From Methanomassiliicoccales archaeon (GTDB lineage Archaea > Thermoplasmatota > Thermoplasmata > Methanomassiliicoccales > UBA472): DNA of 55,966 bases. A program made the translations under genes and the position numbers. Below are positions 1-55,966 of the stretch, in pieces (position 1 is the stretch's first letter; the number at the start of each line of letters is the position of its first letter). The notes under the pieces were generated by a model. That model ran no database searches. It was not told where the DNA came from and saw only the letters and a program-made list of their open reading frames with translations. The DNA is taken from positions 1 to 55,966 of the forward strand of contig JAPKYJ010000018.1 in the NCBI GenBank assembly GCA_026394375.1. The letters are read 5' to 3'.

Positions 1-67
1 CACATCGCACATCTCTCGCGGTCTGTCGTCGCGCCTACCGTAACCACCACTTCTGGGTTTTCCGTAC

Positions 68-157
68 ATTATATTCTACCTATGGTATTATATTCCCCAG
101 TCCGCCTCAAGACGGCTTAAGGAATGATTTGTGATATCTTCTACCTATATATAAAGG
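68..157 (+). promoter_or_regulatory. Promoter region of tfrAB-rnc
   Basis: A strong TATA element, CTATATATAAAGG, lies at 145-157 and predicts a transcript start near 178, giving a leader of about 110 bases before tfrA. Two short direct repeats lie upstream: TTCTACCTAT at 74-83 and 139-148, and ATTATATTC at 68-76 and 87-95. On the minus strand the second pair reads as tandem TATA-like elements, so a divergent gene may start beyond the left edge. Positions 1-290 hold no gene that I can support. Confidence 0.5.
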
Positions 158-290
158 TCGGTATGACAGGCAGTTCCGTTCGCTTCCTACCCTCATTGTT
201 CGCAGAGCCTTCGTCTGCCCCAGGCGATGCTTGCAGGAGAAGTTATTTACTGACACCAGCGCCTGCGGAGAGAAGGACTGAGGTCGGAAG

Positions 291-1994
291 ATGACCCGGA
301 CCATTGAGACGGACGTCCTCGTGATAGGGGGCGGTGGAGCAGGGCTCCGCGCGGCGATCGAAGCAGCCAGGCAGAATGCTCGCGTTCTGATCGTTGCCCG
401 TTCGGTGCTAGGCAAGGCTCACACCACCATGGCCGAGGGAGGGGTGAACGCGGCATTGGGCAACCGCGACCCGGAGGATTCGGTGGAATCGCATTTCCGG
501 GATACGGTGGTGGAGGGTGCATTCCTCAACGACCAGCGTCTGGTGAAGATCCTGGTGGAGCAGATCGCCGATCGCGTCTACGACCTAGAGGAGTTCGGGG
601 CGGTGTTCGACCGAACCCCCGAGGGTGGGATCGCGCAGCGGTCGTTCGGAGGGCAAAGCCACCCTCGCACCTGCTACGTCGGAGACGAGACCGGTCACGA
701 GATGATAATGTCCCTGGTGGAGGAGGTCCGCCGCAGACATATCCGGCACATGGACGAATTCATGATCACCCGGTTGTTCCGAGATGAGACGCGCTGTTCC
801 GGAGCCTTTGGCATCGAGATGAGCTCCGGCGAATACCTGCTGTTCCGCTCCAAAGCGATCGTGTTGTCCTCTGGCGGAGCGGGGAGCCTGTACAAGGTGA
901 CCTCCAATCCTGACGAGGCGAACGGGGACGGATACGCCATGGCCTATGACATAGGAGCCGAACTCATGGACATGGAGCAAGTACAGTTCCATCCCACGGG
1001 CATGGTCTATCCCGATGCGGTAAGGGGCATCCTTGTGACTGAGGCAGTTAGAGGGGAGGGCGGACTGCTCAAGAACTCTCTGGGGGAGAGATTCATGGGG
1101 CGATACAGTCCGGTCCAGATGGAGCTCTCGCCCCGCGACGTGGTCGCCAGGGCGATCTACTCTGAGATCCAGGCCGGCCGAGGGACGGAAAGGGGGGGCG
1201 TCTACCTGGACATCACGCACAAAGACCCAGAGACCGTGCGAAGGAAGCTCCCGCGCATGGTCAAGCAGTTCCAGACCTTTGCTGACCTGGACATCACCAA
1301 GGCGCCTATGGAGGTCGCGCCTACAGCGCATCATTTCATGGGTGGGGTCAAGATTAGGCCGGAGGACAACCGCTCAACTACCGTCGCAGGTCTATACCTG
1401 GCAGGCGAGGTGGAGGGGGGAGTGCACGGTGGCAACCGCCTGGGAGGAAACGCGCTCGCGGAAACGCAGGTCTTCGGTGCGCGCGCTGGTCTCTATGCGG
1501 CGCAGTACGCCAAACAGATCGGCATGGTCCACATCGACCCTGGTGAGGTCATGGGGGAGGCAGAGCGACTGGATTCCATGTTCCGTTCGGGTGAGAGGCC
1601 CCAAGCCCTGCGGCAGAACATCCGACGCATGATGTGGGACCTTGTTGGCATAGTCCGCAACGAGAAGGACCTAGCGCAGGCGCTGGAAGAAATCCGTTCC
1701 ATGCAAAGGAAGGCTCAAGAGGTAGGGGTCTCAGGAGGCAAGCGCTACAATCCCGAGTGGTATGACGCCATCGCTCTCGGGCACATGCTGGTGGTGGCCG
1801 AGGCCATCATCCTGTCGGCCCTGACGAGAAAGGAGAGCCGAGGGGCGCACTTCCGTTCCGATCATCCGCGCCGGGACGACCAGAATTGGTTCGTCAACCT
1901 TAACCTGATCAAAGGAGAAGACGGAGGTATGAAGGTCTTCTCCACTCCCATCCAGGCAGAGAGTATGCGTCCAGAGGAGGCCAGAGAGGAATGA
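291..1994 (+). CDS. tfrA: Thiol:fumarate reductase flavoprotein subunit (TfrA-like)
   Basis: This is the catalytic FAD subunit of the succinate dehydrogenase/fumarate reductase family. In methanogens TfrAB reduces fumarate with coenzyme M and coenzyme B as electron donors, giving succinate and the heterodisulfide. An N-terminal dinucleotide fold (VLVIGGGGAGLRAA) is followed by family motifs HTTMAEGGVNAALG, QFHPTGMVYP, RGEGG, HFMGGVKI and GNRLGGNALAE, and by the usual C-terminal helical domain. At 567 residues it is a typical length. The ATG at 291 follows GAGGTCGG and is where family members begin. It shares an ATGA overlap with tfrB, whose HdrB-like half makes the thiol-dependent enzyme more likely than a membrane succinate dehydrogenase; no membrane-anchor genes are present. 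The family is certain; the natural electron donor is inferred from the partner. Confidence 0.92.
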   Translation: MTRTIETDVLVIGGGGAGLRAAIEAARQNARVLIVARSVLGKAHTTMAEGGVNAALGNRDPEDSVESHFRDTVVEGAFLNDQRLVKILVEQIADRVYDLEEFGAVFDRTPEGGIAQRSFGGQSHPRTCYVGDETGHEMIMSLVEEVRRRHIRHMDEFMITRLFRDETRCSGAFGIEMSSGEYLLFRSKAIVLSSGGAGSLYKVTSNPDEANGDGYAMAYDIGAELMDMEQVQFHPTGMVYPDAVRGILVTEAVRGEGGLLKNSLGERFMGRYSPVQMELSPRDVVARAIYSEIQAGRGTERGGVYLDITHKDPETVRRKLPRMVKQFQTFADLDITKAPMEVAPTAHHFMGGVKIRPEDNRSTTVAGLYLAGEVEGGVHGGNRLGGNALAETQVFGARAGLYAAQYAKQIGMVHIDPGEVMGEAERLDSMFRSGERPQALRQNIRRMMWDLVGIVRNEKDLAQALEEIRSMQRKAQEVGVSGGKRYNPEWYDAIALGHMLVVAEAIILSALTRKESRGAHFRSDHPRRDDQNWFVNLNLIKGEDGGMKVFSTPIQAESMRPEEAREE

Positions 1995-3535
1995 ACGACC
2001 AGGTCATCCGGTTCAGAGTCTTCCGCTTTGACCCGGCGGTGGACGAGGAGCCCCATTACGATAACTATGATGTCCCGTACGTGCCAAAGATGCGCATCCT
2101 GGACGCGCTCAATTACATTCACGAGCACCTCGATGGCTCGCTCTCCTATCGCTACATGTGCCGTGCCAGTCAGTGCGGTTCCTGCACGTTGACGGTCAAC
2201 GGACGACCAGGGCCGGCATGCAAGACCGAGGTGCCAATCGATGGCAAGGAAGTGGTGGTGGAGCCTCTACGGATCTTCCCGGTCATCAAGGACCTGGTCA
2301 CGGATATGGAGCGAGGTTACAGCCGGTTCGAGGCCGCCAGACCGTATGTGGAACGGCCCTCCAGACCCTCCAGGCCGGAGGTGGTGAAGGCGGAGGAGAT
2401 AGAGGAGCTCAAACCCCTCCGCTCCTGCATCGAATGCTGGTCCTGCGTGGCCATCTGCCCGGTGGTGAACGAGATCTCCGACGAGTACCTTGGCCCGATG
2501 GGCATGCGTAAGCTGGCCGAGCTCTCACTGGACAAGCGGGATATACTGGACCGCACGAGCATGGCTTTGGTGGAAGGCGTCTACAACTGCACCACCTGCA
2601 AGAACTGCTGGGCGGTGTGCCCGCAGGAGATCCGCGTGCCGGAGAAGGCCATCGAGAAGCTGCGCGCCATGGCCATCAAAAAGGGGCTGGCCCCGCTTCC
2701 TCCGCACAAAGTGGCCATCGCCTCCATCCGCAACTATTGGAACCCGTGGATGGCACCGCGAGCACAGAGGGCGCGTTGGGCGAGGCCCTTGGACCTACCG
2801 GAGAAAGGCGAGACCATGTTCTTCGCTGGCTGCTCTCCCTCTCTGCTCAAGCAGAACTTGGCGGTGGGGACGGTGAAGATACTCAAGCACCTGGGTGAGG
2901 ACGTGGGCTATCTGAGCAAGGAGGAGAGGTGCTGTTCGTCGCCCCTTCTGAGGGTCGGGGAGACAGCCCTCTTCGAGGAGATGGCCAAGGCCAACATCGA
3001 GGCAATGAGGAAAGCGGGGGCGAAGAGGGTGGTGGTCACCTGCGCCGGCTGCTACAAGGCCTGGAAGGAGGACTATCGCGATCATTTCGGGGAGCTGGGG
3101 TTCGAGGTCCTCCATATCTCCGAGGTCATAGAGAGAGCGCTGAAGGAAGGGGGGATCAAGCTCAAGGAGGCCGAAGTCAATCAATGCACGATCACCTACC
3201 ACGACCCTTGTCATCTTGGCCGTGCTGGAGGAGTGTACGAAGCCCCGCGTTTCGTCCTGACCTCCGTTCCAGGCATTAAGCTGGTGGAGATGGAACGCAA
3301 TCGGGAGAACAGTGCCTGTTGTGGCTCTGGAGGGGGAGTGAAGACCGCTCGTCCCTCGCTGTCGACCACCATCGGTTCCACCAGGTTGAGGATGGTCCAG
3401 GCTACCAGGGCGGACGAAGTGGTCTCGTGCTGTCCCTGGTGCGAGCAGAACCTGGAGGACAGCATCAAGGCGGGAGGATATCCTGCCTGGAGGGTGCGCG
3501 ACCTCGTGGACATCGTCTCAGCGGCGCTGGAGTGA
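1991..3535 (+). CDS. tfrB: Thiol:fumarate reductase iron-sulfur/CCG subunit (TfrB-like)
   Basis: This fusion joins an SdhB-type iron-sulfur module to an HdrB-like thiol-oxidising module. The first 100 residues carry a plant-type 2Fe-2S site (CRASQCGSC, then a further Cys). Two 4Fe-4S motifs follow, CIECWSCVAICP and CTTCKNCWAVCP. From about residue 270 there are two CCG domains, each with a Cys, a CC pair and a CxxC: GCSPS/RCCSS/CAGC and DPCHLG/ACCGSGGG/CCPWC. In HdrB such domains bind the noncubane 4Fe-4S clusters where CoM-SH and CoB-SH are oxidised. At 514 residues the fusion is complete. It overlaps tfrA by an ATGA and ends 5 bases before RNase III. The C-terminal half, including an NYWNPWMAPRA linker, strongly resembles that of the LUD fusion at 35691-37712. 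Confidence 0.92.
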   Translation: MNDQVIRFRVFRFDPAVDEEPHYDNYDVPYVPKMRILDALNYIHEHLDGSLSYRYMCRASQCGSCTLTVNGRPGPACKTEVPIDGKEVVVEPLRIFPVIKDLVTDMERGYSRFEAARPYVERPSRPSRPEVVKAEEIEELKPLRSCIECWSCVAICPVVNEISDEYLGPMGMRKLAELSLDKRDILDRTSMALVEGVYNCTTCKNCWAVCPQEIRVPEKAIEKLRAMAIKKGLAPLPPHKVAIASIRNYWNPWMAPRAQRARWARPLDLPEKGETMFFAGCSPSLLKQNLAVGTVKILKHLGEDVGYLSKEERCCSSPLLRVGETALFEEMAKANIEAMRKAGAKRVVVTCAGCYKAWKEDYRDHFGELGFEVLHISEVIERALKEGGIKLKEAEVNQCTITYHDPCHLGRAGGVYEAPRFVLTSVPGIKLVEMERNRENSACCGSGGGVKTARPSLSTTIGSTRLRMVQATRADEVVSCCPWCEQNLEDSIKAGGYPAWRVRDLVDIVSAALE

Positions 3536-3540
3536 GAGAA

Positions 3541-4314
3541 ATGGGAAGCGCGAACGCAAAGAAGAGGGTCGACTTGGAGGCGGAGCGGGTGTTCTTCGAG
3601 CGAGGCCTGGATGAGCTGCAGGGACGCCTGGGCTACAGTTTCGGGCGCAGGGAGCTTCTCCGGCAGGCGTTGACCCACTCCTCTTATGTGGGAGAGACCA
3701 AGAAGGGCAAGTCCTACGAACGCCTGGAATTCTTCGGCGACCGGGTAATCGAGGTCACGGTGTGCGAATGGCTCTTCCAGAATCGGCCAAACGACGATGA
3801 GGGCGAGCTGAGCAAAGCTCTGGGTTGGATTGCCGACGAAGAGAGCCTGGCGAGGATTGGAGAGGAGTTGGGCCTGAGGAACCTGATAAGGCTGGGACAG
3901 GGCCTCAGAGGGAACGGGATATCCGAGAGCGTCTTGGCGGATGCGGTGGAAGCGATCATGTGCGCCGTCTATTTGGACGGAGGGATGAACCCCGCCGCCA
4001 AGCTGGTGACCAGGCTGGTGCTGAAGGATGGCAAGATAGGGATCATGCCTGAGGATTTCCTCTCTCGGAGCACGCTCGATGAGGTCTGCTGCAAGCTCGA
4101 CCTTGATCCACCAGTATTCACCCATGAAGCGCAAGGACCCGAACATCAGAAGGTCTTTCGGTGCACGGTCTCGGTGGGTGGGGTGATCAAAGGCGAGGGC
4201 ACGGGGAAGACGAAGAAAGCGGCGGAGAGGCGGGCTTCGGCCGATGCGCTGGAGAAGATGCGGCAACATAGCCCTCCGTCCAGCTCTCCAGGCCAGCAAA
4301 ACTGGTCCATTTAA
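3541..4314 (+). CDS. rnc: Ribonuclease III
   Basis: This 257-residue protein is a complete bacterial-type RNase III, which cleaves double-stranded RNA. The catalytic domain (about 17-165) has the signature ERLEFFGDRVIEV with E60, E63 and D67, an acidic EGEL segment at 88-91, and ADAVEA with D134 and E137; all metal-binding acids are present. A double-stranded RNA-binding domain covers about 177-243 and ends in GTGKTKKAAERRASADAL. The ATG at 3541 follows GGAGTGA at the end of tfrB. The reading frame extends further upstream, but only inside tfrB. The 5-base gap indicates one transcript with tfrAB. RNase III is uncommon in archaea, where rRNA processing normally uses other nucleases, so lateral acquisition is plausible. 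Its substrates cannot be read from the sequence. Confidence 0.93.
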   Translation: MGSANAKKRVDLEAERVFFERGLDELQGRLGYSFGRRELLRQALTHSSYVGETKKGKSYERLEFFGDRVIEVTVCEWLFQNRPNDDEGELSKALGWIADEESLARIGEELGLRNLIRLGQGLRGNGISESVLADAVEAIMCAVYLDGGMNPAAKLVTRLVLKDGKIGIMPEDFLSRSTLDEVCCKLDLDPPVFTHEAQGPEHQKVFRCTVSVGGVIKGEGTGKTKKAAERRASADALEKMRQHSPPSSSPGQQNWSI

Positions 4315-4384
4315 ATACGAGGGAGGCTCTCCACCATTCTGACCAGCGCATCGTCTTCGGGTGATGTGGCACGGAGGTTCGGAA

Positions 4385-4933
4385 ATGGCCGAGAAGAAGT
4401 CCAAGACCAAGGCGGGCAAGGGCAAGACAGCGAAGAAGAAAGAGGCTGAGGCTTGCTGCGAGGCGGAACACGAGCATGATGAGAGTTGCTGCGCGGAGCC
4501 GGATTTCCTGTCGGGCAACTCCCAACGGTCATTCGCTCTCTACGACCTTTGGTTCGAGACCTTGAGCCAGGCCGTCAATGAGCAGATCGCGCCGGAACAG
4601 AACAAGCGCGAGATGATGTTCCTCACCGTCTCCAATGCGGTGCTGGACATGGTGATGGATATCCTACCAGAGGACATGAGCGCAGTGGTGGCGGAGAACA
4701 TCGACGACTACCTGGCGGTCACCCTGGTCAACAAGAAGTATGGCGTGGACATCCTCAAGACGTTCCAGGATGAATTCATGCAGGCGCATGGCCGTAAATT
4801 CGATGACGAGGAGAAGCTGGAGAAGGCCTTGGACGATTTCCAGGATAAGTACTGGAACACGCCCCGCAAGGATCTCCAGGGCAAGTCCCCGAACCAGGCG
4901 GTCGAAGAGGCCTTGGCCGAGTTCGAGCTCTAA
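4385..4933 (+). CDS. Unknown protein with a Cys/His-rich N-terminal segment
   Basis: I do not recognise this 182-residue protein. The first 20 residues are almost all Lys, Ala and Gly. They are followed by a symmetrical acidic segment, ACCEAEHEHDESCCAE, whose two Cys pairs flank HEH and could bind a metal. The rest looks like a compact helical domain rich in Asp and Glu, ending NQAVEEALAEFEL. The ATG at 4385 is preceded by GGAGG seven bases upstream, so it is preferred over the ATG at 4361. There are no membrane segments. It follows RNase III after 70 bases and could be in the same transcript. The basic tail suggests nucleic-acid or ribosome contact, but that is speculation. Confidence 0.8.
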   Translation: MAEKKSKTKAGKGKTAKKKEAEACCEAEHEHDESCCAEPDFLSGNSQRSFALYDLWFETLSQAVNEQIAPEQNKREMMFLTVSNAVLDMVMDILPEDMSAVVAENIDDYLAVTLVNKKYGVDILKTFQDEFMQAHGRKFDDEEKLEKALDDFQDKYWNTPRKDLQGKSPNQAVEEALAEFEL

Positions 4934-4987
4934 GCTTCCGGCGATCAACGCAAAACTGAAACCACTTCCCGTTCATTCCTCCATCAG

Positions 4988-5929
4988 GTGGACACTCACT
5001 TGAGCCAAACCTCCTCGGCGCCGGGTAAGATGATTCTGCTGGGAGAGCACGCCGTGGTCTTTGGGCAGCCAGCCATAGCCGTGGCCGTGAATCTGAGGTT
5101 GAGGTGTCGCATGGAACCCGCGACCTCATCGACGCTGAACGGGGCGCCGCTTTCGGAGATATCTCATTCCTACGTCCACCACGCCATACGCCTTTCGGGT
5201 CATGAGGGCCCCTTGGCCTTGACCACCGCCTCTGAGATTCCCTCGGGTTCAGGTCTGGGATCTTCCGCTGCGGTGAGCACCTCCCTGCTAGCGCTACTTC
5301 TCTCCCGCAGAGGGTCGTTCTCAGGGGAGGATGTGGCCAGGAAGGCCTTCGAAGTGGAGCTGGCGGTCCAGGGCCGGGCCAGTCCGGTGGACACTTCGAC
5401 CAGCGTGCATGGGCGAGGCGTTCTGATCGACAACGCTCCTGGTGAGAACTTGCTCTGGCGCATCCAGAAGGATTCGCGGGAGTGGTACGTTCATCATTGC
5501 GACGTTCCCCGGCTCACGTTCGTCATAGGGTTCACCGGGATCCGTGCATCCACCGGTCCGCTGGTGGCGAAGGTTAAGCGTTACCACGACCGCACCGTCT
5601 TCGCTAGGGATATCATCCAGGAGATAGGGCAGCTGACGAGGGAAGGGATTACCAGGCTGAGACGAGGCGATGCGGTGGGACTGGGTGAGCTCATGACCAA
5701 GGACCATCGCCTGCTGGCCATCCTAGGCGTCTCCTCCCCGGAGCTTGACAGATTGGTATCGGCCGCTCTGCCTGATTCCTATGGCGCCAAGTTGACCGGC
5801 GCGGGGGGAGGGGGAAGCATGATTGCGTTGACAGACCGCCCGAAGCAAGTGAGCGAGGCCATCCGCCTCAAAGGCGGCATCCCGTACGAGGTCGCCATCG
5901 GGGAGGATGGAGTGCGCATCGAGCATTGA
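4988..5929 (+). CDS. mvk: Mevalonate kinase
   Basis: A GHMP-family kinase that phosphorylates mevalonate with ATP at the entry to archaeal isoprenoid lipid synthesis. It shows SAPGKMILLGEHAVVFGQ at the N terminus, the glycine-rich ATP loop PSGSGLGSSAAVS near residue 85, the active-site region SPVDTSTSVHGRG with the family Asp, and the C-terminal motif LTGAGGGGSMIAL. At 313 residues it is normal length. The start is GTG at 4988; a TTG at 5000 is the only close alternative, and neither has a clear Shine-Dalgarno sequence. It runs convergently toward the geranylgeranyl reductase gene, 75 bases away, so two successive parts of lipid synthesis sit side by side. The classical enzyme differs from the mevalonate 3-kinase route known in Thermoplasma. 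Confidence 0.93.
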   Translation: MDTHLSQTSSAPGKMILLGEHAVVFGQPAIAVAVNLRLRCRMEPATSSTLNGAPLSEISHSYVHHAIRLSGHEGPLALTTASEIPSGSGLGSSAAVSTSLLALLLSRRGSFSGEDVARKAFEVELAVQGRASPVDTSTSVHGRGVLIDNAPGENLLWRIQKDSREWYVHHCDVPRLTFVIGFTGIRASTGPLVAKVKRYHDRTVFARDIIQEIGQLTREGITRLRRGDAVGLGELMTKDHRLLAILGVSSPELDRLVSAALPDSYGAKLTGAGGGGSMIALTDRPKQVSEAIRLKGGIPYEVAIGEDGVRIEH

Positions 5930-6004
5930 GCCACTGCGTCCGCTGGAATCTTGAGTGGCGGAAAGGGCGAAAGGGAATCGCAGGAAAAGGGGGAATAGAG
6001 GAGC

Positions 6005-7192
6005 TCAGATTAACTCCTCGAACTCCTTGACCAGGTCGGGAAGCTTCCCCTTAAGCGCCGCCAGGAGGTTGTATACGGACATCGACTTGATGTCGCACTC
6101 CGAGAGCACCTTCACGACCTCGTCCAGCGTCTTGTCGGAAAGGGTGATGAGCTTCTCCTTGGCCATCCAATTGCGCCAGAGCTTGTTCTCCAGCTGGTCC
6201 CGCCACAGCTTCTCATACTTCTGCAAGGCGGCCTCACTGAAGTCTCCAGCTTGAGCGCAATCCCCGAGGACCTCGCCGGCGAACACCGCCTGGATAGTCC
6301 CGTTGGCGATGCCCCCTCCAGTGATGGGGTCTATGACCCTGGCCGCATCTCCGACCAGAAGCAGTCCGTCCGCTATCGCCTTCTCCACCGGTGGTGAGAC
6401 GGAAACGGCTGCGGCCACTGCCTCCAACGGCTGTCCGCATCGTAGCCTCTCATCCTTCTTGATGAACTTGTCCAGATATGCCTTGACCTCTCCCGGGTGC
6501 TTGAGCCTGGAGCCAAGGACGCCCAGTCCAACGTTCGCCGTATCCCCTCCTTTGGGGAAGATCCAAGCGTAGCCACCCGGAGCCACCGATCCGATGAGGA
6601 ACTCACAGAAGTCCGGCTCGGCCTTCAGGTTGGTCATTCGGTACTGGAAGCAGGAGGTGATGTCCGAAGGCTTGATGGTCGTATTGAGGCCGCCCCATCG
6701 TCCCACTTGCGATTCGTAGCCATCGGCACCGACCACGCACTTGGCGGTGATCTTGATTGGCTCGCCGAAGCTCGTGCCCACGATGCCGCGCACCTTGCCT
6801 TCATCCTTGATCAGGCCGGTGGCAGCGGTCTTGAGCATGATCTCCGCGCCCGCCCGGGCCGCATCCGCCGCCAGAGCCTTGTCGAACAAGTGCCGGTTGA
6901 GCACCAGCCCGACCTCGTTGCCGGCGTTCCTTTCGTCCAGGCGGAAGACGTTGCCGTTGGGGGAAACGATCTTCGCACCTGCGATCTCCGTCGAGATCCA
7001 GCTCCTGTCGATCTTGAGCTTGGCCTTCTCCAACCCTTCGCGAGAGATGCCTTCTGCGCAACGAAGGGACGCGCCAATCTCCTGGCGCTTCTCGATTAGG
7101 AGCACCTTGGCGCCCTTCTTGGCCGCGTGCAGAGCGGTGACGCTACCTGCCGGTCCGGCGCCGACCACGATGACGTCGTAGTCGAACTTCAT
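6005..7192 (-). CDS. Geranylgeranyl reductase (archaeal lipid saturation)
   Basis: A flavoprotein of the digeranylgeranylglycerophospholipid reductase family, which saturates the double bonds of the isoprenoid chains of archaeal membrane lipids. The N terminus has the FAD fold VIVVGAGPAGSVTALHAAKKG. This is followed by the family motif ASLRCAEGISREGLEK, a middle GADGYESQVGRW segment, YAWIFPKGGDTANVGLGV, and the second FAD motif LLVGDAARVIDPITGGGI. At 395 residues it is full length. Its ATG overlaps the ferredoxin stop codon as ATGA. The small ferredoxin encoded just upstream is a likely electron donor, because homologues need a low-potential donor. It is the last gene of the tetraether synthase-like operon. 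Confidence 0.93.
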   Translation of the reverse strand: MKFDYDVIVVGAGPAGSVTALHAAKKGAKVLLIEKRQEIGASLRCAEGISREGLEKAKLKIDRSWISTEIAGAKIVSPNGNVFRLDERNAGNEVGLVLNRHLFDKALAADAARAGAEIMLKTAATGLIKDEGKVRGIVGTSFGEPIKITAKCVVGADGYESQVGRWGGLNTTIKPSDITSCFQYRMTNLKAEPDFCEFLIGSVAPGGYAWIFPKGGDTANVGLGVLGSRLKHPGEVKAYLDKFIKKDERLRCGQPLEAVAAAVSVSPPVEKAIADGLLLVGDAARVIDPITGGGIANGTIQAVFAGEVLGDCAQAGDFSEAALQKYEKLWRDQLENKLWRNWMAKEKLITLSDKTLDEVVKVLSECDIKSMSVYNLLAALKGKLPDLVKEFEELI

Positions 7193-7380
7193 TTCTTTCC
7201 CTCCATCCTAATAGCGCCCACGGGGCACAGCTTGACGCAGCGGCCGCAGCGGTTGCAGGCGTCGCTGAATGCCAGCAGCACCTCGGCCAAGTAGATGGCG
7301 TTCTGGGGGCAGGAACCGACGCAAGCCCCACAATGCATGCACTTCTCATTGTTGACCTTCGCCCAGGTCGCCTCGCTCAT
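7189..7380 (-). CDS. Small 2[4Fe-4S] ferredoxin
   Basis: A 63-residue dicluster ferredoxin with two classical motifs, CMHCGACVGSCP at 14-25 and CNRCGRCVKLCP at 42-53. The ATG at 7380 overlaps the stop of the radical SAM gene (ATGA), and its own stop overlaps the next start in the same way, so the three proteins are translationally coupled. A longer reading frame exists upstream, but only inside the radical SAM gene. Lying between a radical SAM enzyme and a geranylgeranyl reductase, both of which need low-potential electrons, it probably serves one or both. The partner assignment is inferred from position. Confidence 0.93.
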   Translation of the reverse strand: MSEATWAKVNNEKCMHCGACVGSCPQNAIYLAEVLLAFSDACNRCGRCVKLCPVGAIRMEGKK

Positions 7381-8927
7381 GTATATTCCGCCCCTCTGGT
7401 CTTGCGCCACTCCTCCAATGGCACGGAAAACTTCTTCTCGATCTCCGTGCGGTACGTCGGGCCGCTGTTGTAGGCGCAGAAGGGGATGATGCGGTTGTCC
7501 GGCGTGGTGTAATGGATGGCACACCTCTTGACCCGCTCGATATCGTAGTTGTAGCCATCCTGGAAATGCATACCCCCTACGAACATCATGTTCCAGGAGA
7601 ACTCCGACAAGCTCTTCTTCGACGAATCACCGAGCACGGTATTCATCATCTGCAGGAACTTGACCAAATCCAGTCCTTCCGGAGCTTTGTCTTTGTCGAC
7701 GTACTTCTTCAGGATGTTGAATGCCTTAACTTTCTGGGGGAATTTGACCTTGGCCTTGTCCGCTTTCAGCGAGAGGGCGTAGAGCTCCTTGAAGAGAGGT
7801 TCCACGTCCACGAACCTTGTGAGCGGAATGATGTGGTCCTGGTCCTGGACGAAAAGGTACGTGGCCAAGCCGCAGTGCGGGTGGGTGGTGAAAGTGACCT
7901 TCGACTCTCCTAATAGTGCCGAGATCAAGGTGGACACTGGCACTACCGACGGCACAGGGTAAAAGTCCGCTTTGGTCACCTTGCCGGTCTGCTTCTCCAG
8001 GTCCTTCACCAGGTCGGGAAGGGTATAGCGCTGCTTGGCCCTCTCATCCTGGTCGATGCGGCCCGTGAATGCCACCGGCTGATAGTTGATGCCTCTGATG
8101 ACATCTATGTTCTCCACGGCATAGCGGAATATCTCGCCCACCTGATCGTCGTTGATGCCTTTGACGATGGTCGGCACGAGCACGATGGAGGGCTTCTTCT
8201 GGAGCTTGCGCACGTTCTCGATGACCTTCTTCTTCGTTTCCACGAGGGGTGCGCCGCGCGAGGCCATGTAGATATCATCGGTCAGACCGTCGAACTGCAG
8301 GTAGATGGTGTTCAAGCCTGCGTCCACCGCCTCTCTCAGGAATTCTGGCTCCTTGGCGAAACGGATGCCGTTGCTGGCGGCCTGGATCTGGGAGAAGCCT
8401 AGCTCCTTCGCCTTCTTGATGACGTCCACGAAGCGGGGGTAGATGGTCGGCTCACCGCCAGAGAACTGCACCGCCGGGGTCGGGACCGGGCGTTCCTCGC
8501 GCAGCATGGTGAGCATTTTCGCAACTTGTTCGTAACTCGGCTCGTAGACGTAGCCGGCGGCGTTCGCGTTGGCAAAACAGATGGGGCACTTGAGGTTACA
8601 GCGATTGGTGAGGTCGACGTTGGCCAGGGCGGTATGGGACAGATGCAATTGGCATAACCCACATTCGTTCGGGCAGACCTTGGCGTTGGGGATGGCCGGG
8701 TTCTCTACCCCTATACCGTCATAAGCGAAGTTCTCCGCCTTCAGGTACATCTCGACGTCGGACCAGTAGACGTCCGTGGTCTTACCATGCTCCGGGCAGC
8801 TCTTCTCGATCATCACCTTGCCATCCCTCTCATAGAGCGAGGCGATGATGATCTTCTTGCACTCTGGACAGAGAGACCCCGTCTTCTTGGGGAGCCCTTT
8901 CTGGAGACCGCTCTCTTTCGCGATCAT
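7377..8927 (-). CDS. tes: Radical SAM enzyme, probable tetraether lipid synthase (Tes-like)
   Basis: A 516-residue radical SAM protein. The radical SAM cluster motif is CNLKCPIC (C110, C114, C117), followed by SGGEPTIYP near residue 155. The N-terminal part carries more cysteines, CPEC at 20-23, SCPEHG at 43-48 and CPNECGLC at 85-92, which fit extra metal sites. This arrangement and length match the Tes family (MJ0619-like), which joins two archaeol lipids tail to tail to make membrane-spanning tetraethers. The ATG at 8927 lies about 35 bases after a TATA element. The operon with a ferredoxin and an isoprenoid reductase supports a lipid role. A related MJ0619-type methylase is the main alternative; the assignment comes from motifs and context, not from a comparison I could run. 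Confidence 0.8.
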   Translation of the reverse strand: MIAKESGLQKGLPKKTGSLCPECKKIIIASLYERDGKVMIEKSCPEHGKTTDVYWSDVEMYLKAENFAYDGIGVENPAIPNAKVCPNECGLCQLHLSHTALANVDLTNRCNLKCPICFANANAAGYVYEPSYEQVAKMLTMLREERPVPTPAVQFSGGEPTIYPRFVDVIKKAKELGFSQIQAASNGIRFAKEPEFLREAVDAGLNTIYLQFDGLTDDIYMASRGAPLVETKKKVIENVRKLQKKPSIVLVPTIVKGINDDQVGEIFRYAVENIDVIRGINYQPVAFTGRIDQDERAKQRYTLPDLVKDLEKQTGKVTKADFYPVPSVVPVSTLISALLGESKVTFTTHPHCGLATYLFVQDQDHIIPLTRFVDVEPLFKELYALSLKADKAKVKFPQKVKAFNILKKYVDKDKAPEGLDLVKFLQMMNTVLGDSSKKSLSEFSWNMMFVGGMHFQDGYNYDIERVKRCAIHYTTPDNRIIPFCAYNSGPTYRTEIEKKFSVPLEEWRKTRGAEYT

Positions 8928-8963
8928 CTTTGTGACACCTTGGACGTTGGTAAAACCAGTGAA

Positions 8964-8996
8964 GATTTAATACTATTGTAGCTATAGGCGCTACAA
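8964..8996. promoter_or_regulatory. Shared divergent promoter with perfect inverted-repeat operator
   Basis: The 77-base gap between the tetraether synthase-like gene (leftward) and the TrmB-type regulator gene (rightward) holds one AT-rich core, GATTTAATACT. It reads as a TATA element on both strands (minus-strand form TATTAAATC). Next to it, 8976-8996 is a perfect inverted repeat: TTGTAGC, seven bases, GCTACAA. It lies between the core and the regulator start at 9005, and directly upstream of the core for the leftward operon. That position suits autorepression of the regulator and control of the lipid operon by the same protein. Confidence 0.65.
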
Positions 8997-9004
8997 ATGA
9001 TAGA

Positions 9005-9763
9005 ATGAATCTCATCGATGTTCTCAGTCTGGACCTCGATTCGATCGGGGAAGAATACAATAAAATCGCAGCGATCCTAAGCAAGATAGGTCTATCCGAC
9101 TACGAATCCAAGGCCTACGTGGCGCTCATCGCCAAGAACCACGCCACGGCGGAGGAGATTGCGGAGCTGGCAAGAATACCGAGGACCTCGGCGTACAAAG
9201 CGCTCCAGTCGCTCAAGGAGAAGAGGTTCGTGACGCTCACCGAGGGAAGGCCGGCGATATTCCACGCCATTCCGATCGAGGAGACAAGGGAGTCCGTTCT
9301 CGAAGAGATCAAGGACACGTTCGATAAGTTGCACATGATCCAAGGAATGCTGAGCGAGAGGGGCACGCCTCAACTCGTCTACACGATATCTGGAAGGAAG
9401 GGTGTGCTTTCTAAGATCGGGGAGATGCTCGATTCAGCCACCCGCAGTTTCATCATCTCCACTCCGGTGATGGCGGAGATCAGGAATGAGCATGCGCAAC
9501 GCTTCCGGGACGCGGTCAAGCGGGGGGTGGAGGTGGTGATCATCGCCGAGCCTTCGGTCAAGATGCCGGAAAGCACCCGCGTCCACCGGAGAAAAGACCT
9601 CCTGGCGACGGACGTCATAAGCGATGGACGCACAGCCATGATAGCTTCTCCCGACCTATCACTTTGTGGCTATTCTGACAACCCCTTCATCTCTTCCCAC
9701 CTGGAGAATTTCATCCGCATGTCGGTGGAGAGGCTAGAGAAAGAGGAAGAGCGGAAGGCCTGA
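9005..9763 (+). CDS. TrmB-family transcription regulator
   Basis: A 252-residue regulator. Residues 15-80 form a TrmB-type winged helix (SKIGLSDYESKAYVALI, then ATAEEIAELARIPRTSAYKA, the recognition helix region). A helical linker (about 95-120) and a C-terminal effector domain follow, with a phospholipase D-like fold typical of the family (RSFIISTPVMAEIR, VEVVIIAEPSV). The ATG at 9005 lies 8 bases after the inverted repeat, so the transcript is probably leaderless or nearly so. It is divergent from the tetraether synthase-like operon, with the operator in between, which makes that operon its likely target. Many TrmB proteins sense sugars; the ligand here is unknown. Confidence 0.88.
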   Translation: MNLIDVLSLDLDSIGEEYNKIAAILSKIGLSDYESKAYVALIAKNHATAEEIAELARIPRTSAYKALQSLKEKRFVTLTEGRPAIFHAIPIEETRESVLEEIKDTFDKLHMIQGMLSERGTPQLVYTISGRKGVLSKIGEMLDSATRSFIISTPVMAEIRNEHAQRFRDAVKRGVEVVIIAEPSVKMPESTRVHRRKDLLATDVISDGRTAMIASPDLSLCGYSDNPFISSHLENFIRMSVERLEKEEERKA

Positions 9764-9881
9764 CGCTTCATCGTCATCCTTCGTGTATCCTCTTTTCATA
9801 GGCTTGCCTCCTGCCATACTGTTCGATGAAGGCTGCAGTTAGCTTGTGACGCTTTAAGAAGCGGAGCCTCTCGCCCCACTC

Positions 9882-12800
9882 ATGAGGCGCATTTCCTTCT
9901 TTACCAGGCGTGGAACCTTTCTCAGTGGGGCAGATCGCAGCCGACTCGGTCAGATGTCCTTCGCCCTTGCCGCCGTGCTCATCATGGTGCTCGCGGGGGC
10001 CAGCGTGGCTGTTCTTTCGAGCATCGAGGATCACGAGCAGAGTTCGCGGGATTTGGACGCCTACCTCGAAGGCATGCTCCGAATGGCGGAGGAAGAGCGA
10101 ATGGTCCTGGAAAGGAAAGCGTACGCGGAAGCCCTGCGCACGGTCCAGAGCAATCCCTTGGCGAACGAGAGCACGTTGGGTTCGCTTTTCGAGGCAAGTT
10201 GGGACGAACGACTGCGGGTGGATTATCCCAGGCATTCTTCCTCTTTCTCTTTGGACGTGCAGCGGAACTCCGTCGCCTTATCGTTCCTCCGTCTGAGCGC
10301 TGGCGAGGTGACCCAATGGGGGCAGAGCGGAGGCGGGACCGCTCAGCTGACCAATGTCACGATACCCTCCTACTTGACGGTCACCGGCAACGTCACTTTC
10401 AACGTATCCTGCGGGAACGGATACTTGTTGAAGACGGAGGACATGGACAGTCGTCTGTACCTGCCAGTGCCCCTGCTGCAGAACCGCTTGGAGGCGTTCG
10501 CCTCTGCCGTCAGCGGCGACAAGAACCACTTCGAGAACATCGTGCGATACGAGCTCTCTGCCCTGGTACAGAAGCGGGCGCTGGCTCGTTTGGACCGATT
10601 TGGCCTTTGCTCTCCCACTGCTCTCCTGACAGAACAGGACGTAGAGAACGCTGTCAACCTGGCCGTGGTGCTGGAGGAGGTGCGACTCTTCCGCAACTAC
10701 GATCTCTCCAACACATTTTCCATACTAGCAGGAATGGCCTCCTCCGAGGAGGCGCTGCAGCTGGCGGAGCGGACGCTCGCATCTCGTGGTCAACTGGACC
10801 CGGCCGACCTCTTCCTTTCCCTTCTTGGGGAGGACCAGTTGGACACGAGGACCGTTGTCGCGCAGAGCTTGTTCGCCGCCGCCGATGGCTTGGTGCTCAG
10901 GTGGTTGGACTACCTGCACGTGATGGACCTGGGGCGCTTCCTGGAAGGGGCAGTGGAAAGCGTCCAGCTTACGATATCGAACGTGCTCAGCGCGCTGTTC
11001 GGGGGCGACCCGACGAATGAGCTCGCCTTGGATTGGATGCGAAAGCGCTTGGACGCCGCTGGTGTTCCCGAGAGCGAGTATCGTTACCTCAACTGTGGTT
11101 CCCCGGATTTTCTCATTGAGATACCTCACCGCACCATCTCCGTACTGAACGACGACGGAGAGACCGTGTTGTTTGAGCTAGAGGGGCTCCAGGAACTGGA
11201 TTTCCCATCCCTCGACCTTATCTCCTCGCCGGAATGGCGTTCGTTCTACGTTGACTACAAGGCCAGCACCTTCGAGATGGGGGAGGCGCTGGAGCAATTC
11301 GTCAAGAGCGTTGCCATGGGCGTGGCAGAGAACCTGGACCTGGAGCAAGTGGGGCTCAGGCTCGATCCCATGGACCAGGAATGTTTCCTTTCTGAGCTGG
11401 ATGAGGCGCTTGAAGGTGCGCTGAGCGCAGGGAATGGTTGGCTGGATCTAGCCGTGGCCAAGGCATCCCACGCCCAGCGACTGCACGACGGCATGGCGCT
11501 CGCCTTCGTCACGTTCGTTTCCTCCCGCTGGATGGAGATATTCCAGGCCAACCGTTCGGTCAATTGGGCGCTTTCAAAGATGGCATACCAGCTGGCCAAC
11601 GACTCCCTGGCAGGAGAGGGGTTCGGGCCGGAGGCGCTGAAGGCAGCCGGCCAAAGCATCGCTTGGGACATGGTGCTGGACACATCCTGGGGGATCAGAG
11701 AAACGGCCATGGAGGCCTTCTATCGGAGAGTGGAGGGGCGCATTCAACTGTTCGATGCCGTCTTCAGCAACGTGACCATAGATGGTCATGGATTCTCCCT
11801 CAACGATGCCGTGGTGCGCCTGGCCTTGGGCGCGATAGGCATGGTGCCCGGAGCGGGGGAAGTGGTGCGACGTCTTGCCATGCGGATGATCGACGACCTG
11901 GAACAAGGCAGCCGCCTACGCGGTGATAAGGTGACGATAGCGCTGCACGGCCTCGGGCCTCTGCCTTTGCGCCTGGAGAACGAGGTGGTGGCCAAGGAAG
12001 AACTGCTGCCCCAAGTGCAAATGCCTTGGACGACGGGGGATGGGCTGCTCGAAGTGAGCATCAAGTACCCATTCCAGTACGCCCGTGAGGCGGAGGACTA
12101 CCCCAACCGTCGTGTCACCGACCTGAACAACCTCACCCTCTGCCCCTTCCAGAGTCAGTTCGAGGTGGCGGTCAGAGGGCAGCTCCAACTGACGCTTGGC
12201 TGTTCTGGCGAGCTCTCGTCCATTGCCGGTGGCTCACCTCAGGCAAGCGCCAACGTGCCATTCGATTTCCGTTTCGGGCTCTGCACCAGCAGCGGGTGGC
12301 CCTTGGACGGAGTGGACTACCGGCCCACGATGACCGCCCTCAAGCAGATGGAACAGGTCTTCCAGGCCATATGGGATGGCATCGTGGGTGCGCTCCAATG
12401 GGCCTGGGATGGGATCAACTCCATCTTCTCCTTCCTCCAGGATGTGGTGTCGACCGTACTCTCCTACGCGATGCAGGCGGTTCAGTGGTTGTCGGACCTG
12501 GTGACGCAGGTGGTCCAAGGGATCAAGGACATCCTGGAAAGCGGTTTCTCCTCCTTCGCCGAATGGCTGGGTCGGACGGTCACCGACACGGTGGGCAAGA
12601 TCAAGGTGTCCTTCAGCCTGCTTGGCATCCAGTTCCTCTTGGAGACGGATGTTAACGACATCCCCTATGGCCGGAGCCGAGACTATCTTCGTTTGACAGG
12701 TACCGTGGACTTGGGTGGCACCAAGCTAAGCCTGACCATGCGTGTAGCCAGCATCTACAAGAAAGGCACGGACATCGTCTTCAACAGCACCATGTTGGGA

Positions 12801-14156
12801 GATGGTTGGGTGGCCAAGGGCACGTTCGATCCGCTCATGATCGTTTGCGACCACCTCTTCGAGCTGGTCGGGTCTTTCCCCAGCTTCGTGATCGAGCTCT
12901 GCATGCCCAAGATCGTGCAGTACGATGTCCTGCGGTTCTCCCTGGCGGACGTGCCAGGCATCGGTGCTTTCCTGTCCCGCATCCCCCTTCCCATTCCCGG
13001 CCTCACGGGTTCCATCGACGCTGGCTTCGAGCTCAAATACAACCGTCCGATCAATGACCACGTGGTCATAAACGAGGTGGAGCTCAATCCTCAGGGTGCC
13101 GATGCTGGAAGGGAATGGGTCGAGCTCTACAATCCATCTGCCATGGACGTGGAGGTCTCCGGCTGGTATCTGGAGACCTCGCACGGCTCGCAGGAAGTGG
13201 ATGCCATCGAGGACGAGGTCATTCCTCCGCGGGGCTATCTGGTGCACGTGTTCCCGAAATTGATGCTGGACAACGGAGGTGAGCACGACGCCCCGCTGGG
13301 TGAATCTGTGGTGCTCCGGGATGCCTCTGGCACCAAGGTCGATTCCACTCAGTTCCTCACCGACTACTACGGCGATGGTCGCACCTGGCAGAGGAAGACC
13401 GACGGAGCGGAGAGCTGGACGTTCAAGGATGGGACCCGGGGCAGCAGGAACCACTTCCAGACGGTGGTGATGAACGACCGCGATGTGATGATGCATGCTC
13501 TGGGGGAGGCAGCCCTGCGAGCTTTCGGCCGCTTCGCCAGTGCCAACGCATTCAGCCTGGATTCGCTTGCCAGTCTGATCACCGGCGTGATCAAGGAAGT
13601 GCTGGACACGGTGATCGACATTCTGGCCGATGCGGTGGTGGAGATGGGCCTGTTCTTGGAACTTAAGCTGCAGGACTGCACTCAGAGCTTCAGCGGTTCC
13701 CTGCGTCTCAGCCTCTTGGTCACGGGTGACTTCGTGAGGGAGGGGCTGCAATGGATCGCCGACGCGGTCCGTTCTGCCCTATGCGGTTTCGCCAACCCGG
13801 CTGCCGCGATGCCGAAGGCGCACTCTCTGGACGAGTTGCTGGATGATGTGTACATTCGGTTTGGAGCCTACGGTCAGGCGGGGCTTCCCCGCATCCTAGG
13901 TTCGATTGGCGATGGGGTCAAGTTCAGCTTCGGCGGGCAGATCCAGGTGAACCTTGCTGCATTCATCCCTCCTAGGCACGGACCTCAGAACTGGAGCGTG
14001 GTCTTCGGGGTCTTATTCGAGGGCATCGATGGGCGCTACCTGAGCACGCTCTTCAACACAGATGCGGACAAACTGGTGGACTGCTGGGTGTTGTGGGCTT
14101 CACTGCATGCCAACGGGCAGAACCAGGGGAACGCGATCGAGGTGAGGGGCATGTGA
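9882..14156 (+). CDS. Giant exported protein with lamin-tail domain
   Basis: A 1424-residue protein of unknown function. Near residue 25 the sequence RSRLGQMSFALAAVLIMVLA resembles an archaeal type IV pilin-like or TadE-like leader: basic residues, then G-Q, then one hydrophobic helix. The remainder would lie outside the membrane. A long helical part follows. A strongly amphipathic, tryptophan-rich stretch covers about 822-905 (AIWDGIVGALQWAWDGINS and similar). A lamin-tail domain covers about 1063-1195 (VVINEVELNPQG, REWVELYNPS, GRTWQRKTDG). No enzyme motif was seen. The ATG at 9882 has no clear Shine-Dalgarno sequence. It precedes an MscS channel and an antiporter on the same strand, suggesting a cell-envelope region. 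It may be an envelope scaffold or pilus-associated protein; I am unsure. Confidence 0.85.
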   Translation: MRRISFFTRRGTFLSGADRSRLGQMSFALAAVLIMVLAGASVAVLSSIEDHEQSSRDLDAYLEGMLRMAEEERMVLERKAYAEALRTVQSNPLANESTLGSLFEASWDERLRVDYPRHSSSFSLDVQRNSVALSFLRLSAGEVTQWGQSGGGTAQLTNVTIPSYLTVTGNVTFNVSCGNGYLLKTEDMDSRLYLPVPLLQNRLEAFASAVSGDKNHFENIVRYELSALVQKRALARLDRFGLCSPTALLTEQDVENAVNLAVVLEEVRLFRNYDLSNTFSILAGMASSEEALQLAERTLASRGQLDPADLFLSLLGEDQLDTRTVVAQSLFAAADGLVLRWLDYLHVMDLGRFLEGAVESVQLTISNVLSALFGGDPTNELALDWMRKRLDAAGVPESEYRYLNCGSPDFLIEIPHRTISVLNDDGETVLFELEGLQELDFPSLDLISSPEWRSFYVDYKASTFEMGEALEQFVKSVAMGVAENLDLEQVGLRLDPMDQECFLSELDEALEGALSAGNGWLDLAVAKASHAQRLHDGMALAFVTFVSSRWMEIFQANRSVNWALSKMAYQLANDSLAGEGFGPEALKAAGQSIAWDMVLDTSWGIRETAMEAFYRRVEGRIQLFDAVFSNVTIDGHGFSLNDAVVRLALGAIGMVPGAGEVVRRLAMRMIDDLEQGSRLRGDKVTIALHGLGPLPLRLENEVVAKEELLPQVQMPWTTGDGLLEVSIKYPFQYAREAEDYPNRRVTDLNNLTLCPFQSQFEVAVRGQLQLTLGCSGELSSIAGGSPQASANVPFDFRFGLCTSSGWPLDGVDYRPTMTALKQMEQVFQAIWDGIVGALQWAWDGINSIFSFLQDVVSTVLSYAMQAVQWLSDLVTQVVQGIKDILESGFSSFAEWLGRTVTDTVGKIKVSFSLLGIQFLLETDVNDIPYGRSRDYLRLTGTVDLGGTKLSLTMRVASIYKKGTDIVFNSTMLGDGWVAKGTFDPLMIVCDHLFELVGSFPSFVIELCMPKIVQYDVLRFSLADVPGIGAFLSRIPLPIPGLTGSIDAGFELKYNRPINDHVVINEVELNPQGADAGREWVELYNPSAMDVEVSGWYLETSHGSQEVDAIEDEVIPPRGYLVHVFPKLMLDNGGEHDAPLGESVVLRDASGTKVDSTQFLTDYYGDGRTWQRKTDGAESWTFKDGTRGSRNHFQTVVMNDRDVMMHALGEAALRAFGRFASANAFSLDSLASLITGVIKEVLDTVIDILADAVVEMGLFLELKLQDCTQSFSGSLRLSLLVTGDFVREGLQWIADAVRSALCGFANPAAAMPKAHSLDELLDDVYIRFGAYGQAGLPRILGSIGDGVKFSFGGQIQVNLAAFIPPRHGPQNWSVVFGVLFEGIDGRYLSTLFNTDADKLVDCWVLWASLHANGQNQGNAIEVRGM

Positions 14157-14206
14157 CCTGCCTGCCGATCATTTCCATCCCTCGAGTGTGCTGGTGCTTG
14201 GTAAAT

Positions 14207-14216
14207 GATTTAATAC
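14207..14216 (+). promoter_or_regulatory. Promoter of the MscS-type channel gene
   Basis: The element GATTTAATAC lies 21-30 bases before the GTG start at 14237, so the transcript is predicted to be leaderless. This also supports the GTG as the true start. Confidence 0.5.
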
Positions 14217-14236
14217 TCTGAGCAAATACGACAGGC

Positions 14237-15571
14237 GTGGCATCATTGGAGCAGTCCCTACCCGTGGCCGCTGATTCGTCCACGTGGCTGGCAGACTACG
14301 GCTGGGCGATCCTGCTATTCCTCATCTTGCTGGTCATATCCCTCTATCTCTGGTCTTATCTGTCCAAGAACCTGGAGCAGCTCAAGGTCAAGGAGTCGGA
14401 CTACACGGACGACGAGGTGATCACCTACCTGGGTCGCATGGTGAAGGTGGTCCTCGTTATCATCCTGGTGTTCGTGGCCCTGTTCGTCACTGCCCAGGTA
14501 TGGCAGGAATTCAGAACCGAGGTCTGGGACAAATACCTCGGCTACTTGCTGGACATAGTCTTCATCAGTATCGTCCTCCTGGTGGCCATGCTCATCGTCC
14601 GGGTGCTTCGTCGGGTATCGCGCAGGGCCCGAATGACCAAGAAGGACGTTCACGCTCTACACGGGAGCGCCATCGAGTTCACCTCCCTGCTCCTAAGCTA
14701 CGTGGTCTATGTGACCGCCGCCGGCCTCATCCTCCTGGTGCTCATCTCGTTCGTGCCGAATCTGGAGCCTTTGAAGGGGTTGCGCGACTTCCTGGACAGC
14801 AACGTGACCAAGATCGGCTCCACCATCATCCTCGTGCTCGCCATATTCGCAGTGGTGAAGCTGGTGGGGGCGATCTTCGAGGACTACAAGTTCCGAACCA
14901 AGAAGTTCAACCCCCAGGTCATAGACCTGTTCAACGACCTGGTGAGGTATGTGTTATATATCATCGCTTTCTTCACGGCCGTCTTCATGTTGTTCTCCAT
15001 GGCGGGACTGGAGTCGGTGGGCTTCCTCCTCGTCATCGTCACGCTCTTGTTCGTGTCATTGGGCATCGCCATGTCCTACACCACCATCCGCAATATCGTG
15101 TCTGGGCTGGCGTTGATGAACAGCGACCCCTTCGATATCGGCGACCGGGTGAAGCTGGGCAAGGACCTGGTCTGTGAAGTGGTGGAGAAGAACCTGGTGT
15201 TCACTCGAGTCCGCACCGAGGACGGGGAGACGGTGGAGGTGCCCAACAGCCAGATAATCAGCGGAACGATTCTGAACTTCAGTCGTTCCGGATCGCATGG
15301 GCTATCGGTCAGACTGGAGCTGCCGTCATCGATATCGCACAGCGTTGTGGAGGACATCATTGCCAAGGCAGTGACCCGGGAGGAAGGGCTGATGAAGGAA
15401 CCTAAGCCCGAGATCTTCGCACGGGAGTTCCGGGGCGATAAGATATCCTACGAGGTCATCGTCTATGTCAAGGATTCCATGAGGACCAAGCGGGTCCGGT
15501 CCGACCTCATCATCAACATACAGGACGCCTTCGAGGCCGCGGGTTTGAGAGGTCTCGGTGGCGAGAAGTGA
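14237..15571 (+). CDS. MscS-type mechanosensitive channel
   Basis: A 444-residue membrane protein of the small-conductance mechanosensitive channel family, which releases solutes when the membrane is stretched. Four to five hydrophobic helices occupy about residues 15-260. The pore-lining and beta-domain region follows at about 255-345 with family features: GLESVGFLLVIVTLLFVSLG, NIVSGLAL, DPFDIGDRV and VPNSQIISGTILNFSRS. The C-terminal alpha-beta domain is complete. The GTG start is supported by a TATA element at leaderless distance. It lies 80 bases after the lamin-tail protein and 75 bases before a cation/proton antiporter, which suggests an osmotic and ion balance cluster. Confidence 0.9.
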   Translation: MASLEQSLPVAADSSTWLADYGWAILLFLILLVISLYLWSYLSKNLEQLKVKESDYTDDEVITYLGRMVKVVLVIILVFVALFVTAQVWQEFRTEVWDKYLGYLLDIVFISIVLLVAMLIVRVLRRVSRRARMTKKDVHALHGSAIEFTSLLLSYVVYVTAAGLILLVLISFVPNLEPLKGLRDFLDSNVTKIGSTIILVLAIFAVVKLVGAIFEDYKFRTKKFNPQVIDLFNDLVRYVLYIIAFFTAVFMLFSMAGLESVGFLLVIVTLLFVSLGIAMSYTTIRNIVSGLALMNSDPFDIGDRVKLGKDLVCEVVEKNLVFTRVRTEDGETVEVPNSQIISGTILNFSRSGSHGLSVRLELPSSISHSVVEDIIAKAVTREEGLMKEPKPEIFAREFRGDKISYEVIVYVKDSMRTKRVRSDLIINIQDAFEAAGLRGLGGEK

Positions 15572-15645
15572 TGTCTCGCCTGAGGTTTTCCCTGCATCCG
15601 AGGTAATACTTAATTCTCCTTGAAGTCATGTAGCCAGAGGTTCCC

Positions 15646-16854
15646 ATGGCTCAGGAGGCGGCGATCTGGTTCCAGATGACTTTTCTCCTGCTTATCGCCG
15701 TGCTAAGCCATTTCTTGATCATCCGCATTGGGCAGCCCCTGGTCATCGGAGAGATCATCATCGGGATCATAATCGGACCGAGCGTTGTTGGGACCCTCTT
15801 CGGAATCAAGCTCATCGATCCAGCCATGATCTCAGTGTTCGCGCAGCTAGGCGCGATAGTGCTCCTTTTCCTCATCGGCCTTGAGGCTAATCTAAGCCGC
15901 ATCTACACCAAGCGGAACGCGGCCATTGCATTGGGCGGGGTCTTGGTGCCTTGGGGGGCAGGTTATCTGGTCGCGATCGTCATGCTTCCGGGTGCCACCG
16001 TGGCCCAGGGCATATTTATCGGGGCAACCTTAGTGGCCACCAGCGTCTCCGTCACCGCCAGCGTGCTGCTGGAACTGAGGATGATCGACCACGACGTGGG
16101 CTGCGCCATCCTGGGGGCGGCGGTGGTGGATGACATTCTGGGTATGATCGTCCTGGGCATCGCAGGTGGTTTCGCGAGCGGAGGCATCGATGCCGGGCAC
16201 ATCCTATATTTGATCGTGGCGGCGGTGGTCTTCATCGCGGCGGCCATCTTCGTGGGCACCAGGGTCTTCTGCCGGATAATCACCAAGGCGGAGGAGGAGG
16301 GCAAGGCCAGGGGCATCAAGCACACCGGCTTCATGCTGGCCTTCGCCCTTGCCTTGTCGTACGCCTACATCGCCGAGGTCATCGGCATCTCCGCCATCGT
16401 GGGTGCTTTCGTCGCTGGTGCCGTCTTCTCGTCCTTTCCGATCAGAAGGGAGTTCCAGCAAGGTACCGAGTATCTGAGCGTCATCCTCGTTCCAGTCTTC
16501 TTCATTTCCCTGGGTGCCCTGTTCGACGTCTCGGGGCTGAGCACGCTCTTGCTCTTCGCGCTCGTGCTGACCGCGGTCGCCGCTCTGACCAAGGTCGTGG
16601 GATGTGGCATCCCCGCACGAGCTTTCGGTATGTCCCGCCGCGAGTCGCTGGCCGTCGGATTGGGGATGGTCCCGCGGCTGGAGGTGGCGTTGATCATCGC
16701 GCTCTATGGGCTGCAGAAAGGCATCATTGGTCAAGACCTCTATTCGGTGGTAATCTTCATGGGCGTGGCCACCGCCCTGTTCACTCCCACGTTCTTCAAG
16801 TGGGCTCTGAAGGGCGTTCCAAGAAGCAGGACAGGGGAAAAGATAGAAGGCTGA
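15646..16854 (+). CDS. CPA2-family sodium(potassium)/proton antiporter
   Basis: A 402-residue membrane transporter with about twelve hydrophobic helices. It begins FLLLIAVLSHFLIIRIGQP and carries the CPA2 signature segments GEIIIGIIIGPSVVG and LFLIGLEANL. It has an AAVVDDILGMIVLG helix with paired aspartates, as in electrogenic NapA-like exchangers. No cytosolic TrkA-N domain is attached. A TATA-like TACTTAATT at 15607-15615 lies about 30 bases before the ATG. It ends 10 bases before the convergent end of serS. Whether it moves Na+ or K+ cannot be read from the sequence. Confidence 0.9.
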   Translation: MAQEAAIWFQMTFLLLIAVLSHFLIIRIGQPLVIGEIIIGIIIGPSVVGTLFGIKLIDPAMISVFAQLGAIVLLFLIGLEANLSRIYTKRNAAIALGGVLVPWGAGYLVAIVMLPGATVAQGIFIGATLVATSVSVTASVLLELRMIDHDVGCAILGAAVVDDILGMIVLGIAGGFASGGIDAGHILYLIVAAVVFIAAAIFVGTRVFCRIITKAEEEGKARGIKHTGFMLAFALALSYAYIAEVIGISAIVGAFVAGAVFSSFPIRREFQQGTEYLSVILVPVFFISLGALFDVSGLSTLLLFALVLTAVAALTKVVGCGIPARAFGMSRRESLAVGLGMVPRLEVALIIALYGLQKGIIGQDLYSVVIFMGVATALFTPTFFKWALKGVPRSRTGEKIEG

Positions 16855-16864
16855 GCCGAGCCCT

Positions 16865-18127
16865 CTACTCAATAGTCTCTTGTCCCTGCAAGTAAGGTCG
16901 CAACACCTCTGGAATGCTGACCGATCCATCTTCGTTCTGATTGTTCTCCAAGACGGCCACCATGGTGCGCGGCAGCGCTACCCCGGAACCGTTCAGAGTG
17001 TGGACGAACTCGCTCTTCAGGTGCGCCTCGGGTCGGTACTTGATGCGCGCCCTCCTGGCCTGGAAATCCGTGAAGCTGCTGCATGACGAGCATTCGAGCC
17101 ACTGGTCGCTGCCAGGAGCATGCGTCTCAATATCATAGGTCTTAGCGCTCGCGAAGCCCATATCCCCCGTGCATAGCAGCAGCACTCGGTAGGGCAGGTC
17201 GAGGTATCGTATGGTGTCCTCGGCGTCGCAGAGCAGCGTTTCCAGTTCATTGGACGAATCTTCGGGCAGCACGAACTTCACCAGCTCGACCTTGTTGAAC
17301 TCGTGCACCCGGATGATGCCCTTCATCTCCGCGCTCCTGCCGGCCTCGCGGCGGAAGGAGGGCAGGTAGGCGGTGTAGAGGATAGGCAACTGGTCCTTAT
17401 TCAATATCTCGTCCTGTAGAAGGTTGGTCACGGGCACCTCGGCCGTTGGATTGAGCCAAAGGTCGTCCCGCTCGCACCAATACATGTCATCCTTGAGTTT
17501 TGGATACTGCCCGGTGCCGACGACCGCGGCGCGATTGACCACTATGGGAGGGAAGACCTCAGTATAGCCTTGGTGCCTGTGCAGGTCCAGGAAGAAGTTG
17601 ATCATGGCCCTCTCCAGGCGCGCTCCGTCTCCCTTGAGCACATAGAACCCGCTTCCTGCCACCTTCGCTCCCCGCTTGAAATCGATGATGTCCAGCTCTT
17701 CGCCCAGCTGGATGTGGTCTCTGGGTTTGAAATCGAACTTCCTCGGCTCGCCCCCGGTGCGGACCAAGACATTATCGGCTGGACTGGCGCCGATGGGCAC
17801 GCTCTCGTGCGGAAGGTTGGGCAGGTTGAGAATGATTTCGCTCCTGGAGGCCTCGAGTTCGGCCACGCGCTTCTCGATCTCGGCGATGCGGGAGGCGACC
17901 CCCTTCATCTCCTTGATCTTCTTCTGCTTCTCCGCGTCCTTGAGCTTGGGTATCTGCTCGGACACGGTGTTGCGGAGGCGTCTCAGTTGGTTTCCTTCCT
18001 CCACCAGCTTCCTCCACTCCGAGTCGACGCTCAGGAAAGAGTCCAAAGCATCCTCTGGATAGTTGCGGTTGCGCAGCATGGCGCGGATGCGGTCCGGGTC
18101 CTCGCGGATGAGATCGATGTCTAGCAT
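16865..18127 (-). CDS. serS: Seryl-tRNA synthetase
   Basis: A canonical class II SerRS of 420 residues that charges tRNA-Ser. It starts MLDIDLIREDPDRIRAML. A long antiparallel coiled-coil arm follows (about 28-100, LRRLRNTVSEQIPKLKDAEK) that grips the long variable arm of tRNA-Ser. Then come class II motif 1 (GYTEVFPPIVV), motif 2 (PSFRREAGRS) and motif 3 near the C terminus (NGSGVALPRTMVAVLENNQ). The ATG at 18127 is preferred because GAGGT lies 8 bases upstream and the family begins there. An ATG 39 bases upstream would reach into the YhbY gene. It is the common SerRS, not the rare methanogen-type enzyme. It is the last gene of a three-gene translation operon. Confidence 0.97.
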   Translation of the reverse strand: MLDIDLIREDPDRIRAMLRNRNYPEDALDSFLSVDSEWRKLVEEGNQLRRLRNTVSEQIPKLKDAEKQKKIKEMKGVASRIAEIEKRVAELEASRSEIILNLPNLPHESVPIGASPADNVLVRTGGEPRKFDFKPRDHIQLGEELDIIDFKRGAKVAGSGFYVLKGDGARLERAMINFFLDLHRHQGYTEVFPPIVVNRAAVVGTGQYPKLKDDMYWCERDDLWLNPTAEVPVTNLLQDEILNKDQLPILYTAYLPSFRREAGRSAEMKGIIRVHEFNKVELVKFVLPEDSSNELETLLCDAEDTIRYLDLPYRVLLLCTGDMGFASAKTYDIETHAPGSDQWLECSSCSSFTDFQARRARIKYRPEAHLKSEFVHTLNGSGVALPRTMVAVLENNQNEDGSVSIPEVLRPYLQGQETIE

Positions 18128-18140
18128 ATCCCGACCTCGG

Positions 18141-18428
18141 TCAGGTTGAATCGCCTTTGGCGGCATAGAGTTTTTCGTCGCAGAGCAGGACCGTGTTGCC
18201 GCGCAACTCGATCAGGCTGACGCCCGCTCTATCCGCCAACTCCTGTGCAAGATCCTTCTTTTCCTGGGAAGAGGAGGCGAGCACCCTGACCTTCACCAGC
18301 TTGTTCTTCTTGATCTGGTTCTTGACCTCTTCCACCAAACCCTCGGTCAAGCCGCCTTTTCCGACGTGGATGGTGGGCGCGAGCTCCGTGCCCATTCCCT
18401 TAAGTTCCTTTTTGCTCTTGGTTTCCAT
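18141..18428 (-). CDS. YhbY/CRM-family RNA-binding protein
   Basis: A 95-residue single CRM-domain protein. The fold is indicated by LKGMGTELAPTIHVGKGGLT near the start, the helix LVEEVKNQIKKNKLVKVRVL, and the C-terminal SLIELRGNTVLLCDE; the GKGG loop is the family's RNA-binding signature. Bacterial YhbY associates with pre-50S ribosomal subunits, so a role in ribosome assembly is probable. The gene overlaps the RNase P protein gene by 29 bases and is followed after 13 bases by serS, so the three are one operon. Confidence 0.93.
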   Translation of the reverse strand: METKSKKELKGMGTELAPTIHVGKGGLTEGLVEEVKNQIKKNKLVKVRVLASSSQEKKDLAQELADRAGVSLIELRGNTVLLCDEKLYAAKGDST

Positions 18429-18750
18429 GTTCCTTCCTCCTCTCCTTGATGTAAGGGTGGCGGCGGAAGCCCTCGCAAGCGAGGCAGTGCGTCACCACCC
18501 GTCGTGACCGCAATCTGACCCGGCAGTTCCGGCCGGGGACGAGGGGCGTCAGGCAGTGACGACAGTACAGGAAACCCCTGGGCAAGGGGGTGTTCGTGCG
18601 CATGCTGATGTTCCTAGCCATGCCGAAGTAGCGGCGGCTCCTTTCCAGGTTGCCCCCCACGGCCTCCGCTTCCGACATGCGCAGGAGGGTCTCGATGCGC
18701 TCCTCCGCCACATCCCTAACCTCCCGGTTCGTGATCCTCCGTCTGCTCAC
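18400..18750 (-). CDS. rnp4: RNase P protein component 4 (Rpp21 homologue)
   Basis: A 116-residue zinc-ribbon subunit of archaeal RNase P, the ribozyme complex that trims the 5' ends of tRNA precursors. Helices at 5-50 (VRDVAEERIETLL, RSRRYFGMARNISMR) are followed by the zinc site C63, C66, C89 and C92 (YCRHC and THCLAC), with basic segments between. The GTG at 18750 is preferred: GATGAGG lies just upstream and the length then matches the family. The longer frame upstream lacks family similarity and crosses the promoter. It is the first gene of an operon with the YhbY-like protein and serS. Confidence 0.9.
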   Translation of the reverse strand: MSRRRITNREVRDVAEERIETLLRMSEAEAVGGNLERSRRYFGMARNISMRTNTPLPRGFLYCRHCLTPLVPGRNCRVRLRSRRVVTHCLACEGFRRHPYIKERRKEHGNQEQKGT

Positions 18751-18800
18751 TGCCTCATCCTCATTTCCAAGCGGTCCGGGGCTTCTGTAAACGCTGATTG

Positions 18801-18810
18801 ATATAATACC
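18801..18810 (-). promoter_or_regulatory. Promoter of the rnp4-yhbY-serS operon
   Basis: On the minus strand GGTATTATAT is a good TATA element about 50-60 bases before the GTG at 18750, giving a leader of roughly 25 bases. It supports the GTG start, since upstream in-frame codons would not be transcribed. Confidence 0.5.
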
Positions 18811-18927
18811 TTGCCCGGTATGGAGAGACCTCAGGTTCGGAGACCGAGAGCCGCCCCGAAGCCTCGTTCCGATCGATGCTGGAAGTCTGTATTTTCGATC
18901 GAGTTCCACACTCCGTCAGGCCATCAT

Positions 18928-18937
18928 TGTTATATAC
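18928..18937 (+). promoter_or_regulatory. Promoter of the L10e gene
   Basis: TGTTATATAC is a clear TATA element about 50 bases before the ATG of the L10e gene. The 237 bases between the two divergent translation operons hold only the two promoters. Confidence 0.5.
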
Positions 18938-18987
18938 CGCAATCCTAATGTAGGCACCCCTTAGTGGATTCATTTCGGTGATGTCAC

Positions 18988-19506
18988 ATGGCAAGGAAGC
19001 CAGCAAGGATGTACACGCAGATCAGGGGACAGGCCTATACCCGCAGAGAGTACATGGGAGGCGTCCCTGCCTTACGCATTAACCAGTTCGACCTCGGGAA
19101 CCCCAACGGAGATTTCCCGATCGAGTTCACCCTCCGCGTCAAGGAGACGTGTCAGATCCGTCACACCGCATTGGAAGCGGCCCGTGTCACGGCCAACCGC
19201 TTGCTGACCAAGAAAGCGGGGGCGAACAACTTCTATCTCAAGATTCGTATCTATCCGCACAACGTGCTACGCGAGAACAAGCTTGCTACCGGCGCAGGCG
19301 CTGACCGTATCTCCAGCGGCATGAGGGCGGCATTCGGCAAGGCGGTCGGCACCGCGGCCCGGGTGCATTCCGGCCAGCCGATCATCACGGTTCGGGTACC
19401 AGTGAGCGCAGCGCCAGCGGCCAAGGAGGCCATGTGGTCCGCCGCCATCAAGCTCCCCACCCCCTGCTACGTGCAGGTGGAGAAGGGAAAAGAGCTCCTG
19501 GTCTGA
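18988..19506 (+). CDS. rpl10e: Large-subunit ribosomal protein L10e (uL16)
   Basis: A 172-residue archaeal L10e, the counterpart of bacterial L16, which sits near the tRNA sites of the large ribosomal subunit. It begins [20 protein letters not shown] and carries the family regions [47 protein letters not shown] and [15 protein letters not shown]. The length is as expected. It has its own TATA box and is transcribed alone or together with dph2, which follows 44 bases later behind another promoter-like element. Confidence 0.97.
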
Positions 19507-19515
19507 AGCAGCAAA

Positions 19516-19525
19516 CCATTTAACC
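19516..19525 (+). promoter_or_regulatory. Promoter-like element before dph2
   Basis: CCATTTAACC lies about 26-35 bases before the ATG at 19551 and would give a nearly leaderless dph2 transcript, independent of the L10e gene. Confidence 0.4.
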
Positions 19526-19550
19526 CGCTCATCTCCTCTTCTTGCCGTTC

Positions 19551-20537
19551 ATGTACGACTTTCATTTGGCCGATGTGGCCTCTTTCGTCCTCCGGCGCAA
19601 AGCCAGGCTAGTGGCATTGCAGCTGCCCGAGGGGCTGATCGCCCAAGTCCGGGCGATGGTGGAGGAGCTGGAGAAGTCGACCGGAGCGAGATACTTGGTG
19701 CTCGCCGATCCCTGCTACGGAGCGTGCGATGTGAACCTGCAATACAAGGAGTATTCGGACGCCCTAGTGCATTTCGGACATTCGGAGATGCCCTCTCTCC
19801 AGACCGACGAAGGCGTGCTGTTCGTTGAGGTGACGGCCGATTACCACGTGCTGGAGCTCGTCCCGGAGGCGGCGAAGAGGCTTTGCGACCGCGTGGGATT
19901 GGTGACCACAGCCCAGCACATCGACAAGCTGGAAACGGTCAGAGCCGCGCTGGAGAGAGAGGGAAAGCAAGTGTTCGTAGGACGTGGAGATGGACGGATC
20001 AAGCATCCCGGACAGGTGCTGGGGTGCAACGTGAGCGCTGCATCCTCTCTGGCAGAGAGAGTGGACTGCTATCTCTACATCGGAAGCGGGGACTTCCATC
20101 CTCTGGCCGTCTCCCTGGGAACAGGAAAACCCGTGATCGTCCTGGACCCTTTCATACGCCAGATCCGGGACGTGGACGAACTGAAGGACCGCACCCTGCG
20201 GCAGAGGCACGGGGCCATCGTTCGAGCGGCGGAAGCCCGATCGTATGGCATCCTGGTCTCCTCCAAGCCGGGACAGAAGCGTCTGGCGTTGGCGCAGGAG
20301 CTGCGAGCCAAGCTTGATTCGAAGGGCAAGAAGGCGGTGATCCTGGTGGCGAACAACATCGACCCCGATCGTCTTGCCGGCTATGGCCTGGACGCCTTCG
20401 TCTCCACCGCCTGCCCGCGCCTGGCGATTGACGACTATATGCGTTATAAGCAACCCATCCTCACTCCCAAGGAGCTGGAGATCGTCCTCGGCGAAAGAAA
20501 GTGGGAGGACTACGTTTTCGACAGCATCTCTGTCTGA
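19551..20537 (+). CDS. dph2: Diphthamide synthase Dph2 (3-amino-3-carboxypropyl transferase)
   Basis: An unusual SAM-cleaving iron-sulfur enzyme that makes the first step of diphthamide on a histidine of elongation factor 2, by transferring the 3-amino-3-carboxypropyl group of S-adenosylmethionine. It has 328 residues in three similar subdomains. The three cluster cysteines are visible: C59 in DPCYGACDVN, C159 in LGCNVSAA and C288 in STACPRLAIDDY; the C59 spacing agrees with the structurally known archaeal enzyme. The ATG at 19551 is chosen; a TTG nine bases earlier would add three residues. Its stop codon lies about 65 bases before the next gene's preferred start. Confidence 0.95.
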   Translation: MYDFHLADVASFVLRRKARLVALQLPEGLIAQVRAMVEELEKSTGARYLVLADPCYGACDVNLQYKEYSDALVHFGHSEMPSLQTDEGVLFVEVTADYHVLELVPEAAKRLCDRVGLVTTAQHIDKLETVRAALEREGKQVFVGRGDGRIKHPGQVLGCNVSAASSLAERVDCYLYIGSGDFHPLAVSLGTGKPVIVLDPFIRQIRDVDELKDRTLRQRHGAIVRAAEARSYGILVSSKPGQKRLALAQELRAKLDSKGKKAVILVANNIDPDRLAGYGLDAFVSTACPRLAIDDYMRYKQPILTPKELEIVLGERKWEDYVFDSISV

Positions 20538-20602
20538 TGCAGGACCGTCGTCCGGGTAGCCTTGCGACAGTCATAAGAGTCGCGAGCGCGTTCATTTCTC
20601 TG

Positions 20603-21367
20603 ATGCTCAGTCCCGAGGCCATCCTGACGAAGGCAAGGAGTCATGATCGGCGTATCGGCATAGGCGCCGTGGAGGATGTGGAGAAGGTGGAGGCCAGCGC
20701 CTCGATAGCCAACGCTGCCGACTACGGCAAAGTGAAGGTCTACCGCGATCCGGACGAGCTGATCAAGGCGTTGAAGAGCGGTGAACTGGACGCAGCGGTA
20801 CGTGGAAGCCTCGACTCCAACGCGGTCATGAGGGCGATCAAACGCGAGTTCTCAGTGGACCACGTCCTGCGCATGGCGATCCTGCAGCCCCGCGTGGGGA
20901 AGGTGTTCTTCTTTGCCCCAGTGGGAGTGGACGAGGGCAACAGCGTTGAGCAGAAGCTGGAGCTCGTGACATTGGGGGCGAAGTTGATGAGGCAGATGGG
21001 CGTGGAACCCAAGGTCGGGGTCCTCTCCGGAGGCCGCAAAGGCGACCAGGGACGAAGCGCAGTGGTGGACCGGAGCCTGGCCGAGGGGGAGGAGGTGGCG
21101 TCCAAGGCCAATGCCATTGGAATATCTGCCAGGCACGCCGAGATATTGATAGAGGATGCAGCCAAGGACTGCAACATGATCATCGCGCCGGACGGGATCT
21201 CCGGCAACCTCATCTTCCGCACCTTGCACTTCTTGGGCGAAGGCCGAGCGCTGGGGGCGGTGGTGCTGAACATCGACAAGGTGTTCGTGGACACCTCGCG
21301 AGCGAAGACCAGCTACATCGATTCCATAGCTCTCGCCTCCGCACTGGTGGGCAGCAAAAAGATATAA
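20603..21367 (+). CDS. mtxX: MtxX-like protein (methanogenesis marker protein 4)
   Basis: A 254-residue protein resembling MtxX / methanogenesis marker 4, a family related in fold to phosphate acetyltransferases and known mainly from methanogens; its reaction is not established. Visible features are RIGIGAVEDVEKVEASASIA, DAAVRGSLDSNAVMRAI, ILQPRVGKVFFFAPVGVDEG, VGVLSGGRKGDQGRS, IIAPDGISGNLIFRTLHFLG and a C-terminal SYIDSIALASALVG. The ATG at 20603 fits the family start; an ATG overlapping the dph2 stop codon (20537) would add 22 residues. It is followed 26 bases later by the que operon, so co-transcription with dph2 and queDCE is possible. If the family call is right it supports a methanogen or a recent descendant. 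Confidence 0.75.
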   Translation: MLSPEAILTKARSHDRRIGIGAVEDVEKVEASASIANAADYGKVKVYRDPDELIKALKSGELDAAVRGSLDSNAVMRAIKREFSVDHVLRMAILQPRVGKVFFFAPVGVDEGNSVEQKLELVTLGAKLMRQMGVEPKVGVLSGGRKGDQGRSAVVDRSLAEGEEVASKANAIGISARHAEILIEDAAKDCNMIIAPDGISGNLIFRTLHFLGEGRALGAVVLNIDKVFVDTSRAKTSYIDSIALASALVGSKKI

Positions 21368-21392
21368 TAAGGCCGAGGTTGTGCATCGGTCG

Positions 21393-21866
21393 ATGAGATT
21401 GGAGATCGACGGCCGGGAGGCGGGGATCAAGTTCTCTGCGTCCCACATGATCCCAGGGCATAGCAAGTGCGGCCGGTTGCACGGGCATTCCTACAGCATC
21501 AGGCTGGTGCTCCACGGCGAGAAGGGTGAGAGGGGCATGGTGGTGGATTTCCTCATCGTCAAGCAGACCTTGCGGGCCATCGCCGAAGAGTTCGATCATC
21601 GCGTCATCCTCCCAGGCAACTGTCCCCATCTGAAGCTCAAGTTGGGCGAAGAGGTGGAGGCCACCACCCAAGGCAAGCGCTACATCTTCCCGGCGGAGGA
21701 CGTGGTGATCATCGATGCGGAGGAATCGAGCACGGAGGAGATGGCGCGGGTCATTCTGGAGATGCTGTTGCAGCGCATGACCTTCCCCCCGAACGTGAAG
21801 GAAGTGGAGATCGGGGTCTATGAGGAGCTGGGTCAGAGCGCCTTCGCTTCTAGCAAGCTGAGGTGA
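21393..21866 (+). CDS. queD: 6-pyruvoyl/6-carboxytetrahydropterin synthase (QueD-like)
   Basis: The first enzyme after GTP cyclohydrolase on the way to 7-deazaguanines, converting dihydroneopterin triphosphate to 6-carboxytetrahydropterin. It has 157 residues. Zinc ligands are in ASH, and in HGH of KCGRLHGHSYSI, where the Cys before GRLHGH is the catalytic thiol. FDHRVIL and the C-terminal EIGVYEELGQSAF fit the family. The ATG at 21393 matches archaeal relatives; a GTG at 21381 would add four residues. It stands four bases before queC, so the pathway identity is secure even though PTPS-family members can differ in product. Confidence 0.92.
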   Translation: MRLEIDGREAGIKFSASHMIPGHSKCGRLHGHSYSIRLVLHGEKGERGMVVDFLIVKQTLRAIAEEFDHRVILPGNCPHLKLKLGEEVEATTQGKRYIFPAEDVVIIDAEESSTEEMARVILEMLLQRMTFPPNVKEVEIGVYEELGQSAFASSKLR

Positions 21867-21870
21867 TTCC

Positions 21871-22557
21871 TTGGCAAAGGCGGTCGTTCTTCTGTCGGGG
21901 GGATTGGACTCAACGGTCACCTTGGCCTATGCATTGGCGCTAGGAGAGGAGGTCGTGCCCGTAAGTTACCGTTATGGCCAGAGGCATTTCCGCGAACTGG
22001 AGGCAGCGAAGCAGGTAGTCGCCCACTATCGCCTGAAGCAGCACGTGGTGGTGGACATGGACCTATCTGCCTATCGCACCAACGCGCTGACGTCGACGGA
22101 GGTGGAAGTGCCCCTGGGAAGAGACGTCCGGGACATAGGCGGTGACATCCCCCCAACCTACGTCCCGGCCCGGAACATCATCTTTCTGAGCGTGGCCGCC
22201 GGTCTGTGCGAGAGCGTCGAGGCCGACCGCATCTACATCGGCGCTAACGCGCTGGACTACAGTGGCTATCCCGACTGCCGGCCGGAGTTCTTTCAGGCGT
22301 TCGAGAAGGTGCTTGAGGTCGGCACCAGGCGCGGTGTGGAAGGAAATCCCGTGCGGGTGATCGCTCCGCTGCTGCGCAAGAGCAAGGCGGAGATCGTTCG
22401 CTTGGGAAAGGAGCTCGAGGCCCCTCTTGACCTTACCTGGTCATGTTACAGAGGAGGAGCGAAGGCCTGCGGCCAATGTGACTCCTGCCTCCTTCGATTG
22501 AAAGGGTTCAAAGAAGCTGGTCATGCGGATGAGATCGAGTACGAGGGATCAAGATGA
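21871..22557 (+). CDS. queC: 7-cyano-7-deazaguanine (preQ0) synthase QueC
   Basis: An ATP-dependent enzyme turning 7-carboxy-7-deazaguanine into preQ0, the base that archaeal TGT inserts at G15 before it becomes archaeosine. It has 228 residues with the PP-loop VVLLSGGLDSTVTLAYAL at the N terminus, NIIFLSVAAGLCE and YPDCRPEFFQAFEKV in the middle, and the zinc site SCYRGG-KACGQCDSCLLR at the C terminus. The start is TTG at 21871, decided by GAGGTGA ending six bases upstream. Its stop overlaps the queE start (ATGA). Confidence 0.97.
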   Translation: MAKAVVLLSGGLDSTVTLAYALALGEEVVPVSYRYGQRHFRELEAAKQVVAHYRLKQHVVVDMDLSAYRTNALTSTEVEVPLGRDVRDIGGDIPPTYVPARNIIFLSVAAGLCESVEADRIYIGANALDYSGYPDCRPEFFQAFEKVLEVGTRRGVEGNPVRVIAPLLRKSKAEIVRLGKELEAPLDLTWSCYRGGAKACGQCDSCLLRLKGFKEAGHADEIEYEGSR

Positions 22558-23183
22558 AAATCAAGGAGATCTTCCGTTCCTTGCAGGGGGAGGGGGTGCT
22601 CATAGGCACCCCGACGACGTTCGTGCGCACGGTTGGCTGCAACCTCGACTGCGACTGGTGCGACACCAAGTATGCGAGGGAAGGGGGCGAGGACATGTCC
22701 GTGGAGCAGATCATGCTTCGAATAAAGGAGCTGGACACGCCTTTCATCTGCGTGACCGGCGGCGAGCCCCTTTTGCAGAAGGACACCATCAGGCTGCTCA
22801 ATCTCTTGGTGGAGAGGCTCTACCAGGTCACATTGGAAACGAATGGATCCCTGCCTCTGGACGACGTCCCGTGCGCGGAGAACATGCTCATCTCCATGGA
22901 CATCAAGTGTCCGTCCTCGAGCATGGAGGAGCGCATGCTATTCAGCAATATCGAGCTGCTCTCGCCCGCCGACCAGCTCAAGTTCATCGTGGCGGACATG
23001 AACGACCTCAGTTACGCGGAGAATATCCTCAAGACCAACACGGTCAACTGCAACGTCATCTTCACCCCTGTGGGCGGAATGGACCTGGAGCCGATCGCTC
23101 AGTTCGTGCTTGCCAGAAAGATAAATGCCAGGGTATTGCCACAACTGCATAAGCTCATATGGGGCGAAGAGCCAGGAGTGTGA
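22554..23183 (+). CDS. queE: 7-carboxy-7-deazaguanine synthase QueE
   Basis: A radical SAM enzyme that contracts the ring of 6-carboxytetrahydropterin to 7-carboxy-7-deazaguanine. It has 209 residues and starts MKIKEIFRSLQGEGVLIGTP, the family's typical opening. The cluster motif is CNLDCDWCDTKY with the CX3CX2C spacing, followed by VTGGEPLLQ. The order queD-queC-queE completes the preQ0 branch in one operon; GTP cyclohydrolase and the tRNA-guanine transglycosylase lie elsewhere. Confidence 0.97.
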   Translation: MKIKEIFRSLQGEGVLIGTPTTFVRTVGCNLDCDWCDTKYAREGGEDMSVEQIMLRIKELDTPFICVTGGEPLLQKDTIRLLNLLVERLYQVTLETNGSLPLDDVPCAENMLISMDIKCPSSSMEERMLFSNIELLSPADQLKFIVADMNDLSYAENILKTNTVNCNVIFTPVGGMDLEPIAQFVLARKINARVLPQLHKLIWGEEPGV

Positions 23184-23226
23184 ACTGGACCCGTGCTACG
23201 ACGCGCCCCGGCACATCCTGACAATG

Positions 23227-23239
23227 ATTTTATATAAGG
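23227..23239 (+). promoter_or_regulatory. Promoter of the leu operon
   Basis: ATTTTATATAAGG is one of the best TATA matches in the window. It predicts transcription from about 23258, so the mRNA has a leader of about 140 bases before leuA, most of it occupied by the leader ORF and the structures described separately. Confidence 0.65.
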
Positions 23240-23277
23240 ATTCGTTAATTCGTGAAGCAGCCGATTGAGGCCTAGCA

Positions 23278-23340
23278 ATGAGTGGAAACATTCGTAACCA
23301 GGACCTGCTTTTGCGCTTGCTTCCAATCTCATTGTTGTAG
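23278..23340 (+). CDS. Leucine-rich leader peptide of the leu operon
   Basis: A 20-codon ORF: MSGNIRNQDLLLRLLPISLL, then TAG. Seven of the last eleven residues are leucine, and two isoleucines are also present. Six of the seven leucine codons are TTG or CTT, less used in the neighbouring genes, where CTG and CTC prevail. It has its own GAGG seven bases before the ATG (23267-23270) and lies inside the predicted transcript, ending 58 bases before leuA. This is the makeup of bacterial attenuator leader peptides such as LeuL. Translation is inferred, not shown. I know of no established leader-peptide attenuator in archaea. Confidence 0.7.
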   Translation: MSGNIRNQDLLLRLLPISLL

Positions 23341-23393
23341 AGTCCCTCGGTTCGGCGCCTGGTTCTATCGGGCCGGTGTCGGTCTGAAGGTGA
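23296..23393 (+). promoter_or_regulatory. Candidate alternative RNA structures before leuA
   Basis: AACCAGG at 23296-23302, inside the leader ORF just before its leucine codons, is exactly complementary to CCTGGTT at 23358-23364. The second segment is also part of a different hairpin: TCGGCGCC (23352-23359) pairs with GGTGTCGG (23375-23382), allowing three G-U pairs, and GG/CC extends it past a one-base bulge. The two pairings exclude each other. The hairpin ends a few bases before the leuA ribosome site GAAGGTGA (23386-23393). No T-run follows, so translational control or ribosome-coupled termination are both possible. Confidence 0.5.
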
Positions 23394-23398
23394 ATTGA

Positions 23399-24988
23399 AT
23401 GTCCAACAAGCCTGACAAGGGTTTCCCGGAGAGAAAAGGGATATACACCAGTCACTTCAACGCCATGATCAGCCATGCCGATGTCCCAGAACAGGTGACG
23501 ATATTCGACACCACGCTCAGGGACGGAGAGCAGACTCCGGGCGTGGCGCTGTCCTGCGAGGACAAGCTGCGCATCGCAGAGCTGCTGAGCGATCTGGGCG
23601 TGGACGTGATCGAGGCAGGCTTCCCCATCATATCAACGGGAGAAAGGCAGGCGGTGAAACGCATCGCCGCCGCGGGACTGAAGCCTCGCATCTGCGGGCT
23701 AGCACGATGCCGGCAGGAGGACATCGATGCGGCGATAGACTGCGGACTGGACTACGTGCACACGTTCATCGCCACCAGCGAGATACACATGAAGAACAAG
23801 CTGAAGATGACCCCGGACCAGGTCAAGTCGAAGGCGGTCGAGTCGATCGAATACGCCAAGAGCCATGGCCTGACGGTGGAGTTCTCCTGCGAGGACGCGA
23901 CCCGGACCCAGCTCGACTTCCTGAAGGAGATGCATCAGGCGGTCCAGGGGGCGAAGGTGGACAAGATCAATCTCCCGGATACCGTAGGGACGATGTCCCC
24001 GCAAGCGATGGAATACCTCATCCGCGAGGTCATGCCCGTCACCAAGGTGCCACTGAGCATCCATTGCCACGATGATTTCGGCCTAGCGGTGGCGAACTCC
24101 CTCGTGGCCGTGCAGAACGGCGCGCAACAGGTGCATGTGTGCGTGAACGGCCTGGGCGAGAGGGCGGGCAACGCCTCCCTGGAGGAGGTGGTGCTCGGTC
24201 TGATGGCCTTCTATGGCGCACGAACGAACATCGACACGCGCAAGATCGGCTTCATCTCGAAGACCGTGTCCCGGGTGACCGGCGTCCCCATACCGGACAA
24301 CAAGGCCATCGTGGGCAACAACGCCTTCGCGCATGAATCTGGAATTCACGTTCACGGCGTGCTCAAGGACCCCAGCACATACGAGGCTATGTCCCCAGAG
24401 CTGGTGGGGATGCAGCGCTCCATTGTAATGGGCAAGCACACCGGTGCCCATTCGGTCAAAGAAAAGCTGTCCGAGTACGGAGTGGAGGTGGGCGAGGAGC
24501 AACTGACCAGGGTGGTGGACGAGATCAAGAGGCTGGCGGAGAGCGGCAAGCACGTGGACGATGCGGAACTGGTCGCCCTGGCATACCACTTCGCTGGCCA
24601 AGAGGACACACCGCGCAAGATAAAGCTTAAGGAATTCGCCGTCTTCACCGGCGTGAACATCACTCCCACCGCCGTGGTAGCGCTGGAGATGGACGGTGAG
24701 GTGCATCGGGGTTCGCAGACCGGTATCGGTCCGGTGGACGCCGCCCTCAACGCCATCCGCTCCGTCCTGAAGGACAAGGTCGCCCTGGAGGAGTATCGTC
24801 TGGCGGCCATCACTGGCGGAAGCGACGCGCTGTGCGAAGTGAGCGTCAAGGTGAAGCTGGACGGGGATGGCAAGATCATGTCGGTGGGAAAGAGTGTGGG
24901 CACTGACATCGTGAATACCAGCGTGGAAGCGACCATCGAGGCCATCGACCGGCTCTACGCGCGAAAGAAAGCTCATGGAAAAGGGTGA
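23399..24988 (+). CDS. leuA: 2-isopropylmalate synthase
   Basis: It condenses 2-oxoisovalerate with acetyl-CoA, the committed step to leucine. The 529-residue protein has the TIM-barrel catalytic domain (about 30-300) with DTTLRDGEQTPGVAL, metal and substrate residues in CHDDFGLAVANSL, and VNGLGERAGNASLEEVV. A linker (NAFAHESGIHVHGVL) and a C-terminal LeuA dimer domain follow (about 395-520, GVNITPTAVVALEMDG, GSDALCEVSVKVKLDG) where leucine feedback normally binds. Homocitrate and citramalate synthases are related, but leuC, leuD and leuB follow at once, which fixes the assignment. The ATG at 23399 has GAAGGTGA five bases upstream. Expression is probably tuned by the leader ORF. Confidence 0.94.
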   Translation: MSNKPDKGFPERKGIYTSHFNAMISHADVPEQVTIFDTTLRDGEQTPGVALSCEDKLRIAELLSDLGVDVIEAGFPIISTGERQAVKRIAAAGLKPRICGLARCRQEDIDAAIDCGLDYVHTFIATSEIHMKNKLKMTPDQVKSKAVESIEYAKSHGLTVEFSCEDATRTQLDFLKEMHQAVQGAKVDKINLPDTVGTMSPQAMEYLIREVMPVTKVPLSIHCHDDFGLAVANSLVAVQNGAQQVHVCVNGLGERAGNASLEEVVLGLMAFYGARTNIDTRKIGFISKTVSRVTGVPIPDNKAIVGNNAFAHESGIHVHGVLKDPSTYEAMSPELVGMQRSIVMGKHTGAHSVKEKLSEYGVEVGEEQLTRVVDEIKRLAESGKHVDDAELVALAYHFAGQEDTPRKIKLKEFAVFTGVNITPTAVVALEMDGEVHRGSQTGIGPVDAALNAIRSVLKDKVALEEYRLAAITGGSDALCEVSVKVKLDGDGKIMSVGKSVGTDIVNTSVEATIEAIDRLYARKKAHGKG

Positions 24989-24994
24989 AGACCC

Positions 24995-26254
24995 ATGGCC
25001 AAGGCCAAAGGCAAGACCATTTCCGAAAACATCCTATCGAAGAAGTCGAACAGCGACGCCTATGCTGGCGATATAGTGGATGCGGAGGTCGACTTCGTCA
25101 TGGTGAACGACGTCACCGGTCCGCTCGCCTTCCGTGAGTTCGAGGAGCTGCACTGCGAACCGAAACGGGAGAGGATCGTCCTGGTCCCGGATCACTTCGT
25201 CCCGAACAAGGACATCGCCTCGGCCGAGCAGGCGGCGGAGATGCGCCGTTTTGCCCGGCGCTGGAAGATCAAGAACTATTACGAGGTCGGGCGAGGGGGC
25301 GTTTGCCACCAGGTCATGATCGACGAGGGGTTCGTGGCGCCAGGACGTCTCATCGTCGGCGCGGATTCCCACACCTGCACCTATGGCGCGTTGAACGCCT
25401 TCGCCACGGGGGTAGGGAGCACCGAGGCGGCGGCGGTCTTTGCCGAAGGCAGGTTATGGTTCAAGGTGCCTGAGTCCATCAAGGTCTCGCTCTCGGGGAG
25501 GCTGGGCAAGTACGTCATGGGCAAGGACCTGATCATCAAGCTCATCACGGACATCGGGGTGGACGGAGCGAACTACAAGACCCTGGAATTCGGGGGAAAG
25601 GGTTTGGCGCATTTCCCGGTGGCGGATCGTTTCACCGTTTCCAACATGGCCATCGAGGCCGGTGCAAAGGCGGGCATCTTTCCTGCCGATTCGGAGACCA
25701 TGCACTTCGTTCGGCGGCATGCGAAAGGCAAGTATCAGGCGGTAGCGCCTGATGCTGACGCGCATTACGTGAGAGATATGGACTACGACCTGACGGAGCT
25801 CCAACCGATGGTGGCCATGCCCCACCTGCCGGAGAACGGGAAGCCGGTGAGCGAGGTGGACGTGATCATCGACCAGGCCTTCCTCGGCTCTTGCACCAAC
25901 GGACGGATCGAAGATCTGAGGATCGCCGTGGAGATCATCAGGGGAAAGAAGGTGGCCGAGGGCGTTCGCATGATCGTCGTCCCGGCGAGCTCGCGCATCT
26001 ACTGCCAGGCGGACGAGGAAGGGCTGCTGGTGGAGTTCGTGAAAGCCGGGGCGTTCGTTTCCGGTCCGACCTGCGCCGCCTGCCTGGGCGGGCACATGGG
26101 CGTCCTAGCCAAAGGGGAGAGGTGCGTCAGCACCACCAACCGCAACTTCATCGGGCGCATGGGGCACAAGGATTCGGAAGTGTATCTGGCAAGCCCGGCG
26201 GTGGTGGCGGCGAGTGCCATCGCCGGTCGGATCGTGGCGCCAGAAGGGGCGTGA
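24995..26254 (+). CDS. leuC: 3-isopropylmalate dehydratase large subunit
   Basis: The catalytic large subunit of isopropylmalate isomerase, an aconitase-family 4Fe-4S enzyme, 419 residues long. Family motifs are VPDHFVPNKD, VGADSHTCTYGALNAFATGVGSTE (first cluster Cys), GSCTNGRIEDL (second) and SGPTCAACLGGHMGVLA (last). The archaeal HacA/LeuC branch has this length, shorter than bacterial LeuC. It starts six bases after leuA and ends five bases before leuD, inside the leucine operon, which makes isopropylmalate the likely main substrate. Confidence 0.94.
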   Translation: MAKAKGKTISENILSKKSNSDAYAGDIVDAEVDFVMVNDVTGPLAFREFEELHCEPKRERIVLVPDHFVPNKDIASAEQAAEMRRFARRWKIKNYYEVGRGGVCHQVMIDEGFVAPGRLIVGADSHTCTYGALNAFATGVGSTEAAAVFAEGRLWFKVPESIKVSLSGRLGKYVMGKDLIIKLITDIGVDGANYKTLEFGGKGLAHFPVADRFTVSNMAIEAGAKAGIFPADSETMHFVRRHAKGKYQAVAPDADAHYVRDMDYDLTELQPMVAMPHLPENGKPVSEVDVIIDQAFLGSCTNGRIEDLRIAVEIIRGKKVAEGVRMIVVPASSRIYCQADEEGLLVEFVKAGAFVSGPTCAACLGGHMGVLAKGERCVSTTNRNFIGRMGHKDSEVYLASPAVVAASAIAGRIVAPEGA

Positions 26255-26259
26255 GGATC

Positions 26260-26757
26260 ATGGCGGAGATCATGCGAGGTAAGGTGTGGAAGTTCGGGGA
26301 CCACGTGGACACGGACCAGATCATTCCCGCCGAGAGGCTCACCAGTAACAACAACGACCGGCTAGGCACCTTCGTCTTCGAGAAAGCGCGGCCTGAGATC
26401 GCAGGCAAGATCAAGAAGGGCGACATCATCGTGGCAGGGCGCAATTTCGGTTGCGGTTCCAGCCGGGAGCATGCGCCCCGAGCGCTGCTGCAGGCGGGCA
26501 TATCCTGCGCGGTGGCTGAGAGCTACGCAAGAATATTCTACCGCAACTCCATCAATGTGGGGCTTCTGCTGGTGGAATGCAAGGTCGATGTGGACGAGGG
26601 TGACGAGCTGTCCATCGACCTGGCGAAGGGCACGATCAAAAACCTCAGGACGGGAAAGGAATGGAGCTTCCCGCCTTTCCCGCCCTTCGTGAAGGAGCTC
26701 ATCGACAAGGGCGGCCTGATGGCCAAGATCAAGGAGGCGAAGAGAAGTTCAAAGTAG
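26260..26757 (+). CDS. leuD: 3-isopropylmalate dehydratase small subunit
   Basis: A 165-residue swivelling-domain partner of LeuC. It begins MAEIMRGKVWKFGDHVDTDQ and contains the hallmark GRNFGCGSSREHAPRALLQA and the segment YARIFYRNSINVGLLL. The ATG at 26260 follows GTGAGGATC at the end of leuC; the frame stays open further upstream, but only inside leuC. The last 13 bases overlap the most plausible start of leuB. Confidence 0.95.
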   Translation: MAEIMRGKVWKFGDHVDTDQIIPAERLTSNNNDRLGTFVFEKARPEIAGKIKKGDIIVAGRNFGCGSSREHAPRALLQAGISCAVAESYARIFYRNSINVGLLLVECKVDVDEGDELSIDLAKGTIKNLRTGKEWSFPPFPPFVKELIDKGGLMAKIKEAKRSSK

Positions 26758-27857
26758 CGGTGCTGCCAGGAGACGGCATCGGACCGGAGGTGGTGAACGA
26801 GGGACTGAAGGTGCTCAAGGCGCTAGAGGAGACGCACCAGGTGCAGTTCGACTTCCAGGAGATGGAGATCAACTCGGAGCGGTATCTGCGCACGGGCAAG
26901 CTGTTGACGGATGAGGATGTCGAAGCTCTGCGCAAGTTCGACGTCATCTTTCTGGGAGCGATAGGCGACGACCGCATTCCGCCTGGAATCCTGGAGAAGG
27001 GCATCTTGCTCAAGCTGCGCTTCACCCTCGACCAGTACGTGAATCATCGTCCAGCACAACTCTGGAAGCCATTCGGTCGCCTAAAGAGGGACGTGGACTT
27101 CAAGATCGATGTGTTCCGGGAGAACACCGAGGACTTCTACATCGGAGCGGGGGGCAGGTTCAAGGAAGGTGCGGGCTCCATGACCCTGGACATCGAGCGA
27201 GAGCTCTACGACCTCAGCATCGACCTCGAGGCCACGGCCAGCAACACCGACGACTACGCCTTCGAGATCGGTATCATGTCCAAGAAGAATGTGGAGCGCT
27301 TCGCTGCCTACGTCATCGAGCAGGCCAAGATGGCGGGGGAGAAGAAGATCACCGTGGTGGACAAGGCCAACGTGCTCAGCAACATCTACTCCATGTGGAG
27401 GGAGGTCTGGGACGAGAAATGCAAGCAGGCGGGCATGGAGGTGCAGTACATGTTCGTGGACGCCATGTCCATGGCCTTGGTCAAGAACCCGGACAAGTTC
27501 CGGATCGTGGCCACGCCCAACATGTTCGGCGACATCCTCACCGACCTGCTGGCCGAGGTCACCGGCGGACTTGGATTGGCCCCGGGCGGCAACATCAATC
27601 CCATGGGCCTGAGCATGTTCGAGCCGGTACATGGCTCCGCTCCTAAGTACAAGGGGCAGGACGTGATCGATCCGGTGGCCACGATCCTGGCGGCCAAGAT
27701 GATGCTGGACAACTTGGGCAAACCCGAGCTTGGCGACAAGGTGGAGGAAGCCGTCCGTCGCACGTTCGCCAAAGGTATCTACACCCAAGACCTGGGCGGC
27801 AAGGCAAGGACGCACGAGGTCGGGGACGCCGTGGCGGCCGAGATCAGAAAGATGTGA
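26745..27857 (+). CDS. leuB: 3-isopropylmalate dehydrogenase, non-canonical start codon
   Basis: It oxidises and decarboxylates 3-isopropylmalate to 2-oxoisocaproate with NAD. Family motifs are FKVAVLPGDGIGPEVV at the N terminus, FRENTEDFYIGAGG, VDKANVLSNIYSMWREV, VDAMSMALVKNPDKF, TPNMFGDILTDL and EPVHGSAPKYKGQ. The start is odd. The family's first strand, FKVAVL, directly follows an AAG codon at 26745, exactly seven bases after a perfect AAGGAGG (26731-26737), where an ATG would be expected. The next in-frame start, GTG at 26760, would remove that strand. An ATG at 26661 would add 28 residues that look like out-of-frame leuD. A mutated start, sequencing error, rare AAG initiation or frameshift from leuD are all possible. 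Confidence 0.9.
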   Translation, partial: KFKVAVLPGDGIGPEVVNEGLKVLKALEETHQVQFDFQEMEINSERYLRTGKLLTDEDVEALRKFDVIFLGAIGDDRIPPGILEKGILLKLRFTLDQYVNHRPAQLWKPFGRLKRDVDFKIDVFRENTEDFYIGAGGRFKEGAGSMTLDIERELYDLSIDLEATASNTDDYAFEIGIMSKKNVERFAAYVIEQAKMAGEKKITVVDKANVLSNIYSMWREVWDEKCKQAGMEVQYMFVDAMSMALVKNPDKFRIVATPNMFGDILTDLLAEVTGGLGLAPGGNINPMGLSMFEPVHGSAPKYKGQDVIDPVATILAAKMMLDNLGKPELGDKVEEAVRRTFAKGIYTQDLGGKARTHEVGDAVAAEIRKM

Positions 27858-27902
27858 ACGGGGCGTCCAGCCCCAAGAAACCGTTCCCCTTCGCTTTCCT
27901 TA

Positions 27903-29741
27903 CTACGAGAAGTCGACCCGGAGCGATAGCTCGCGTGGCAGGTACATCGGTCGGTTGGGCATGTCCCCCACTTCCGTTTGCACCCGCTGGACCAACTGCT
28001 CCAGGGTCATGTCCACGTTCCTGTTCTGCGCTCGGTCGTACACGCTCAGGGTGGCGGAGGTCATCTCTTTTTCCCCGATGACCACGACGTAGGAGACCCA
28101 GTCCTGCTTGGCCTCCCTGACCTTCTTGCCCACGGTCTCGCCGCGGTCGTCCACGCCCACCCGGACCTTGGCCTTCTGGATCACGTCGGCGAGTTCCCTG
28201 GCCTTGGGCACATGTTGCTCGCCCACGCTGAGCAGGCGGACCTGTTCTGGCGCCACCCAGGTCGGCAGCACCCCGGTCTTCCCCTTGGTTTCCATCTGCA
28301 CGGCCGTATCGAGGATGGTGTAGATGTAGCGCTCCAGGGTGCCGATGACCGCCGTGTGCAATATGATCGGGTACACCTTTTGCCCCTTCTCATCCGTATA
28401 GGTTATTCCGAATCTCTTCGCGTTCCCGATGTCGATCTGAACCGTGCCAATCTCCCGCGCTCGCTTCAGATCGTCCAGGATGTGGTATTCGATGTTCACC
28501 GTCCAGTAGTAGTTGATGCCTTCGGGGTAGAAGTGCAGCAAAGCCGGCTTGTTGTGCTTACGCACTATGTTCATGAGCATGTCCTTGTGCTGTCGATAGG
28601 CATCTTTGGAGGAGAAGTTCACCAGCATCTCGTAGTCCCGGCCCAGCTTCTCCGCCTCCTCATAGATCCTCCCGTCCAGGTTCTCGAACCATTTCTCGGA
28701 TTCGGGGATGTCCTTGCAGATGACGTGCAGGTCGGGCATGTTCATGCGCCGAGTGCGGAAGCAGAGCATGGTCTCACCGGACTGCTCCAGTCTATAAGCA
28801 TCCGCCACTTCGAAAGCGCCATAGGGCAGCTGCTTGTAGGAAATGTTCCAGTTGCGCATCATGGCGAACTGCTGGTGGCAGGCCGCGTAACGCATTACGA
28901 AATCGCGCTTCTCGCCCGGTATCATATACAGGCGGTCGCCGAAGAGGGCCGCATGCTCCTTCACCGGCGGCTCATCAAGAGAGAACATGTTCGTTCCCTT
29001 TACAGTGTACAGAGGCAGACCGAGCTCGTTCACCACCTTGCTTGAATAATCGGAGACCAGGTCCATGATGAGCGCGCCCTTGGGAGTGAAGCACATGTGT
29101 CCCACATCGCTCATCGGCTCCCACTGGATGCCGAACTTCTTGCACAGGCGCAGGTACTTCACCTCGCCAGGCAGAGGCTGCTCCTTTTTCAGAGCTTCCT
29201 TCTGCATCATGATGCGGAAGCACTCACTGCCACCCTCGAAGCCCTCCGGGTCGTGCTCCATACCATCAGGGGTGAGGACGATGAAGCTCTCCTTGCCCCT
29301 CGGCTCAGCCTTGACCTCCTCTCCTAGGATCTCTCGTGAGAGCTCGGACAAAGGATGGCCCTTGCAGCTGATGCGGAAGGCCTTGTACCAGCCGAAGGGA
29401 GCGCGCATCACCTCCACGTCCATTCCTTTGAGCTTGTTCTCTAAGGCTCGTAGCACATCCTTAGCGGTCTTGGGGTCGGAGAGCTGTGGGCTCAGGTGAG
29501 CGTAGGGGTAGAGCATGATGCGCTGGGCGTCGATCTGCCTTGCGGTCGCAGCCAGGTCCTGAGCGGCCTCCAAGGCCACCTGCTCGACCTTGCCCTCGTC
29601 CTGCTTCTCGACGGTGATGAAAGCCACGAGAACCTCTTCGAGCCTACCCTTACGGTGGTCCTCGTCGATCTCCTCGGCCACGGGGGTTGGCTTCTTGACC
29701 TCGAATTCCATATAGTCAGCGTGGATGTAGAGGGTCTTCAT
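27903..29741 (-). CDS. thrS: Threonyl-tRNA synthetase, archaeal type
   Basis: A 612-residue class II synthetase. Residues 1-140 form the archaeal editing domain related to D-aminoacyl-tRNA deacylases (MKTLYIHADYMEFEVKKPTP, LYPYAHLSP), which removes serine mischarged on tRNA-Thr. The catalytic core carries the zinc and active-site region with Cys in YAACHQQFAMM, His in NMPDLHVICKD and His in ILHTAVIGTLERYI. The C-terminal anticodon-binding domain begins near residue 510 (LPTWVAPEQVRLLSV). A TATA element, CTTAAATATCC, at 29765-29775 lies about 25 bases before the ATG, so the transcript is nearly leaderless. It is transcribed alone. Confidence 0.96.
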   Translation of the reverse strand: MKTLYIHADYMEFEVKKPTPVAEEIDEDHRKGRLEEVLVAFITVEKQDEGKVEQVALEAAQDLAATARQIDAQRIMLYPYAHLSPQLSDPKTAKDVLRALENKLKGMDVEVMRAPFGWYKAFRISCKGHPLSELSREILGEEVKAEPRGKESFIVLTPDGMEHDPEGFEGGSECFRIMMQKEALKKEQPLPGEVKYLRLCKKFGIQWEPMSDVGHMCFTPKGALIMDLVSDYSSKVVNELGLPLYTVKGTNMFSLDEPPVKEHAALFGDRLYMIPGEKRDFVMRYAACHQQFAMMRNWNISYKQLPYGAFEVADAYRLEQSGETMLCFRTRRMNMPDLHVICKDIPESEKWFENLDGRIYEEAEKLGRDYEMLVNFSSKDAYRQHKDMLMNIVRKHNKPALLHFYPEGINYYWTVNIEYHILDDLKRAREIGTVQIDIGNAKRFGITYTDEKGQKVYPIILHTAVIGTLERYIYTILDTAVQMETKGKTGVLPTWVAPEQVRLLSVGEQHVPKARELADVIQKAKVRVGVDDRGETVGKKVREAKQDWVSYVVVIGEKEMTSATLSVYDRAQNRNVDMTLEQLVQRVQTEVGDMPNRPMYLPRELSLRVDFS

Positions 29742-29823
29742 CGAGTCCGAAAGTAACGGTTGTCGGATATTTAAGTTAGAGGCGAAGGTTGGTTCTCTTC
29801 ACACCCTCGCCCCAGTTGGCAAG

Positions 29824-29832
29824 GTTTATAAG
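29824..29832 (+). promoter_or_regulatory. Promoter of the membrane FKBP gene
   Basis: GTTTATAAG is a TATA element about 31-39 bases before the ATG at 29863. Together with the thrS promoter it fills the 121-base divergent gap. Confidence 0.45.
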
Positions 29833-29862
29833 AGGAAAAGGGATTCGCAGGGAAGTATCAGC

Positions 29863-30780
29863 ATGATTTCCAAGAAGCTCAGGCGGGACGTCCTGGCGGC
29901 GGCCAACGTCACCCTCATCGTCCTCGTAGCGGTCCTGATGGTGAGCGCCAGCAGTGTCGTCATCCTCCTGGTCCAGGGAGGTAACAGCTCGCAGGGCGCG
30001 AACGTGAGGAGGGTGAATGTAGGGGATGTTATCAAGGTGGACTACATCGGCAAGCTCTCCGATGGTAGGGTGTTCGACACATCCCTCTACTCCGTGGCAT
30101 CGGACGATGCTCGCTATCCCAAATCACTCACCTTCCAGCTGCGTCAGGCCAGCCAATACCTGCCTCTCCAGTTCACCGTGGGCGCTGGAACCATGATAAA
30201 AGGCTTCGATCAAGGGGTCGTTAGTATGACAGTGGGGCAGACAAAGGTCATCGCCGTACCGCCGGAGAAGGGCTACGGGCCCATGGACCAGAGCAAGCTG
30301 AAGTATGTGCCCTTGACCCAGGTGACTTCGGTGTTCGAGTACATGAACTACAGCGTCTTCACCTCTCGGTACGCGGAGGCGCCGGTGGCGTTCAAGACCG
30401 TGGTGGACCCTACCTGGCATTGGGAGGCCATCGTCCTCAGCGCCGACCCGAATGCGGACCTGGTGTGCGTGATGAACTCGCCGCGCCTCGGACAGAGAGT
30501 GGCGATGTATGGAGAGCCCCTCGGCAGTCCGTCCACTGGCTGGTATGCGGAGGTCACCTCCATCGACTCCACCGCCAACGGCGGGCAGGGAGTGATCCAG
30601 GTGCAGCATCTGTTGACCCCTGCCAACGCGGGCAAGATCAAAGGCGTCGGACCGGGAGTGAGCACGTTCATAGTGGATATGGTGGACTCGGCGGGAGGCA
30701 CCTTCCGGATGAACTACAACGGCGAGCTGGTGGGCGTGACGATATACTTCACGGTGACCATGGTGGCATTCGTCTCGTGA
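29863..30780 (+). CDS. Membrane-anchored FKBP-type peptidyl-prolyl isomerase
   Basis: A 305-residue protein with one N-terminal membrane helix (about 12-36, VTLIVLVAVLMVSASSVVILLV), probably leaving the rest outside the cell. The FKBP fold starts at about 48 with VGDVIKVDYIGKLSDGRVFDTS and includes FTVGAGTMIKGFDQGVVSMTVGQTK and VPPEKGYGP. An inserted domain and C-terminal extension follow, ending HLLTPANAGKIKGVG and MNYNGELVGVTIYFTVTM. The last segment resembles a second FKBP-like strand pair. It is likely to help extracytoplasmic proteins fold. It is distinct from the soluble FKBP at 49131. Confidence 0.9.
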   Translation: MISKKLRRDVLAAANVTLIVLVAVLMVSASSVVILLVQGGNSSQGANVRRVNVGDVIKVDYIGKLSDGRVFDTSLYSVASDDARYPKSLTFQLRQASQYLPLQFTVGAGTMIKGFDQGVVSMTVGQTKVIAVPPEKGYGPMDQSKLKYVPLTQVTSVFEYMNYSVFTSRYAEAPVAFKTVVDPTWHWEAIVLSADPNADLVCVMNSPRLGQRVAMYGEPLGSPSTGWYAEVTSIDSTANGGQGVIQVQHLLTPANAGKIKGVGPGVSTFIVDMVDSAGGTFRMNYNGELVGVTIYFTVTMVAFVS

Positions 30781-30844
30781 TCCAAACCCCTTTCACCTCT
30801 CCTTGACTTTGCACTGGATAGAATTCTAGTCAGCCTCATGTCGG

Positions 30845-31435
30845 TCATTTCAGATCGCACTTTATCGGCGGGTGCTTCCTGCGCCAATAACTGACCGCGA
30901 ATGAGATGGCTATGATTATGATGATCAGGGCCAAGGTTACAGTCTGCGCCATGCCGCTGGAGAGGTAGACGAAGAATAGGTTGCTCATTGCCAGGATGGC
31001 GCCGTACTTGAGGAAGCCCCCGGCGAAGGTGTACAAGACGCATTTCTTGTAGCTCCACTTGAGCACGGCCGCGAAAGCCCCGATGAAAGGCACCACCGGC
31101 GCAATGCGATTCACCAGCACCACCTTCTCATCCTTGACGATGAGGAAGCAGGTGTAGCGGGTGATCACGTTCTGGATCCAGCGTGGCACCTCGATTTTGG
31201 TCATAATGAAATAGAGCGTGCTGAAGCCCAGGAATTCCGCCAGCAAGATGACTACCAGTATCGCGCCGGCGAACCAGGCTTGAGGATGGACCATGAAGAC
31301 GATAACCGTGAACAGCTCCGGCAGGGTTGGAAAGACAATGGAGTCGATGAAGAACAGCAGGAAGATGCAGATGAGCAGACCCTCGATGCCCAGAGGCGAA
31401 AGAAGATCGTGGATCCACTCCCCGATGTCGAACAT
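30845..31435 (-). CDS. Integral membrane protein, VTT/DedA-like
   Basis: A 196-residue protein with about five hydrophobic helices (for example GLLICIFLLFFIDSIVFPTL and VTLALIIIIIAISFAVSYW). The segments PTLPELFTVI, NRIAPVVPFIGAFAAVLKWS and TFAGGFLKYGAIL are reminiscent of VTT (SNARE-associated) proteins, which include lipid scramblases. The similarity is weak and I treat it as a hypothesis. It carries a short basic C-terminal tail with HPPIKC. It is transcribed alone, with a TATA-like CAATAATACCC at about 31460-31470 on the minus strand. Confidence 0.75.
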   Translation of the reverse strand: MFDIGEWIHDLLSPLGIEGLLICIFLLFFIDSIVFPTLPELFTVIVFMVHPQAWFAGAILVVILLAEFLGFSTLYFIMTKIEVPRWIQNVITRYTCFLIVKDEKVVLVNRIAPVVPFIGAFAAVLKWSYKKCVLYTFAGGFLKYGAILAMSNLFFVYLSSGMAQTVTLALIIIIIAISFAVSYWRRKHPPIKCDLK

Positions 31436-31549
31436 TCGAGCTAACTGAACTCCTGCTGGGTATTATTGTTTTCGTCCCGGATGCTGGGAAAGAGGCCTAG
31501 GAACTAGCTCAATAATATATCCGGACAAAACGATGACCGGGCCATCCCG

Positions 31550-32722
31550 GTGGTCAGTCTGAAGGTATGCATGCTCGATCCTCTGTTCTTCCCCTACTTC
31601 GGAGGCACGGAGAAGGTGGTACTGGAAGTGGGCAGCCGACTGGTGAGCAACCACGGATATCAAGTGCAGGTGCTCACTTCCATGATCCCCCAGGCAAAAG
31701 GGGTGAAGAGGGAGACGATCCAAGGCGTCGAGGTTATCCGCTCTCTCTCCCTCTACTTAGAGCATCTGCCAGGCTTCCTGCCACCGCCTTACACACTGGT
31801 TCCACGCCTGAATGCGGACCTGAAACGGGAGTGCAGAGGGGCGGAGATATGCCACGTGCACAATCGCTTCTGGTATTCGCCCAGGACATACTTCACCGTC
31901 AAACGGTCGTTGAAATCGCATCTGATGCTCACGATACACAACGCTCGGCCCAGGAACATCTCCAAGAGCGTGGACTACTGGGGTGGGGTCTTCGACCAGG
32001 TCATGGGCCGGATGGTGTTCAAGAGCTGTGACCGCATCAACTGCGTGAGCAAGGCGGCCATGGAGGACACCATTCCTCCCGAGCACCGACACAAGTGCAC
32101 GGTGGTCTACAACGGCGTCGACACCAAACGTTTCCGGCCAGGACTCGACACTAGCGAGGTCCGCGAGAAATTGAGGATAGGACCGGGGCCGGTCGTGCTC
32201 TCCAATGGCCGGTTGATCGAGCAGAAAGGCTTCCCGGTGCTACTGAAGGCCATGTCCATGGTGCGGAAGGAGGTCAACGACGCTCAATTGGTCGTCATCG
32301 GCAAAGGCCCCCTGAAGAGCATGCTCATGCGGGAAGCCGCGGAGCTAGGGATGCGGGACGAGGTGCATTTCGTCACGGGCATACCGGAGGAGGAGATCCC
32401 TAAGTACTACTGCCTGGCCGACGTGTTCGCTCTGGCCTCTCTCTACGAACCGAGCGCGGTGGTGCTCTACGAGGCGCTAGGCTCCGGAAAGGCCATCGTG
32501 GCCACCTCAGTGGGAGGAAACCCGGAGATAGTGTCCGAGGACTGCGGTTTCATCGTTCCACCGAGGGACCCACACAGATTGGCAGAGAAGTTGCTTCTCG
32601 TCCTCAAGGACCAACAGCTGAGAGGCAGACTGGAGGAGGCATCCAGGGAAAGGGCGCTGAGTCACTTCGATTGGGATGTGATAGCCAAGGAATGGGTGCG
32701 CTCCTACGAGGCTCTGGGCTAG
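31550..32722 (+). CDS. Glycosyltransferase family 4
   Basis: A 390-residue retaining glycosyltransferase of the GT-B fold. The N-terminal domain has the glycine loop DPLFFPYFGGTEKVVLEVGS. The C-terminal sugar-nucleotide domain has VLSNGRLIEQKGFPVLLKA, IPEEEIPKYYCLADVFALAS and the acidic EPSAVVLYEALGSGKAIVA (EX7E motif). The GTG at 31550 lies about 30 bases after CAATAATATATCC (31509-31521), suggesting a leaderless message. It ends one base before the convergent end of the next glycosyltransferase gene. Acceptor and sugar are unknown; surface glycans, N-glycans or glycolipids are all possible. Confidence 0.92.
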   Translation: MVSLKVCMLDPLFFPYFGGTEKVVLEVGSRLVSNHGYQVQVLTSMIPQAKGVKRETIQGVEVIRSLSLYLEHLPGFLPPPYTLVPRLNADLKRECRGAEICHVHNRFWYSPRTYFTVKRSLKSHLMLTIHNARPRNISKSVDYWGGVFDQVMGRMVFKSCDRINCVSKAAMEDTIPPEHRHKCTVVYNGVDTKRFRPGLDTSEVREKLRIGPGPVVLSNGRLIEQKGFPVLLKAMSMVRKEVNDAQLVVIGKGPLKSMLMREAAELGMRDEVHFVTGIPEEEIPKYYCLADVFALASLYEPSAVVLYEALGSGKAIVATSVGGNPEIVSEDCGFIVPPRDPHRLAEKLLLVLKDQQLRGRLEEASRERALSHFDWDVIAKEWVRSYEALG

Positions 32723-32723
32723 T

Positions 32724-33899
32724 TCAGTCCAGCCCGACCCGCTGGAGCTTGGAACGGATCGCCTGTTCGTACACTTCCACGAGCTTCCTGGTCGCTCCGT
32801 GGATGGAGAACTGCTCCGCCCTCATCCTGGCGTTCCGCCTTAGGCGATCGTCGGCCGCCAGGGCAAGCTTGATTGCCCCGGCCCATTCACCGGGTTCTTC
32901 CGAGAAAAGGTAGCCGTTCTCCTCGTCGTGGACGATCTCCGCCACCGCCCGGTAGTCGATCCCCGCCACCGGTTTGCCGCTGGCCATGGCCTCCAAAGCC
33001 ACCAGCCCCTGGGTCTCGAACTTCGAGGCGATGGTGAAGACATCGCAGGCTGCGTAGTAGGAGGGTAGCTCATCATCCGGAACGAAACCGGTGAAGATCA
33101 CCCTTTCCGCAAGGCCCATTTCCCGACTCATCCGCACATAGTGGTCCTTGGCCGGTCCCTCCCCTACGACCATCAGCACTGCGTTCTGGTCATCTTGGCT
33201 CAGCTCGGAGAAGCCCTTCAGGACCAGGTCCATGTTCTTCTCCCAGGCGATACGTCCCAGGTTGAGGATGACCCTCTTCCCCTCAAGACCATATTTCGCC
33301 CGGATGACTGAACCATCGTTCCTTGGATGGAATCGTTCCGAATCCACGCCCGTGGGGATCACCTCTATCCGTCGCATGTGCGGCGCATATCGCCTCAGCT
33401 CCTGCTCTATGGCCATGGTAGGCGCGATGACCGCCTCTGAGCGCTGCAGCAGGTTGCGCAGGTAGATCCACATCAACCGGCTCACCATCCCGTCGGGGAA
33501 AGGCGTGAAGTTGTAGTACTGGGCCGCGTCAGTCACCATGGTGTGGAATGAAGTCACCACAGGCAGCTTGAGTGTGCGTCCTGCGAACATGGAGCGCAGG
33601 GCCATGAACAGCAGACCCTGGGAATGAATGACATCGACGTCCAGTTCACGCAGGAGCTCGCACTTGTTGGTCGGGAACAACGGAATGCGATATCCGGAGT
33701 AGCGGCTGAAGCTCATGGACCGGAAGTAGCGGACCCCTTCCTCCTTGCACTGGCCCGGACTGGGATCGGGCGCGAAGATGAAGACCTCGTGCCCAAGGCT
33801 CCTGAGCTCGGCGCTGGTGGTGAGGACCGAGGTCACCACCCCATCGCGGGAGGGCAGATATGTGTCCGTGAACATCGCAATCTTCAATCGCACCACCAA
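32724..33899 (-). CDS. Glycosyltransferase family 4, glycolipid-type
   Basis: A 391-residue GT-B glycosyltransferase. It opens KIAMFTDTYLPSRDGVVTSV, with VIHSQGLLFMALRSM and MVTDAAQYYNFTPFP in the N-terminal domain. RVILNLGRIAWEKNMDLVLK, FVPDDELPSYYAACDVFTIA and ETQGLVALEAMASGKPV (EX7E motif) lie in the C-terminal domain. This opening is shared with enzymes that glycosylate diacylglycerol-type lipids, so a glycolipid headgroup role is plausible but unproven. The start is one of TTG 33899, GTG 33896 or GTG 33893; no strong ribosome site decides. It directly follows the ThiD-ThiN gene, sharing bases with its stop region. Confidence 0.9.
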   Translation of the reverse strand: MVVRLKIAMFTDTYLPSRDGVVTSVLTTSAELRSLGHEVFIFAPDPSPGQCKEEGVRYFRSMSFSRYSGYRIPLFPTNKCELLRELDVDVIHSQGLLFMALRSMFAGRTLKLPVVTSFHTMVTDAAQYYNFTPFPDGMVSRLMWIYLRNLLQRSEAVIAPTMAIEQELRRYAPHMRRIEVIPTGVDSERFHPRNDGSVIRAKYGLEGKRVILNLGRIAWEKNMDLVLKGFSELSQDDQNAVLMVVGEGPAKDHYVRMSREMGLAERVIFTGFVPDDELPSYYAACDVFTIASKFETQGLVALEAMASGKPVAGIDYRAVAEIVHDEENGYLFSEEPGEWAGAIKLALAADDRLRRNARMRAEQFSIHGATRKLVEVYEQAIRSKLQRVGLD

Positions 33900-35210
33900 T
33901 CAGCGGATCGCTCTCTTCAGCTTGCGGAGCACGTCCTGGGGGTCGTGTCCCAACAATCTGATCATGGCTTCTTTCCCCACTCCACCCCGGTCGAAGATCA
34001 CGTCAGGCACCTTCCCGGTCCGCTCGATGACGGTCCGAGTGCCCCATTCCATGGTCTTCTCTCCCTCAGGCTCATCCTCCCGATCGAAACTGGCAACCTT
34101 CAGTCTGGATTCCTTCATCTGATCCACGTGGGTCTGAGAATAGCGTAGGTTGAGGGCCGAGCGAGCTTTTGGATCGAAATGCATGGCCGTGAGCACGATC
34201 CTGGAGACGTGTCTTGACGCTCCGAAGGCGAAGCAGCCCGAACGAGCGACCTTCTTTCCTGAACCGACGATCCTCCCTTCAAGCGCGCAGACATCCTCAA
34301 AGTAGCGCGCTTGCGGCAGAGCGTAGACGAAATTGATGCCCACCTCTGGCACCCATTCCCGGGAAAGGATGCGCTCCAGCTCATCGGTCGCCTCCTTGAG
34401 CGACAACATCACCGAGTATCGCTGTTCCTCCCTTCTCAGACTGGCCAGGGGGTCCGCGATCTCCAGCCCCTTGCCGACCGGGTAATGCGATTCGATGGCC
34501 TCGGCGATGCGCCCTTTGGCCTGCACCACCGCTTCCTTCAGCTCGATCCCCTTCGCAAGGTAGGCCGTGATGAAAGATGATAGGTCGCACCCGCTCCCGT
34601 GGACCTTGATCAGAATGCGTGGATAGCGAAGCTCGGTGAACTCGTGCTCGGAGTACAGAATGTCGACGGCTGCTTCCCCTTCGAAGTGCCCGCCCTTGAG
34701 CAGCACTGCTTTCGGGCCATGGCGGGAGATGCGTTCGCACGCCTTCCTCGCCTCCTCCCGGTCGACGATCTTCAGACCCGAGAGCACCTCCGCCTCGTGG
34801 CGGTTGGGGGTGACACAGCTGGCCAGGGGCAGCAACTCCCTCTTCAGCGTCTCCACCAGGTTCTCCTGGTGCAGCGAATCCCCCACTCCCGCCACCAGCA
34901 CCGGGTCCACGACCAAAGAGAATCCTTTCCCTTTGAGCCTGGAGGCCACCAGGTGCGCAATGCCCCTATTGTAGAGCATGCCGGTCTTGACCGCTTTGAC
35001 CTTGGCATCGGCCAGCACCATCTCCAGCTGCGATCGCACATGCTCTAAGGGAATGGGTAGGATGTCCGAGACCCGTTGGGTGTTCTGGGAGGTTATGCAG
35101 GTGATGACCGTGGCGGCATGCACTCCCACCGCGGCCATGGCCTTGATGTCCGCCTGGATGCCCGCCCCACCGATGGAATCGGAGCCTGCTATGGCGAGAG
35201 CCACGACCAT
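33900..35210 (-). CDS. thiDN: ThiD-ThiN fusion (thiamine phosphate synthesis)
   Basis: A 436-residue bifunctional enzyme. Residues 1-250 are hydroxymethylpyrimidine/HMP-phosphate kinase ThiD, a ribokinase-like fold with ALAIAGSDSIGGAGIQADIK, VKTGMLYNRGIAHLV, DPVLVAGVGDSL and the active-site VHGSGCDLSSFITAYL. From about 260 to the end is ThiN, the archaeal thiamine-phosphate synthase that replaces ThiE (VPEVGINFVYALPQARYFED, VARSGCFAFGASRHVSRIVL, DVIFDRGGVGKEAMIRLLG). The unusual point in the kinase active site is GC in place of the common GTGC. A TATA element, ACTTTAAATC, at 35231-35240 on the minus strand lies 21-30 bases before the ATG. Confidence 0.95.
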   Translation of the reverse strand: MVVALAIAGSDSIGGAGIQADIKAMAAVGVHAATVITCITSQNTQRVSDILPIPLEHVRSQLEMVLADAKVKAVKTGMLYNRGIAHLVASRLKGKGFSLVVDPVLVAGVGDSLHQENLVETLKRELLPLASCVTPNRHEAEVLSGLKIVDREEARKACERISRHGPKAVLLKGGHFEGEAAVDILYSEHEFTELRYPRILIKVHGSGCDLSSFITAYLAKGIELKEAVVQAKGRIAEAIESHYPVGKGLEIADPLASLRREEQRYSVMLSLKEATDELERILSREWVPEVGINFVYALPQARYFEDVCALEGRIVGSGKKVARSGCFAFGASRHVSRIVLTAMHFDPKARSALNLRYSQTHVDQMKESRLKVASFDREDEPEGEKTMEWGTRTVIERTGKVPDVIFDRGGVGKEAMIRLLGHDPQDVLRKLKRAIR

Positions 35211-35299
35211 GAACCTCTATCGACTCCAGCGATTTAAAGTCAATCGCGCCAAGAGGAGGGTTCGCCACGGAAAAGTTAAGTATCCTCCGCCTCATCAAA

Positions 35300-35674
35300 A
35301 TGCTAATGAAGGCCATTAGCGGGCATTTCGTGCTGAAAGGCAGAAAAGACTACCGCGATATAGCCAAGGTGTTCCCCGAGGTCCTCACCACCTTCCTAGA
35401 GGAGACGGACCAGATGCCTGAGGACAAGGAGGTGTTGGAGATGTTCATCCACCTCAACCAAACGGAGCTGCAGCGGAACAGCAAGCCCGAGGGCTACAAC
35501 CGCAAGGGCCGGATGAGATTGGTCTTCCCATTGACGCGCAAGGAATTCTACGTACGGGGCACGGCCAGCAGCAGCGAAGTGGTGAGGATAACAGAGAAGA
35601 TCAGCAAGATCCTCAGTAAGGGCGGAGTGGACCACGAGGTGGAGTGGAACGCCCTGTCCTCCGTCGAAGAGTGA
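35300..35674 (+). CDS. Small unknown protein
   Basis: I do not recognise this 124-residue soluble protein. It is rich in charged residues, with a probable alpha-beta fold: a first strand AISGHFVLKGRKDYR, a helix FPEVLTTFLEETDQM, a basic middle NRKGRMRLVFPLTRKEFYVRG and a last helix VVRITEKISKIL. The start is ATG 35300 or ATG 35306; AAAAGTTAAGTATCC at 35271-35285 gives a promoter at leaderless distance. It ends 16 bases before the LUD/iron-sulfur protein, so the two probably share a transcript and may share a function. Confidence 0.75.
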   Translation: MLMKAISGHFVLKGRKDYRDIAKVFPEVLTTFLEETDQMPEDKEVLEMFIHLNQTELQRNSKPEGYNRKGRMRLVFPLTRKEFYVRGTASSSEVVRITEKISKILSKGGVDHEVEWNALSSVEE

Positions 35675-35690
35675 TGCTCCGGGGAATGGC

Positions 35691-37712
35691 ATGCGCTCCG
35701 AAGACATAGCATGGAGGAAGCGCATCGATAGGTGCGTGGACGACCCCCATTCCCTGGATGGGATGCGGGCGGCCTTCAGGACCACGATCGACCGTCAAAA
35801 GGAGAACGTCTCGAAGATATCGGACCTGGAGGGGCGGAGGAAGAGGGCGAAGGACGTCCGTCGCCTCTCTCTTGCGGACGGGAAGCTCTTGGCGCAGGCG
35901 ATGGAACGCATGCGAGCGAACCGCCTACGCGTGCTCGGTCCATTCTCCAGGGCGGAGGCCCAGGAGGCGGTGCTGCGCGAGCTCGGGGATGAGGTTCTGG
36001 TCGTCAAGTCGAAGTCCAACGTCACCAAGGAGATAGAGCTCACCAAGTTCCTAGAGAAGCACGGCAAGAAGGTCATCGAGACAGATGCCGGGGACCGCAT
36101 CATTCAGATCGCCGGAAGGAAGCCAGCACATCCTACAGGTCCGGCCGTGGACCTCACCCGTTACCAGGTGGCGGAGATCATGGGCAAGCACTTCGGAGAG
36201 GATATCGATCCCGACCCGGAGATACTGACCCACATCATCCGGGATGAGGTCCGGTCATACATCGACAAGGCGAAGATAGGCATCACCGGTGCCAACTATC
36301 TGACCGCCGAGGAAGGGGCGGCGCTCATAATCCACAACGAGGGAAATGCGGCGGAATGCGCCCGCCGTCCGCTCAAGCATATCATCGTCACCGCCACGGA
36401 CAAGGTCGTGCCCGACCTGGATGAGGCCATCAACCTGGCAAAGCTGCAGACCTATTACGCCACCGGCAAACTGGTCAGCCAGTATATCAACGTCATCAGT
36501 GGACCAAGCATGACCGCGGACATCGAGAAGAAGACCTTCTACGGCATGCACGGGCCGGAGGAGGTGGTCGTGGTCTTGGTGGACAACGGACGTTCCTCAG
36601 TGCCGGACGAGGAAATACTGGATTGCATCAACTGCGGCAGCTGTCTGCTCCGTTGCCCGGTGTATGACATCGTGGGGAAGGAGTTCGGAGGGCCCGCCCA
36701 CCTAGGGGGGAGGGGCGTGTGCTTCACCGCCAGCACCGATTCCATGGAGTCCTCGGTCAAAGGCGGTCTGGCGCTGTGCACGAGCTGCGGGCTCTGCACT
36801 GAGATGTGCCCGGTGAGCATCGATATCCCTAAGCTCATGCGTGAGACCAGAACATCGGCTGTGAATGGCCTAGGCCCGTTGGCGCCGGAGCACGACGTCC
36901 TGGCCAAGAGCGTGCGCAACTATCACAACCCCTGGATGCAGCCCAGGGCGATGAGGGCGAAGTGGGCCCGGGGATTGGAGCTGAAAGACAAAGGCCCGGT
37001 GCTCTATTTCGCCGGTTGCTCGCATTCGCTTCTCAGCCCAGAGGTGTCTCGAAGCACCATCGCCCTGCTTCGCCGCGGCGGTTTGGATGTTTCCTATCTT
37101 GCTGGTGAGGAGCTGTGCTGCGGTTCAGTGCTTCTGAAGACCGGGCAGCGAGAGGCCTACGAGCGGGTGCGGGACGAGAACGTCAGGAAGATATTGGCCT
37201 CTGGCGCCAGCAAGGTGATCACCGCCTGCCCTGGTTGCTTCAATGCCCTTTCCCATTATCGAGACGAAGTCGATGGATTCAAGATGGAGGTCGAGCACGT
37301 CACCCAGACGCTCGCCCTTCTACTGGAGGAAGGCAGGCTGCGCTTTGGTGGTGCACCTGTCAAAGTCACCTACCATGACCCCTGTGACCTGGGCCGTCAT
37401 GGCAAGGTGTTCGAAGCTCCCCGGAATATGCTGAGGTCGATGCCCGGGGTGGAACTGGTGGAGATGGGCGAGAACCGCGCTCGGTCCGTGTGCTGCGGTT
37501 CAGGAGGGGGCGTGAAGACCGCCTTCCCGCGGCTGGCGACCTCCATCGGCGCGAAGCGCATCGCTCAGGCACAGGAGACAAGGGCGCAGCTTCTGCTGAC
37601 CGCCTGTCCGTGGTGCGAGGCGAACCTCCGCGATTGCCAGAGGGGCGATGAGAACAAGCTGGAAGTGGACGACCTAGTGAGCTTCCTGGAGTCGCGGCTC
37701 ATTCCTTCGTGA
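35691..37712 (+). CDS. LUD-domain/iron-sulfur/CCG-domain oxidoreductase fusion
   Basis: A 673-residue fusion of the three parts of LutABC-type lactate-utilisation systems. The LUD domain spans about 80-310 (IGITGANYLTAEEGAALI, HNEGNAAECARR, KHIIVTATDKVVPDLDEAI). Two 4Fe-4S motifs follow, CINCGSCLLRCP near 312 and CTSCGLCTEMCP near 362. Two CCG domains occupy about 435-660 (FAGCSHS/LCCGS/CPGC and DPCDLG/VCCGSGGG/CPWC). CCG domains bind the noncubane clusters that handle thiols and disulfides in HdrB. It may oxidise lactate or another hydroxyacid and pass electrons to a disulfide; substrate and acceptor are unknown. The C-terminal half is a close paralogue of TfrB at 1991-3535. It overlaps the convergent argH end by 14 bases. 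Confidence 0.85.
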   Translation: MRSEDIAWRKRIDRCVDDPHSLDGMRAAFRTTIDRQKENVSKISDLEGRRKRAKDVRRLSLADGKLLAQAMERMRANRLRVLGPFSRAEAQEAVLRELGDEVLVVKSKSNVTKEIELTKFLEKHGKKVIETDAGDRIIQIAGRKPAHPTGPAVDLTRYQVAEIMGKHFGEDIDPDPEILTHIIRDEVRSYIDKAKIGITGANYLTAEEGAALIIHNEGNAAECARRPLKHIIVTATDKVVPDLDEAINLAKLQTYYATGKLVSQYINVISGPSMTADIEKKTFYGMHGPEEVVVVLVDNGRSSVPDEEILDCINCGSCLLRCPVYDIVGKEFGGPAHLGGRGVCFTASTDSMESSVKGGLALCTSCGLCTEMCPVSIDIPKLMRETRTSAVNGLGPLAPEHDVLAKSVRNYHNPWMQPRAMRAKWARGLELKDKGPVLYFAGCSHSLLSPEVSRSTIALLRRGGLDVSYLAGEELCCGSVLLKTGQREAYERVRDENVRKILASGASKVITACPGCFNALSHYRDEVDGFKMEVEHVTQTLALLLEEGRLRFGGAPVKVTYHDPCDLGRHGKVFEAPRNMLRSMPGVELVEMGENRARSVCCGSGGGVKTAFPRLATSIGAKRIAQAQETRAQLLLTACPWCEANLRDCQRGDENKLEVDDLVSFLESRLIPS

Positions 37713-39150
37713 GCAGTCGGGAGTATGCGCGCAGCAGTCTCCGCTTCTCCTTTCTTGCTTTGGTGCGAGTGGCCATTACCTCATCCTCCGCCCGTTCGAT
37801 CTGCCTGCGCACGGTCACGGGCGAAGTCCCTCCATAGGAGCACCGGCGGTCCATGCAGCTCCTCAGCGGAAGCACCTGATAGATGTCTTCCTCGATGCGG
37901 TCGCTATACTTTCGCATCTCTGCCAGGCTCATCTCCTCGAGTCTCTTCCCTTGGTCGATGGCCTTCCGTACCACTCTGCCAGTGATCTCGTGCGCCGTAC
38001 GGAAGGGGATGCCCTTGGTCACGAGATAGTCCGCGAGCTCGGTGGCGTTCAGGTGGCCCCGCTCGCAGGCCGCGAGCATCCTCTCCCGGTCGAACTCGAC
38101 CGTCGAGAACATGCCCTCGGCGATCTCCAGACTGGGGAGCAGCACGTCCAAGGTTGAGAACGTCAGCGCCTTGTCCTCCTGCAGATCGCGGTTATAGGTC
38201 AATGGCAATCCCTTGAGCAGGACGAGCATCGAACCTAGGTCCCCGATGACCCGGGCGGAACGTCCACGCATCAGCTCGGCCACGTCCGGGTTCTTCTTCT
38301 GTGGCATTATTGAGCTCCCAGTAGCGTAGGCGTCGCTCACCTCGGCGAACCCGAACTCAGGCGAGGACCAGATCACCAATTCCTCGCTCATGGAGGAGAG
38401 ATGGGTCATGGTGCTGGCACAGCAGAACAACAGCTCCGCCGCGAAATCGCGATCGCTCACCGAGTCCATGGAGTTGCTTGTCGGGGCCGCGAACCCCAAG
38501 ACTTTGGCTGTGTGGTGTCGGTCGATGGGGTAGGTTGTGCCGGCTAGAGCCGCTGCTCCCAGGGGGCAGAGGTTGAGCCTCTGGTAGGAGTCGAGGAAGC
38601 GCGAGGCATCGCGCTGCAACCGGGCCTCATGCGCCATCAAGTGGTGCGCCAAACTCACTGGCTGAGCGTGCTGCATGTGCGTGAAGCCGGGCATCACGGT
38701 CTCCAGGTTCTCCTTTGCTCTCTTGATGAGCGTGAGCTGCAGAGCCCCGACCAGCTCCACTGCCTCCAGGGTCGCATCCCTTAGATACATGCGGAGGTCC
38801 GTCGCCACTTGGTCATTGCGGGAACGGGCGGTATGCAGTCTCGCCCCTGCCTCTCCGATGCTCTCGGTGAGCAGGAACTCGATGTTGGTGTGGACGTCCT
38901 CCAGCTTCTCTGATAATGTCAGCTGTCCCTGCTCGATCTGCTTCAGGATGGAACGCAATCCCTTCACTATCTTGTCGACATCGACCTGGGGCAGGATGCC
39001 CTGCCGCCCCAGCATCTGCGCGTGGGCCACCGAGCCCACGACGTCATACCAGGCCAGGCGGTGATCGACAGAGATGGAAGAGGTGTATGCGAGCGTCTGA
39101 TCACTCGCTATTCGTCTGAATCTCCCCGACCACAGGACCTGTTTGCTCAC
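37699..39150 (-). CDS. argH: Argininosuccinate lyase
   Basis: It splits argininosuccinate into arginine and fumarate, the last step of arginine synthesis. The 483-residue protein belongs to the fumarase/aspartase superfamily. It begins with LWSGRF, and has EDVHTNIEFLL, ARLHTARSRNDQVATDLRMY, GFTHMQHAQPVSLAHHLMAHE and the mobile signature loop GSSIMPQKKNPD. The GTG at 39150 restores the family N terminus and overlaps the end of argG by 50 bases, showing one transcript. The fumarate it releases could feed TfrAB. Confidence 0.96.
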   Translation of the reverse strand: MSKQVLWSGRFRRIASDQTLAYTSSISVDHRLAWYDVVGSVAHAQMLGRQGILPQVDVDKIVKGLRSILKQIEQGQLTLSEKLEDVHTNIEFLLTESIGEAGARLHTARSRNDQVATDLRMYLRDATLEAVELVGALQLTLIKRAKENLETVMPGFTHMQHAQPVSLAHHLMAHEARLQRDASRFLDSYQRLNLCPLGAAALAGTTYPIDRHHTAKVLGFAAPTSNSMDSVSDRDFAAELLFCCASTMTHLSSMSEELVIWSSPEFGFAEVSDAYATGSSIMPQKKNPDVAELMRGRSARVIGDLGSMLVLLKGLPLTYNRDLQEDKALTFSTLDVLLPSLEIAEGMFSTVEFDRERMLAACERGHLNATELADYLVTKGIPFRTAHEITGRVVRKAIDQGKRLEEMSLAEMRKYSDRIEEDIYQVLPLRSCMDRRCSYGGTSPVTVRRQIERAEDEVMATRTKARKEKRRLLRAYSRLLTKE

Positions 39151-40372
39151 CTACATCCACCTTCTCCTTGTGCGCTGCGGCGACGGTCTTCAATGGCAGT
39201 CCCCAGACATAAATGAAGCCCTTGGCGCAGCTATGATCGAACTGATCCCCTTTGGCATACGTCGCCAGTCCGATATCGTACATGGAGTACGGCGAAGTGC
39301 GTCCCACGACCACTGCGCTTCCCTTGAAGAACTTGATCCTGACCGTTCCGGTCACATACTCCTGCGTCTTCTCCACGAAGGCATCGAGCGAAACCTTGAG
39401 CGTGCTGAACCAGAGCCCATCATAAGCAAGCTGTGAGTACCTCTGCTCTACTCCCTGCTTGAACGCCAGCACGTCCTTCGGAAGCACGAGCTTCTCCAGG
39501 TCCCGGTGCGCCGTTATGAGGGTGAATGAGGCAGGGCACTCGTATACCTCTCTGGACTTTATGCCGACCAGCCGATCTTCTATGTGATCGATGCGGCCCA
39601 CCCCTTGCTTCCCCGCCCGGGCGTTCAAGGTCCTCACCAATTCCACCGGCTTCATCCTGACTCCGTCCAAGCTGACCGGGATGCCCTTCTCGAAACCGAT
39701 CTCGATGTAATCTGGCTCCTCAGAGGCATCGTTCGGGGAACAGGTCCACTCGAACACGTCCTCCGGCGGCTCGTGATAGGAATCCTCCAGAACGCCGCAT
39801 TCCACGCTCCGTCCCCAGAGGTTCTCATCAGTGGAGTAGGGGCTCTCTTTCTTTACCTTGATAGGTATCTTGTGCACCCGGGCGTACTCTATCTCCTCCT
39901 CCCGGGTCATGACCCATTCCCGCATGGGGGCTATGATCTCGATGTGCGGTGCCAGAGCGCCGATGGAAACGTCGAAGCGAACTTGGTCGTTCCCTTTGGC
40001 GGTGCAACCGTGGGCAATGTAGGACGCTCCCTCCTTCCTGGCCACTTCCACAAGCAACTTGGCGATCAACGGGCGAGCGATGGAGGTGCATACGGGATAC
40101 GAACCCTCGTACATGGCGTTGGCCTTGAGGGCGGGGAAGCAGTACTCCTCCACGAACTCCTCCTGAGCATCGATGGCGTAGGCCTTGACCGCCCCGATTT
40201 TCTTCGCCCGGTCGATGTTCTCCTGCATGTTGCCCGGCTGGCCGATATCGACCGAGACGGCTATGACATCTACCTTGTACTTATCCTGAAGCCAGCGGAT
40301 GGCCACCGAGGTGTCCAATCCGCCCGAGTAAGCGAGCACCACCTTCTTGCGCTCTGACTTGCTGGATTCCAT
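39101..40372 (-). CDS. argG: Argininosuccinate synthase
   Basis: It joins citrulline and aspartate with ATP. It has 423 residues with the PP-loop VVLAYSGGLDTSVAIRWL at the N terminus, AHGCTAKGNDQVRFD, EYARVHKIPIKVKKESPYST and a C-terminal domain ending VVGEIQTNSE. The ATG at 40372 is chosen: a TATA element, GCCTTAATAAAG (40399-40410), lies just upstream, so the message is almost leaderless. An in-frame ATG 90 bases earlier would put the arginine-rich extra codons before the promoter. It is divergent from argCJBD across 261 bases. Confidence 0.96.
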   Translation of the reverse strand: MESSKSERKKVVLAYSGGLDTSVAIRWLQDKYKVDVIAVSVDIGQPGNMQENIDRAKKIGAVKAYAIDAQEEFVEEYCFPALKANAMYEGSYPVCTSIARPLIAKLLVEVARKEGASYIAHGCTAKGNDQVRFDVSIGALAPHIEIIAPMREWVMTREEEIEYARVHKIPIKVKKESPYSTDENLWGRSVECGVLEDSYHEPPEDVFEWTCSPNDASEEPDYIEIGFEKGIPVSLDGVRMKPVELVRTLNARAGKQGVGRIDHIEDRLVGIKSREVYECPASFTLITAHRDLEKLVLPKDVLAFKQGVEQRYSQLAYDGLWFSTLKVSLDAFVEKTQEYVTGTVRIKFFKGSAVVVGRTSPYSMYDIGLATYAKGDQFDHSCAKGFIYVWGLPLKTVAAAHKEKVDVGEQTGPVVGEIQTNSE

Positions 40373-40398
40373 TGAAATCTTCGGTGCTACTTGGGCAT

Positions 40399-40543
40399 CT
40401 TTATTAAGGCTTGTTGCCGACCTTCCGACAGACATCCGACGCTGAAGTCTCACACGAGACACGCCTTGGGCCAGATATCGACCGTCGCTGCGAAAACAGG
40501 GCTGCGCTCAAATGTCTAGAATCGGTCATCACGATTTTAATAG
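40399..40543. promoter_or_regulatory. Divergent promoters of argGH and argCJBD
   Basis: The 261-base gap holds a leftward TATA element GCCTTAATAAAG at 40399-40410 (for argG) and a rightward one GATTTTAATAG at 40533-40543 (for argC). About 120 bases lie between the two cores, room for an arginine-responsive regulator. I see no perfect inverted repeat there. The argC leader is about 70 bases, and AGAGGAAAG precedes its ATG. Confidence 0.5.
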
Positions 40544-40633
40544 AACCTCTTAATCGGCAGACTTCATATTTCCGACCCCATCCTCACCTGGCAAGCTAGA
40601 TGCAGATGGAGAAGGATCGAAGAGGAAAGACCA

Positions 40634-41653
40634 ATGATCAAGGCAGCCATCGTCGGCGGTTCCGGCTATACTGGAGGAGAACTAGCTCGCCTTCTATGCC
40701 GTCATCCTAAGATCATGCTTGAGGCGATTACTTCCAGGCAGCTGGTGGGGACCAAGGTGTCACAGATCCATGCGAACCTCGAAGGGTTCGTGGACCTGCG
40801 CTTCGAAGAGAGCCTGTCCGCCAGCTCCAAGTACGACCTGGTGTTCGTGGCTGCTCCCCACGGGGCTTCCATGGGTATCGTGCCCGATATGCTCAGGAAG
40901 GGAGCGAGGATCATCGACCTAAGCGGCGACTATCGCCTCCCGGACCCCTCGCTGTACGAGAGATGGTATGGACTGAAGCACAAGGACCCCAGCAATCTGG
41001 ATGAGGCCGTCTACGGCATCCCCGAGCTTTTCGGCGAGAGCGTCAAAGGAGCGCAACTGGTCGCCAACCCAGGATGCTATCCCACCTGTTCCTTGCTTGG
41101 CCTAGCCCCTCTGTTCGCGCTCGGTCTCGTCGAAGGAAGAGCCATTGTGGACGCCAAGAGCGGTACCTCGGGAGCGGGTCAGGAACCAACGAAGATGACC
41201 CATCATCCTACCTGCGGTGCGACTTTGATCCCCTACAAAGTGGGATGCCACCGCCACACACCGGAGATCAAGATGGTGCTGGAGCGGCTCTCTGGTACCT
41301 CAGTGGACGTGGTGTTCACCCCTCATCTCATGCCCATCGTTCGGGGAATGCTTTGCACCTCCTACGTTCGCCTCAAGCGGAAGATGAAAAAGGAGGAGCT
41401 TAGGGCTGCCTACGACGAGTTCTATCACGGGAAACACTTCGTGCGCGTGGTGTCCGTTCCTTCTATTCCAAATGTGGTCGGATCCAACTTCTGCGAGATT
41501 GGCCTCGAGCTGACAGGAAAGGACAGCGTGGTTGTCATGAGCACTCTGGACAACCTGGTGAAGGGAGGGAGCGGCCAGGCGGTGCAGAACGCCAACGTGA
41601 TGTTCGGTCTGTCGGAGAAGATGGGTCTGGACTTTCCAGGACTGGGGGTGTGA
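40634..41653 (+). CDS. argC: N-acetyl-gamma-glutamyl-phosphate reductase
   Basis: An NADPH-dependent reductase for the third step of the acetylated arginine pathway. The 339-residue protein has the Rossmann start IKAAIVGGSGYTGGELARLL, VFVAAPHGASMGIVPDML, the catalytic cysteine in VANPGCYPTCSLLGLAPL, SGTSGAGQEPTKMTHH and HRHTPEIKMVL. The ATG at 40634 has AGAGGAAAG ten bases upstream. It is the first gene of argCJBD, four bases before argJ. Confidence 0.97.
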   Translation: MIKAAIVGGSGYTGGELARLLCRHPKIMLEAITSRQLVGTKVSQIHANLEGFVDLRFEESLSASSKYDLVFVAAPHGASMGIVPDMLRKGARIIDLSGDYRLPDPSLYERWYGLKHKDPSNLDEAVYGIPELFGESVKGAQLVANPGCYPTCSLLGLAPLFALGLVEGRAIVDAKSGTSGAGQEPTKMTHHPTCGATLIPYKVGCHRHTPEIKMVLERLSGTSVDVVFTPHLMPIVRGMLCTSYVRLKRKMKKEELRAAYDEFYHGKHFVRVVSVPSIPNVVGSNFCEIGLELTGKDSVVVMSTLDNLVKGGSGQAVQNANVMFGLSEKMGLDFPGLGV

Positions 41654-41656
41654 GAG

Positions 41657-42886
41657 ATGAGCGTGCAGGTCATTGAAGGGGGCATCACCTCGCCCAAGGG
41701 TTTCAAAGCGGCGGGGGTCAAGTGTGGCATCAAGAAGGATAAGCTGGATTTGGCGGTGATCTACACCGAGATGCCGGCAGTGGCGGCCATGGCCTACACG
41801 CAGAACAAGGCTAGGGCCGCGCCCATCGAGGTCATGATCAGGGATAGCCCGCGCACCCTCCGGGCTTTCGTTATCAACTCCGGGAATGCCAACGCTCTCA
41901 CCGGGCCCAAGGGCATCGAGGATGCGGAGGCCATGCGGACGTCGGTCGCTCTGCCTCTTGGTCTCGAACCAATAGAGGTGGGTGTTGCTTCAACAGGAGT
42001 GATCGGACGCTTCCTGCCGATGGACAAGGTGACATCGGGCATCGTCCAGGCGGTCAAGCAGTTGGACCGGGGCACCGAGGCGGACATGGAGGCGGCCAAG
42101 GCCATCATGACCACCGACACCAGGGTGAAGAGCTTCGCCTGCCATGTCACCCTGCGCGATGGCACCGTAGCCACCATCGCGGGCATAGCCAAGGGCAGCG
42201 GCATGATATCGCCTGCCATGCGCACTATGCATGCCACGACCCTCAGCTTCATCACCACCGACGCCTGCGTCCAGGGGGATGTGAGCATACAGTGGCAGAG
42301 GATCATGGATTCCAGTTTCAACGTCATCAATGTGGACGGGGACCAAAGCACCAACGACATCTCCGCCTTCATGGCCAATAGCGCGGCTGGCGGAGCCCCG
42401 GCGGATGATGACCCCGCCCTTTGGGAGGGGGTGTTGCACATCGCCCAATCGCTCTCCAAGGCGGTGGTGGTCGACGGCGAGGGAGCGACCAAGCTCATCG
42501 AGGTGGTGGTCACAGGCGCAAAGGACGACAATGAGGCCCGGGTGGCGGCCCGGTCCGTGGTCGCTTCGAACCTGGTCAAGGCAGCGGTGTTCGGGGCGGA
42601 CCCGAACTTCGGGCGCATTCTTGCCGCATTGGGCAACTCGGGCAGCGAGTTCGACATCTCTAAAGTGAAGCTGACCCTGAAGAACGGCCGGACCGTCGTT
42701 CTGTTCGAGCAGGGTTCGCCGGTCATCATCCCCGGATCGCCGGACGAGAACGTGGCCAGAGCGATCCTCCGTGAGAAGCGTATCATGGTCCTGCTGGAGC
42801 TGGGTGTCGGCAATGGAAAAGGAGAGGCCTGGGGCTGCGACCTGAGCTACGAATATGTGCATATCAATGCCTCCTATACCACCTGA
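41657..42886 (+). CDS. argJ: Bifunctional glutamate N-acetyltransferase ArgJ
   Basis: It transfers the acetyl group from N-acetylornithine to glutamate, recycling it, and in bifunctional forms also uses acetyl-CoA. It is a self-cleaving Ntn-type protein of 409 residues. KGSGMISP is followed by HATTLSFITTDA, where Ala193-Thr194 should be the cleavage point and Thr194 the nucleophile. Compared with the usual P-N-M-A-T-M-L spacing there seem to be about four extra residues (MRTM) before that point. Other motifs are VINSGNANALTG, ASTGVIGRFLPMDK, VFGADPNFGRILAALG and the C-terminal YEYVHINASYTT. It lies within argCJBD. Confidence 0.95.
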   Translation: MSVQVIEGGITSPKGFKAAGVKCGIKKDKLDLAVIYTEMPAVAAMAYTQNKARAAPIEVMIRDSPRTLRAFVINSGNANALTGPKGIEDAEAMRTSVALPLGLEPIEVGVASTGVIGRFLPMDKVTSGIVQAVKQLDRGTEADMEAAKAIMTTDTRVKSFACHVTLRDGTVATIAGIAKGSGMISPAMRTMHATTLSFITTDACVQGDVSIQWQRIMDSSFNVINVDGDQSTNDISAFMANSAAGGAPADDDPALWEGVLHIAQSLSKAVVVDGEGATKLIEVVVTGAKDDNEARVAARSVVASNLVKAAVFGADPNFGRILAALGNSGSEFDISKVKLTLKNGRTVVLFEQGSPVIIPGSPDENVARAILREKRIMVLLELGVGNGKGEAWGCDLSYEYVHINASYTT

Positions 42887-42895
42887 GGCCTCAGG

Positions 42896-43771
42896 ATGAA
42901 TGGGGAAAAAGAACTTCATCCGCGCGCAGGGACGCTTGCGGGAAAGAAGGTCGTCATCAAGATCGGCGGCAGTTCGATCGCGGGGGTGGAGCGCATGGAC
43001 GCTTTCGCTGCGGAGGTCGCTATCCTGAAGGGAGAAGGTCTGAGACCCATCGTCGTCCATGGAGGAGGACCGGAGATCTCCGAGGAGATGAAGCGGCGGG
43101 GGCTGCCGGTGAAGAAGGTGTCCGGTCTGCGGGTGACCGATGAGATGACGCTCGAAGTGGCGATGGACGTGCTCTCGGCCATCAACGTCTCCATCGTAAG
43201 CGCCTTGAAGCGTGCTGGTCTGCAGGCCACCGGGATGATGGGCGCGGAGGGCGATTCGGTCCAGTGTCGGAAGATGGCGCCTGCTCGGGTCAAGGACGAG
43301 GACGGCAAGGATGTCGAAGTGGACCTGGGGCTCGTGGGAGAGATCACCAGGGTCGAACCGTCGCGCATCCTACAGCTGTGCGAAAGCGGTTTCGTGCCGG
43401 TCATCTATCCAATATGCGTGCAGAGGGACGGGCAGCTCATGAACGTCAATGCAGACACGGCCGCCGCGCACATCGCCATGGCCGTCAAAGCGGAGGAGCT
43501 CGTCCTCATCACGGACGTGCCAGGGCTCATGCGCGAGTTCGGGAAGGCAGAGACGGTGATCCCGATCCTGAGGACATCGAACATCGCGGAATTGGAACGC
43601 CAAGGGATCGCGAGCGAAGGCATGATTCCAAAATTGGAAGCCTGTCAATTGGCTGTCGAAGGAGGGGTGAAGGTGGCGCACATGATCGACGGCAAGGAGA
43701 AAGGTTCGATAGTGCATCAGTTGCTATCCGGGGATTATCACGGTACTAGAGTGGTGCTCGGTCAGGAGTGA
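42896..43771 (+). CDS. argB: Acetylglutamate kinase
   Basis: It phosphorylates N-acetylglutamate with ATP, usually the regulated step of the pathway. The 291-residue protein is an amino-acid kinase fold with VVIKIGGSSIAG, IVVHGGGPEISEEMKRRG, VSGLRVTDEMTLEVAMDVL, VNADTAAAHIAMAVKAEELV and LITDVPGLM. No long N-terminal helix of the strongly arginine-inhibited type is obvious. Its end overlaps the argD start. Confidence 0.96.
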   Translation: MNGEKELHPRAGTLAGKKVVIKIGGSSIAGVERMDAFAAEVAILKGEGLRPIVVHGGGPEISEEMKRRGLPVKKVSGLRVTDEMTLEVAMDVLSAINVSIVSALKRAGLQATGMMGAEGDSVQCRKMAPARVKDEDGKDVEVDLGLVGEITRVEPSRILQLCESGFVPVIYPICVQRDGQLMNVNADTAAAHIAMAVKAEELVLITDVPGLMREFGKAETVIPILRTSNIAELERQGIASEGMIPKLEACQLAVEGGVKVAHMIDGKEKGSIVHQLLSGDYHGTRVVLGQE

Positions 43772-44961
43772 AGAAGATGATGCTGGAAGATGTGAAGCAG
43801 CTGTACGCGTCCTACCTGTTCCAGAACTATGCCAGGGAGGATATCTGCTTTGAACGAGGAGAAGGCGAGTACCTGTTCGATCTAGGCAACTGCCGCTACA
43901 TAGATTTCGTGGCCGGGATCGCCGTGAACGTCCTGGGTCACAATCATCCCGCCATCGTCGAGGCGGTCACTAGCCAAGTGCGCAAGCTGGTGCACGTCTC
44001 CAACCTCTATTACGTCAAAGAGCAGGCGGAGTTGGGGGAGGCCATAGCATCCATAGTGCCTTGGCCGCTGAGCGTGTCGCTCTTCGTCAACAGCGGCGCC
44101 GAGGCGAACGAGGCGGCGCTCAAGCTCGCCTTCAAGAGGACGGGACGGACGAAGTTCATCGCCACCAAGAACTCATTCCACGGTCGTACCGCCGGCGCTC
44201 TCTCTGCCACGGGACAAGTCAAGTACCAGGCGGGCTTCGAGCCGCTTCTCTCGAAGGCTTTCCAATTCGTGGACTATGGAAGCATCGAGCAGCTCAAGTC
44301 GGCGGTGACGAAGGAGGCCGCCGGCCTGATACTGGAGTCGGTGCAAGGTGAGGGAGGCATAGTCCTGGCCAGCCGGGAATTCATGCGCACCGCGCGCGAC
44401 CTTTGCACCGATACCGGGGCATTGATGATCATGGATGAGGTGCAGACCGGTTTCGGTCGCACTGGCCGCTGGTTCGGCTTCGAACACTATGGCATCGTGC
44501 CCGACGTGGTCACCATGGCCAAGGCATTGGGAGGGGGATATCCCATCGGTGCCATCGTATCCTCGCTCGAGATATCCAGAACGTTCACGCCTGGCTTGCA
44601 CGGCACCACCTTCGGAGGGAACCCCCTCGGATGCGCGGTGGCCACGGCGGTCATCCGCACCCTCAAGCAGGAGAAGCTGGTGGAGCGCTCCGCCCTCAAA
44701 GGCGAGGAATGGATGGCCAGGCTGCGCTCGATCGCCAAGGACAAGTCAATGGTCAAAGAGGTGCGTGGAAAGGGCCTGATGATCGGCATCGAGATGGAGG
44801 GCGAACGGGCAAAGGAGCTGCAAAGGTACGCCTTCGGGCGCAAGCAGCTGGTCAATGTGGTGCATGGAAATGTCATCAGGCTCGTGCCTCCATTGATCAT
44901 CAGCGATCAATCGATCAAGGCCTTCAACATGACCCTGGAATCCTTCCTGACCAGGCCGTGA
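43768..44961 (+). CDS. argD: Acetylornithine aminotransferase
   Basis: A class III PLP aminotransferase of 397 residues making N-acetylornithine from the semialdehyde and glutamate. It has GIAVNVLGHNHPAIVEAV, FVNSGAEANEAALKLAFKR, SFHGRTAGALSATGQ, the cofactor aspartate in MIMDEVQTGFGRTG, the Schiff-base lysine in VTMAKALGGGYPIGAI and GLHGTTFGGNPLGCAVA. The GTG at 43768 overlaps the argB stop (GTGA); an ATG lies nine bases further on. It closes the argCJBD operon. Confidence 0.96.
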   Translation: MKKMMLEDVKQLYASYLFQNYAREDICFERGEGEYLFDLGNCRYIDFVAGIAVNVLGHNHPAIVEAVTSQVRKLVHVSNLYYVKEQAELGEAIASIVPWPLSVSLFVNSGAEANEAALKLAFKRTGRTKFIATKNSFHGRTAGALSATGQVKYQAGFEPLLSKAFQFVDYGSIEQLKSAVTKEAAGLILESVQGEGGIVLASREFMRTARDLCTDTGALMIMDEVQTGFGRTGRWFGFEHYGIVPDVVTMAKALGGGYPIGAIVSSLEISRTFTPGLHGTTFGGNPLGCAVATAVIRTLKQEKLVERSALKGEEWMARLRSIAKDKSMVKEVRGKGLMIGIEMEGERAKELQRYAFGRKQLVNVVHGNVIRLVPPLIISDQSIKAFNMTLESFLTRP

Positions 44962-44976
44962 ATGGGAGATGTAAAA

Positions 44977-44987
44977 GCTTTAATACC
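44977..44987 (+). promoter_or_regulatory. Promoter of the ACT-domain protein gene
   Basis: GCTTTAATACC lies 24-34 bases before the ATG at 45011, giving an independent, nearly leaderless transcript right after argD. Confidence 0.5.
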
Positions 44988-45010
44988 GTCACTCTTTTCG
45001 TTCTCTCCTT

Positions 45011-45697
45011 ATGAAGGAGCAGGCCCAGAAGGAAAGTGTAGCCGAGCGGACGCGCGCCTACATCGACGCTCATCCTTCCATCAAGGACTGCATCTCCAAG
45101 GACCTCATCAACTACTCATCCCTCGCTCGCCAGATCATGAAGGACCGGGGTATCAAGAACGAAGAGGCGGTCATGATCGCCTGCCGCCGCTACGCCGTCA
45201 AACTGGCCAAGCGGGACCACGAGCGCGACATCCTTCGCATCTTGGCCGGCAGCCGCCTGGAGGTGAAGACCAAGATCTGCATCGTCACCGCCAAGAACGA
45301 CTGGACCGTGCTGCAGCGTCTCGGGACGGTCTTCCAGAAGCTCATCAACGAGAAGGCCATCATGCAGGTGATCCAGGGGGCACAGGCCATCACGATCATC
45401 GCCGACGAGAAGCTGAAGAGCGAAGTGGTGAACGCGGTCGGCCGGGAGAACGTCCTCAAGGTCAGGCAGGACCTGGTCGAGATCACGGTCAAATCGCCAG
45501 AACGGATCGTGGAGACGAGCGGGGTCTTCGCCTTCCTGGCCTCGAACCTGGCCGAGAACAACGTCAATGTGGTGGAGACGGTCAGCTGCTACACCGACAC
45601 CATCTTCATCGTCAACGAGGCGGACATGATCTGTGGCTATTCCCTTCTAACCAAGATAATCGAGTCCGCGGAAGAAGTGGAGAACACGGAAGAGTAG
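45011..45697 (+). CDS. ACT-domain amino-acid metabolism regulator
   Basis: A 228-residue protein. Residues 15-75 look like a helix-turn-helix type domain (SKDLINYSSLARQIMKDRGI, then NEEAVMIACRRYAVKLAK). Residues 85-150 and 160-225 look like two ACT or ACT-like domains (KICIVTAKNDWTVLQRLGTV and GVFAFLASNLAENNVNVVE). The layout resembles the archaeal family of predicted ACT-containing regulators of amino-acid metabolism (COG2150-like). ACT domains bind amino acids. Its place after argCJBD and before an aminotransferase suggests that it senses an amino acid and controls these genes, but that is inference. The ATG follows a clear promoter. Confidence 0.75.
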   Translation: MKEQAQKESVAERTRAYIDAHPSIKDCISKDLINYSSLARQIMKDRGIKNEEAVMIACRRYAVKLAKRDHERDILRILAGSRLEVKTKICIVTAKNDWTVLQRLGTVFQKLINEKAIMQVIQGAQAITIIADEKLKSEVVNAVGRENVLKVRQDLVEITVKSPERIVETSGVFAFLASNLAENNVNVVETVSCYTDTIFIVNEADMICGYSLLTKIIESAEEVENTEE

Positions 45698-45854
45698 GCT
45701 CTGCGCAATTCGCAGCTAGTTACGATTTTCGAAGGGCATTCTTGACACTCAGCGGACATCGGTTCCTCTGGCATTCCGCGCAGAGCCATGCGTTTTTCGA
45801 ATATTCGACAAGCATCATATAGCCGCAATGGCATGAGATTGTCAGCGTTGAGGA

Positions 45855-47198
45855 ATGACCATGGCCAAGGTTCCAGACATCAAGGTAGAGCCCCCAGGCC
45901 CGAGGGCGAAAGGGATCATCAGCGTGGACACGGAGTACCTCGCTACCTCTACCAAAGCCTCTCCTTTGGCGGTGGAGAGAGCTCAAGGCTCAGTGGTCTG
46001 GGACGTGGACGGCAACAGCTACTTGGATTTCGCAAGCGGCGTGGCGGTGCTGAACGTCGGTCACTCGCATCCGCGGGTCACCAAGGCGGTCTGCGATCAG
46101 CTGGCCAAGTTCAGCCATTTCGCCGGCACCGACTACTACTACGACGTCCAGTCGAGACTGGCCAAGAGGCTTTGTTCGATCTCTTTGGGAAGCGAGAGGA
46201 AGAAAGTATTCTTCAGCAACTCCGGGGCCGAGAGCATCGAGGCGGCTATGAAGGTCGCCCGCTGGTCCACGCAGCGGAAACAGTACATCTCCTTCTTCGG
46301 GGCGTTCCACGGACGCACATTCGGGGCGCTATCGCTCACCGCTAGCAAGAGGGTGCAGCAGGAGCGTTACTTCCCCAAGGTGCCCGGTGTGACCCATATC
46401 CCCTTCGCCAACTGCTACCGTTGCCCCTACCATCTCGAGTATCCCCGCTGTGACATCTGGTGCGGAAAGATCCTGGAAGAGGTCTACTTCGATACCATGC
46501 TCCCGCCCGAGGAGGTCGCCGCGCTGTTCATGGAGCCGATCCAGGGTGAAGGAGGGTACATCGTTCCGCCGAAGGAGTTCGTGCAGCACATGGCCCTCAT
46601 GTGCAAGAAGCACGGCATTCTACTTGTGGATGATGAGGTGCAGGCTGGAATCGGCCGGACGGGCAAGATGTGGGCCATCGAGCATCACGGGGTCGTTCCG
46701 GACGTGCTGTGCTCCGCCAAGGCCCTGGGCTCGGGCCTGCCCATCGCCGCCACCATCTTCCGCAGGGAACTGGATTGGGGGAAGAAAGGGGCACATTCCA
46801 ACACCTTTGGCGGCAACGCCCTGGCATGCGCAGCCTCTCTGGCCACTCTCGATGTCATCGAGGAGGAAGGGCTCATCAAGCAGGCGGAGAAGAAGGGGAA
46901 GCACCTGCGCAAGCGCCTTGAGGAGCTGAAGGATAGATACGAGATCATCGGCGACGTGCGGGGCTTCGGCCTGATGCAGGCCACAGAGTTCGTCAAGGAC
47001 CGCAAGACCAAGGAGTACGCTGTCAAAGAGCGAGATGAGATCGAAGACATGGCGTTCAAGCGAGGCCTGATCCTTCTCGGCTGCGGCCGGTCCGCCATCC
47101 GCTACATACCACCGCTGACCACGAGCTTGGAGCAGATTGACACGGGCGTGGACATCCTGGAGGGCGCGATACGAGACGTTTCCAAGGGAAGGTCGTGA
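45855..47198 (+). CDS. Class III PLP aminotransferase or amino-acid racemase
   Basis: A 447-residue fold-type I PLP enzyme. Family residues are seen in GVAVLNVGHSHPRVTKAV, FFSNSGAESIEAAMKVAR, AFHGRTFGALSLTASKR, VDDEVQAGIGRTGKMWAIE (cofactor Asp), CSAKALGSGLPIAATIF (Schiff-base Lys) and GAHSNTFGGNALACAAS. A Cys-containing insertion, NCYRCPYHLEYPRCDIWC, is typical of an archaeal subgroup that includes ornithine and GABA aminotransferases and broad-substrate amino-acid racemases. The exact substrate is therefore open. The start is ATG 45855 or, two codons later, ATG 45861. A TATA-like CATCATATAGC lies upstream. It precedes a cupin gene by ten bases. Confidence 0.88.
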   Translation: MTMAKVPDIKVEPPGPRAKGIISVDTEYLATSTKASPLAVERAQGSVVWDVDGNSYLDFASGVAVLNVGHSHPRVTKAVCDQLAKFSHFAGTDYYYDVQSRLAKRLCSISLGSERKKVFFSNSGAESIEAAMKVARWSTQRKQYISFFGAFHGRTFGALSLTASKRVQQERYFPKVPGVTHIPFANCYRCPYHLEYPRCDIWCGKILEEVYFDTMLPPEEVAALFMEPIQGEGGYIVPPKEFVQHMALMCKKHGILLVDDEVQAGIGRTGKMWAIEHHGVVPDVLCSAKALGSGLPIAATIFRRELDWGKKGAHSNTFGGNALACAASLATLDVIEEEGLIKQAEKKGKHLRKRLEELKDRYEIIGDVRGFGLMQATEFVKDRKTKEYAVKERDEIEDMAFKRGLILLGCGRSAIRYIPPLTTSLEQIDTGVDILEGAIRDVSKGRS

Positions 47199-47208
47199 GC
47201 GGAGCGGG

Positions 47209-47559
47209 ATGAAGCTCTACCGTTCCGCGAAGAGGGAGTGGGCCGAGGGCAAAGGCTACGACAAGCGCGTGCTTCTAGAGGAGAAGCAGCTCGGCATCCC
47301 TGGTTCTTTCATTCAGGAGGTCAGGTTCCATGCAGGCGAAAAGGTCCCGCAGCACTACCATGAGCACACCACGGAGATATTCTTCGCTCTGGACCGGGCA
47401 TTGTTCGAGATCAACGGGAAGGCGGTGATCATGGAGCCCGAAGACGTGCTGGTCTGCGAGCCGGGCGACGTGCATGGGAACCCCATCATCGATTCTGCAT
47501 TCAGGATTCTGGTCATTAAGGTCGGCTTCTGTCCAGAAGACACGGTTTGGATGAATTGA
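47209..47559 (+). CDS. Small cupin-domain protein
   Basis: A 116-residue single-domain cupin. The metal-binding motifs are visible: HYHEHTTEIFFAL (three His and a Glu in the first cupin motif) and CEPGDVHGNPI (His in the second). The ATG at 47209 follows GAGCGG and the end of the aminotransferase gene by ten bases, so they are one operon. Small cupins include isomerases, dioxygenases and sugar-binding proteins; the function is unknown, though coupling to amino-acid turnover is plausible from position. Confidence 0.88.
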   Translation: MKLYRSAKREWAEGKGYDKRVLLEEKQLGIPGSFIQEVRFHAGEKVPQHYHEHTTEIFFALDRALFEINGKAVIMEPEDVLVCEPGDVHGNPIIDSAFRILVIKVGFCPEDTVWMN

Positions 47560-47684
47560 ATCTCTCTGATTCTCAAGGTTTGCGAGCGCGCAACATGAAC
47601 GGCGATCACTTCGTCCCAATGCCTCCTGTTCGCTTCTACCTCCTCATTGCTCGTGTGTCGTTCCCCAGAATCGATTGAAGGTGA

Positions 47685-47761
47685 TGGAGCCACCAGGGAG
47701 AGTTGAACTCCCGACCTGCTGATTACAAGTCAGCCGCTCTGCCAGACTGAGCTATGGTGGC
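47685..47761 (-). tRNA. tRNA-Thr (anticodon TGT)
   Basis: The minus strand folds into a full cloverleaf. The acceptor GCCACCA (5' end 47761) pairs with TGGTGGC (47689-47695). The anticodon arm GCTGA/TCAGC has loop CTTGTAA and anticodon TGT at 47725-47727. The T arm contains GTTCAAC. CCA is encoded at 47685-47687 after discriminator T. No intron. A minus-strand TATA-like GATAAATCC lies at about 47789-47797. Confidence 0.95.
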
Positions 47762-47763
47762 CT

Positions 47764-47782
47764 TGTCGCCTCCTAGGCGACA
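47764..47782. repeat. Perfect hairpin just upstream of tRNA-Thr
   Basis: TGTCGCCT (47764-47771), three bases, then AGGCGACA (47775-47782): an eight-base perfect inverted repeat beginning three bases before the tRNA 5' end. On the plus strand it is followed after about 12 bases by a short T-run (ATTTTTC), so it could end transcripts coming from the cupin gene, or structure the tRNA precursor's 5' leader. Confidence 0.5.
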
Positions 47783-47871
47783 CCAGGGATTTATCATTTT
47801 TCTTGTCTAGGTCCCTTGGATTCTCCAATACAGGAGAGTCATGCAAGCATGCCAGTTATTGACATTGGCAA

Positions 47872-47882
47872 GGTATATTACC
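47872..47882 (+). promoter_or_regulatory. Promoter of the M42 peptidase gene
   Basis: GGTATATTACC is a TATA element about 50 bases before the ATG at 47930, giving a leader of around 25 bases. Confidence 0.45.
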
Positions 47883-47929
47883 GGTGGCTTCGCATTCCCC
47901 GCCATATTCGCAACGGAAGATGATTCGAG

Positions 47930-49048
47930 ATGGACAGCAAAGCGATGAAGTTTCTGGAGAAGCTATGCAACAGTTCCGGTCCCTCAGGTTTCGAGCGCGA
48001 GCCCATCCTACTTATGAAGGAATACCTGGCCCCATACTCCGACAAGATCTACAACGACAAGCTCGGCAACCTGTTCTTCGAGAGGGTCGGGAACAAAATA
48101 GGTCCGACCGTGCTCATCCCCGCGCACATCGATGAGATCGGGTTCATCATAACTGCCATCAACCCCATAGGATACCTGAGCTTCCATCAGCTTGGGGGTT
48201 GGTTCGATCAGGTGCTTCTGGGTCAGAGGGTCAAGATCATGTCGAGAAAAGGCATGGTGCGCGGTCTGGTCGCATGCAAGCCGCCCCATGTCATGGACGC
48301 GGAGGACCGCAAGAAGGTCATAACCAAGGACAAGATGTTCATCGACGTGGGAGCGTCGAACCGAGAGGAGGCGGAGGCCATGGGCATCCGCATCGGGGAC
48401 GCGGTCGTCCCGGATTCCTCTTTCTACAGCATCACCAAGAAGGCCTTCAAGGATGGAAAGGGGAACGGTGAACGGACGCTCATCTTCGGCAAGGCCTTCG
48501 ACAATCGTATCTCTTCTTACATGGCCGCAGAGCTGATGCGCGAGCTGAAAGAGGGAAAGGTCAAACACCCCAATCGAGTCATCGCTGCCGCCACGGTCCA
48601 GGAAGAGGTTGGCCTCAGGGGTGCGCGCACCGCCGCAAGTTATGTGAAGCCTGACGTGGCGATCGTGCTCGACGTCGACGTGGCGGGTGATGTGCCAGGC
48701 ATCGAGCCGCATATGGCCCCCGCCAAAATGGGCGAGGGCATCGCCATCACCACATTCGATGCCAGCATGATCCCGAACCAGCCTCTGAAGGAGCTAGCCA
48801 TCTCCGTATGTGAGAAGAACAAGATACCGTACCAGCTGACGCACACCATCGGAGGGGGAACGGACGCGGGGCAGATCCATCAGTCCAACATCGGCTGCCC
48901 GAGCATCGTCATCGGAGTGGCCATGAGGCACATGCATTCCCACGTGGGCGTCATCGACATGGTGGACGTAGAGGGTGGACTTCGGGCGGTCAAAGAGCTG
49001 ATCAAGGTCCTGGACCGCAAGAAGGTGGATTCGCTCACAGCCATCTGA
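47930..49048 (+). CDS. M42-family metalloaminopeptidase
   Basis: A 372-residue dinuclear-metal aminopeptidase of the M42 (TET) family, which forms large hollow dodecamers that trim peptides from proteasomal breakdown. It has PSGFEREPILLMKEYL, the first metal His in PAHIDEIGF, the bridging Asp in GKAFDNRISSYMAAEL, the catalytic Glu pair in TVQEEVGLRGART, the metal Asp in LDVDVAGDVPG and the last His in MRHMHSHVGVIDMVD. The length and motif order are complete. It is transcribed alone. Confidence 0.94.
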   Translation: MDSKAMKFLEKLCNSSGPSGFEREPILLMKEYLAPYSDKIYNDKLGNLFFERVGNKIGPTVLIPAHIDEIGFIITAINPIGYLSFHQLGGWFDQVLLGQRVKIMSRKGMVRGLVACKPPHVMDAEDRKKVITKDKMFIDVGASNREEAEAMGIRIGDAVVPDSSFYSITKKAFKDGKGNGERTLIFGKAFDNRISSYMAAELMRELKEGKVKHPNRVIAAATVQEEVGLRGARTAASYVKPDVAIVLDVDVAGDVPGIEPHMAPAKMGEGIAITTFDASMIPNQPLKELAISVCEKNKIPYQLTHTIGGGTDAGQIHQSNIGCPSIVIGVAMRHMHSHVGVIDMVDVEGGLRAVKELIKVLDRKKVDSLTAI

Positions 49049-49067
49049 AAGAAGGTGGCCAAGCACC

Positions 49068-49080
49068 AAAAGATATAAGA
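49068..49080 (+). promoter_or_regulatory. Promoter of the soluble FKBP gene
   Basis: AAAAGATATAAGA is a TATA-like element about 50-60 bases before the ATG at 49131. Confidence 0.45.
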
Positions 49081-49130
49081 GCGATTAACAAATGACGAAT
49101 CCTGCCTAATAGCCCCTACTGGTGAAGCTT

Positions 49131-49916
49131 ATGTCCGATGACAAGATCGAGAAGACCATCAAGATCAACAAGGGAGACATAGTCCGCCTGGAATACAGTG
49201 CTTGGATCGCTGACAGCAACGAGATGTTCGACACCTCCATCGCCGAGGTAGCGAAGGAGAGCGGGCTGTTCAACGAGAACGTCACCTACGGTCCGATCCC
49301 GGTGCTGGTCGGCTCCGGCCGGCTGTTCGAAGGACTGGACGAGGCCATCATGAACTCTTACGTGGATGAGGAGCGTGAGGTCGATATCGCCCCGGAGAAG
49401 GCTGCCGGCCCCCGAGACCCCAAGCTGGTGGAACAGATCCCGGTGCGCGAATTCCTGCGCCAGGAGATCGAACCGAAGATCGGCATGGATGTCAATATCA
49501 AGAACCGGGTGGGGATCATCACCGGCATCACCCCCCGCATCGTCCGGGTGGACTTCAACCGCCGTTTCGCTGGCAAGAGCCTGAAGTACAAGTTCAAGGT
49601 CACCTGCAAGCTGATCGAGGACGCGGAGAAGGTGCTCGCGCTCCTGGAAATGGACTACGGCACCGGGAACGGCTTCGTCCCGACCATTGAAGGGGAGAGC
49701 TTCAACATCGTCGTGCCGGACGTCTGCAAGTACGATCAGAAATGGGTATTGGTCAAGTACAAGATCGTGGCCGACCTGCGCGAAGCCCTTGGCGCGAAGA
49801 CCATTCGCTTCATCGAAGAGTACGTCAAGAAGGACGAGGAGATCAAGAAGGACGAGGAGAAGAAGGTGGAAGAGGGTAAGGAGGAGCGCGAGCCGGAAGA
49901 GCTTCCGGTCCAGTGA
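49131..49916 (+). CDS. Cytosolic FKBP-type peptidyl-prolyl isomerase (long SlyD-like)
   Basis: A 261-residue soluble FKBP with chaperone activity expected. The FKBP part is KGDIVRLEYSAWIADSNEMFDTS, VLVGSGRLFEGLDEAIMNSY and EKAAGPRDPKLVEQIP, followed by an inserted-flap region typical of SlyD-like proteins (GMDVNIKNRVGIITGITPRI, VDFNRRFAGKSLKYKFKV). It ends with an extra domain and a highly charged Lys/Glu tail (KKDEEIKKDEEKKVEEGKEE). The ATG at 49131 has GGTGA five bases upstream; a GTG at 49122 would add three residues. The resemblance is to the archaeal long FKBP form. Confidence 0.92.
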   Translation: MSDDKIEKTIKINKGDIVRLEYSAWIADSNEMFDTSIAEVAKESGLFNENVTYGPIPVLVGSGRLFEGLDEAIMNSYVDEEREVDIAPEKAAGPRDPKLVEQIPVREFLRQEIEPKIGMDVNIKNRVGIITGITPRIVRVDFNRRFAGKSLKYKFKVTCKLIEDAEKVLALLEMDYGTGNGFVPTIEGESFNIVVPDVCKYDQKWVLVKYKIVADLREALGAKTIRFIEEYVKKDEEIKKDEEKKVEEGKEEREPEELPVQ

Positions 49917-49965
49917 TCTCTTTTTCTTTCCCTGGTCTCGTCTTTTCCAGATCATTATCTTCCCA

Positions 49966-50040
49966 GGGCGAGTGGCCTAGACTGGATATGGCAGCAGCCT
50001 CCTAAGCTGCAGGTCCGGGGTTCGAATCCCCGCTCGCCCG
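49966..50040 (+). tRNA. tRNA-Arg (anticodon CCT)
   Basis: A full cloverleaf of 75 bases. The acceptor GGGCGAG pairs with CTCGCCC (50033-50039), with discriminator G at 50040. The anticodon arm GCAGC/GCTGC has loop CTCCTAA and anticodon CCT at 50001-50003. The T arm is CCGGGGTTCGAATCCCCG. CCA is not encoded, unlike the tRNA-Thr above. No intron. Confidence 0.95.
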
Positions 50041-50380
50041 CTCCCACTTATTAGCCAGACAATTATTCTGATTCAATTAAAAAAAGCATTGGGCCAATAA
50101 ACCCTTTGATTGTTTTTTTCTTTTTTTGTCCAACACCTCTCTTCTTCTATGTTAGCATGGGTCTTTCTACACATTACTCCTGGATATTCGACCCCTTTAT
50201 GCCATCCGTGAGCCTGCTGGCTATCATTCCCTCATCCATACGGACAATTCATTTGAACATCAGGCAGAGGTCTAGGACGTATCGGGATGCGGTGAGGTTC
50301 GGGCTTTAGAATTCTGACTAATTAGATGAGAGAATGAGTGGACAAAGGATTTTCTTGCGTAACAACATTCTGGAGTAAGA
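50041..50380. other. AT-rich intergenic gap after tRNA-Arg
   Basis: This 340-base stretch is visibly poorer in G and C than its surroundings and carries an A-run (about 50079-50085) and long T-runs at about 50114-50128, which probably terminate the tRNA transcript. A 67-codon plus-strand frame at 50106-50309 starts inside the T-runs, has no ribosome site and reads as low-complexity sequence, so I do not call it a gene. No tRNA-end repeat or integrase remnant was seen. The last 50 bases presumably contain the promoter of the next gene. Confidence 0.5.
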
Positions 50381-50707
50381 ATGTCATCTCAGGTCAAGGT
50401 AAACATGAAAGTGTGCGGCAAGGTCCATCTGATCGAGGTGGTCATGCTTCCGGACGGCAACTTCGAGGTCACGGCGGAGACCAAATGCGACAACGTCAAG
50501 GAGTTCGTCGAAATGATCAAAACGCTCTCAATAGCGGACCTCACGGATAAAGCCAACAGCAAAGTGTGGGAGAGCGTGAAGCATTCCAGGATGAGCGCCA
50601 CCTGCTTGGTTCCCGCAGCGGTCTTTTGCGCTGCCTGGATGGAGGCCGGTCTGTTGTCAAAGAACCTGGCCAAGGCGGCGGGGAGCAACAGCGTGGAGTT
50701 CTTCTGA
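50381..50707 (+). CDS. Small unknown protein with four cysteines
   Basis: I do not recognise this 108-residue protein with confidence. Strands MKVCGKVHLIEVVMLPDG and FEVTAETKCDNVKEFVEMIK are followed by a helical part with SRMSATCLVPAAVFCAAWME. The cysteines at about 12, 36, 74 and 82 are well spaced for a metal or disulfide site. The ATG has GGAG about seven bases upstream (tctGGAGtaagaATG). It precedes a pyridine-nucleotide disulfide oxidoreductase by 63 bases on the same strand, so a redox or cluster-related role is possible. Confidence 0.75.
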   Translation: MSSQVKVNMKVCGKVHLIEVVMLPDGNFEVTAETKCDNVKEFVEMIKTLSIADLTDKANSKVWESVKHSRMSATCLVPAAVFCAAWMEAGLLSKNLAKAAGSNSVEFF

Positions 50708-50770
50708 CCTCGGCGAGACGAAGAGTCATTAAGACCACCAATCTCCAATAGTCGCCCGGAGCGTTCCCAG

Positions 50771-52168
50771 ATGAAGGATTATGATCTCATCGTAATAGGC
50801 TCAGGCGCGGGCATGAACGTGGCCGCGAAGGCCCGGAGCCACAATCTCAAGGTCGCCGTGGTCGAGGATGGGCCTTTGGGAGGGACCTGCCTCAACCGGG
50901 GCTGCATTCCCAGCAAGATCCTGATCGAACCCGCCACCTTGATAAGGGAGATCGAGGACGGCAAGCTCATCGGAGTTATGGCCCGGGTGGAGAGCGTGGA
51001 TTTCAAGCTGATCCGGGAGCGCATGTGGAGCCTGGTGCTCCAAGACCGAAAGCAGATGGAGGCTGGGGTGGCTCAAGATACCGGATTGGATTTCTACCAC
51101 TTGCGGGCGCAGTTCGTCGGCACGAAGGTCCTTCAGGCGGGGGCAGAGCAGATTCGCGCCCCCAAGATCATGATCGCCTGCGGCGTTCGCACCTCAGTGC
51201 CGGACACACCCGGTCTGGCGGAGACCGGTTACCTGACATCGGAGACCGTCTTCGATATCGACAGGCTACCCAAGAGCCTGGTCATCCTGGGTGGGGGCCA
51301 CAAGGCCTGCGAGTTCGGGCACTTCTTCTCCGCTCTGGGAACGGCGGTCACTATAGTCGGTCACAACCCGGCGCTCCTGCCTAGGGAGGAACCAGAGGTC
51401 AGCGATCTGGTGGCGACGAAAATGGGAGAGCACGTTCAGATCCGCACCAACCGGGATGTGTTAGAGGTTCGGCGTGTGGAAGAAGGGAAGACCGTCCGAT
51501 TCCTTGACCGAGCATCAGGCAAGATCGAACAGGTGCAGGCCGAGGAGATCATGCTCACCACCGGAGTGAAGAGCAACGCCGACCTGCTGAACGTATCCGC
51601 AGCGGGCATCAAGACCGACGCCAAGAACTACGTGGTGGTGAACGAGTACCTGGAGACCTCGGTGCCTGGCATCTGGGCCTTCGGGGACGTCATCGGACGC
51701 CACATGTTCCGCCATACCGCCAATTACGAGTCGGACGTGGCCTGGTTCAACGCCTTCGGCAAGGTGAAGGTGAAGCTGGACGAGCACGCGGTGCCTCATG
51801 CTGTCTTCACCTATCCCGAGGTCGCTTCCGTAGGCATGATCGAGACGGATGCCAGAAAGCGTGGCCGCAAGTACTTCGTCGGCTTCAGCAAGTTCCGCGA
51901 TTGCGCCAAAGGCTACGCCATGGGGGACGAGGACAGCTTCGTCAAGGTCCTGGTGGATGCGGAGACATTGCGCATCCTGGGAGCGAGCATCGTCGGGCCG
52001 CAAGCCTCGATACTGTTGCAACCCATCGTCTATCTTATGAACTGTGCTGACCAGACGTACACCCCGATCGCTCGCAGTCAGGTCATACATCCGGCGCTCA
52101 GCGAAGCGGTGGTCAATGCCTTCGCCAATCTCATGGACCCAGAGCACCACCACGAGCGTTCGAGGTAG
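50771..52168 (+). CDS. Dihydrolipoamide dehydrogenase-like flavoprotein
   Basis: A 465-residue class I pyridine-nucleotide disulfide oxidoreductase. It has the FAD fold DLIVIGSGAGMNVAAKA, the redox-active cysteine pair GGTCLNRGCIPSK, the NAD(P) domain VILGGGHKACEFGHFFSALG and the second FAD motif VPGIWAFGDVIG. The dimerisation domain includes YPEVASVGMIETDA and the active-site base in HPALSEAVV. The true disulfide substrate is unclear: no 2-oxoacid dehydrogenase or glycine cleavage genes are nearby, so a reductase for a low-molecular-weight or protein disulfide is possible. Confidence 0.9.
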   Translation: MKDYDLIVIGSGAGMNVAAKARSHNLKVAVVEDGPLGGTCLNRGCIPSKILIEPATLIREIEDGKLIGVMARVESVDFKLIRERMWSLVLQDRKQMEAGVAQDTGLDFYHLRAQFVGTKVLQAGAEQIRAPKIMIACGVRTSVPDTPGLAETGYLTSETVFDIDRLPKSLVILGGGHKACEFGHFFSALGTAVTIVGHNPALLPREEPEVSDLVATKMGEHVQIRTNRDVLEVRRVEEGKTVRFLDRASGKIEQVQAEEIMLTTGVKSNADLLNVSAAGIKTDAKNYVVVNEYLETSVPGIWAFGDVIGRHMFRHTANYESDVAWFNAFGKVKVKLDEHAVPHAVFTYPEVASVGMIETDARKRGRKYFVGFSKFRDCAKGYAMGDEDSFVKVLVDAETLRILGASIVGPQASILLQPIVYLMNCADQTYTPIARSQVIHPALSEAVVNAFANLMDPEHHHERSR

Positions 52169-52174
52169 GATCGC

Positions 52175-53086
52175 TCAGAGGAGGCCGCGCGAGCCATTCT
52201 CCTCGTGGACCGGCACGCTATTCATGATTCGCACGTGCCTCTGCCCGATCATTCCCACTAGGAATGGTACGGGGGGCGTGAAGTAAATGAGCGAACCCAT
52301 CAGGGCCAGCAGCTTCTTGCCAGTACCTATCTCCTTGACCTTGTTCAGGGTGGGGTTGAAGCTGTCACTATCATCTAGACCGCCAAAGAATGAGCGGAGG
52401 ATCAGACGGTCGGAGGCAAGGGTCACTCCCATGCTCCATGCCACCACCTTGTACATCGGCATCGGTTCTCCGCCCACGTCAGTGCGCTTGGCCAGGATCT
52501 CGCGCCTCAGGTCCTCCGCCCTGCTACCTTCGAAGATGGTGTGGGCGCAGCCGATGGTGTTGAGGGCGTGCGAATCGCTGCCTGCCACCTTTGCCCATCT
52601 GCCGGAGCGACAATGGTCGGCCGCCTTCTTGTTGGCATAGCCGTCCACATGGCCTGCATTGAGGATCTCCAACGCATCCAGGTCCAATTGGTCAACCTTC
52701 AAACCCAGGGCGGGCACGTGCATGCTGAAGGGGTGCGGAGCGATCGACAAACCTCCTTGGCTCCGGATGCGTTGGATGGTCTCTGCGGCGGACAAACCCC
52801 TGGGCACGTCCTCGTTCAGGAACAGGCCGATGATCTCGCCGTCCGAGGAGCTGACCTCTTCCCCAATTACCACTTCCGTCCCTGGGAAGTCCTTGGCCGT
52901 CTCGCTTGCCTTGAGACCGCCGTGGATGGTGTTGTGATCGGTGATGCAGACCACCTGCAGGCCAGCGCTGTTCGCCTGCTTGACCACGTCCCTAGGCTCG
53001 TTCACCGACTCCGGGAATCTCAAGAAACCGAGGCGGGCAAGTCCAGAATATTTGGTATGCACGTGCAGATCGGCCCGGCTTGGCAT
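52175..53086 (-). CDS. PHP-domain metal-dependent phosphoesterase
   Basis: A 303-residue protein. Residues 1-215 form a PHP domain with the metal ligands DLHVHTKYSG, ITDHNTIHG, GEEVSSSDGEI, APHPFSMH and AGSDSHALNTIG; such proteins hydrolyse phosphate esters of nucleotides or sugars. The last 75 residues, with a hydrophobic stretch (KLLALMGSLIYFTPPVPFLV), are an unusual extension and could touch the membrane. A minus-strand TATA element, TGCTTTTTAATG, at 53109-53120 lies 23-34 bases before the ATG, so the message is leaderless. Confidence 0.88.
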   Translation of the reverse strand: MPSRADLHVHTKYSGLARLGFLRFPESVNEPRDVVKQANSAGLQVVCITDHNTIHGGLKASETAKDFPGTEVVIGEEVSSSDGEIIGLFLNEDVPRGLSAAETIQRIRSQGGLSIAPHPFSMHVPALGLKVDQLDLDALEILNAGHVDGYANKKAADHCRSGRWAKVAGSDSHALNTIGCAHTIFEGSRAEDLRREILAKRTDVGGEPMPMYKVVAWSMGVTLASDRLILRSFFGGLDDSDSFNPTLNKVKEIGTGKKLLALMGSLIYFTPPVPFLVGMIGQRHVRIMNSVPVHEENGSRGLL

Positions 53087-53169
53087 CTGGGTGAGGAAAA
53101 GGCTACCACATTAAAAAGCATTCGCCCCAATCCCTTGCCTACCTGAAGGCCAGAAGAGCGAACGCCGAA

Positions 53170-53181
53170 ATTGCTTAAGTG
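53170..53181 (+). promoter_or_regulatory. Promoter of the DedA gene
   Basis: ATTGCTTAAGTG lies 23-34 bases before the ATG at 53204, predicting a leaderless message and excluding the in-frame TTG at 53171 as a start. Confidence 0.45.
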
Positions 53182-53203
53182 GGAATCACATTACACCGCC
53201 ACA

Positions 53204-53857
53204 ATGGACCTTATCGCCTGGGGCGTGCAAGTGCTCAAGGACATCATCGAAGGCCTCGGTTATCCGGGCATAGTGATGTTGATGGGATTGGAGAGCGCGT
53301 GCCTACCGGTGCCAAGCGAGATCGTGATGCCCTTCGCCGGTTGGCTGGCGTACGAGGGCAAGCTGGACCTCGTCCTGGTCACGCTCATGGGAACGCTGGG
53401 ATGCACCCTCGGGTCGGTGGTCGCCTACAAGGTGGGAGAGCACGGAGGGCGGGCCTTCATCTGCCGTTATGGCAAGTACATGCTGCTCAGTGAGAGGTCA
53501 ATCGAGAACAGTGAGCGTTGGTTCCGGAAGTATGGCGATGTGGCCGTGTTCGGTAGCAGGCTGCTGCCTGTGGTTCGTACCTTCATATCCCTGCCAGCTG
53601 GCATAGCGAAGATGCCCTTTTGGCGGTTCGTTGTCCTGAGCACGATCGGCTCGCTGCCCTGGTGCCTCTTCCTCACGTATCTCGGCTACGTGCTGGGAGC
53701 CAACTGGCAAAGCATCGAAGGGGCGTTCCGAGGCTTCGAGGTGGTGGTGGTGCTGGCGGTATTGGTAGCGATCATCTACTTCTTCATCCACCGACGCAGG
53801 AGGAAGCGCAAGCCAGAGTTCTGCCCTCCTGAACTCAAGAGCGATCAGACAGAGTAG
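53204..53857 (+). CDS. DedA-family membrane protein
   Basis: A 217-residue VTT/DedA protein; relatives flip phospholipids or undecaprenyl phosphate across membranes. It has the re-entrant loop region LESACLPVPSEIVMPFAGWLA and GTLGCTLGSVVAYKVGEHGG. The key segment FGSRLLPVVRTFISLPAGIAKMPFWRF holds the conserved arginines, followed by LPWCLFLTYLGYVLG. The C-terminal helix VVVVLAVLVAIIYFFI is followed by a basic tail. The ATG at 53204 is fixed by the promoter. Its 3' end overlaps the convergent ABCE1 gene by 13 bases. Confidence 0.93.
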   Translation: MDLIAWGVQVLKDIIEGLGYPGIVMLMGLESACLPVPSEIVMPFAGWLAYEGKLDLVLVTLMGTLGCTLGSVVAYKVGEHGGRAFICRYGKYMLLSERSIENSERWFRKYGDVAVFGSRLLPVVRTFISLPAGIAKMPFWRFVVLSTIGSLPWCLFLTYLGYVLGANWQSIEGAFRGFEVVVVLAVLVAIIYFFIHRRRRKRKPEFCPPELKSDQTE

Positions 53858-55614
53858 TAGTATTCGCCCTTCTCCTTCTGCTCCTTATCCAGGCGAGAAC
53901 CGGGCTTGTTTATTCGCGGTCGGTTGGTGTCGTTGTCCCGACGGAAAGTGACGTCCACAGCGCTCAAGAACATATTCATGCCTCGGCGCATCTCGAACGG
54001 CCCTCTGCCAAGACCCTCCGAACCCGGCTTCCCGGAGAATACCATCATCGCGTCCGAGACCATGTCCAGGAAGTAGATGTCGTGGTCCACCACCAGGGCG
54101 CTGCGTCCCCGTTTCTCCATCACCCGACGGATGGTCTTGGCGGCCTCCATGCGCTGGTTTGAGTCAAGATAGGCGGAAGGCTCATCCAGCAGATAGACAT
54201 CCGCTTCTCGAGACAGGCAGAGAGCAATCGCCACCCGCTGCAGCTCCCCTCCGGAAAGGTTGACGACCTGCTTCTCGTACAGGTTCTTCATCGTCAGGGG
54301 ATTGGCGATCTCCGATTCGAAAAAACTGGAGTGGAAGAAGTCCTTGACCGTATTGTAGAAAAGGTCACTGACCGTGCCTTCGAACTCCGGGTTGATGTAT
54401 TGCGGCTTGTAGCTCACAGGCACCTTCTTCTCGATCACTCCGGAGGAAGGCTGCAGTGTTCCGGCCAGCACCTTCACGAAGGTGGTCTTCCCTATGGCGT
54501 TCGGTCCGACCACTCCCACCGATTCACCTACCCGGATCGTCCCCCCTTCCACCTTCAGCTTGAAGCCAGGATATTCGCACTCTATCTCTGGGTAGTCGAG
54601 CAATGAGACCGTCTGCCATTGACCTCGCGGCGGCCGATCCTCGAAGACGATGGGATAATCCCGGAAACGGATGTTCTCCTCCCTCATGTAGCCATCAAGG
54701 TAGGTGTTGATCGCCACTCTCACCTGCCTCGGCTGGGCATACACTCCGAACGCTCCCTCGCTACCATAGACCAGATAGGCGTTGTCGGCCAGGAAATCGA
54801 GAATGGCCAGGTCATGTTCGATGACTATGACATGCTTGCCATGGCTGAGGGAATGGATGATCCTCGCCACTTTGATCCTTTGGTAGATGTCCAAATAGGA
54901 GGAGGGCTCGTCGAAGAAATACACGTCCGCGTCCTTGAGCACGGTCGCCGCGATGGCCACTCGCTGCAGCTCCCCCCCAGAAAGCTCGCTCAGAGGCCGG
55001 TTCACCACCTCTGTCAGCTCCAGCATCTCCGCCACCTCCCCCACCGTCATCCTCTCCGCCACCTTGTCCAGCAGTTCGTGCACCATTCCCTTGTGCACGC
55101 CTGGTAGCTTGTCAACGTACTGGGGCTTGAGGGCCGTGGCCACTTTGCCATCGTACACTCGCTGCAAGAACTCCTTGAGCTCGGTGCCCGCAAAATGGTC
55201 GAGCACCTGCTCTTTGGTCGGCGGCTTCTCGTAATTACCAAGGTTCGGCACCTCTTGGCCAGAGAGCAACCGGAACGAAGTGGATTTACCTATCCCGTTC
55301 GGACCGAGGACGCCGGTCACCAAACCGGACTTGGGCACGGGCAACCGGAACAGACGAAAGCCGTTCAAGCCGTACTGATGCACGATCTCGCCTTCCAGCT
55401 CGTCCGGCAGACCGATGATCTTGATGGCCCCGAAGGGGCACTTGTGCACGCAGATCCCGCAGCCGACGCACAGTTCCTCCACTATCTCTGGCTTGCCTTT
55501 ATCCCCGATGACCACGGTTTGAACTCCCGTGCGGACCTTGGGGCAGTACTTGAGGCATTCGGTGTTGCACCGCTTCGGCTGGCAATGGTCCTTCAGCAGG
55601 ACGGCGATTCGCAT
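53845..55614 (-). CDS. abce1: Ribosome recycling ATPase ABCE1 (Rli1)
   Basis: It splits ribosomes into subunits after termination. The 589-residue protein starts with two 4Fe-4S motifs (CNTECLKYCP and CVGCGICVHKCP). The first ABC domain has Walker A GPNGIGKST, signature LSGGELQRVAIAATVL and Walker B DVYFFDEPSSYLD. The second has GPNAIGKTTF, LSGGELQRVAIALCLS and DVYLLDEPSAYLD. All are complete. A minus-strand TATA element, ACCTTTTTAT, at 55641-55650 lies 27-36 bases before the ATG, so the message is leaderless. Confidence 0.97.
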   Translation of the reverse strand: MRIAVLLKDHCQPKRCNTECLKYCPKVRTGVQTVVIGDKGKPEIVEELCVGCGICVHKCPFGAIKIIGLPDELEGEIVHQYGLNGFRLFRLPVPKSGLVTGVLGPNGIGKSTSFRLLSGQEVPNLGNYEKPPTKEQVLDHFAGTELKEFLQRVYDGKVATALKPQYVDKLPGVHKGMVHELLDKVAERMTVGEVAEMLELTEVVNRPLSELSGGELQRVAIAATVLKDADVYFFDEPSSYLDIYQRIKVARIIHSLSHGKHVIVIEHDLAILDFLADNAYLVYGSEGAFGVYAQPRQVRVAINTYLDGYMREENIRFRDYPIVFEDRPPRGQWQTVSLLDYPEIECEYPGFKLKVEGGTIRVGESVGVVGPNAIGKTTFVKVLAGTLQPSSGVIEKKVPVSYKPQYINPEFEGTVSDLFYNTVKDFFHSSFFESEIANPLTMKNLYEKQVVNLSGGELQRVAIALCLSREADVYLLDEPSAYLDSNQRMEAAKTIRRVMEKRGRSALVVDHDIYFLDMVSDAMMVFSGKPGSEGLGRGPFEMRRGMNMFLSAVDVTFRRDNDTNRPRINKPGSRLDKEQKEKGEYYYSV

Positions 55615-55699
55615 GATAGACCAAGCAACAAGCAGGACCGATAAAAAGGTGATTGTAAGTTGGAAAAAAGGAAAAAGATGAAGAAGTGGGTTCGCCAGC

Positions 55700-55939
55700 T
55701 CAATGGCTGTAAACCCAGTTCATGTTTTTGCCTTTGGTGACCTTATAGACCCAGTACTCCTTGCCGCCGAACTTCACGACGTCGAACTTCGCGCGGGGGT
55801 CCCCCCATGCATAGTAGGGCGGGTTCAACGGCTTCGCCTTGGTCACACGAAGGTTGTTCTCCTTCTCATCTGCATACTTCTTCTTCAGCTCGGCGACGAT
55901 CTCGTCGGGGACACCGAAGGTCATTTCCACTTCTACCAA
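55700..55939 (-). CDS. Small unknown basic protein
   Basis: I do not recognise this 79-residue protein. An N-terminal helix (DEIVAELKKKYADEKENNL) is followed by a strand-rich, aromatic part (PPYYAWGDPRAKFDVVKF, GKEYWVYKVTKGKNMNWVYS). It is lysine-rich and has no cysteine. The TTG at 55939 is fixed by a perfect AGGAGG seven bases upstream. T-runs on its coding strand just downstream (about 55661-55675) look like an archaeal terminator. The strong ribosome site suggests high expression; a nucleic-acid-binding role is only a guess. Confidence 0.75.
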   Translation of the reverse strand: MVEVEMTFGVPDEIVAELKKKYADEKENNLRVTKAKPLNPPYYAWGDPRAKFDVVKFGGKEYWVYKVTKGKNMNWVYSH

Positions 55940-55966
55940 ATTCTTTCCTCCTAATAGGGCGTTCCA

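Follow-up and report, generated by a model that had tools for sequence, protein, structure and literature searches.

A giant pilin-like protein with a lamin-tail domain, probably a subunit of a type IV pilus-like machine of Methanomassiliicoccales

The gene at 9882–14156 and the architecture of its product

The window analysed here is a stretch of 55,966 nucleotides from a Methanomassiliicoccales archaeon (GenBank assembly GCA_026394375.1, contig JAPKYJ010000018.1). The gene at positions 9882–14156 encodes a very large surface protein with a pilus-subunit-like start (hereafter named the giant protein), and a single copy was found when the 1.73-Mb genome was searched. The features of the locus are collected in Table 1. 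Genes for a tetraether lipid synthase, an archaeal lipid reductase and a mevalonate kinase lie nearby. The lamin-tail domain (LTD) was the sole Pfam domain match obtained with the giant protein, and a search of NCBIfam gave no match.

Table 1. Features of the giant gene, its product and the adjoining genes (positions in the window)
Feature	Positions	Strand	Basis or remark
Giant pilin-like protein, distant DUF7286 relative with LTD	9882–14156	+	1424 aa open frame
Class III (prepilin-type) leader, residues 1–23	9882–9950	+	G/A23 in 41/41 homologues; predicted A24 cut after Gly23
Long helix at the start of the predicted mature chain, residues 24–90	9951–10151	+	AlphaFold2 N-half, residue count
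Antiparallel beta-sheet after the long helix, residues 117–192	10230–10457	+	AlphaFold2 N-half
DUF7286-homologous part, residues 15–351	9924–10934	+	hhalign vs DUF7286 proteins of other Thermoplasmatota classes
Amphipathic helices, residues 821–903	12342–12590	+	AlphaFold2 C-half, hydrophobic moment
Lamin-tail (Ig-like) domain, residues 1059–1183	13056–13430	+	Pfam, fold match, conservation
C-terminal helices, then antiparallel strands, residues 1199–1410	13476–14111	+	AlphaFold2 C-half
TrmB-like regulator, conserved neighbour, not part of the system	9005–9763	+	Kept where giant gene lost
MscS-type channel, adjoins the giant gene only in certain families, outside the system	14237–15571	+	Kept where giant gene lost

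The pilin-like leader proposed in the initial annotation was borne out by the alignment of 41 homologues, in which it is among the best-conserved parts of the chain. Its motif is [R/K]x[G/A]-[QN]-M-P-F. The leader was present throughout, with Gly or Ala at residue 23, the predicted cleavage site, in every homologue, and other positions were nearly as constant (M25 in 37, F27 in 39 and A31 in 40 of the 41). The usual sequence after residue 23 is [QN]-M-P-F-[AS], followed by a hydrophobic helix, and the first 20 residues of this hydrophobic stretch contained no acidic residue in any of the 41 homologues. The chain thus has the class III leader with G/A at position −1 and the hydrophobic helix of type IV pilin-like proteins. 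The strict FlaFind-type pattern was satisfied by only 15 of the 41 homologues (39 satisfied a looser pattern) and is failed by the window protein, which has Leu at position −2; hence, the assignment of the leader rests on conservation and not on the pattern. Cleavage by an A24 prepilin peptidase would be expected after Gly23.

The N-terminal half was modelled with AlphaFold2 (71 sequences, pLDDT 85.7). The model shows a continuous helix (24–90), which is membrane-spanning at its start and lacks an acidic residue where pilins have Glu5, a short helix, the antiparallel sheet at 117–192 (block pLDDT mostly above 90, except in a loop around model residues 121–140) and then a large helical region, in agreement with the long helical ectodomain that had been described. 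This order of elements, a long helix and then an antiparallel sheet, is pilin-like; Foldseek gave no significant match of the N-half to solved structures and no confident match to any solved pilin. Most hits of a sequence search of solved structures were designed helical bundles or proteins with long helices. The model of the C-terminal half (mean pLDDT 77) contains the amphipathic helices, a beta region, the LTD, helices again and then beta strands, and the order of elements at 1199–1410 resembles the helices and sheet at 821–1053. A likeness of this half to outer-membrane barrels had a low Foldseek probability and a TM of about 0.1, and it was taken as noise from long strands.

The amphipathic, Trp-rich belt previously described in this region was confirmed in part. 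The helices predicted at 821–903 are amphipathic, with helical moments in the 87th–98th percentile of the chain. The stretch contains 5 Trp in 85 residues, and an equally rich stretch was obtained in 60% of shuffled chains, so the Trp-rich belt was dropped.

The predicted lamin-tail domain was established by both its Pfam score and its fold. The PF00932 match at residues 1059–1156 scored 42.8 bits against a curated cut-off of 34.3, and the same domain was found in all 32 aligned homologues searched (E up to 0.1). Foldseek matched this domain to the Ig domains of lamin B1 and lamin A/C (3jt0, 3umn, 3gef, 1ifr) with a probability of 1.00. Among the 41 aligned homologues, parts of the LTD belong to the most strongly conserved segments of the protein. 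The predicted chain lacks the long coiled-coil rod that precedes the tail domain in a nuclear lamin; unlike a nuclear lamin, it consists of mixed helical and beta domains with an N-terminal membrane helix.

Relationship to DUF7286 and exchangeable domains

A profile-profile comparison with giants of the same class gave a probability of 100% (E 5.8e-46, 882 columns). Comparison by hhalign with DUF7286 proteins of the other classes gave a probability of 97.6% (E 3.6e-12), confined to residues 15–351. Direct matches to PF23957 (DUF7286) were obtained in 8 of 32 homologues and were weak (best E 1.4e-4), and the window protein had no Pfam match to this family at the curated cut-off of 27 bits. Judged from its sequence, the giant protein is a distant DUF7286 relative, with the leader motif and about 340 N-terminal residues in common with the family, but it carries an LTD, has no Pfam-level match and is not alignable to the other-class proteins over the rest of its chain. 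DUF7286 was also matched in Haloferax volcanii and Methanosarcina acetivorans in the same search; a plasmid search for haloarchaeal neighbourhoods gave no match.

In sister Thermoplasmatota lineages the giant gene is the last of three contiguous genes, preceded by one for a DUF7285-like small pilin and one for a second small pilin-like protein. In the window genome, homologues of both small pilin genes are located on another contig (C24), close to an operon encoding a T2SSE ATPase (E 2.8e-16) and a TadC-like protein. Near the start of their hydrophobic stretch these small partners have a conserved acidic residue, whereas the giant protein has no Glu5-type charge.

Giant proteins of some related archaea carry a GH25 muramidase domain, which is internal in that of G345 (829–1005, E 2.8e-48) and C-terminal in those of G370 (1406–1583, E 1.2e-51) and G373 (1403–1580, E 2.8e-51; a second copy in G373 has no GH25). 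The possibility that GH25 was encoded by separate downstream genes in G370 and G373 was rejected, both domains being the C-terminus of the giant protein. In a related family (G181 and G213) GH25 lies in a separate frame of 574–630 aa, and the window giant has no GH25. Since GH25 occupies two positions on the scaffold in relatives, the scaffold seems to present different extracellular domains, the LTD being the one present in Methanomassiliicoccales. The GH25 muramidase of Aciduliprofundum boonei, which kills bacteria (PMC4241558), belongs to the same domain family, although the window giant itself does not carry this domain.

Distribution and co-loss with pilus genes

Full-length giant homologues were found in 141 of 150 Methanomassiliicoccales relatives, and in 72 of the 76 genomes of good quality. 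In a separate scan of genome contigs, the single protein gave no match, whereas a query with the alignment did. The divergent TadC-like gene of the window genome had no Pfam match and was recognised by a custom profile, with which this TadC was found in 136 of the 150 relatives. An ATPase and a TadC-like protein of the kind cognate to type IV pili are encoded in the window genome. One family (f2) initially seemed to possess the A24 peptidase and no TadC, which was rejected because its TadC is merely too divergent for Pfam. The profile PF01478 alone under-detects the A24 peptidase (17 of 61), and therefore a custom profile was used here too; a homologue that has Asp at both candidate catalytic positions was detected in 141 of the 150 relatives. 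In the window genome this peptidase gene is located elsewhere than the giant locus, at C22:43611–44486. The giant gene itself lies outside the ATPase/TadC operon in Methanomassiliicoccales, and no obvious major pilin is present beside that operon.

Among the 150 relatives, 134 had both the giant protein and the divergent TadC, 7 had neither, 7 had the giant protein only and 2 had TadC only (Fisher p 3.8e-7, relatedness uncorrected). Most of the seven giant-only genomes, in which no TadC was detected, are incomplete or fragmented. Seven of the nine giant-less genomes also lacked TadC, and the other two are 63–68% complete. By genus label, three genera were affected by the losses (g12, part of g18, and g26), and two to three independent events were therefore counted. 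The DUF7285-like pilin was missing in the seven genomes that lack both the giant protein and TadC, as well as in G013, and it was present in 10 of 11 other genomes checked, all of them giant-bearing. The suggested check of co-occurrence with pilus genes thus revealed that the giant protein, the divergent TadC and the DUF7285-like pilin were lost together in two to three lineages. The near-complete genome G026 had neither type of TadC and no A24 peptidase. In G035 and G038 these three components are gone and a canonical TadC pair (T2SSF) and the A24 peptidase are kept, which indicates that one specific machine was lost and not pili generally.

Proposed role of the giant protein

Two independent lines of sequence evidence, homology with synteny and co-loss, point to a type IV pilus-like system, and they support this assignment well. 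The initial annotation could match the protein to no nameable system; the kinship with DUF7286, the gene cassette of the sister lineages and the co-loss with the type IV pilus ATPase/TadC operon supply one. The giant protein is probably one of the pilin-like subunits of a type IV pilus-like machine, a dedicated archaeal apparatus of Methanomassiliicoccales. The chain would be inserted with its leader on the cytoplasmic side and cut after Gly/Ala23 by the A24 prepilin peptidase; the divergent T2SSE ATPase and its TadC-like partner would then handle the hydrophobic helix. The two small pilin-like subunits, one of them DUF7285-like, would work together with the giant protein, for which assembly into a filament may be expected.

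A role as tip or adhesin is possible, at somewhat less than even chances. This placement, the most economical one, is suggested because there is no Glu5-type charge and because the large head, with far more than 1,000 extramembrane residues, would block addition of subunits above it. The giant protein might then act at the tip as a priming or adhesive subunit and show its LTD head to an external ligand. The analogy is with GspK, the large capping pseudopilin at the tip of type II secretion systems, which has two smaller pilin-type partners (PMC4471445) and caps as part of GspIJK. The giant protein would likewise be a large capping subunit with two smaller partners, but no sequence relation to GspK is shown, and its ectodomain is far larger and bears an LTD.

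It is unlikely that the giant protein, as part of the same machine, stays anchored in the membrane outside the filament and bridges the gap beneath the S-layer. In that case it would form a scaffold or passage, either for a pilus or for a substrate-exporting pseudopilus of type II-like kind. The lack of an obvious major pilin beside the operon, the length of 1,400 aa, which is uncommon among filament subunits, and the predicted long helices and broad beta-sheets would fit such an arrangement. However, in the position of its leader and in its uncharged hydrophobic helix the protein resembles pilin-type subunits that become part of filaments, and the muramidase on the same scaffold in relatives suggests outward presentation. 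A stand-alone surface protein, either an adhesin or an S-layer-associated protein with the leader as a mere membrane anchor, is very improbable. Its co-occurrence with pilus genes would then mean that reduced genomes lose surface genes in general, in line with the small size of some of the loss genomes (G145, G146) and with the position of the giant gene away from the operon; but in sister lineages the giant gene adjoins the small pilin genes, and G035 and G038 lost exactly the giant/TadC/DUF7285-like set while keeping another T2SSF pair and A24.

The neighbourhood of the gene was compared at 41 loci, and the side facing the lipid genes was stable across them. An MscS gene adjoins the giant gene in 14 of the 41 and in none of the 20 that belong to the large family f2, where the genes downstream commonly encode a GTPase and the large subunit of DNA polymerase II instead. 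In five genomes the giant gene is missing as a clean within-contig deletion with the flanks kept. The order at the deletion site is reductase-Tes-TrmB and then the downstream genes in G026, G035 and G038, Tes-TrmB-MscS in G053 and Tes-GTPase-PolII in G069. Since the flanks are retained where the giant gene is deleted, the gene is not tied to MscS or to the TrmB-like regulator. The earlier proposal of a role in the mechanics of the envelope or in the response to osmotic change, shared with the MscS channel and the antiporter encoded downstream, drew on genes that are adjacent and on the same strand in the window genome. It has next to no probability given the inconstant linkage, the lack of an adjoining MscS gene in f2 and the MscS retained in G053.

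The proposed pilus-like machine shares with euryarchaeal type IV pili (PilB/TadC and PilA; PMC4858521) a T2SSE ATPase, a TadC-like partner, an A24 peptidase and class III leaders, and it differs from them in the giant subunit and in a TadC too divergent for Pfam. A census of type IV pili in archaea placed three species of Thermoplasmatales, with Methanomassiliicoccus named, among those that lack a secretion ATPase (Makarova et al. 2016, PMC4858521); its main text contains neither the word lamin nor the word giant. Most members of Methanomassiliicoccales have the ATPase/TadC pair. The census and the present counts can both hold for different species, because several genomes are without this particular pair and G026 is without both TadC types and A24. 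The Ig-like LTD resembles that of secreted bacterial and archaeal proteins (e.g. ExeM-type nucleases) as an accessory extracellular module, with the difference that here it lies inside a pilin-like scaffold and no nuclease domain was found.

A broader, doubtful reading would extend giant-headed type IV pilus-like machines to the whole phylum Thermoplasmatota, with a tip of 900–1,600 residues and exchangeable LTD or GH25 heads used in contact binding of, or attack on, bacteria. The LTD would be the adhesion head in the methanogens of Methanomassiliicoccales and GH25 the muramidase head in some relatives.

The genomic data give good support to the view that this orphan protein is the giant subunit of an unusual version of a machine whose kind is already known. 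They provide a concrete place for a functionally uncharacterised protein of 1,400 residues, near-universal in an order of methanogens which includes members from animal guts, and they indicate that Methanomassiliicoccales mostly encode a divergent pilus-like machine, even though the census listed some as lacking a secretion ATPase. A role for the lamin-tail domain becomes testable. If the proposal is true, a giant pilin-like scaffold with swappable domains would be an unusual archaeal means of touching or attacking other cells.

Variants of the giant gene and its neighbourhood

In three relatives the giant pilin-like scaffold forms a fusion with a GH25 muramidase domain, which lies internally in one and at the C-terminus in the other two. 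A small pilin-like gene lies near each of the two DUF7286-like giants of another relative (G187). Where the giant gene has been lost, the TrmB-like regulator remains in place next to the tetraether lipid synthase gene, Tes, which may be regulated by this divergently placed neighbour.

Other pilus-associated loci

In most of the order Methanomassiliicoccales a putative U32-peptidase-like gene separates the small pilin genes from the ATPase/TadC operon. The canonical type IV pilus (T4P) locus found elsewhere in the window's genome contains one pilin-like, two ATPase-like and two T2SSF genes.

Location of the features (G, genome; C, contig; L, sequence stretch)
Feature	Location	Remark
Genes with in-frame TAG	G041:C3:166938-171062; G060:C1:205674-206459 and 889991-891364	
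Two giant DUF7286-like genes	L126:5072-9607; L126:10031-14635 (G187)	Opposite orientation, one stretch
Scaffold-GH25 fusion	L123:5000-9757 (G345)	Internal
Scaffold-GH25 fusion	L262:3345-8156 (G373)	C-terminal
Scaffold-GH25 fusion	L263:4044-8864 (G370)	C-terminal
U32-peptidase-like gene	L208:13026-15137 and equivalents	Named from the appearance of the relatives' start, MEILAPAGSPEG
Cys-rich protein, 175-206 aa	L208:12512-13114	No known family; directly upstream of ATPase
Second, canonical T4P locus	G000:C27 (L115:4883-11274)	Same genome as window
TrmB-like regulator and adjoining Tes	window 7377-9763	Divergent
TfrA and TfrB	window 291-3535	Thiol:fumarate reductase-like

In-frame TAG codons

In some relatives, TAG codons were found in frame within the giant, A24 (predicted prepilin peptidase) and TadC genes. 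Pyrrolysine readthrough is a known trait of Methanomassiliicoccales, and these codons could be read in this way.

Follow-up and report, generated by a model that had tools for sequence, protein, structure and literature searches.

A LUD, iron-sulfur and CCG fusion protein of Methanomassiliicoccales with a LutC-type site and a TfrB-related tail

A conserved subfamily of proteins joining a LUD domain, two 4Fe-4S motifs and two CCG domains in a single chain was recognised in Methanomassiliicoccales. The subfamily is separate from LdhH, and its redox tail is sister to that of TfrB, the iron-sulfur/CCG subunit of fumarate reductase (CoM/CoB). New here, as judged from the aligned sequences, is that the LUD domain of the fusion keeps a LutC-type site (PSxTADIE...HGP) which is absent from the sampled LutB and LdhH proteins. 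Our best guess is that the protein acts as a 2-hydroxyacid (or related acid):disulfide oxidoreductase. A literature search covering titles and the opening parts of abstracts returned no description of the fusion in Methanomassiliicoccales.

The fusion gene lies in a window of 55,966 nucleotides, the whole stretch of DNA that was analysed, which corresponds to contig C18 of a draft genome of 1.73 Mb (99.84% complete). Features of the window are listed in Table 1. Pfam placed LUD_dom at residues 68–297 (E = 2.7e-35), Fer4_8 at residues 309–377 and CCG in two stretches (E = 2.3e-33) and, together with the open reading frame and a motif scan, confirmed the content given in an earlier sequence-only reading of this DNA, namely a LUD domain, a pair of 4Fe-4S motifs and two CCG domains. 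A profile search of the whole draft genome gave 26 CCG matches and one LUD match, and no second LUD was found. A cluster at locus L124 (G000, contig C17, approximately positions 4487–13133) contains an 871-residue Cys-rich protein, a 635-residue protein bearing four CCG motifs, proteins of 276 and 294 residues with one CCG string each, and a 380-residue CCG protein. The window itself also encodes a protein of 1424 residues (9882–14156), in which a lamin-tail is the only domain recognised by Pfam.

Table 1. Position of the fusion gene, its domains and the genes discussed with it in the window.
Feature	Position	Strand	Basis
LUD-FeS-CCG fusion protein, 673 aa	35691..37712	+	ORF and Pfam domains
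LUD head, LutB-like overall	35892..36581	+	PF02589; head tree
LutC-type site SGPSMTADIEKKTFYGMHGP, aa 270-289, H287 matching LutC H201	36498..36557	+	Alignment column
Two 4Fe-4S motifs, CxxCxxCxxxC at aa 312 and 363	36615..36821	+	PF13183, motif scan, (nearly) invariant Cys
CCG domain 1: C443, C476/C477, C513, C516	36999..37250	+	PF02754, complete five-Cys motif
CCG domain 2: C565, C601/C602, C639, C642	37365..37631	+	PF02754, complete five-Cys motif, HdrB-like predicted fold of CCG pair
TfrB, FeS-CCG subunit of fumarate reductase (CoM/CoB); sister family of the fusion tail	1991..3535	+	NF004898, tree
TfrA-like flavoprotein, the other catalytic head	291..1994	+	NF004900
124-aa protein upstream of the fusion; widespread Thermoplasmata gene	35300..35674	+	Class-wide genome matches
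thiDN, divergent neighbour, kept beside the 124-aa gene	33900..35210	-	Pfam
argH, convergent neighbour of the fusion	37699..39150	-	TIGR00838, 597 bits

The tail of the fusion aligned with the TfrB of the window at 42% identity over 371 residues (E = 2e-95). Both proteins carry a pair of CxxCxxCxxxC motifs and two CCG motifs, as had been read from the letters; the CCG motifs are complete in both and equally spaced (C-x32-CC-x35-CxxC and C-x35-CC-x36-CxxC). TfrB consists of Fer2_3, Fer4_8 and two CCG stretches according to Pfam, and scores 442.6 bits with NCBIfam profile NF004898, above the cut-off of 385, against 219.9 bits for the fusion; the TfrA-like protein reaches 698.3 bits, just below the NF004900 cut-off of 718. 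TfrB thus has the same Fer4 and CCG tail as the fusion, but TfrB alone has an N-terminal 2Fe-2S domain, for which Pfam gave no Fer2_3 match in the fusion, and the flavoprotein partner TfrA. The linker NYxNPWMxPRAxRAxWAR, to which the sequence-only reading had drawn attention, was discarded as a diagnostic signature: bacterial HdrD-like proteins contain almost the same sequence, e.g. NYDNPWMQPRTQRDRW, and a search with a looser pattern missed the linker in 8 of the 17 fusions.

In a tree of the Fer4 and CCG regions (66 rows by 377 columns), 16 fusions formed one clade (100/99), sister to five TfrBs (99/96); the TfrB rows of the tail trees include none from other methanogen phyla. This tree comprised 66 of 79 rows, with five long or tandem proteins and eight more left out, among the latter the G031 fusion, GlcF and L072. 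An earlier tree, from which only the same five long or tandem proteins were excluded (71 of 76 rows), gave fusions and TfrBs as sisters at 98/96. AU tests rejected holding the fusions with LdhH (p = 0.0084, cost 50.9 log units) or with the archaeal HdrD-like proteins, which form a separate clade (p = 0.0013, cost 43.3 log units), as well as holding TfrB with the HdrD-like proteins (p = 0.003, cost 40.3 log units). The groupings with HdrD and LdhH had been set by the comparison that accompanied the sequence-only reading, i.e. whether the two tails are nearer to each other than to LutA or HdrD, and the exact rows were chosen after the 71-row tree. A CCG-only tree (237 columns) combined 46 of the 66 rows with 12 LutA/LdhH proteins, leaving out both TfrBs of a second type, the G093 and G099 fusions, GlpC and others. 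Here, bacterial LutA together with bacterial and haloarchaeal LdhH separated at 100/100, the order among the fusion, TfrB and HdrD-like groups was not resolved, the fusion group held weakly (37/22) and five archaeal LutA lay on long branches without a firm place.

The fusion and TfrB tails were accordingly nearer to each other than to bacterial LutA and, on the longer alignment, than to HdrD. The idea of one redox tail used with two catalytic heads is supported by the sisterhood of fusion and TfrB and by the AU rejections, and more weakly by the CCG-only tree. The tail had also been called a close paralogue of TfrB; the kinship stands, but ‘close’ was an overstatement. Since the fusion family spans archaea and bacteria, including Actinomycetota, the split is old, and the fusion tail and TfrB are old sister families rather than recent paralogues. 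The TfrB-like proteins of the second kind, L087 (G004) and L088 (G012), score 402 and 359 bits with the TfrB profile, and their CCG tails fall outside the window-type TfrB clade in the Fer4 and CCG trees. In the tail tree, the fusion relatives L164 and L165 (G093 and G099) have a long branch (1.6), although by their heads they belong firmly with the fusions.

CCG proteins of the HdrB/HdrD type are defined by two C-x31-39-CC-x35-36-CxxC motifs. The two motifs of the fusion agree with this definition, and both were complete in 17 of 17 fusions (C-x31/32-CC-x34/35-CxxC and C-x35/38-CC-x36-CxxC). Complete motifs were also found in TfrB, in HdrD-like proteins and in the LdhH protein L182, so that on their own they do not set the fusion apart. 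In the same motif scan, E. coli GlpC lacked CxxC at its first site and GlcF lacked it at both. In an AF2 model of the fusion, the CCG pair was modelled with pLDDT values of 59–94 for ten-residue blocks over residues 421–673. The closest solved structure was EtfD (9ojn), with a Z-score of 29.4; Z was 23.2 for LutA of an integrative LutA-LutB model and 21.6–22.2 for HdrB (rmsd 2.7–2.8 over 233 residues). The model thus gave an HdrB-like predicted fold for the CCG pair (Z about 22); the LUD half was mostly below pLDDT 50. EtfD is a longer chain of 1042 residues, which we take to have no LUD head and not to be a disulfide reductase. Because EtfD is the closest match and the motifs of L182 are complete as well, the CCG pair is no proof of disulfide chemistry.

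In the LUD tree, from which 15 of 52 LUD proteins were left out, 16 fusion heads formed one clade (100/99) apart from LutC and from LutB/LdhH, and the LdhH heads grouped with LutB (99/98), not with the fusions. The simplest reading of the head and tail trees together is that a LUD domain was joined to a CCG tail twice independently, once in the fusion and once in LdhH.

The LUD domain of the fusion bears the LutC-type segment PSxTADIE...HGP. At the column of LutC H201 in 64 aligned LUDs, His was present in 17/17 fusions and 11/11 LutC, against 0/7 LutB and 0/5 LdhH; this count does not take in six stand-alone LUD proteins that belong to another class, several further LUD matches and three loci without an ORF. 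His was counted by alignment column because a text scan for HGP matched another place in the LutB of Gemmatirosa, a protein counted with LutB, with no LutC in the 6.3 kb examined there. Archaeal LutB-like proteins of family f8 had the His as well (4/4), while it was absent from a divergent G076 protein (0/1) and from the other archaeal LutB-like proteins (0/19), all of which have Thr at this column and keep the T, D and I of the TxDI part. All but one of these 19, the exception being G317 with two LUD matches, come from genomes with one LUD match, and these His-less proteins speak against a tidy rule for the His. Seven other archaeal carriers of the fusion that were sampled have one LUD match each; in G422, two additional LUD genes, neither with HGP, lie apart from the fusion gene. 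H201 and R204 of LutC are named in PMC3924224, where a catalytic role of H201 is proposed from conservation and docking and the precise roles of LutA, LutB and LutC are called unclear. An HGPR segment is present in 2g40, and its equation with H201/R204 is our own. Judged by its residues, the LUD site of the fusion looks self-sufficient.

Full-length relatives of the fusion, one of them truncated where its contig ends, occur in nine of 61 genomes around that of the window, its own included. Others were found in families f11 and f42 of Thermoplasmata's phylum, Thermoplasmatota, and in 4 of 246 Actinomycetota; the nearest, at 63% identity, are at two Methanomassiliicoccales loci. The order thiDN, 124-residue gene, fusion is kept in G000, G025, G028, G037, G285 and G416, and the fusions of G023, G093 and G099 have other neighbours. 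The 124-residue protein does not appear to be a dedicated partner, as had been considered: matches to it were found in 319 of 350 Thermoplasmata genomes, and its gene is directly beside an argH-like ORF (recognised by N-terminal resemblance) in G004, G005, G006 and G010, in which no full-length fusion was found. Of ten loci examined around this gene, nine contain thiDN. The protein has no Pfam match; its predicted arrangement is ferredoxin-like (AF2 pLDDT 78), and no match stood out in a structure comparison of the model. As the 124-residue gene is widespread and adjoins the argH-like ORF where no full-length fusion was found, the fusion gene has been gained or lost within a stable block, and its neighbourhood there says little about its role. 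No HdrA/HdrC-type gene was seen among the fusion neighbours examined in the window.

Within the 61 genomes, a TfrB spanning the 2Fe-2S part was found in 6/9 fusion genomes, one of the six scoring under the cut-off, versus 1/52 others (Fisher p = 1e-5, uncorrected for shared ancestry). For the window-type TfrB the counts were 5/9 versus 0/52 (p = 2e-5, likewise uncorrected). Pfam-confirmed CoA-transferase genes lie upstream of the fusion in three of the four Actinomycetota carriers, with both subunits just upstream in G484 and a single subunit in G637 and in G518; the ORFs listed near the G422 fusion include none. AMP-binding and ARMT1-like genes are near the Actinomycetota fusions too, confirmed by Pfam in G484 and G422 and assigned by resemblance in the other two.

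By analogy with its LUD relatives, the fusion would act on a hydroxyacid. DVU3033, with the same domains as the fusion, and its partner DVU3032 are needed for normal growth of Desulfovibrio vulgaris on L-lactate according to PMC4481167. Imported lactate is an unlikely substrate of the fusion, because a lactate permease was found in 0/17 carriers (0/7 among the more complete ones) and in 4/14 control genomes by the same search; in 3/6 annotated plasmid loci the permease adjoins the Lut/Ldh locus. An internal 2-hydroxyacid is a possible substrate. Regarding the acceptor, the sequence-only reading had pointed to the CoM/CoB thiol pool. MCR is present in the genome of the window and was found in six of the nine carriers within the order, the other three being 93, 88 and 73% complete. 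It was not found in any of the five carriers tested outside the order, two of which are 97% and 92% complete, so the fusion family does not depend on CoM/CoB and this pair was rejected as its general acceptor. In this methanogen, CoM/CoB is a plausible acceptor.

We tentatively favour, with rather less than even confidence, a soluble, single-chain, flavin-free oxidoreductase resembling LutABC, with an HdrD/TfrB-type tail, that would couple the oxidation of an acid to the reduction of a disulfide. The LUD head would bind and oxidise a small organic acid, most likely a 2-hydroxyacid, and a single LUD may suffice because the fusion retains the LutC-type His site, which is missing from LutB. Two electrons would travel via the two 4Fe-4S clusters to the CCG pair, in which each five-Cys site could hold one non-cubane 4Fe-4S cluster, and this pair would reduce the disulfide. 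The obvious disulfide in this methanogen would be CoM-S-S-CoB; carriers without MCR would need another. With potentials of about -190 mV for lactate/pyruvate and about -140 mV for CoM-S-S-CoB, transfer from lactate to the heterodisulfide would be feasible.

It is possible, though in our judgement somewhat unlikely, that the head acts on an acid other than lactate or on a CoA-activated acid and that ferredoxin, ETF or quinone, rather than a disulfide, receives the electrons from the tail, as in EtfD. The CoA-transferase, AMP-binding and ARMT1-like genes in Actinomycetota, the rank of EtfD among the structural matches and the carriers without MCR are consistent with this, but the CCG sites are complete in every fusion, unlike those of GlpC and GlcF, and the tail is sister to the thiol-linked TfrB. 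That same sisterhood, with the co-occurrence of the two families, could suggest a reaction in the direction of TfrAB, in which CoM-SH and CoB-SH supply the electrons, forming the heterodisulfide, and a 2-oxoacid or some other acceptor is reduced at the head; thiol oxidation is the physiological direction of TfrB. We regard this as quite improbable, since pyruvate reduction by CoM/CoB is uphill under standard conditions by the potentials given above and, to our knowledge, the LUD systems studied so far oxidise lactate. DVU3032 and DVU3033 do so according to PMC4481167.

Among known systems, LutABC/LldEFG has the same three modules as the fusion. LutABC spreads them over three genes with two LUDs, a degenerate one in LutB and one with an intact site in LutC, whereas the fusion is one gene with one intact LUD, LutB-like overall with a LutC-type site, and a tail of the HdrD/TfrB type; HdrD and HdrB share with this tail the two complete five-Cys motifs and the predicted fold. 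LdhH/LldH (DVU3033; NF045670), which occurs with LdhG/LldG, is like the fusion a single chain of LUD, two 4Fe-4S and two CCG. In the five LdhH examined, a LutC-type partner is present, the LUD does not have the LutC-type His and the tail belongs to the LutA/LdhH group; the fusion differs in each respect. We regard it as highly unlikely that the fusion is simply an LdhH and thus the large subunit of an L-lactate dehydrogenase that delivers electrons to quinone or another respiratory partner: the domain order is identical and Pfam already has LUD with Fer4_8 and CCG (PMC3924224), but its 355.4 bits with NF045670 compare with an equivalog cut-off of 800 and 1019.7 for the LdhH of G425, both trees place LdhH elsewhere, and a LutC-type gene lies directly upstream in 5/5 LdhH examined, where the His is absent, whereas the fusion has the His in a genome with no second LUD found. 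The fusion looks like a one-chain equivalent of LutABC, separate from LdhH.

A bolder proposal, which we think rather unlikely, is that some Methanomassiliicoccales possess a soluble, one-chain, flavin-free hydroxyacid:heterodisulfide oxidoreductase passing electrons from an internal 2-hydroxyacid to CoM/CoB, and that the LutC-type HGP marks the true catalytic site of LUD proteins, retained in this one-LUD enzyme, with LutB and LdhH having lost it where LutC is present. Since the fusion is a natural one-LUD enzyme with an intact LutC-type site, a single mutation in a single protein would allow a test of which LUD carries out the chemistry. Should CoM-S-S-CoB be the acceptor, an organic-acid input would be added to the heterodisulfide pool of the methanogen.
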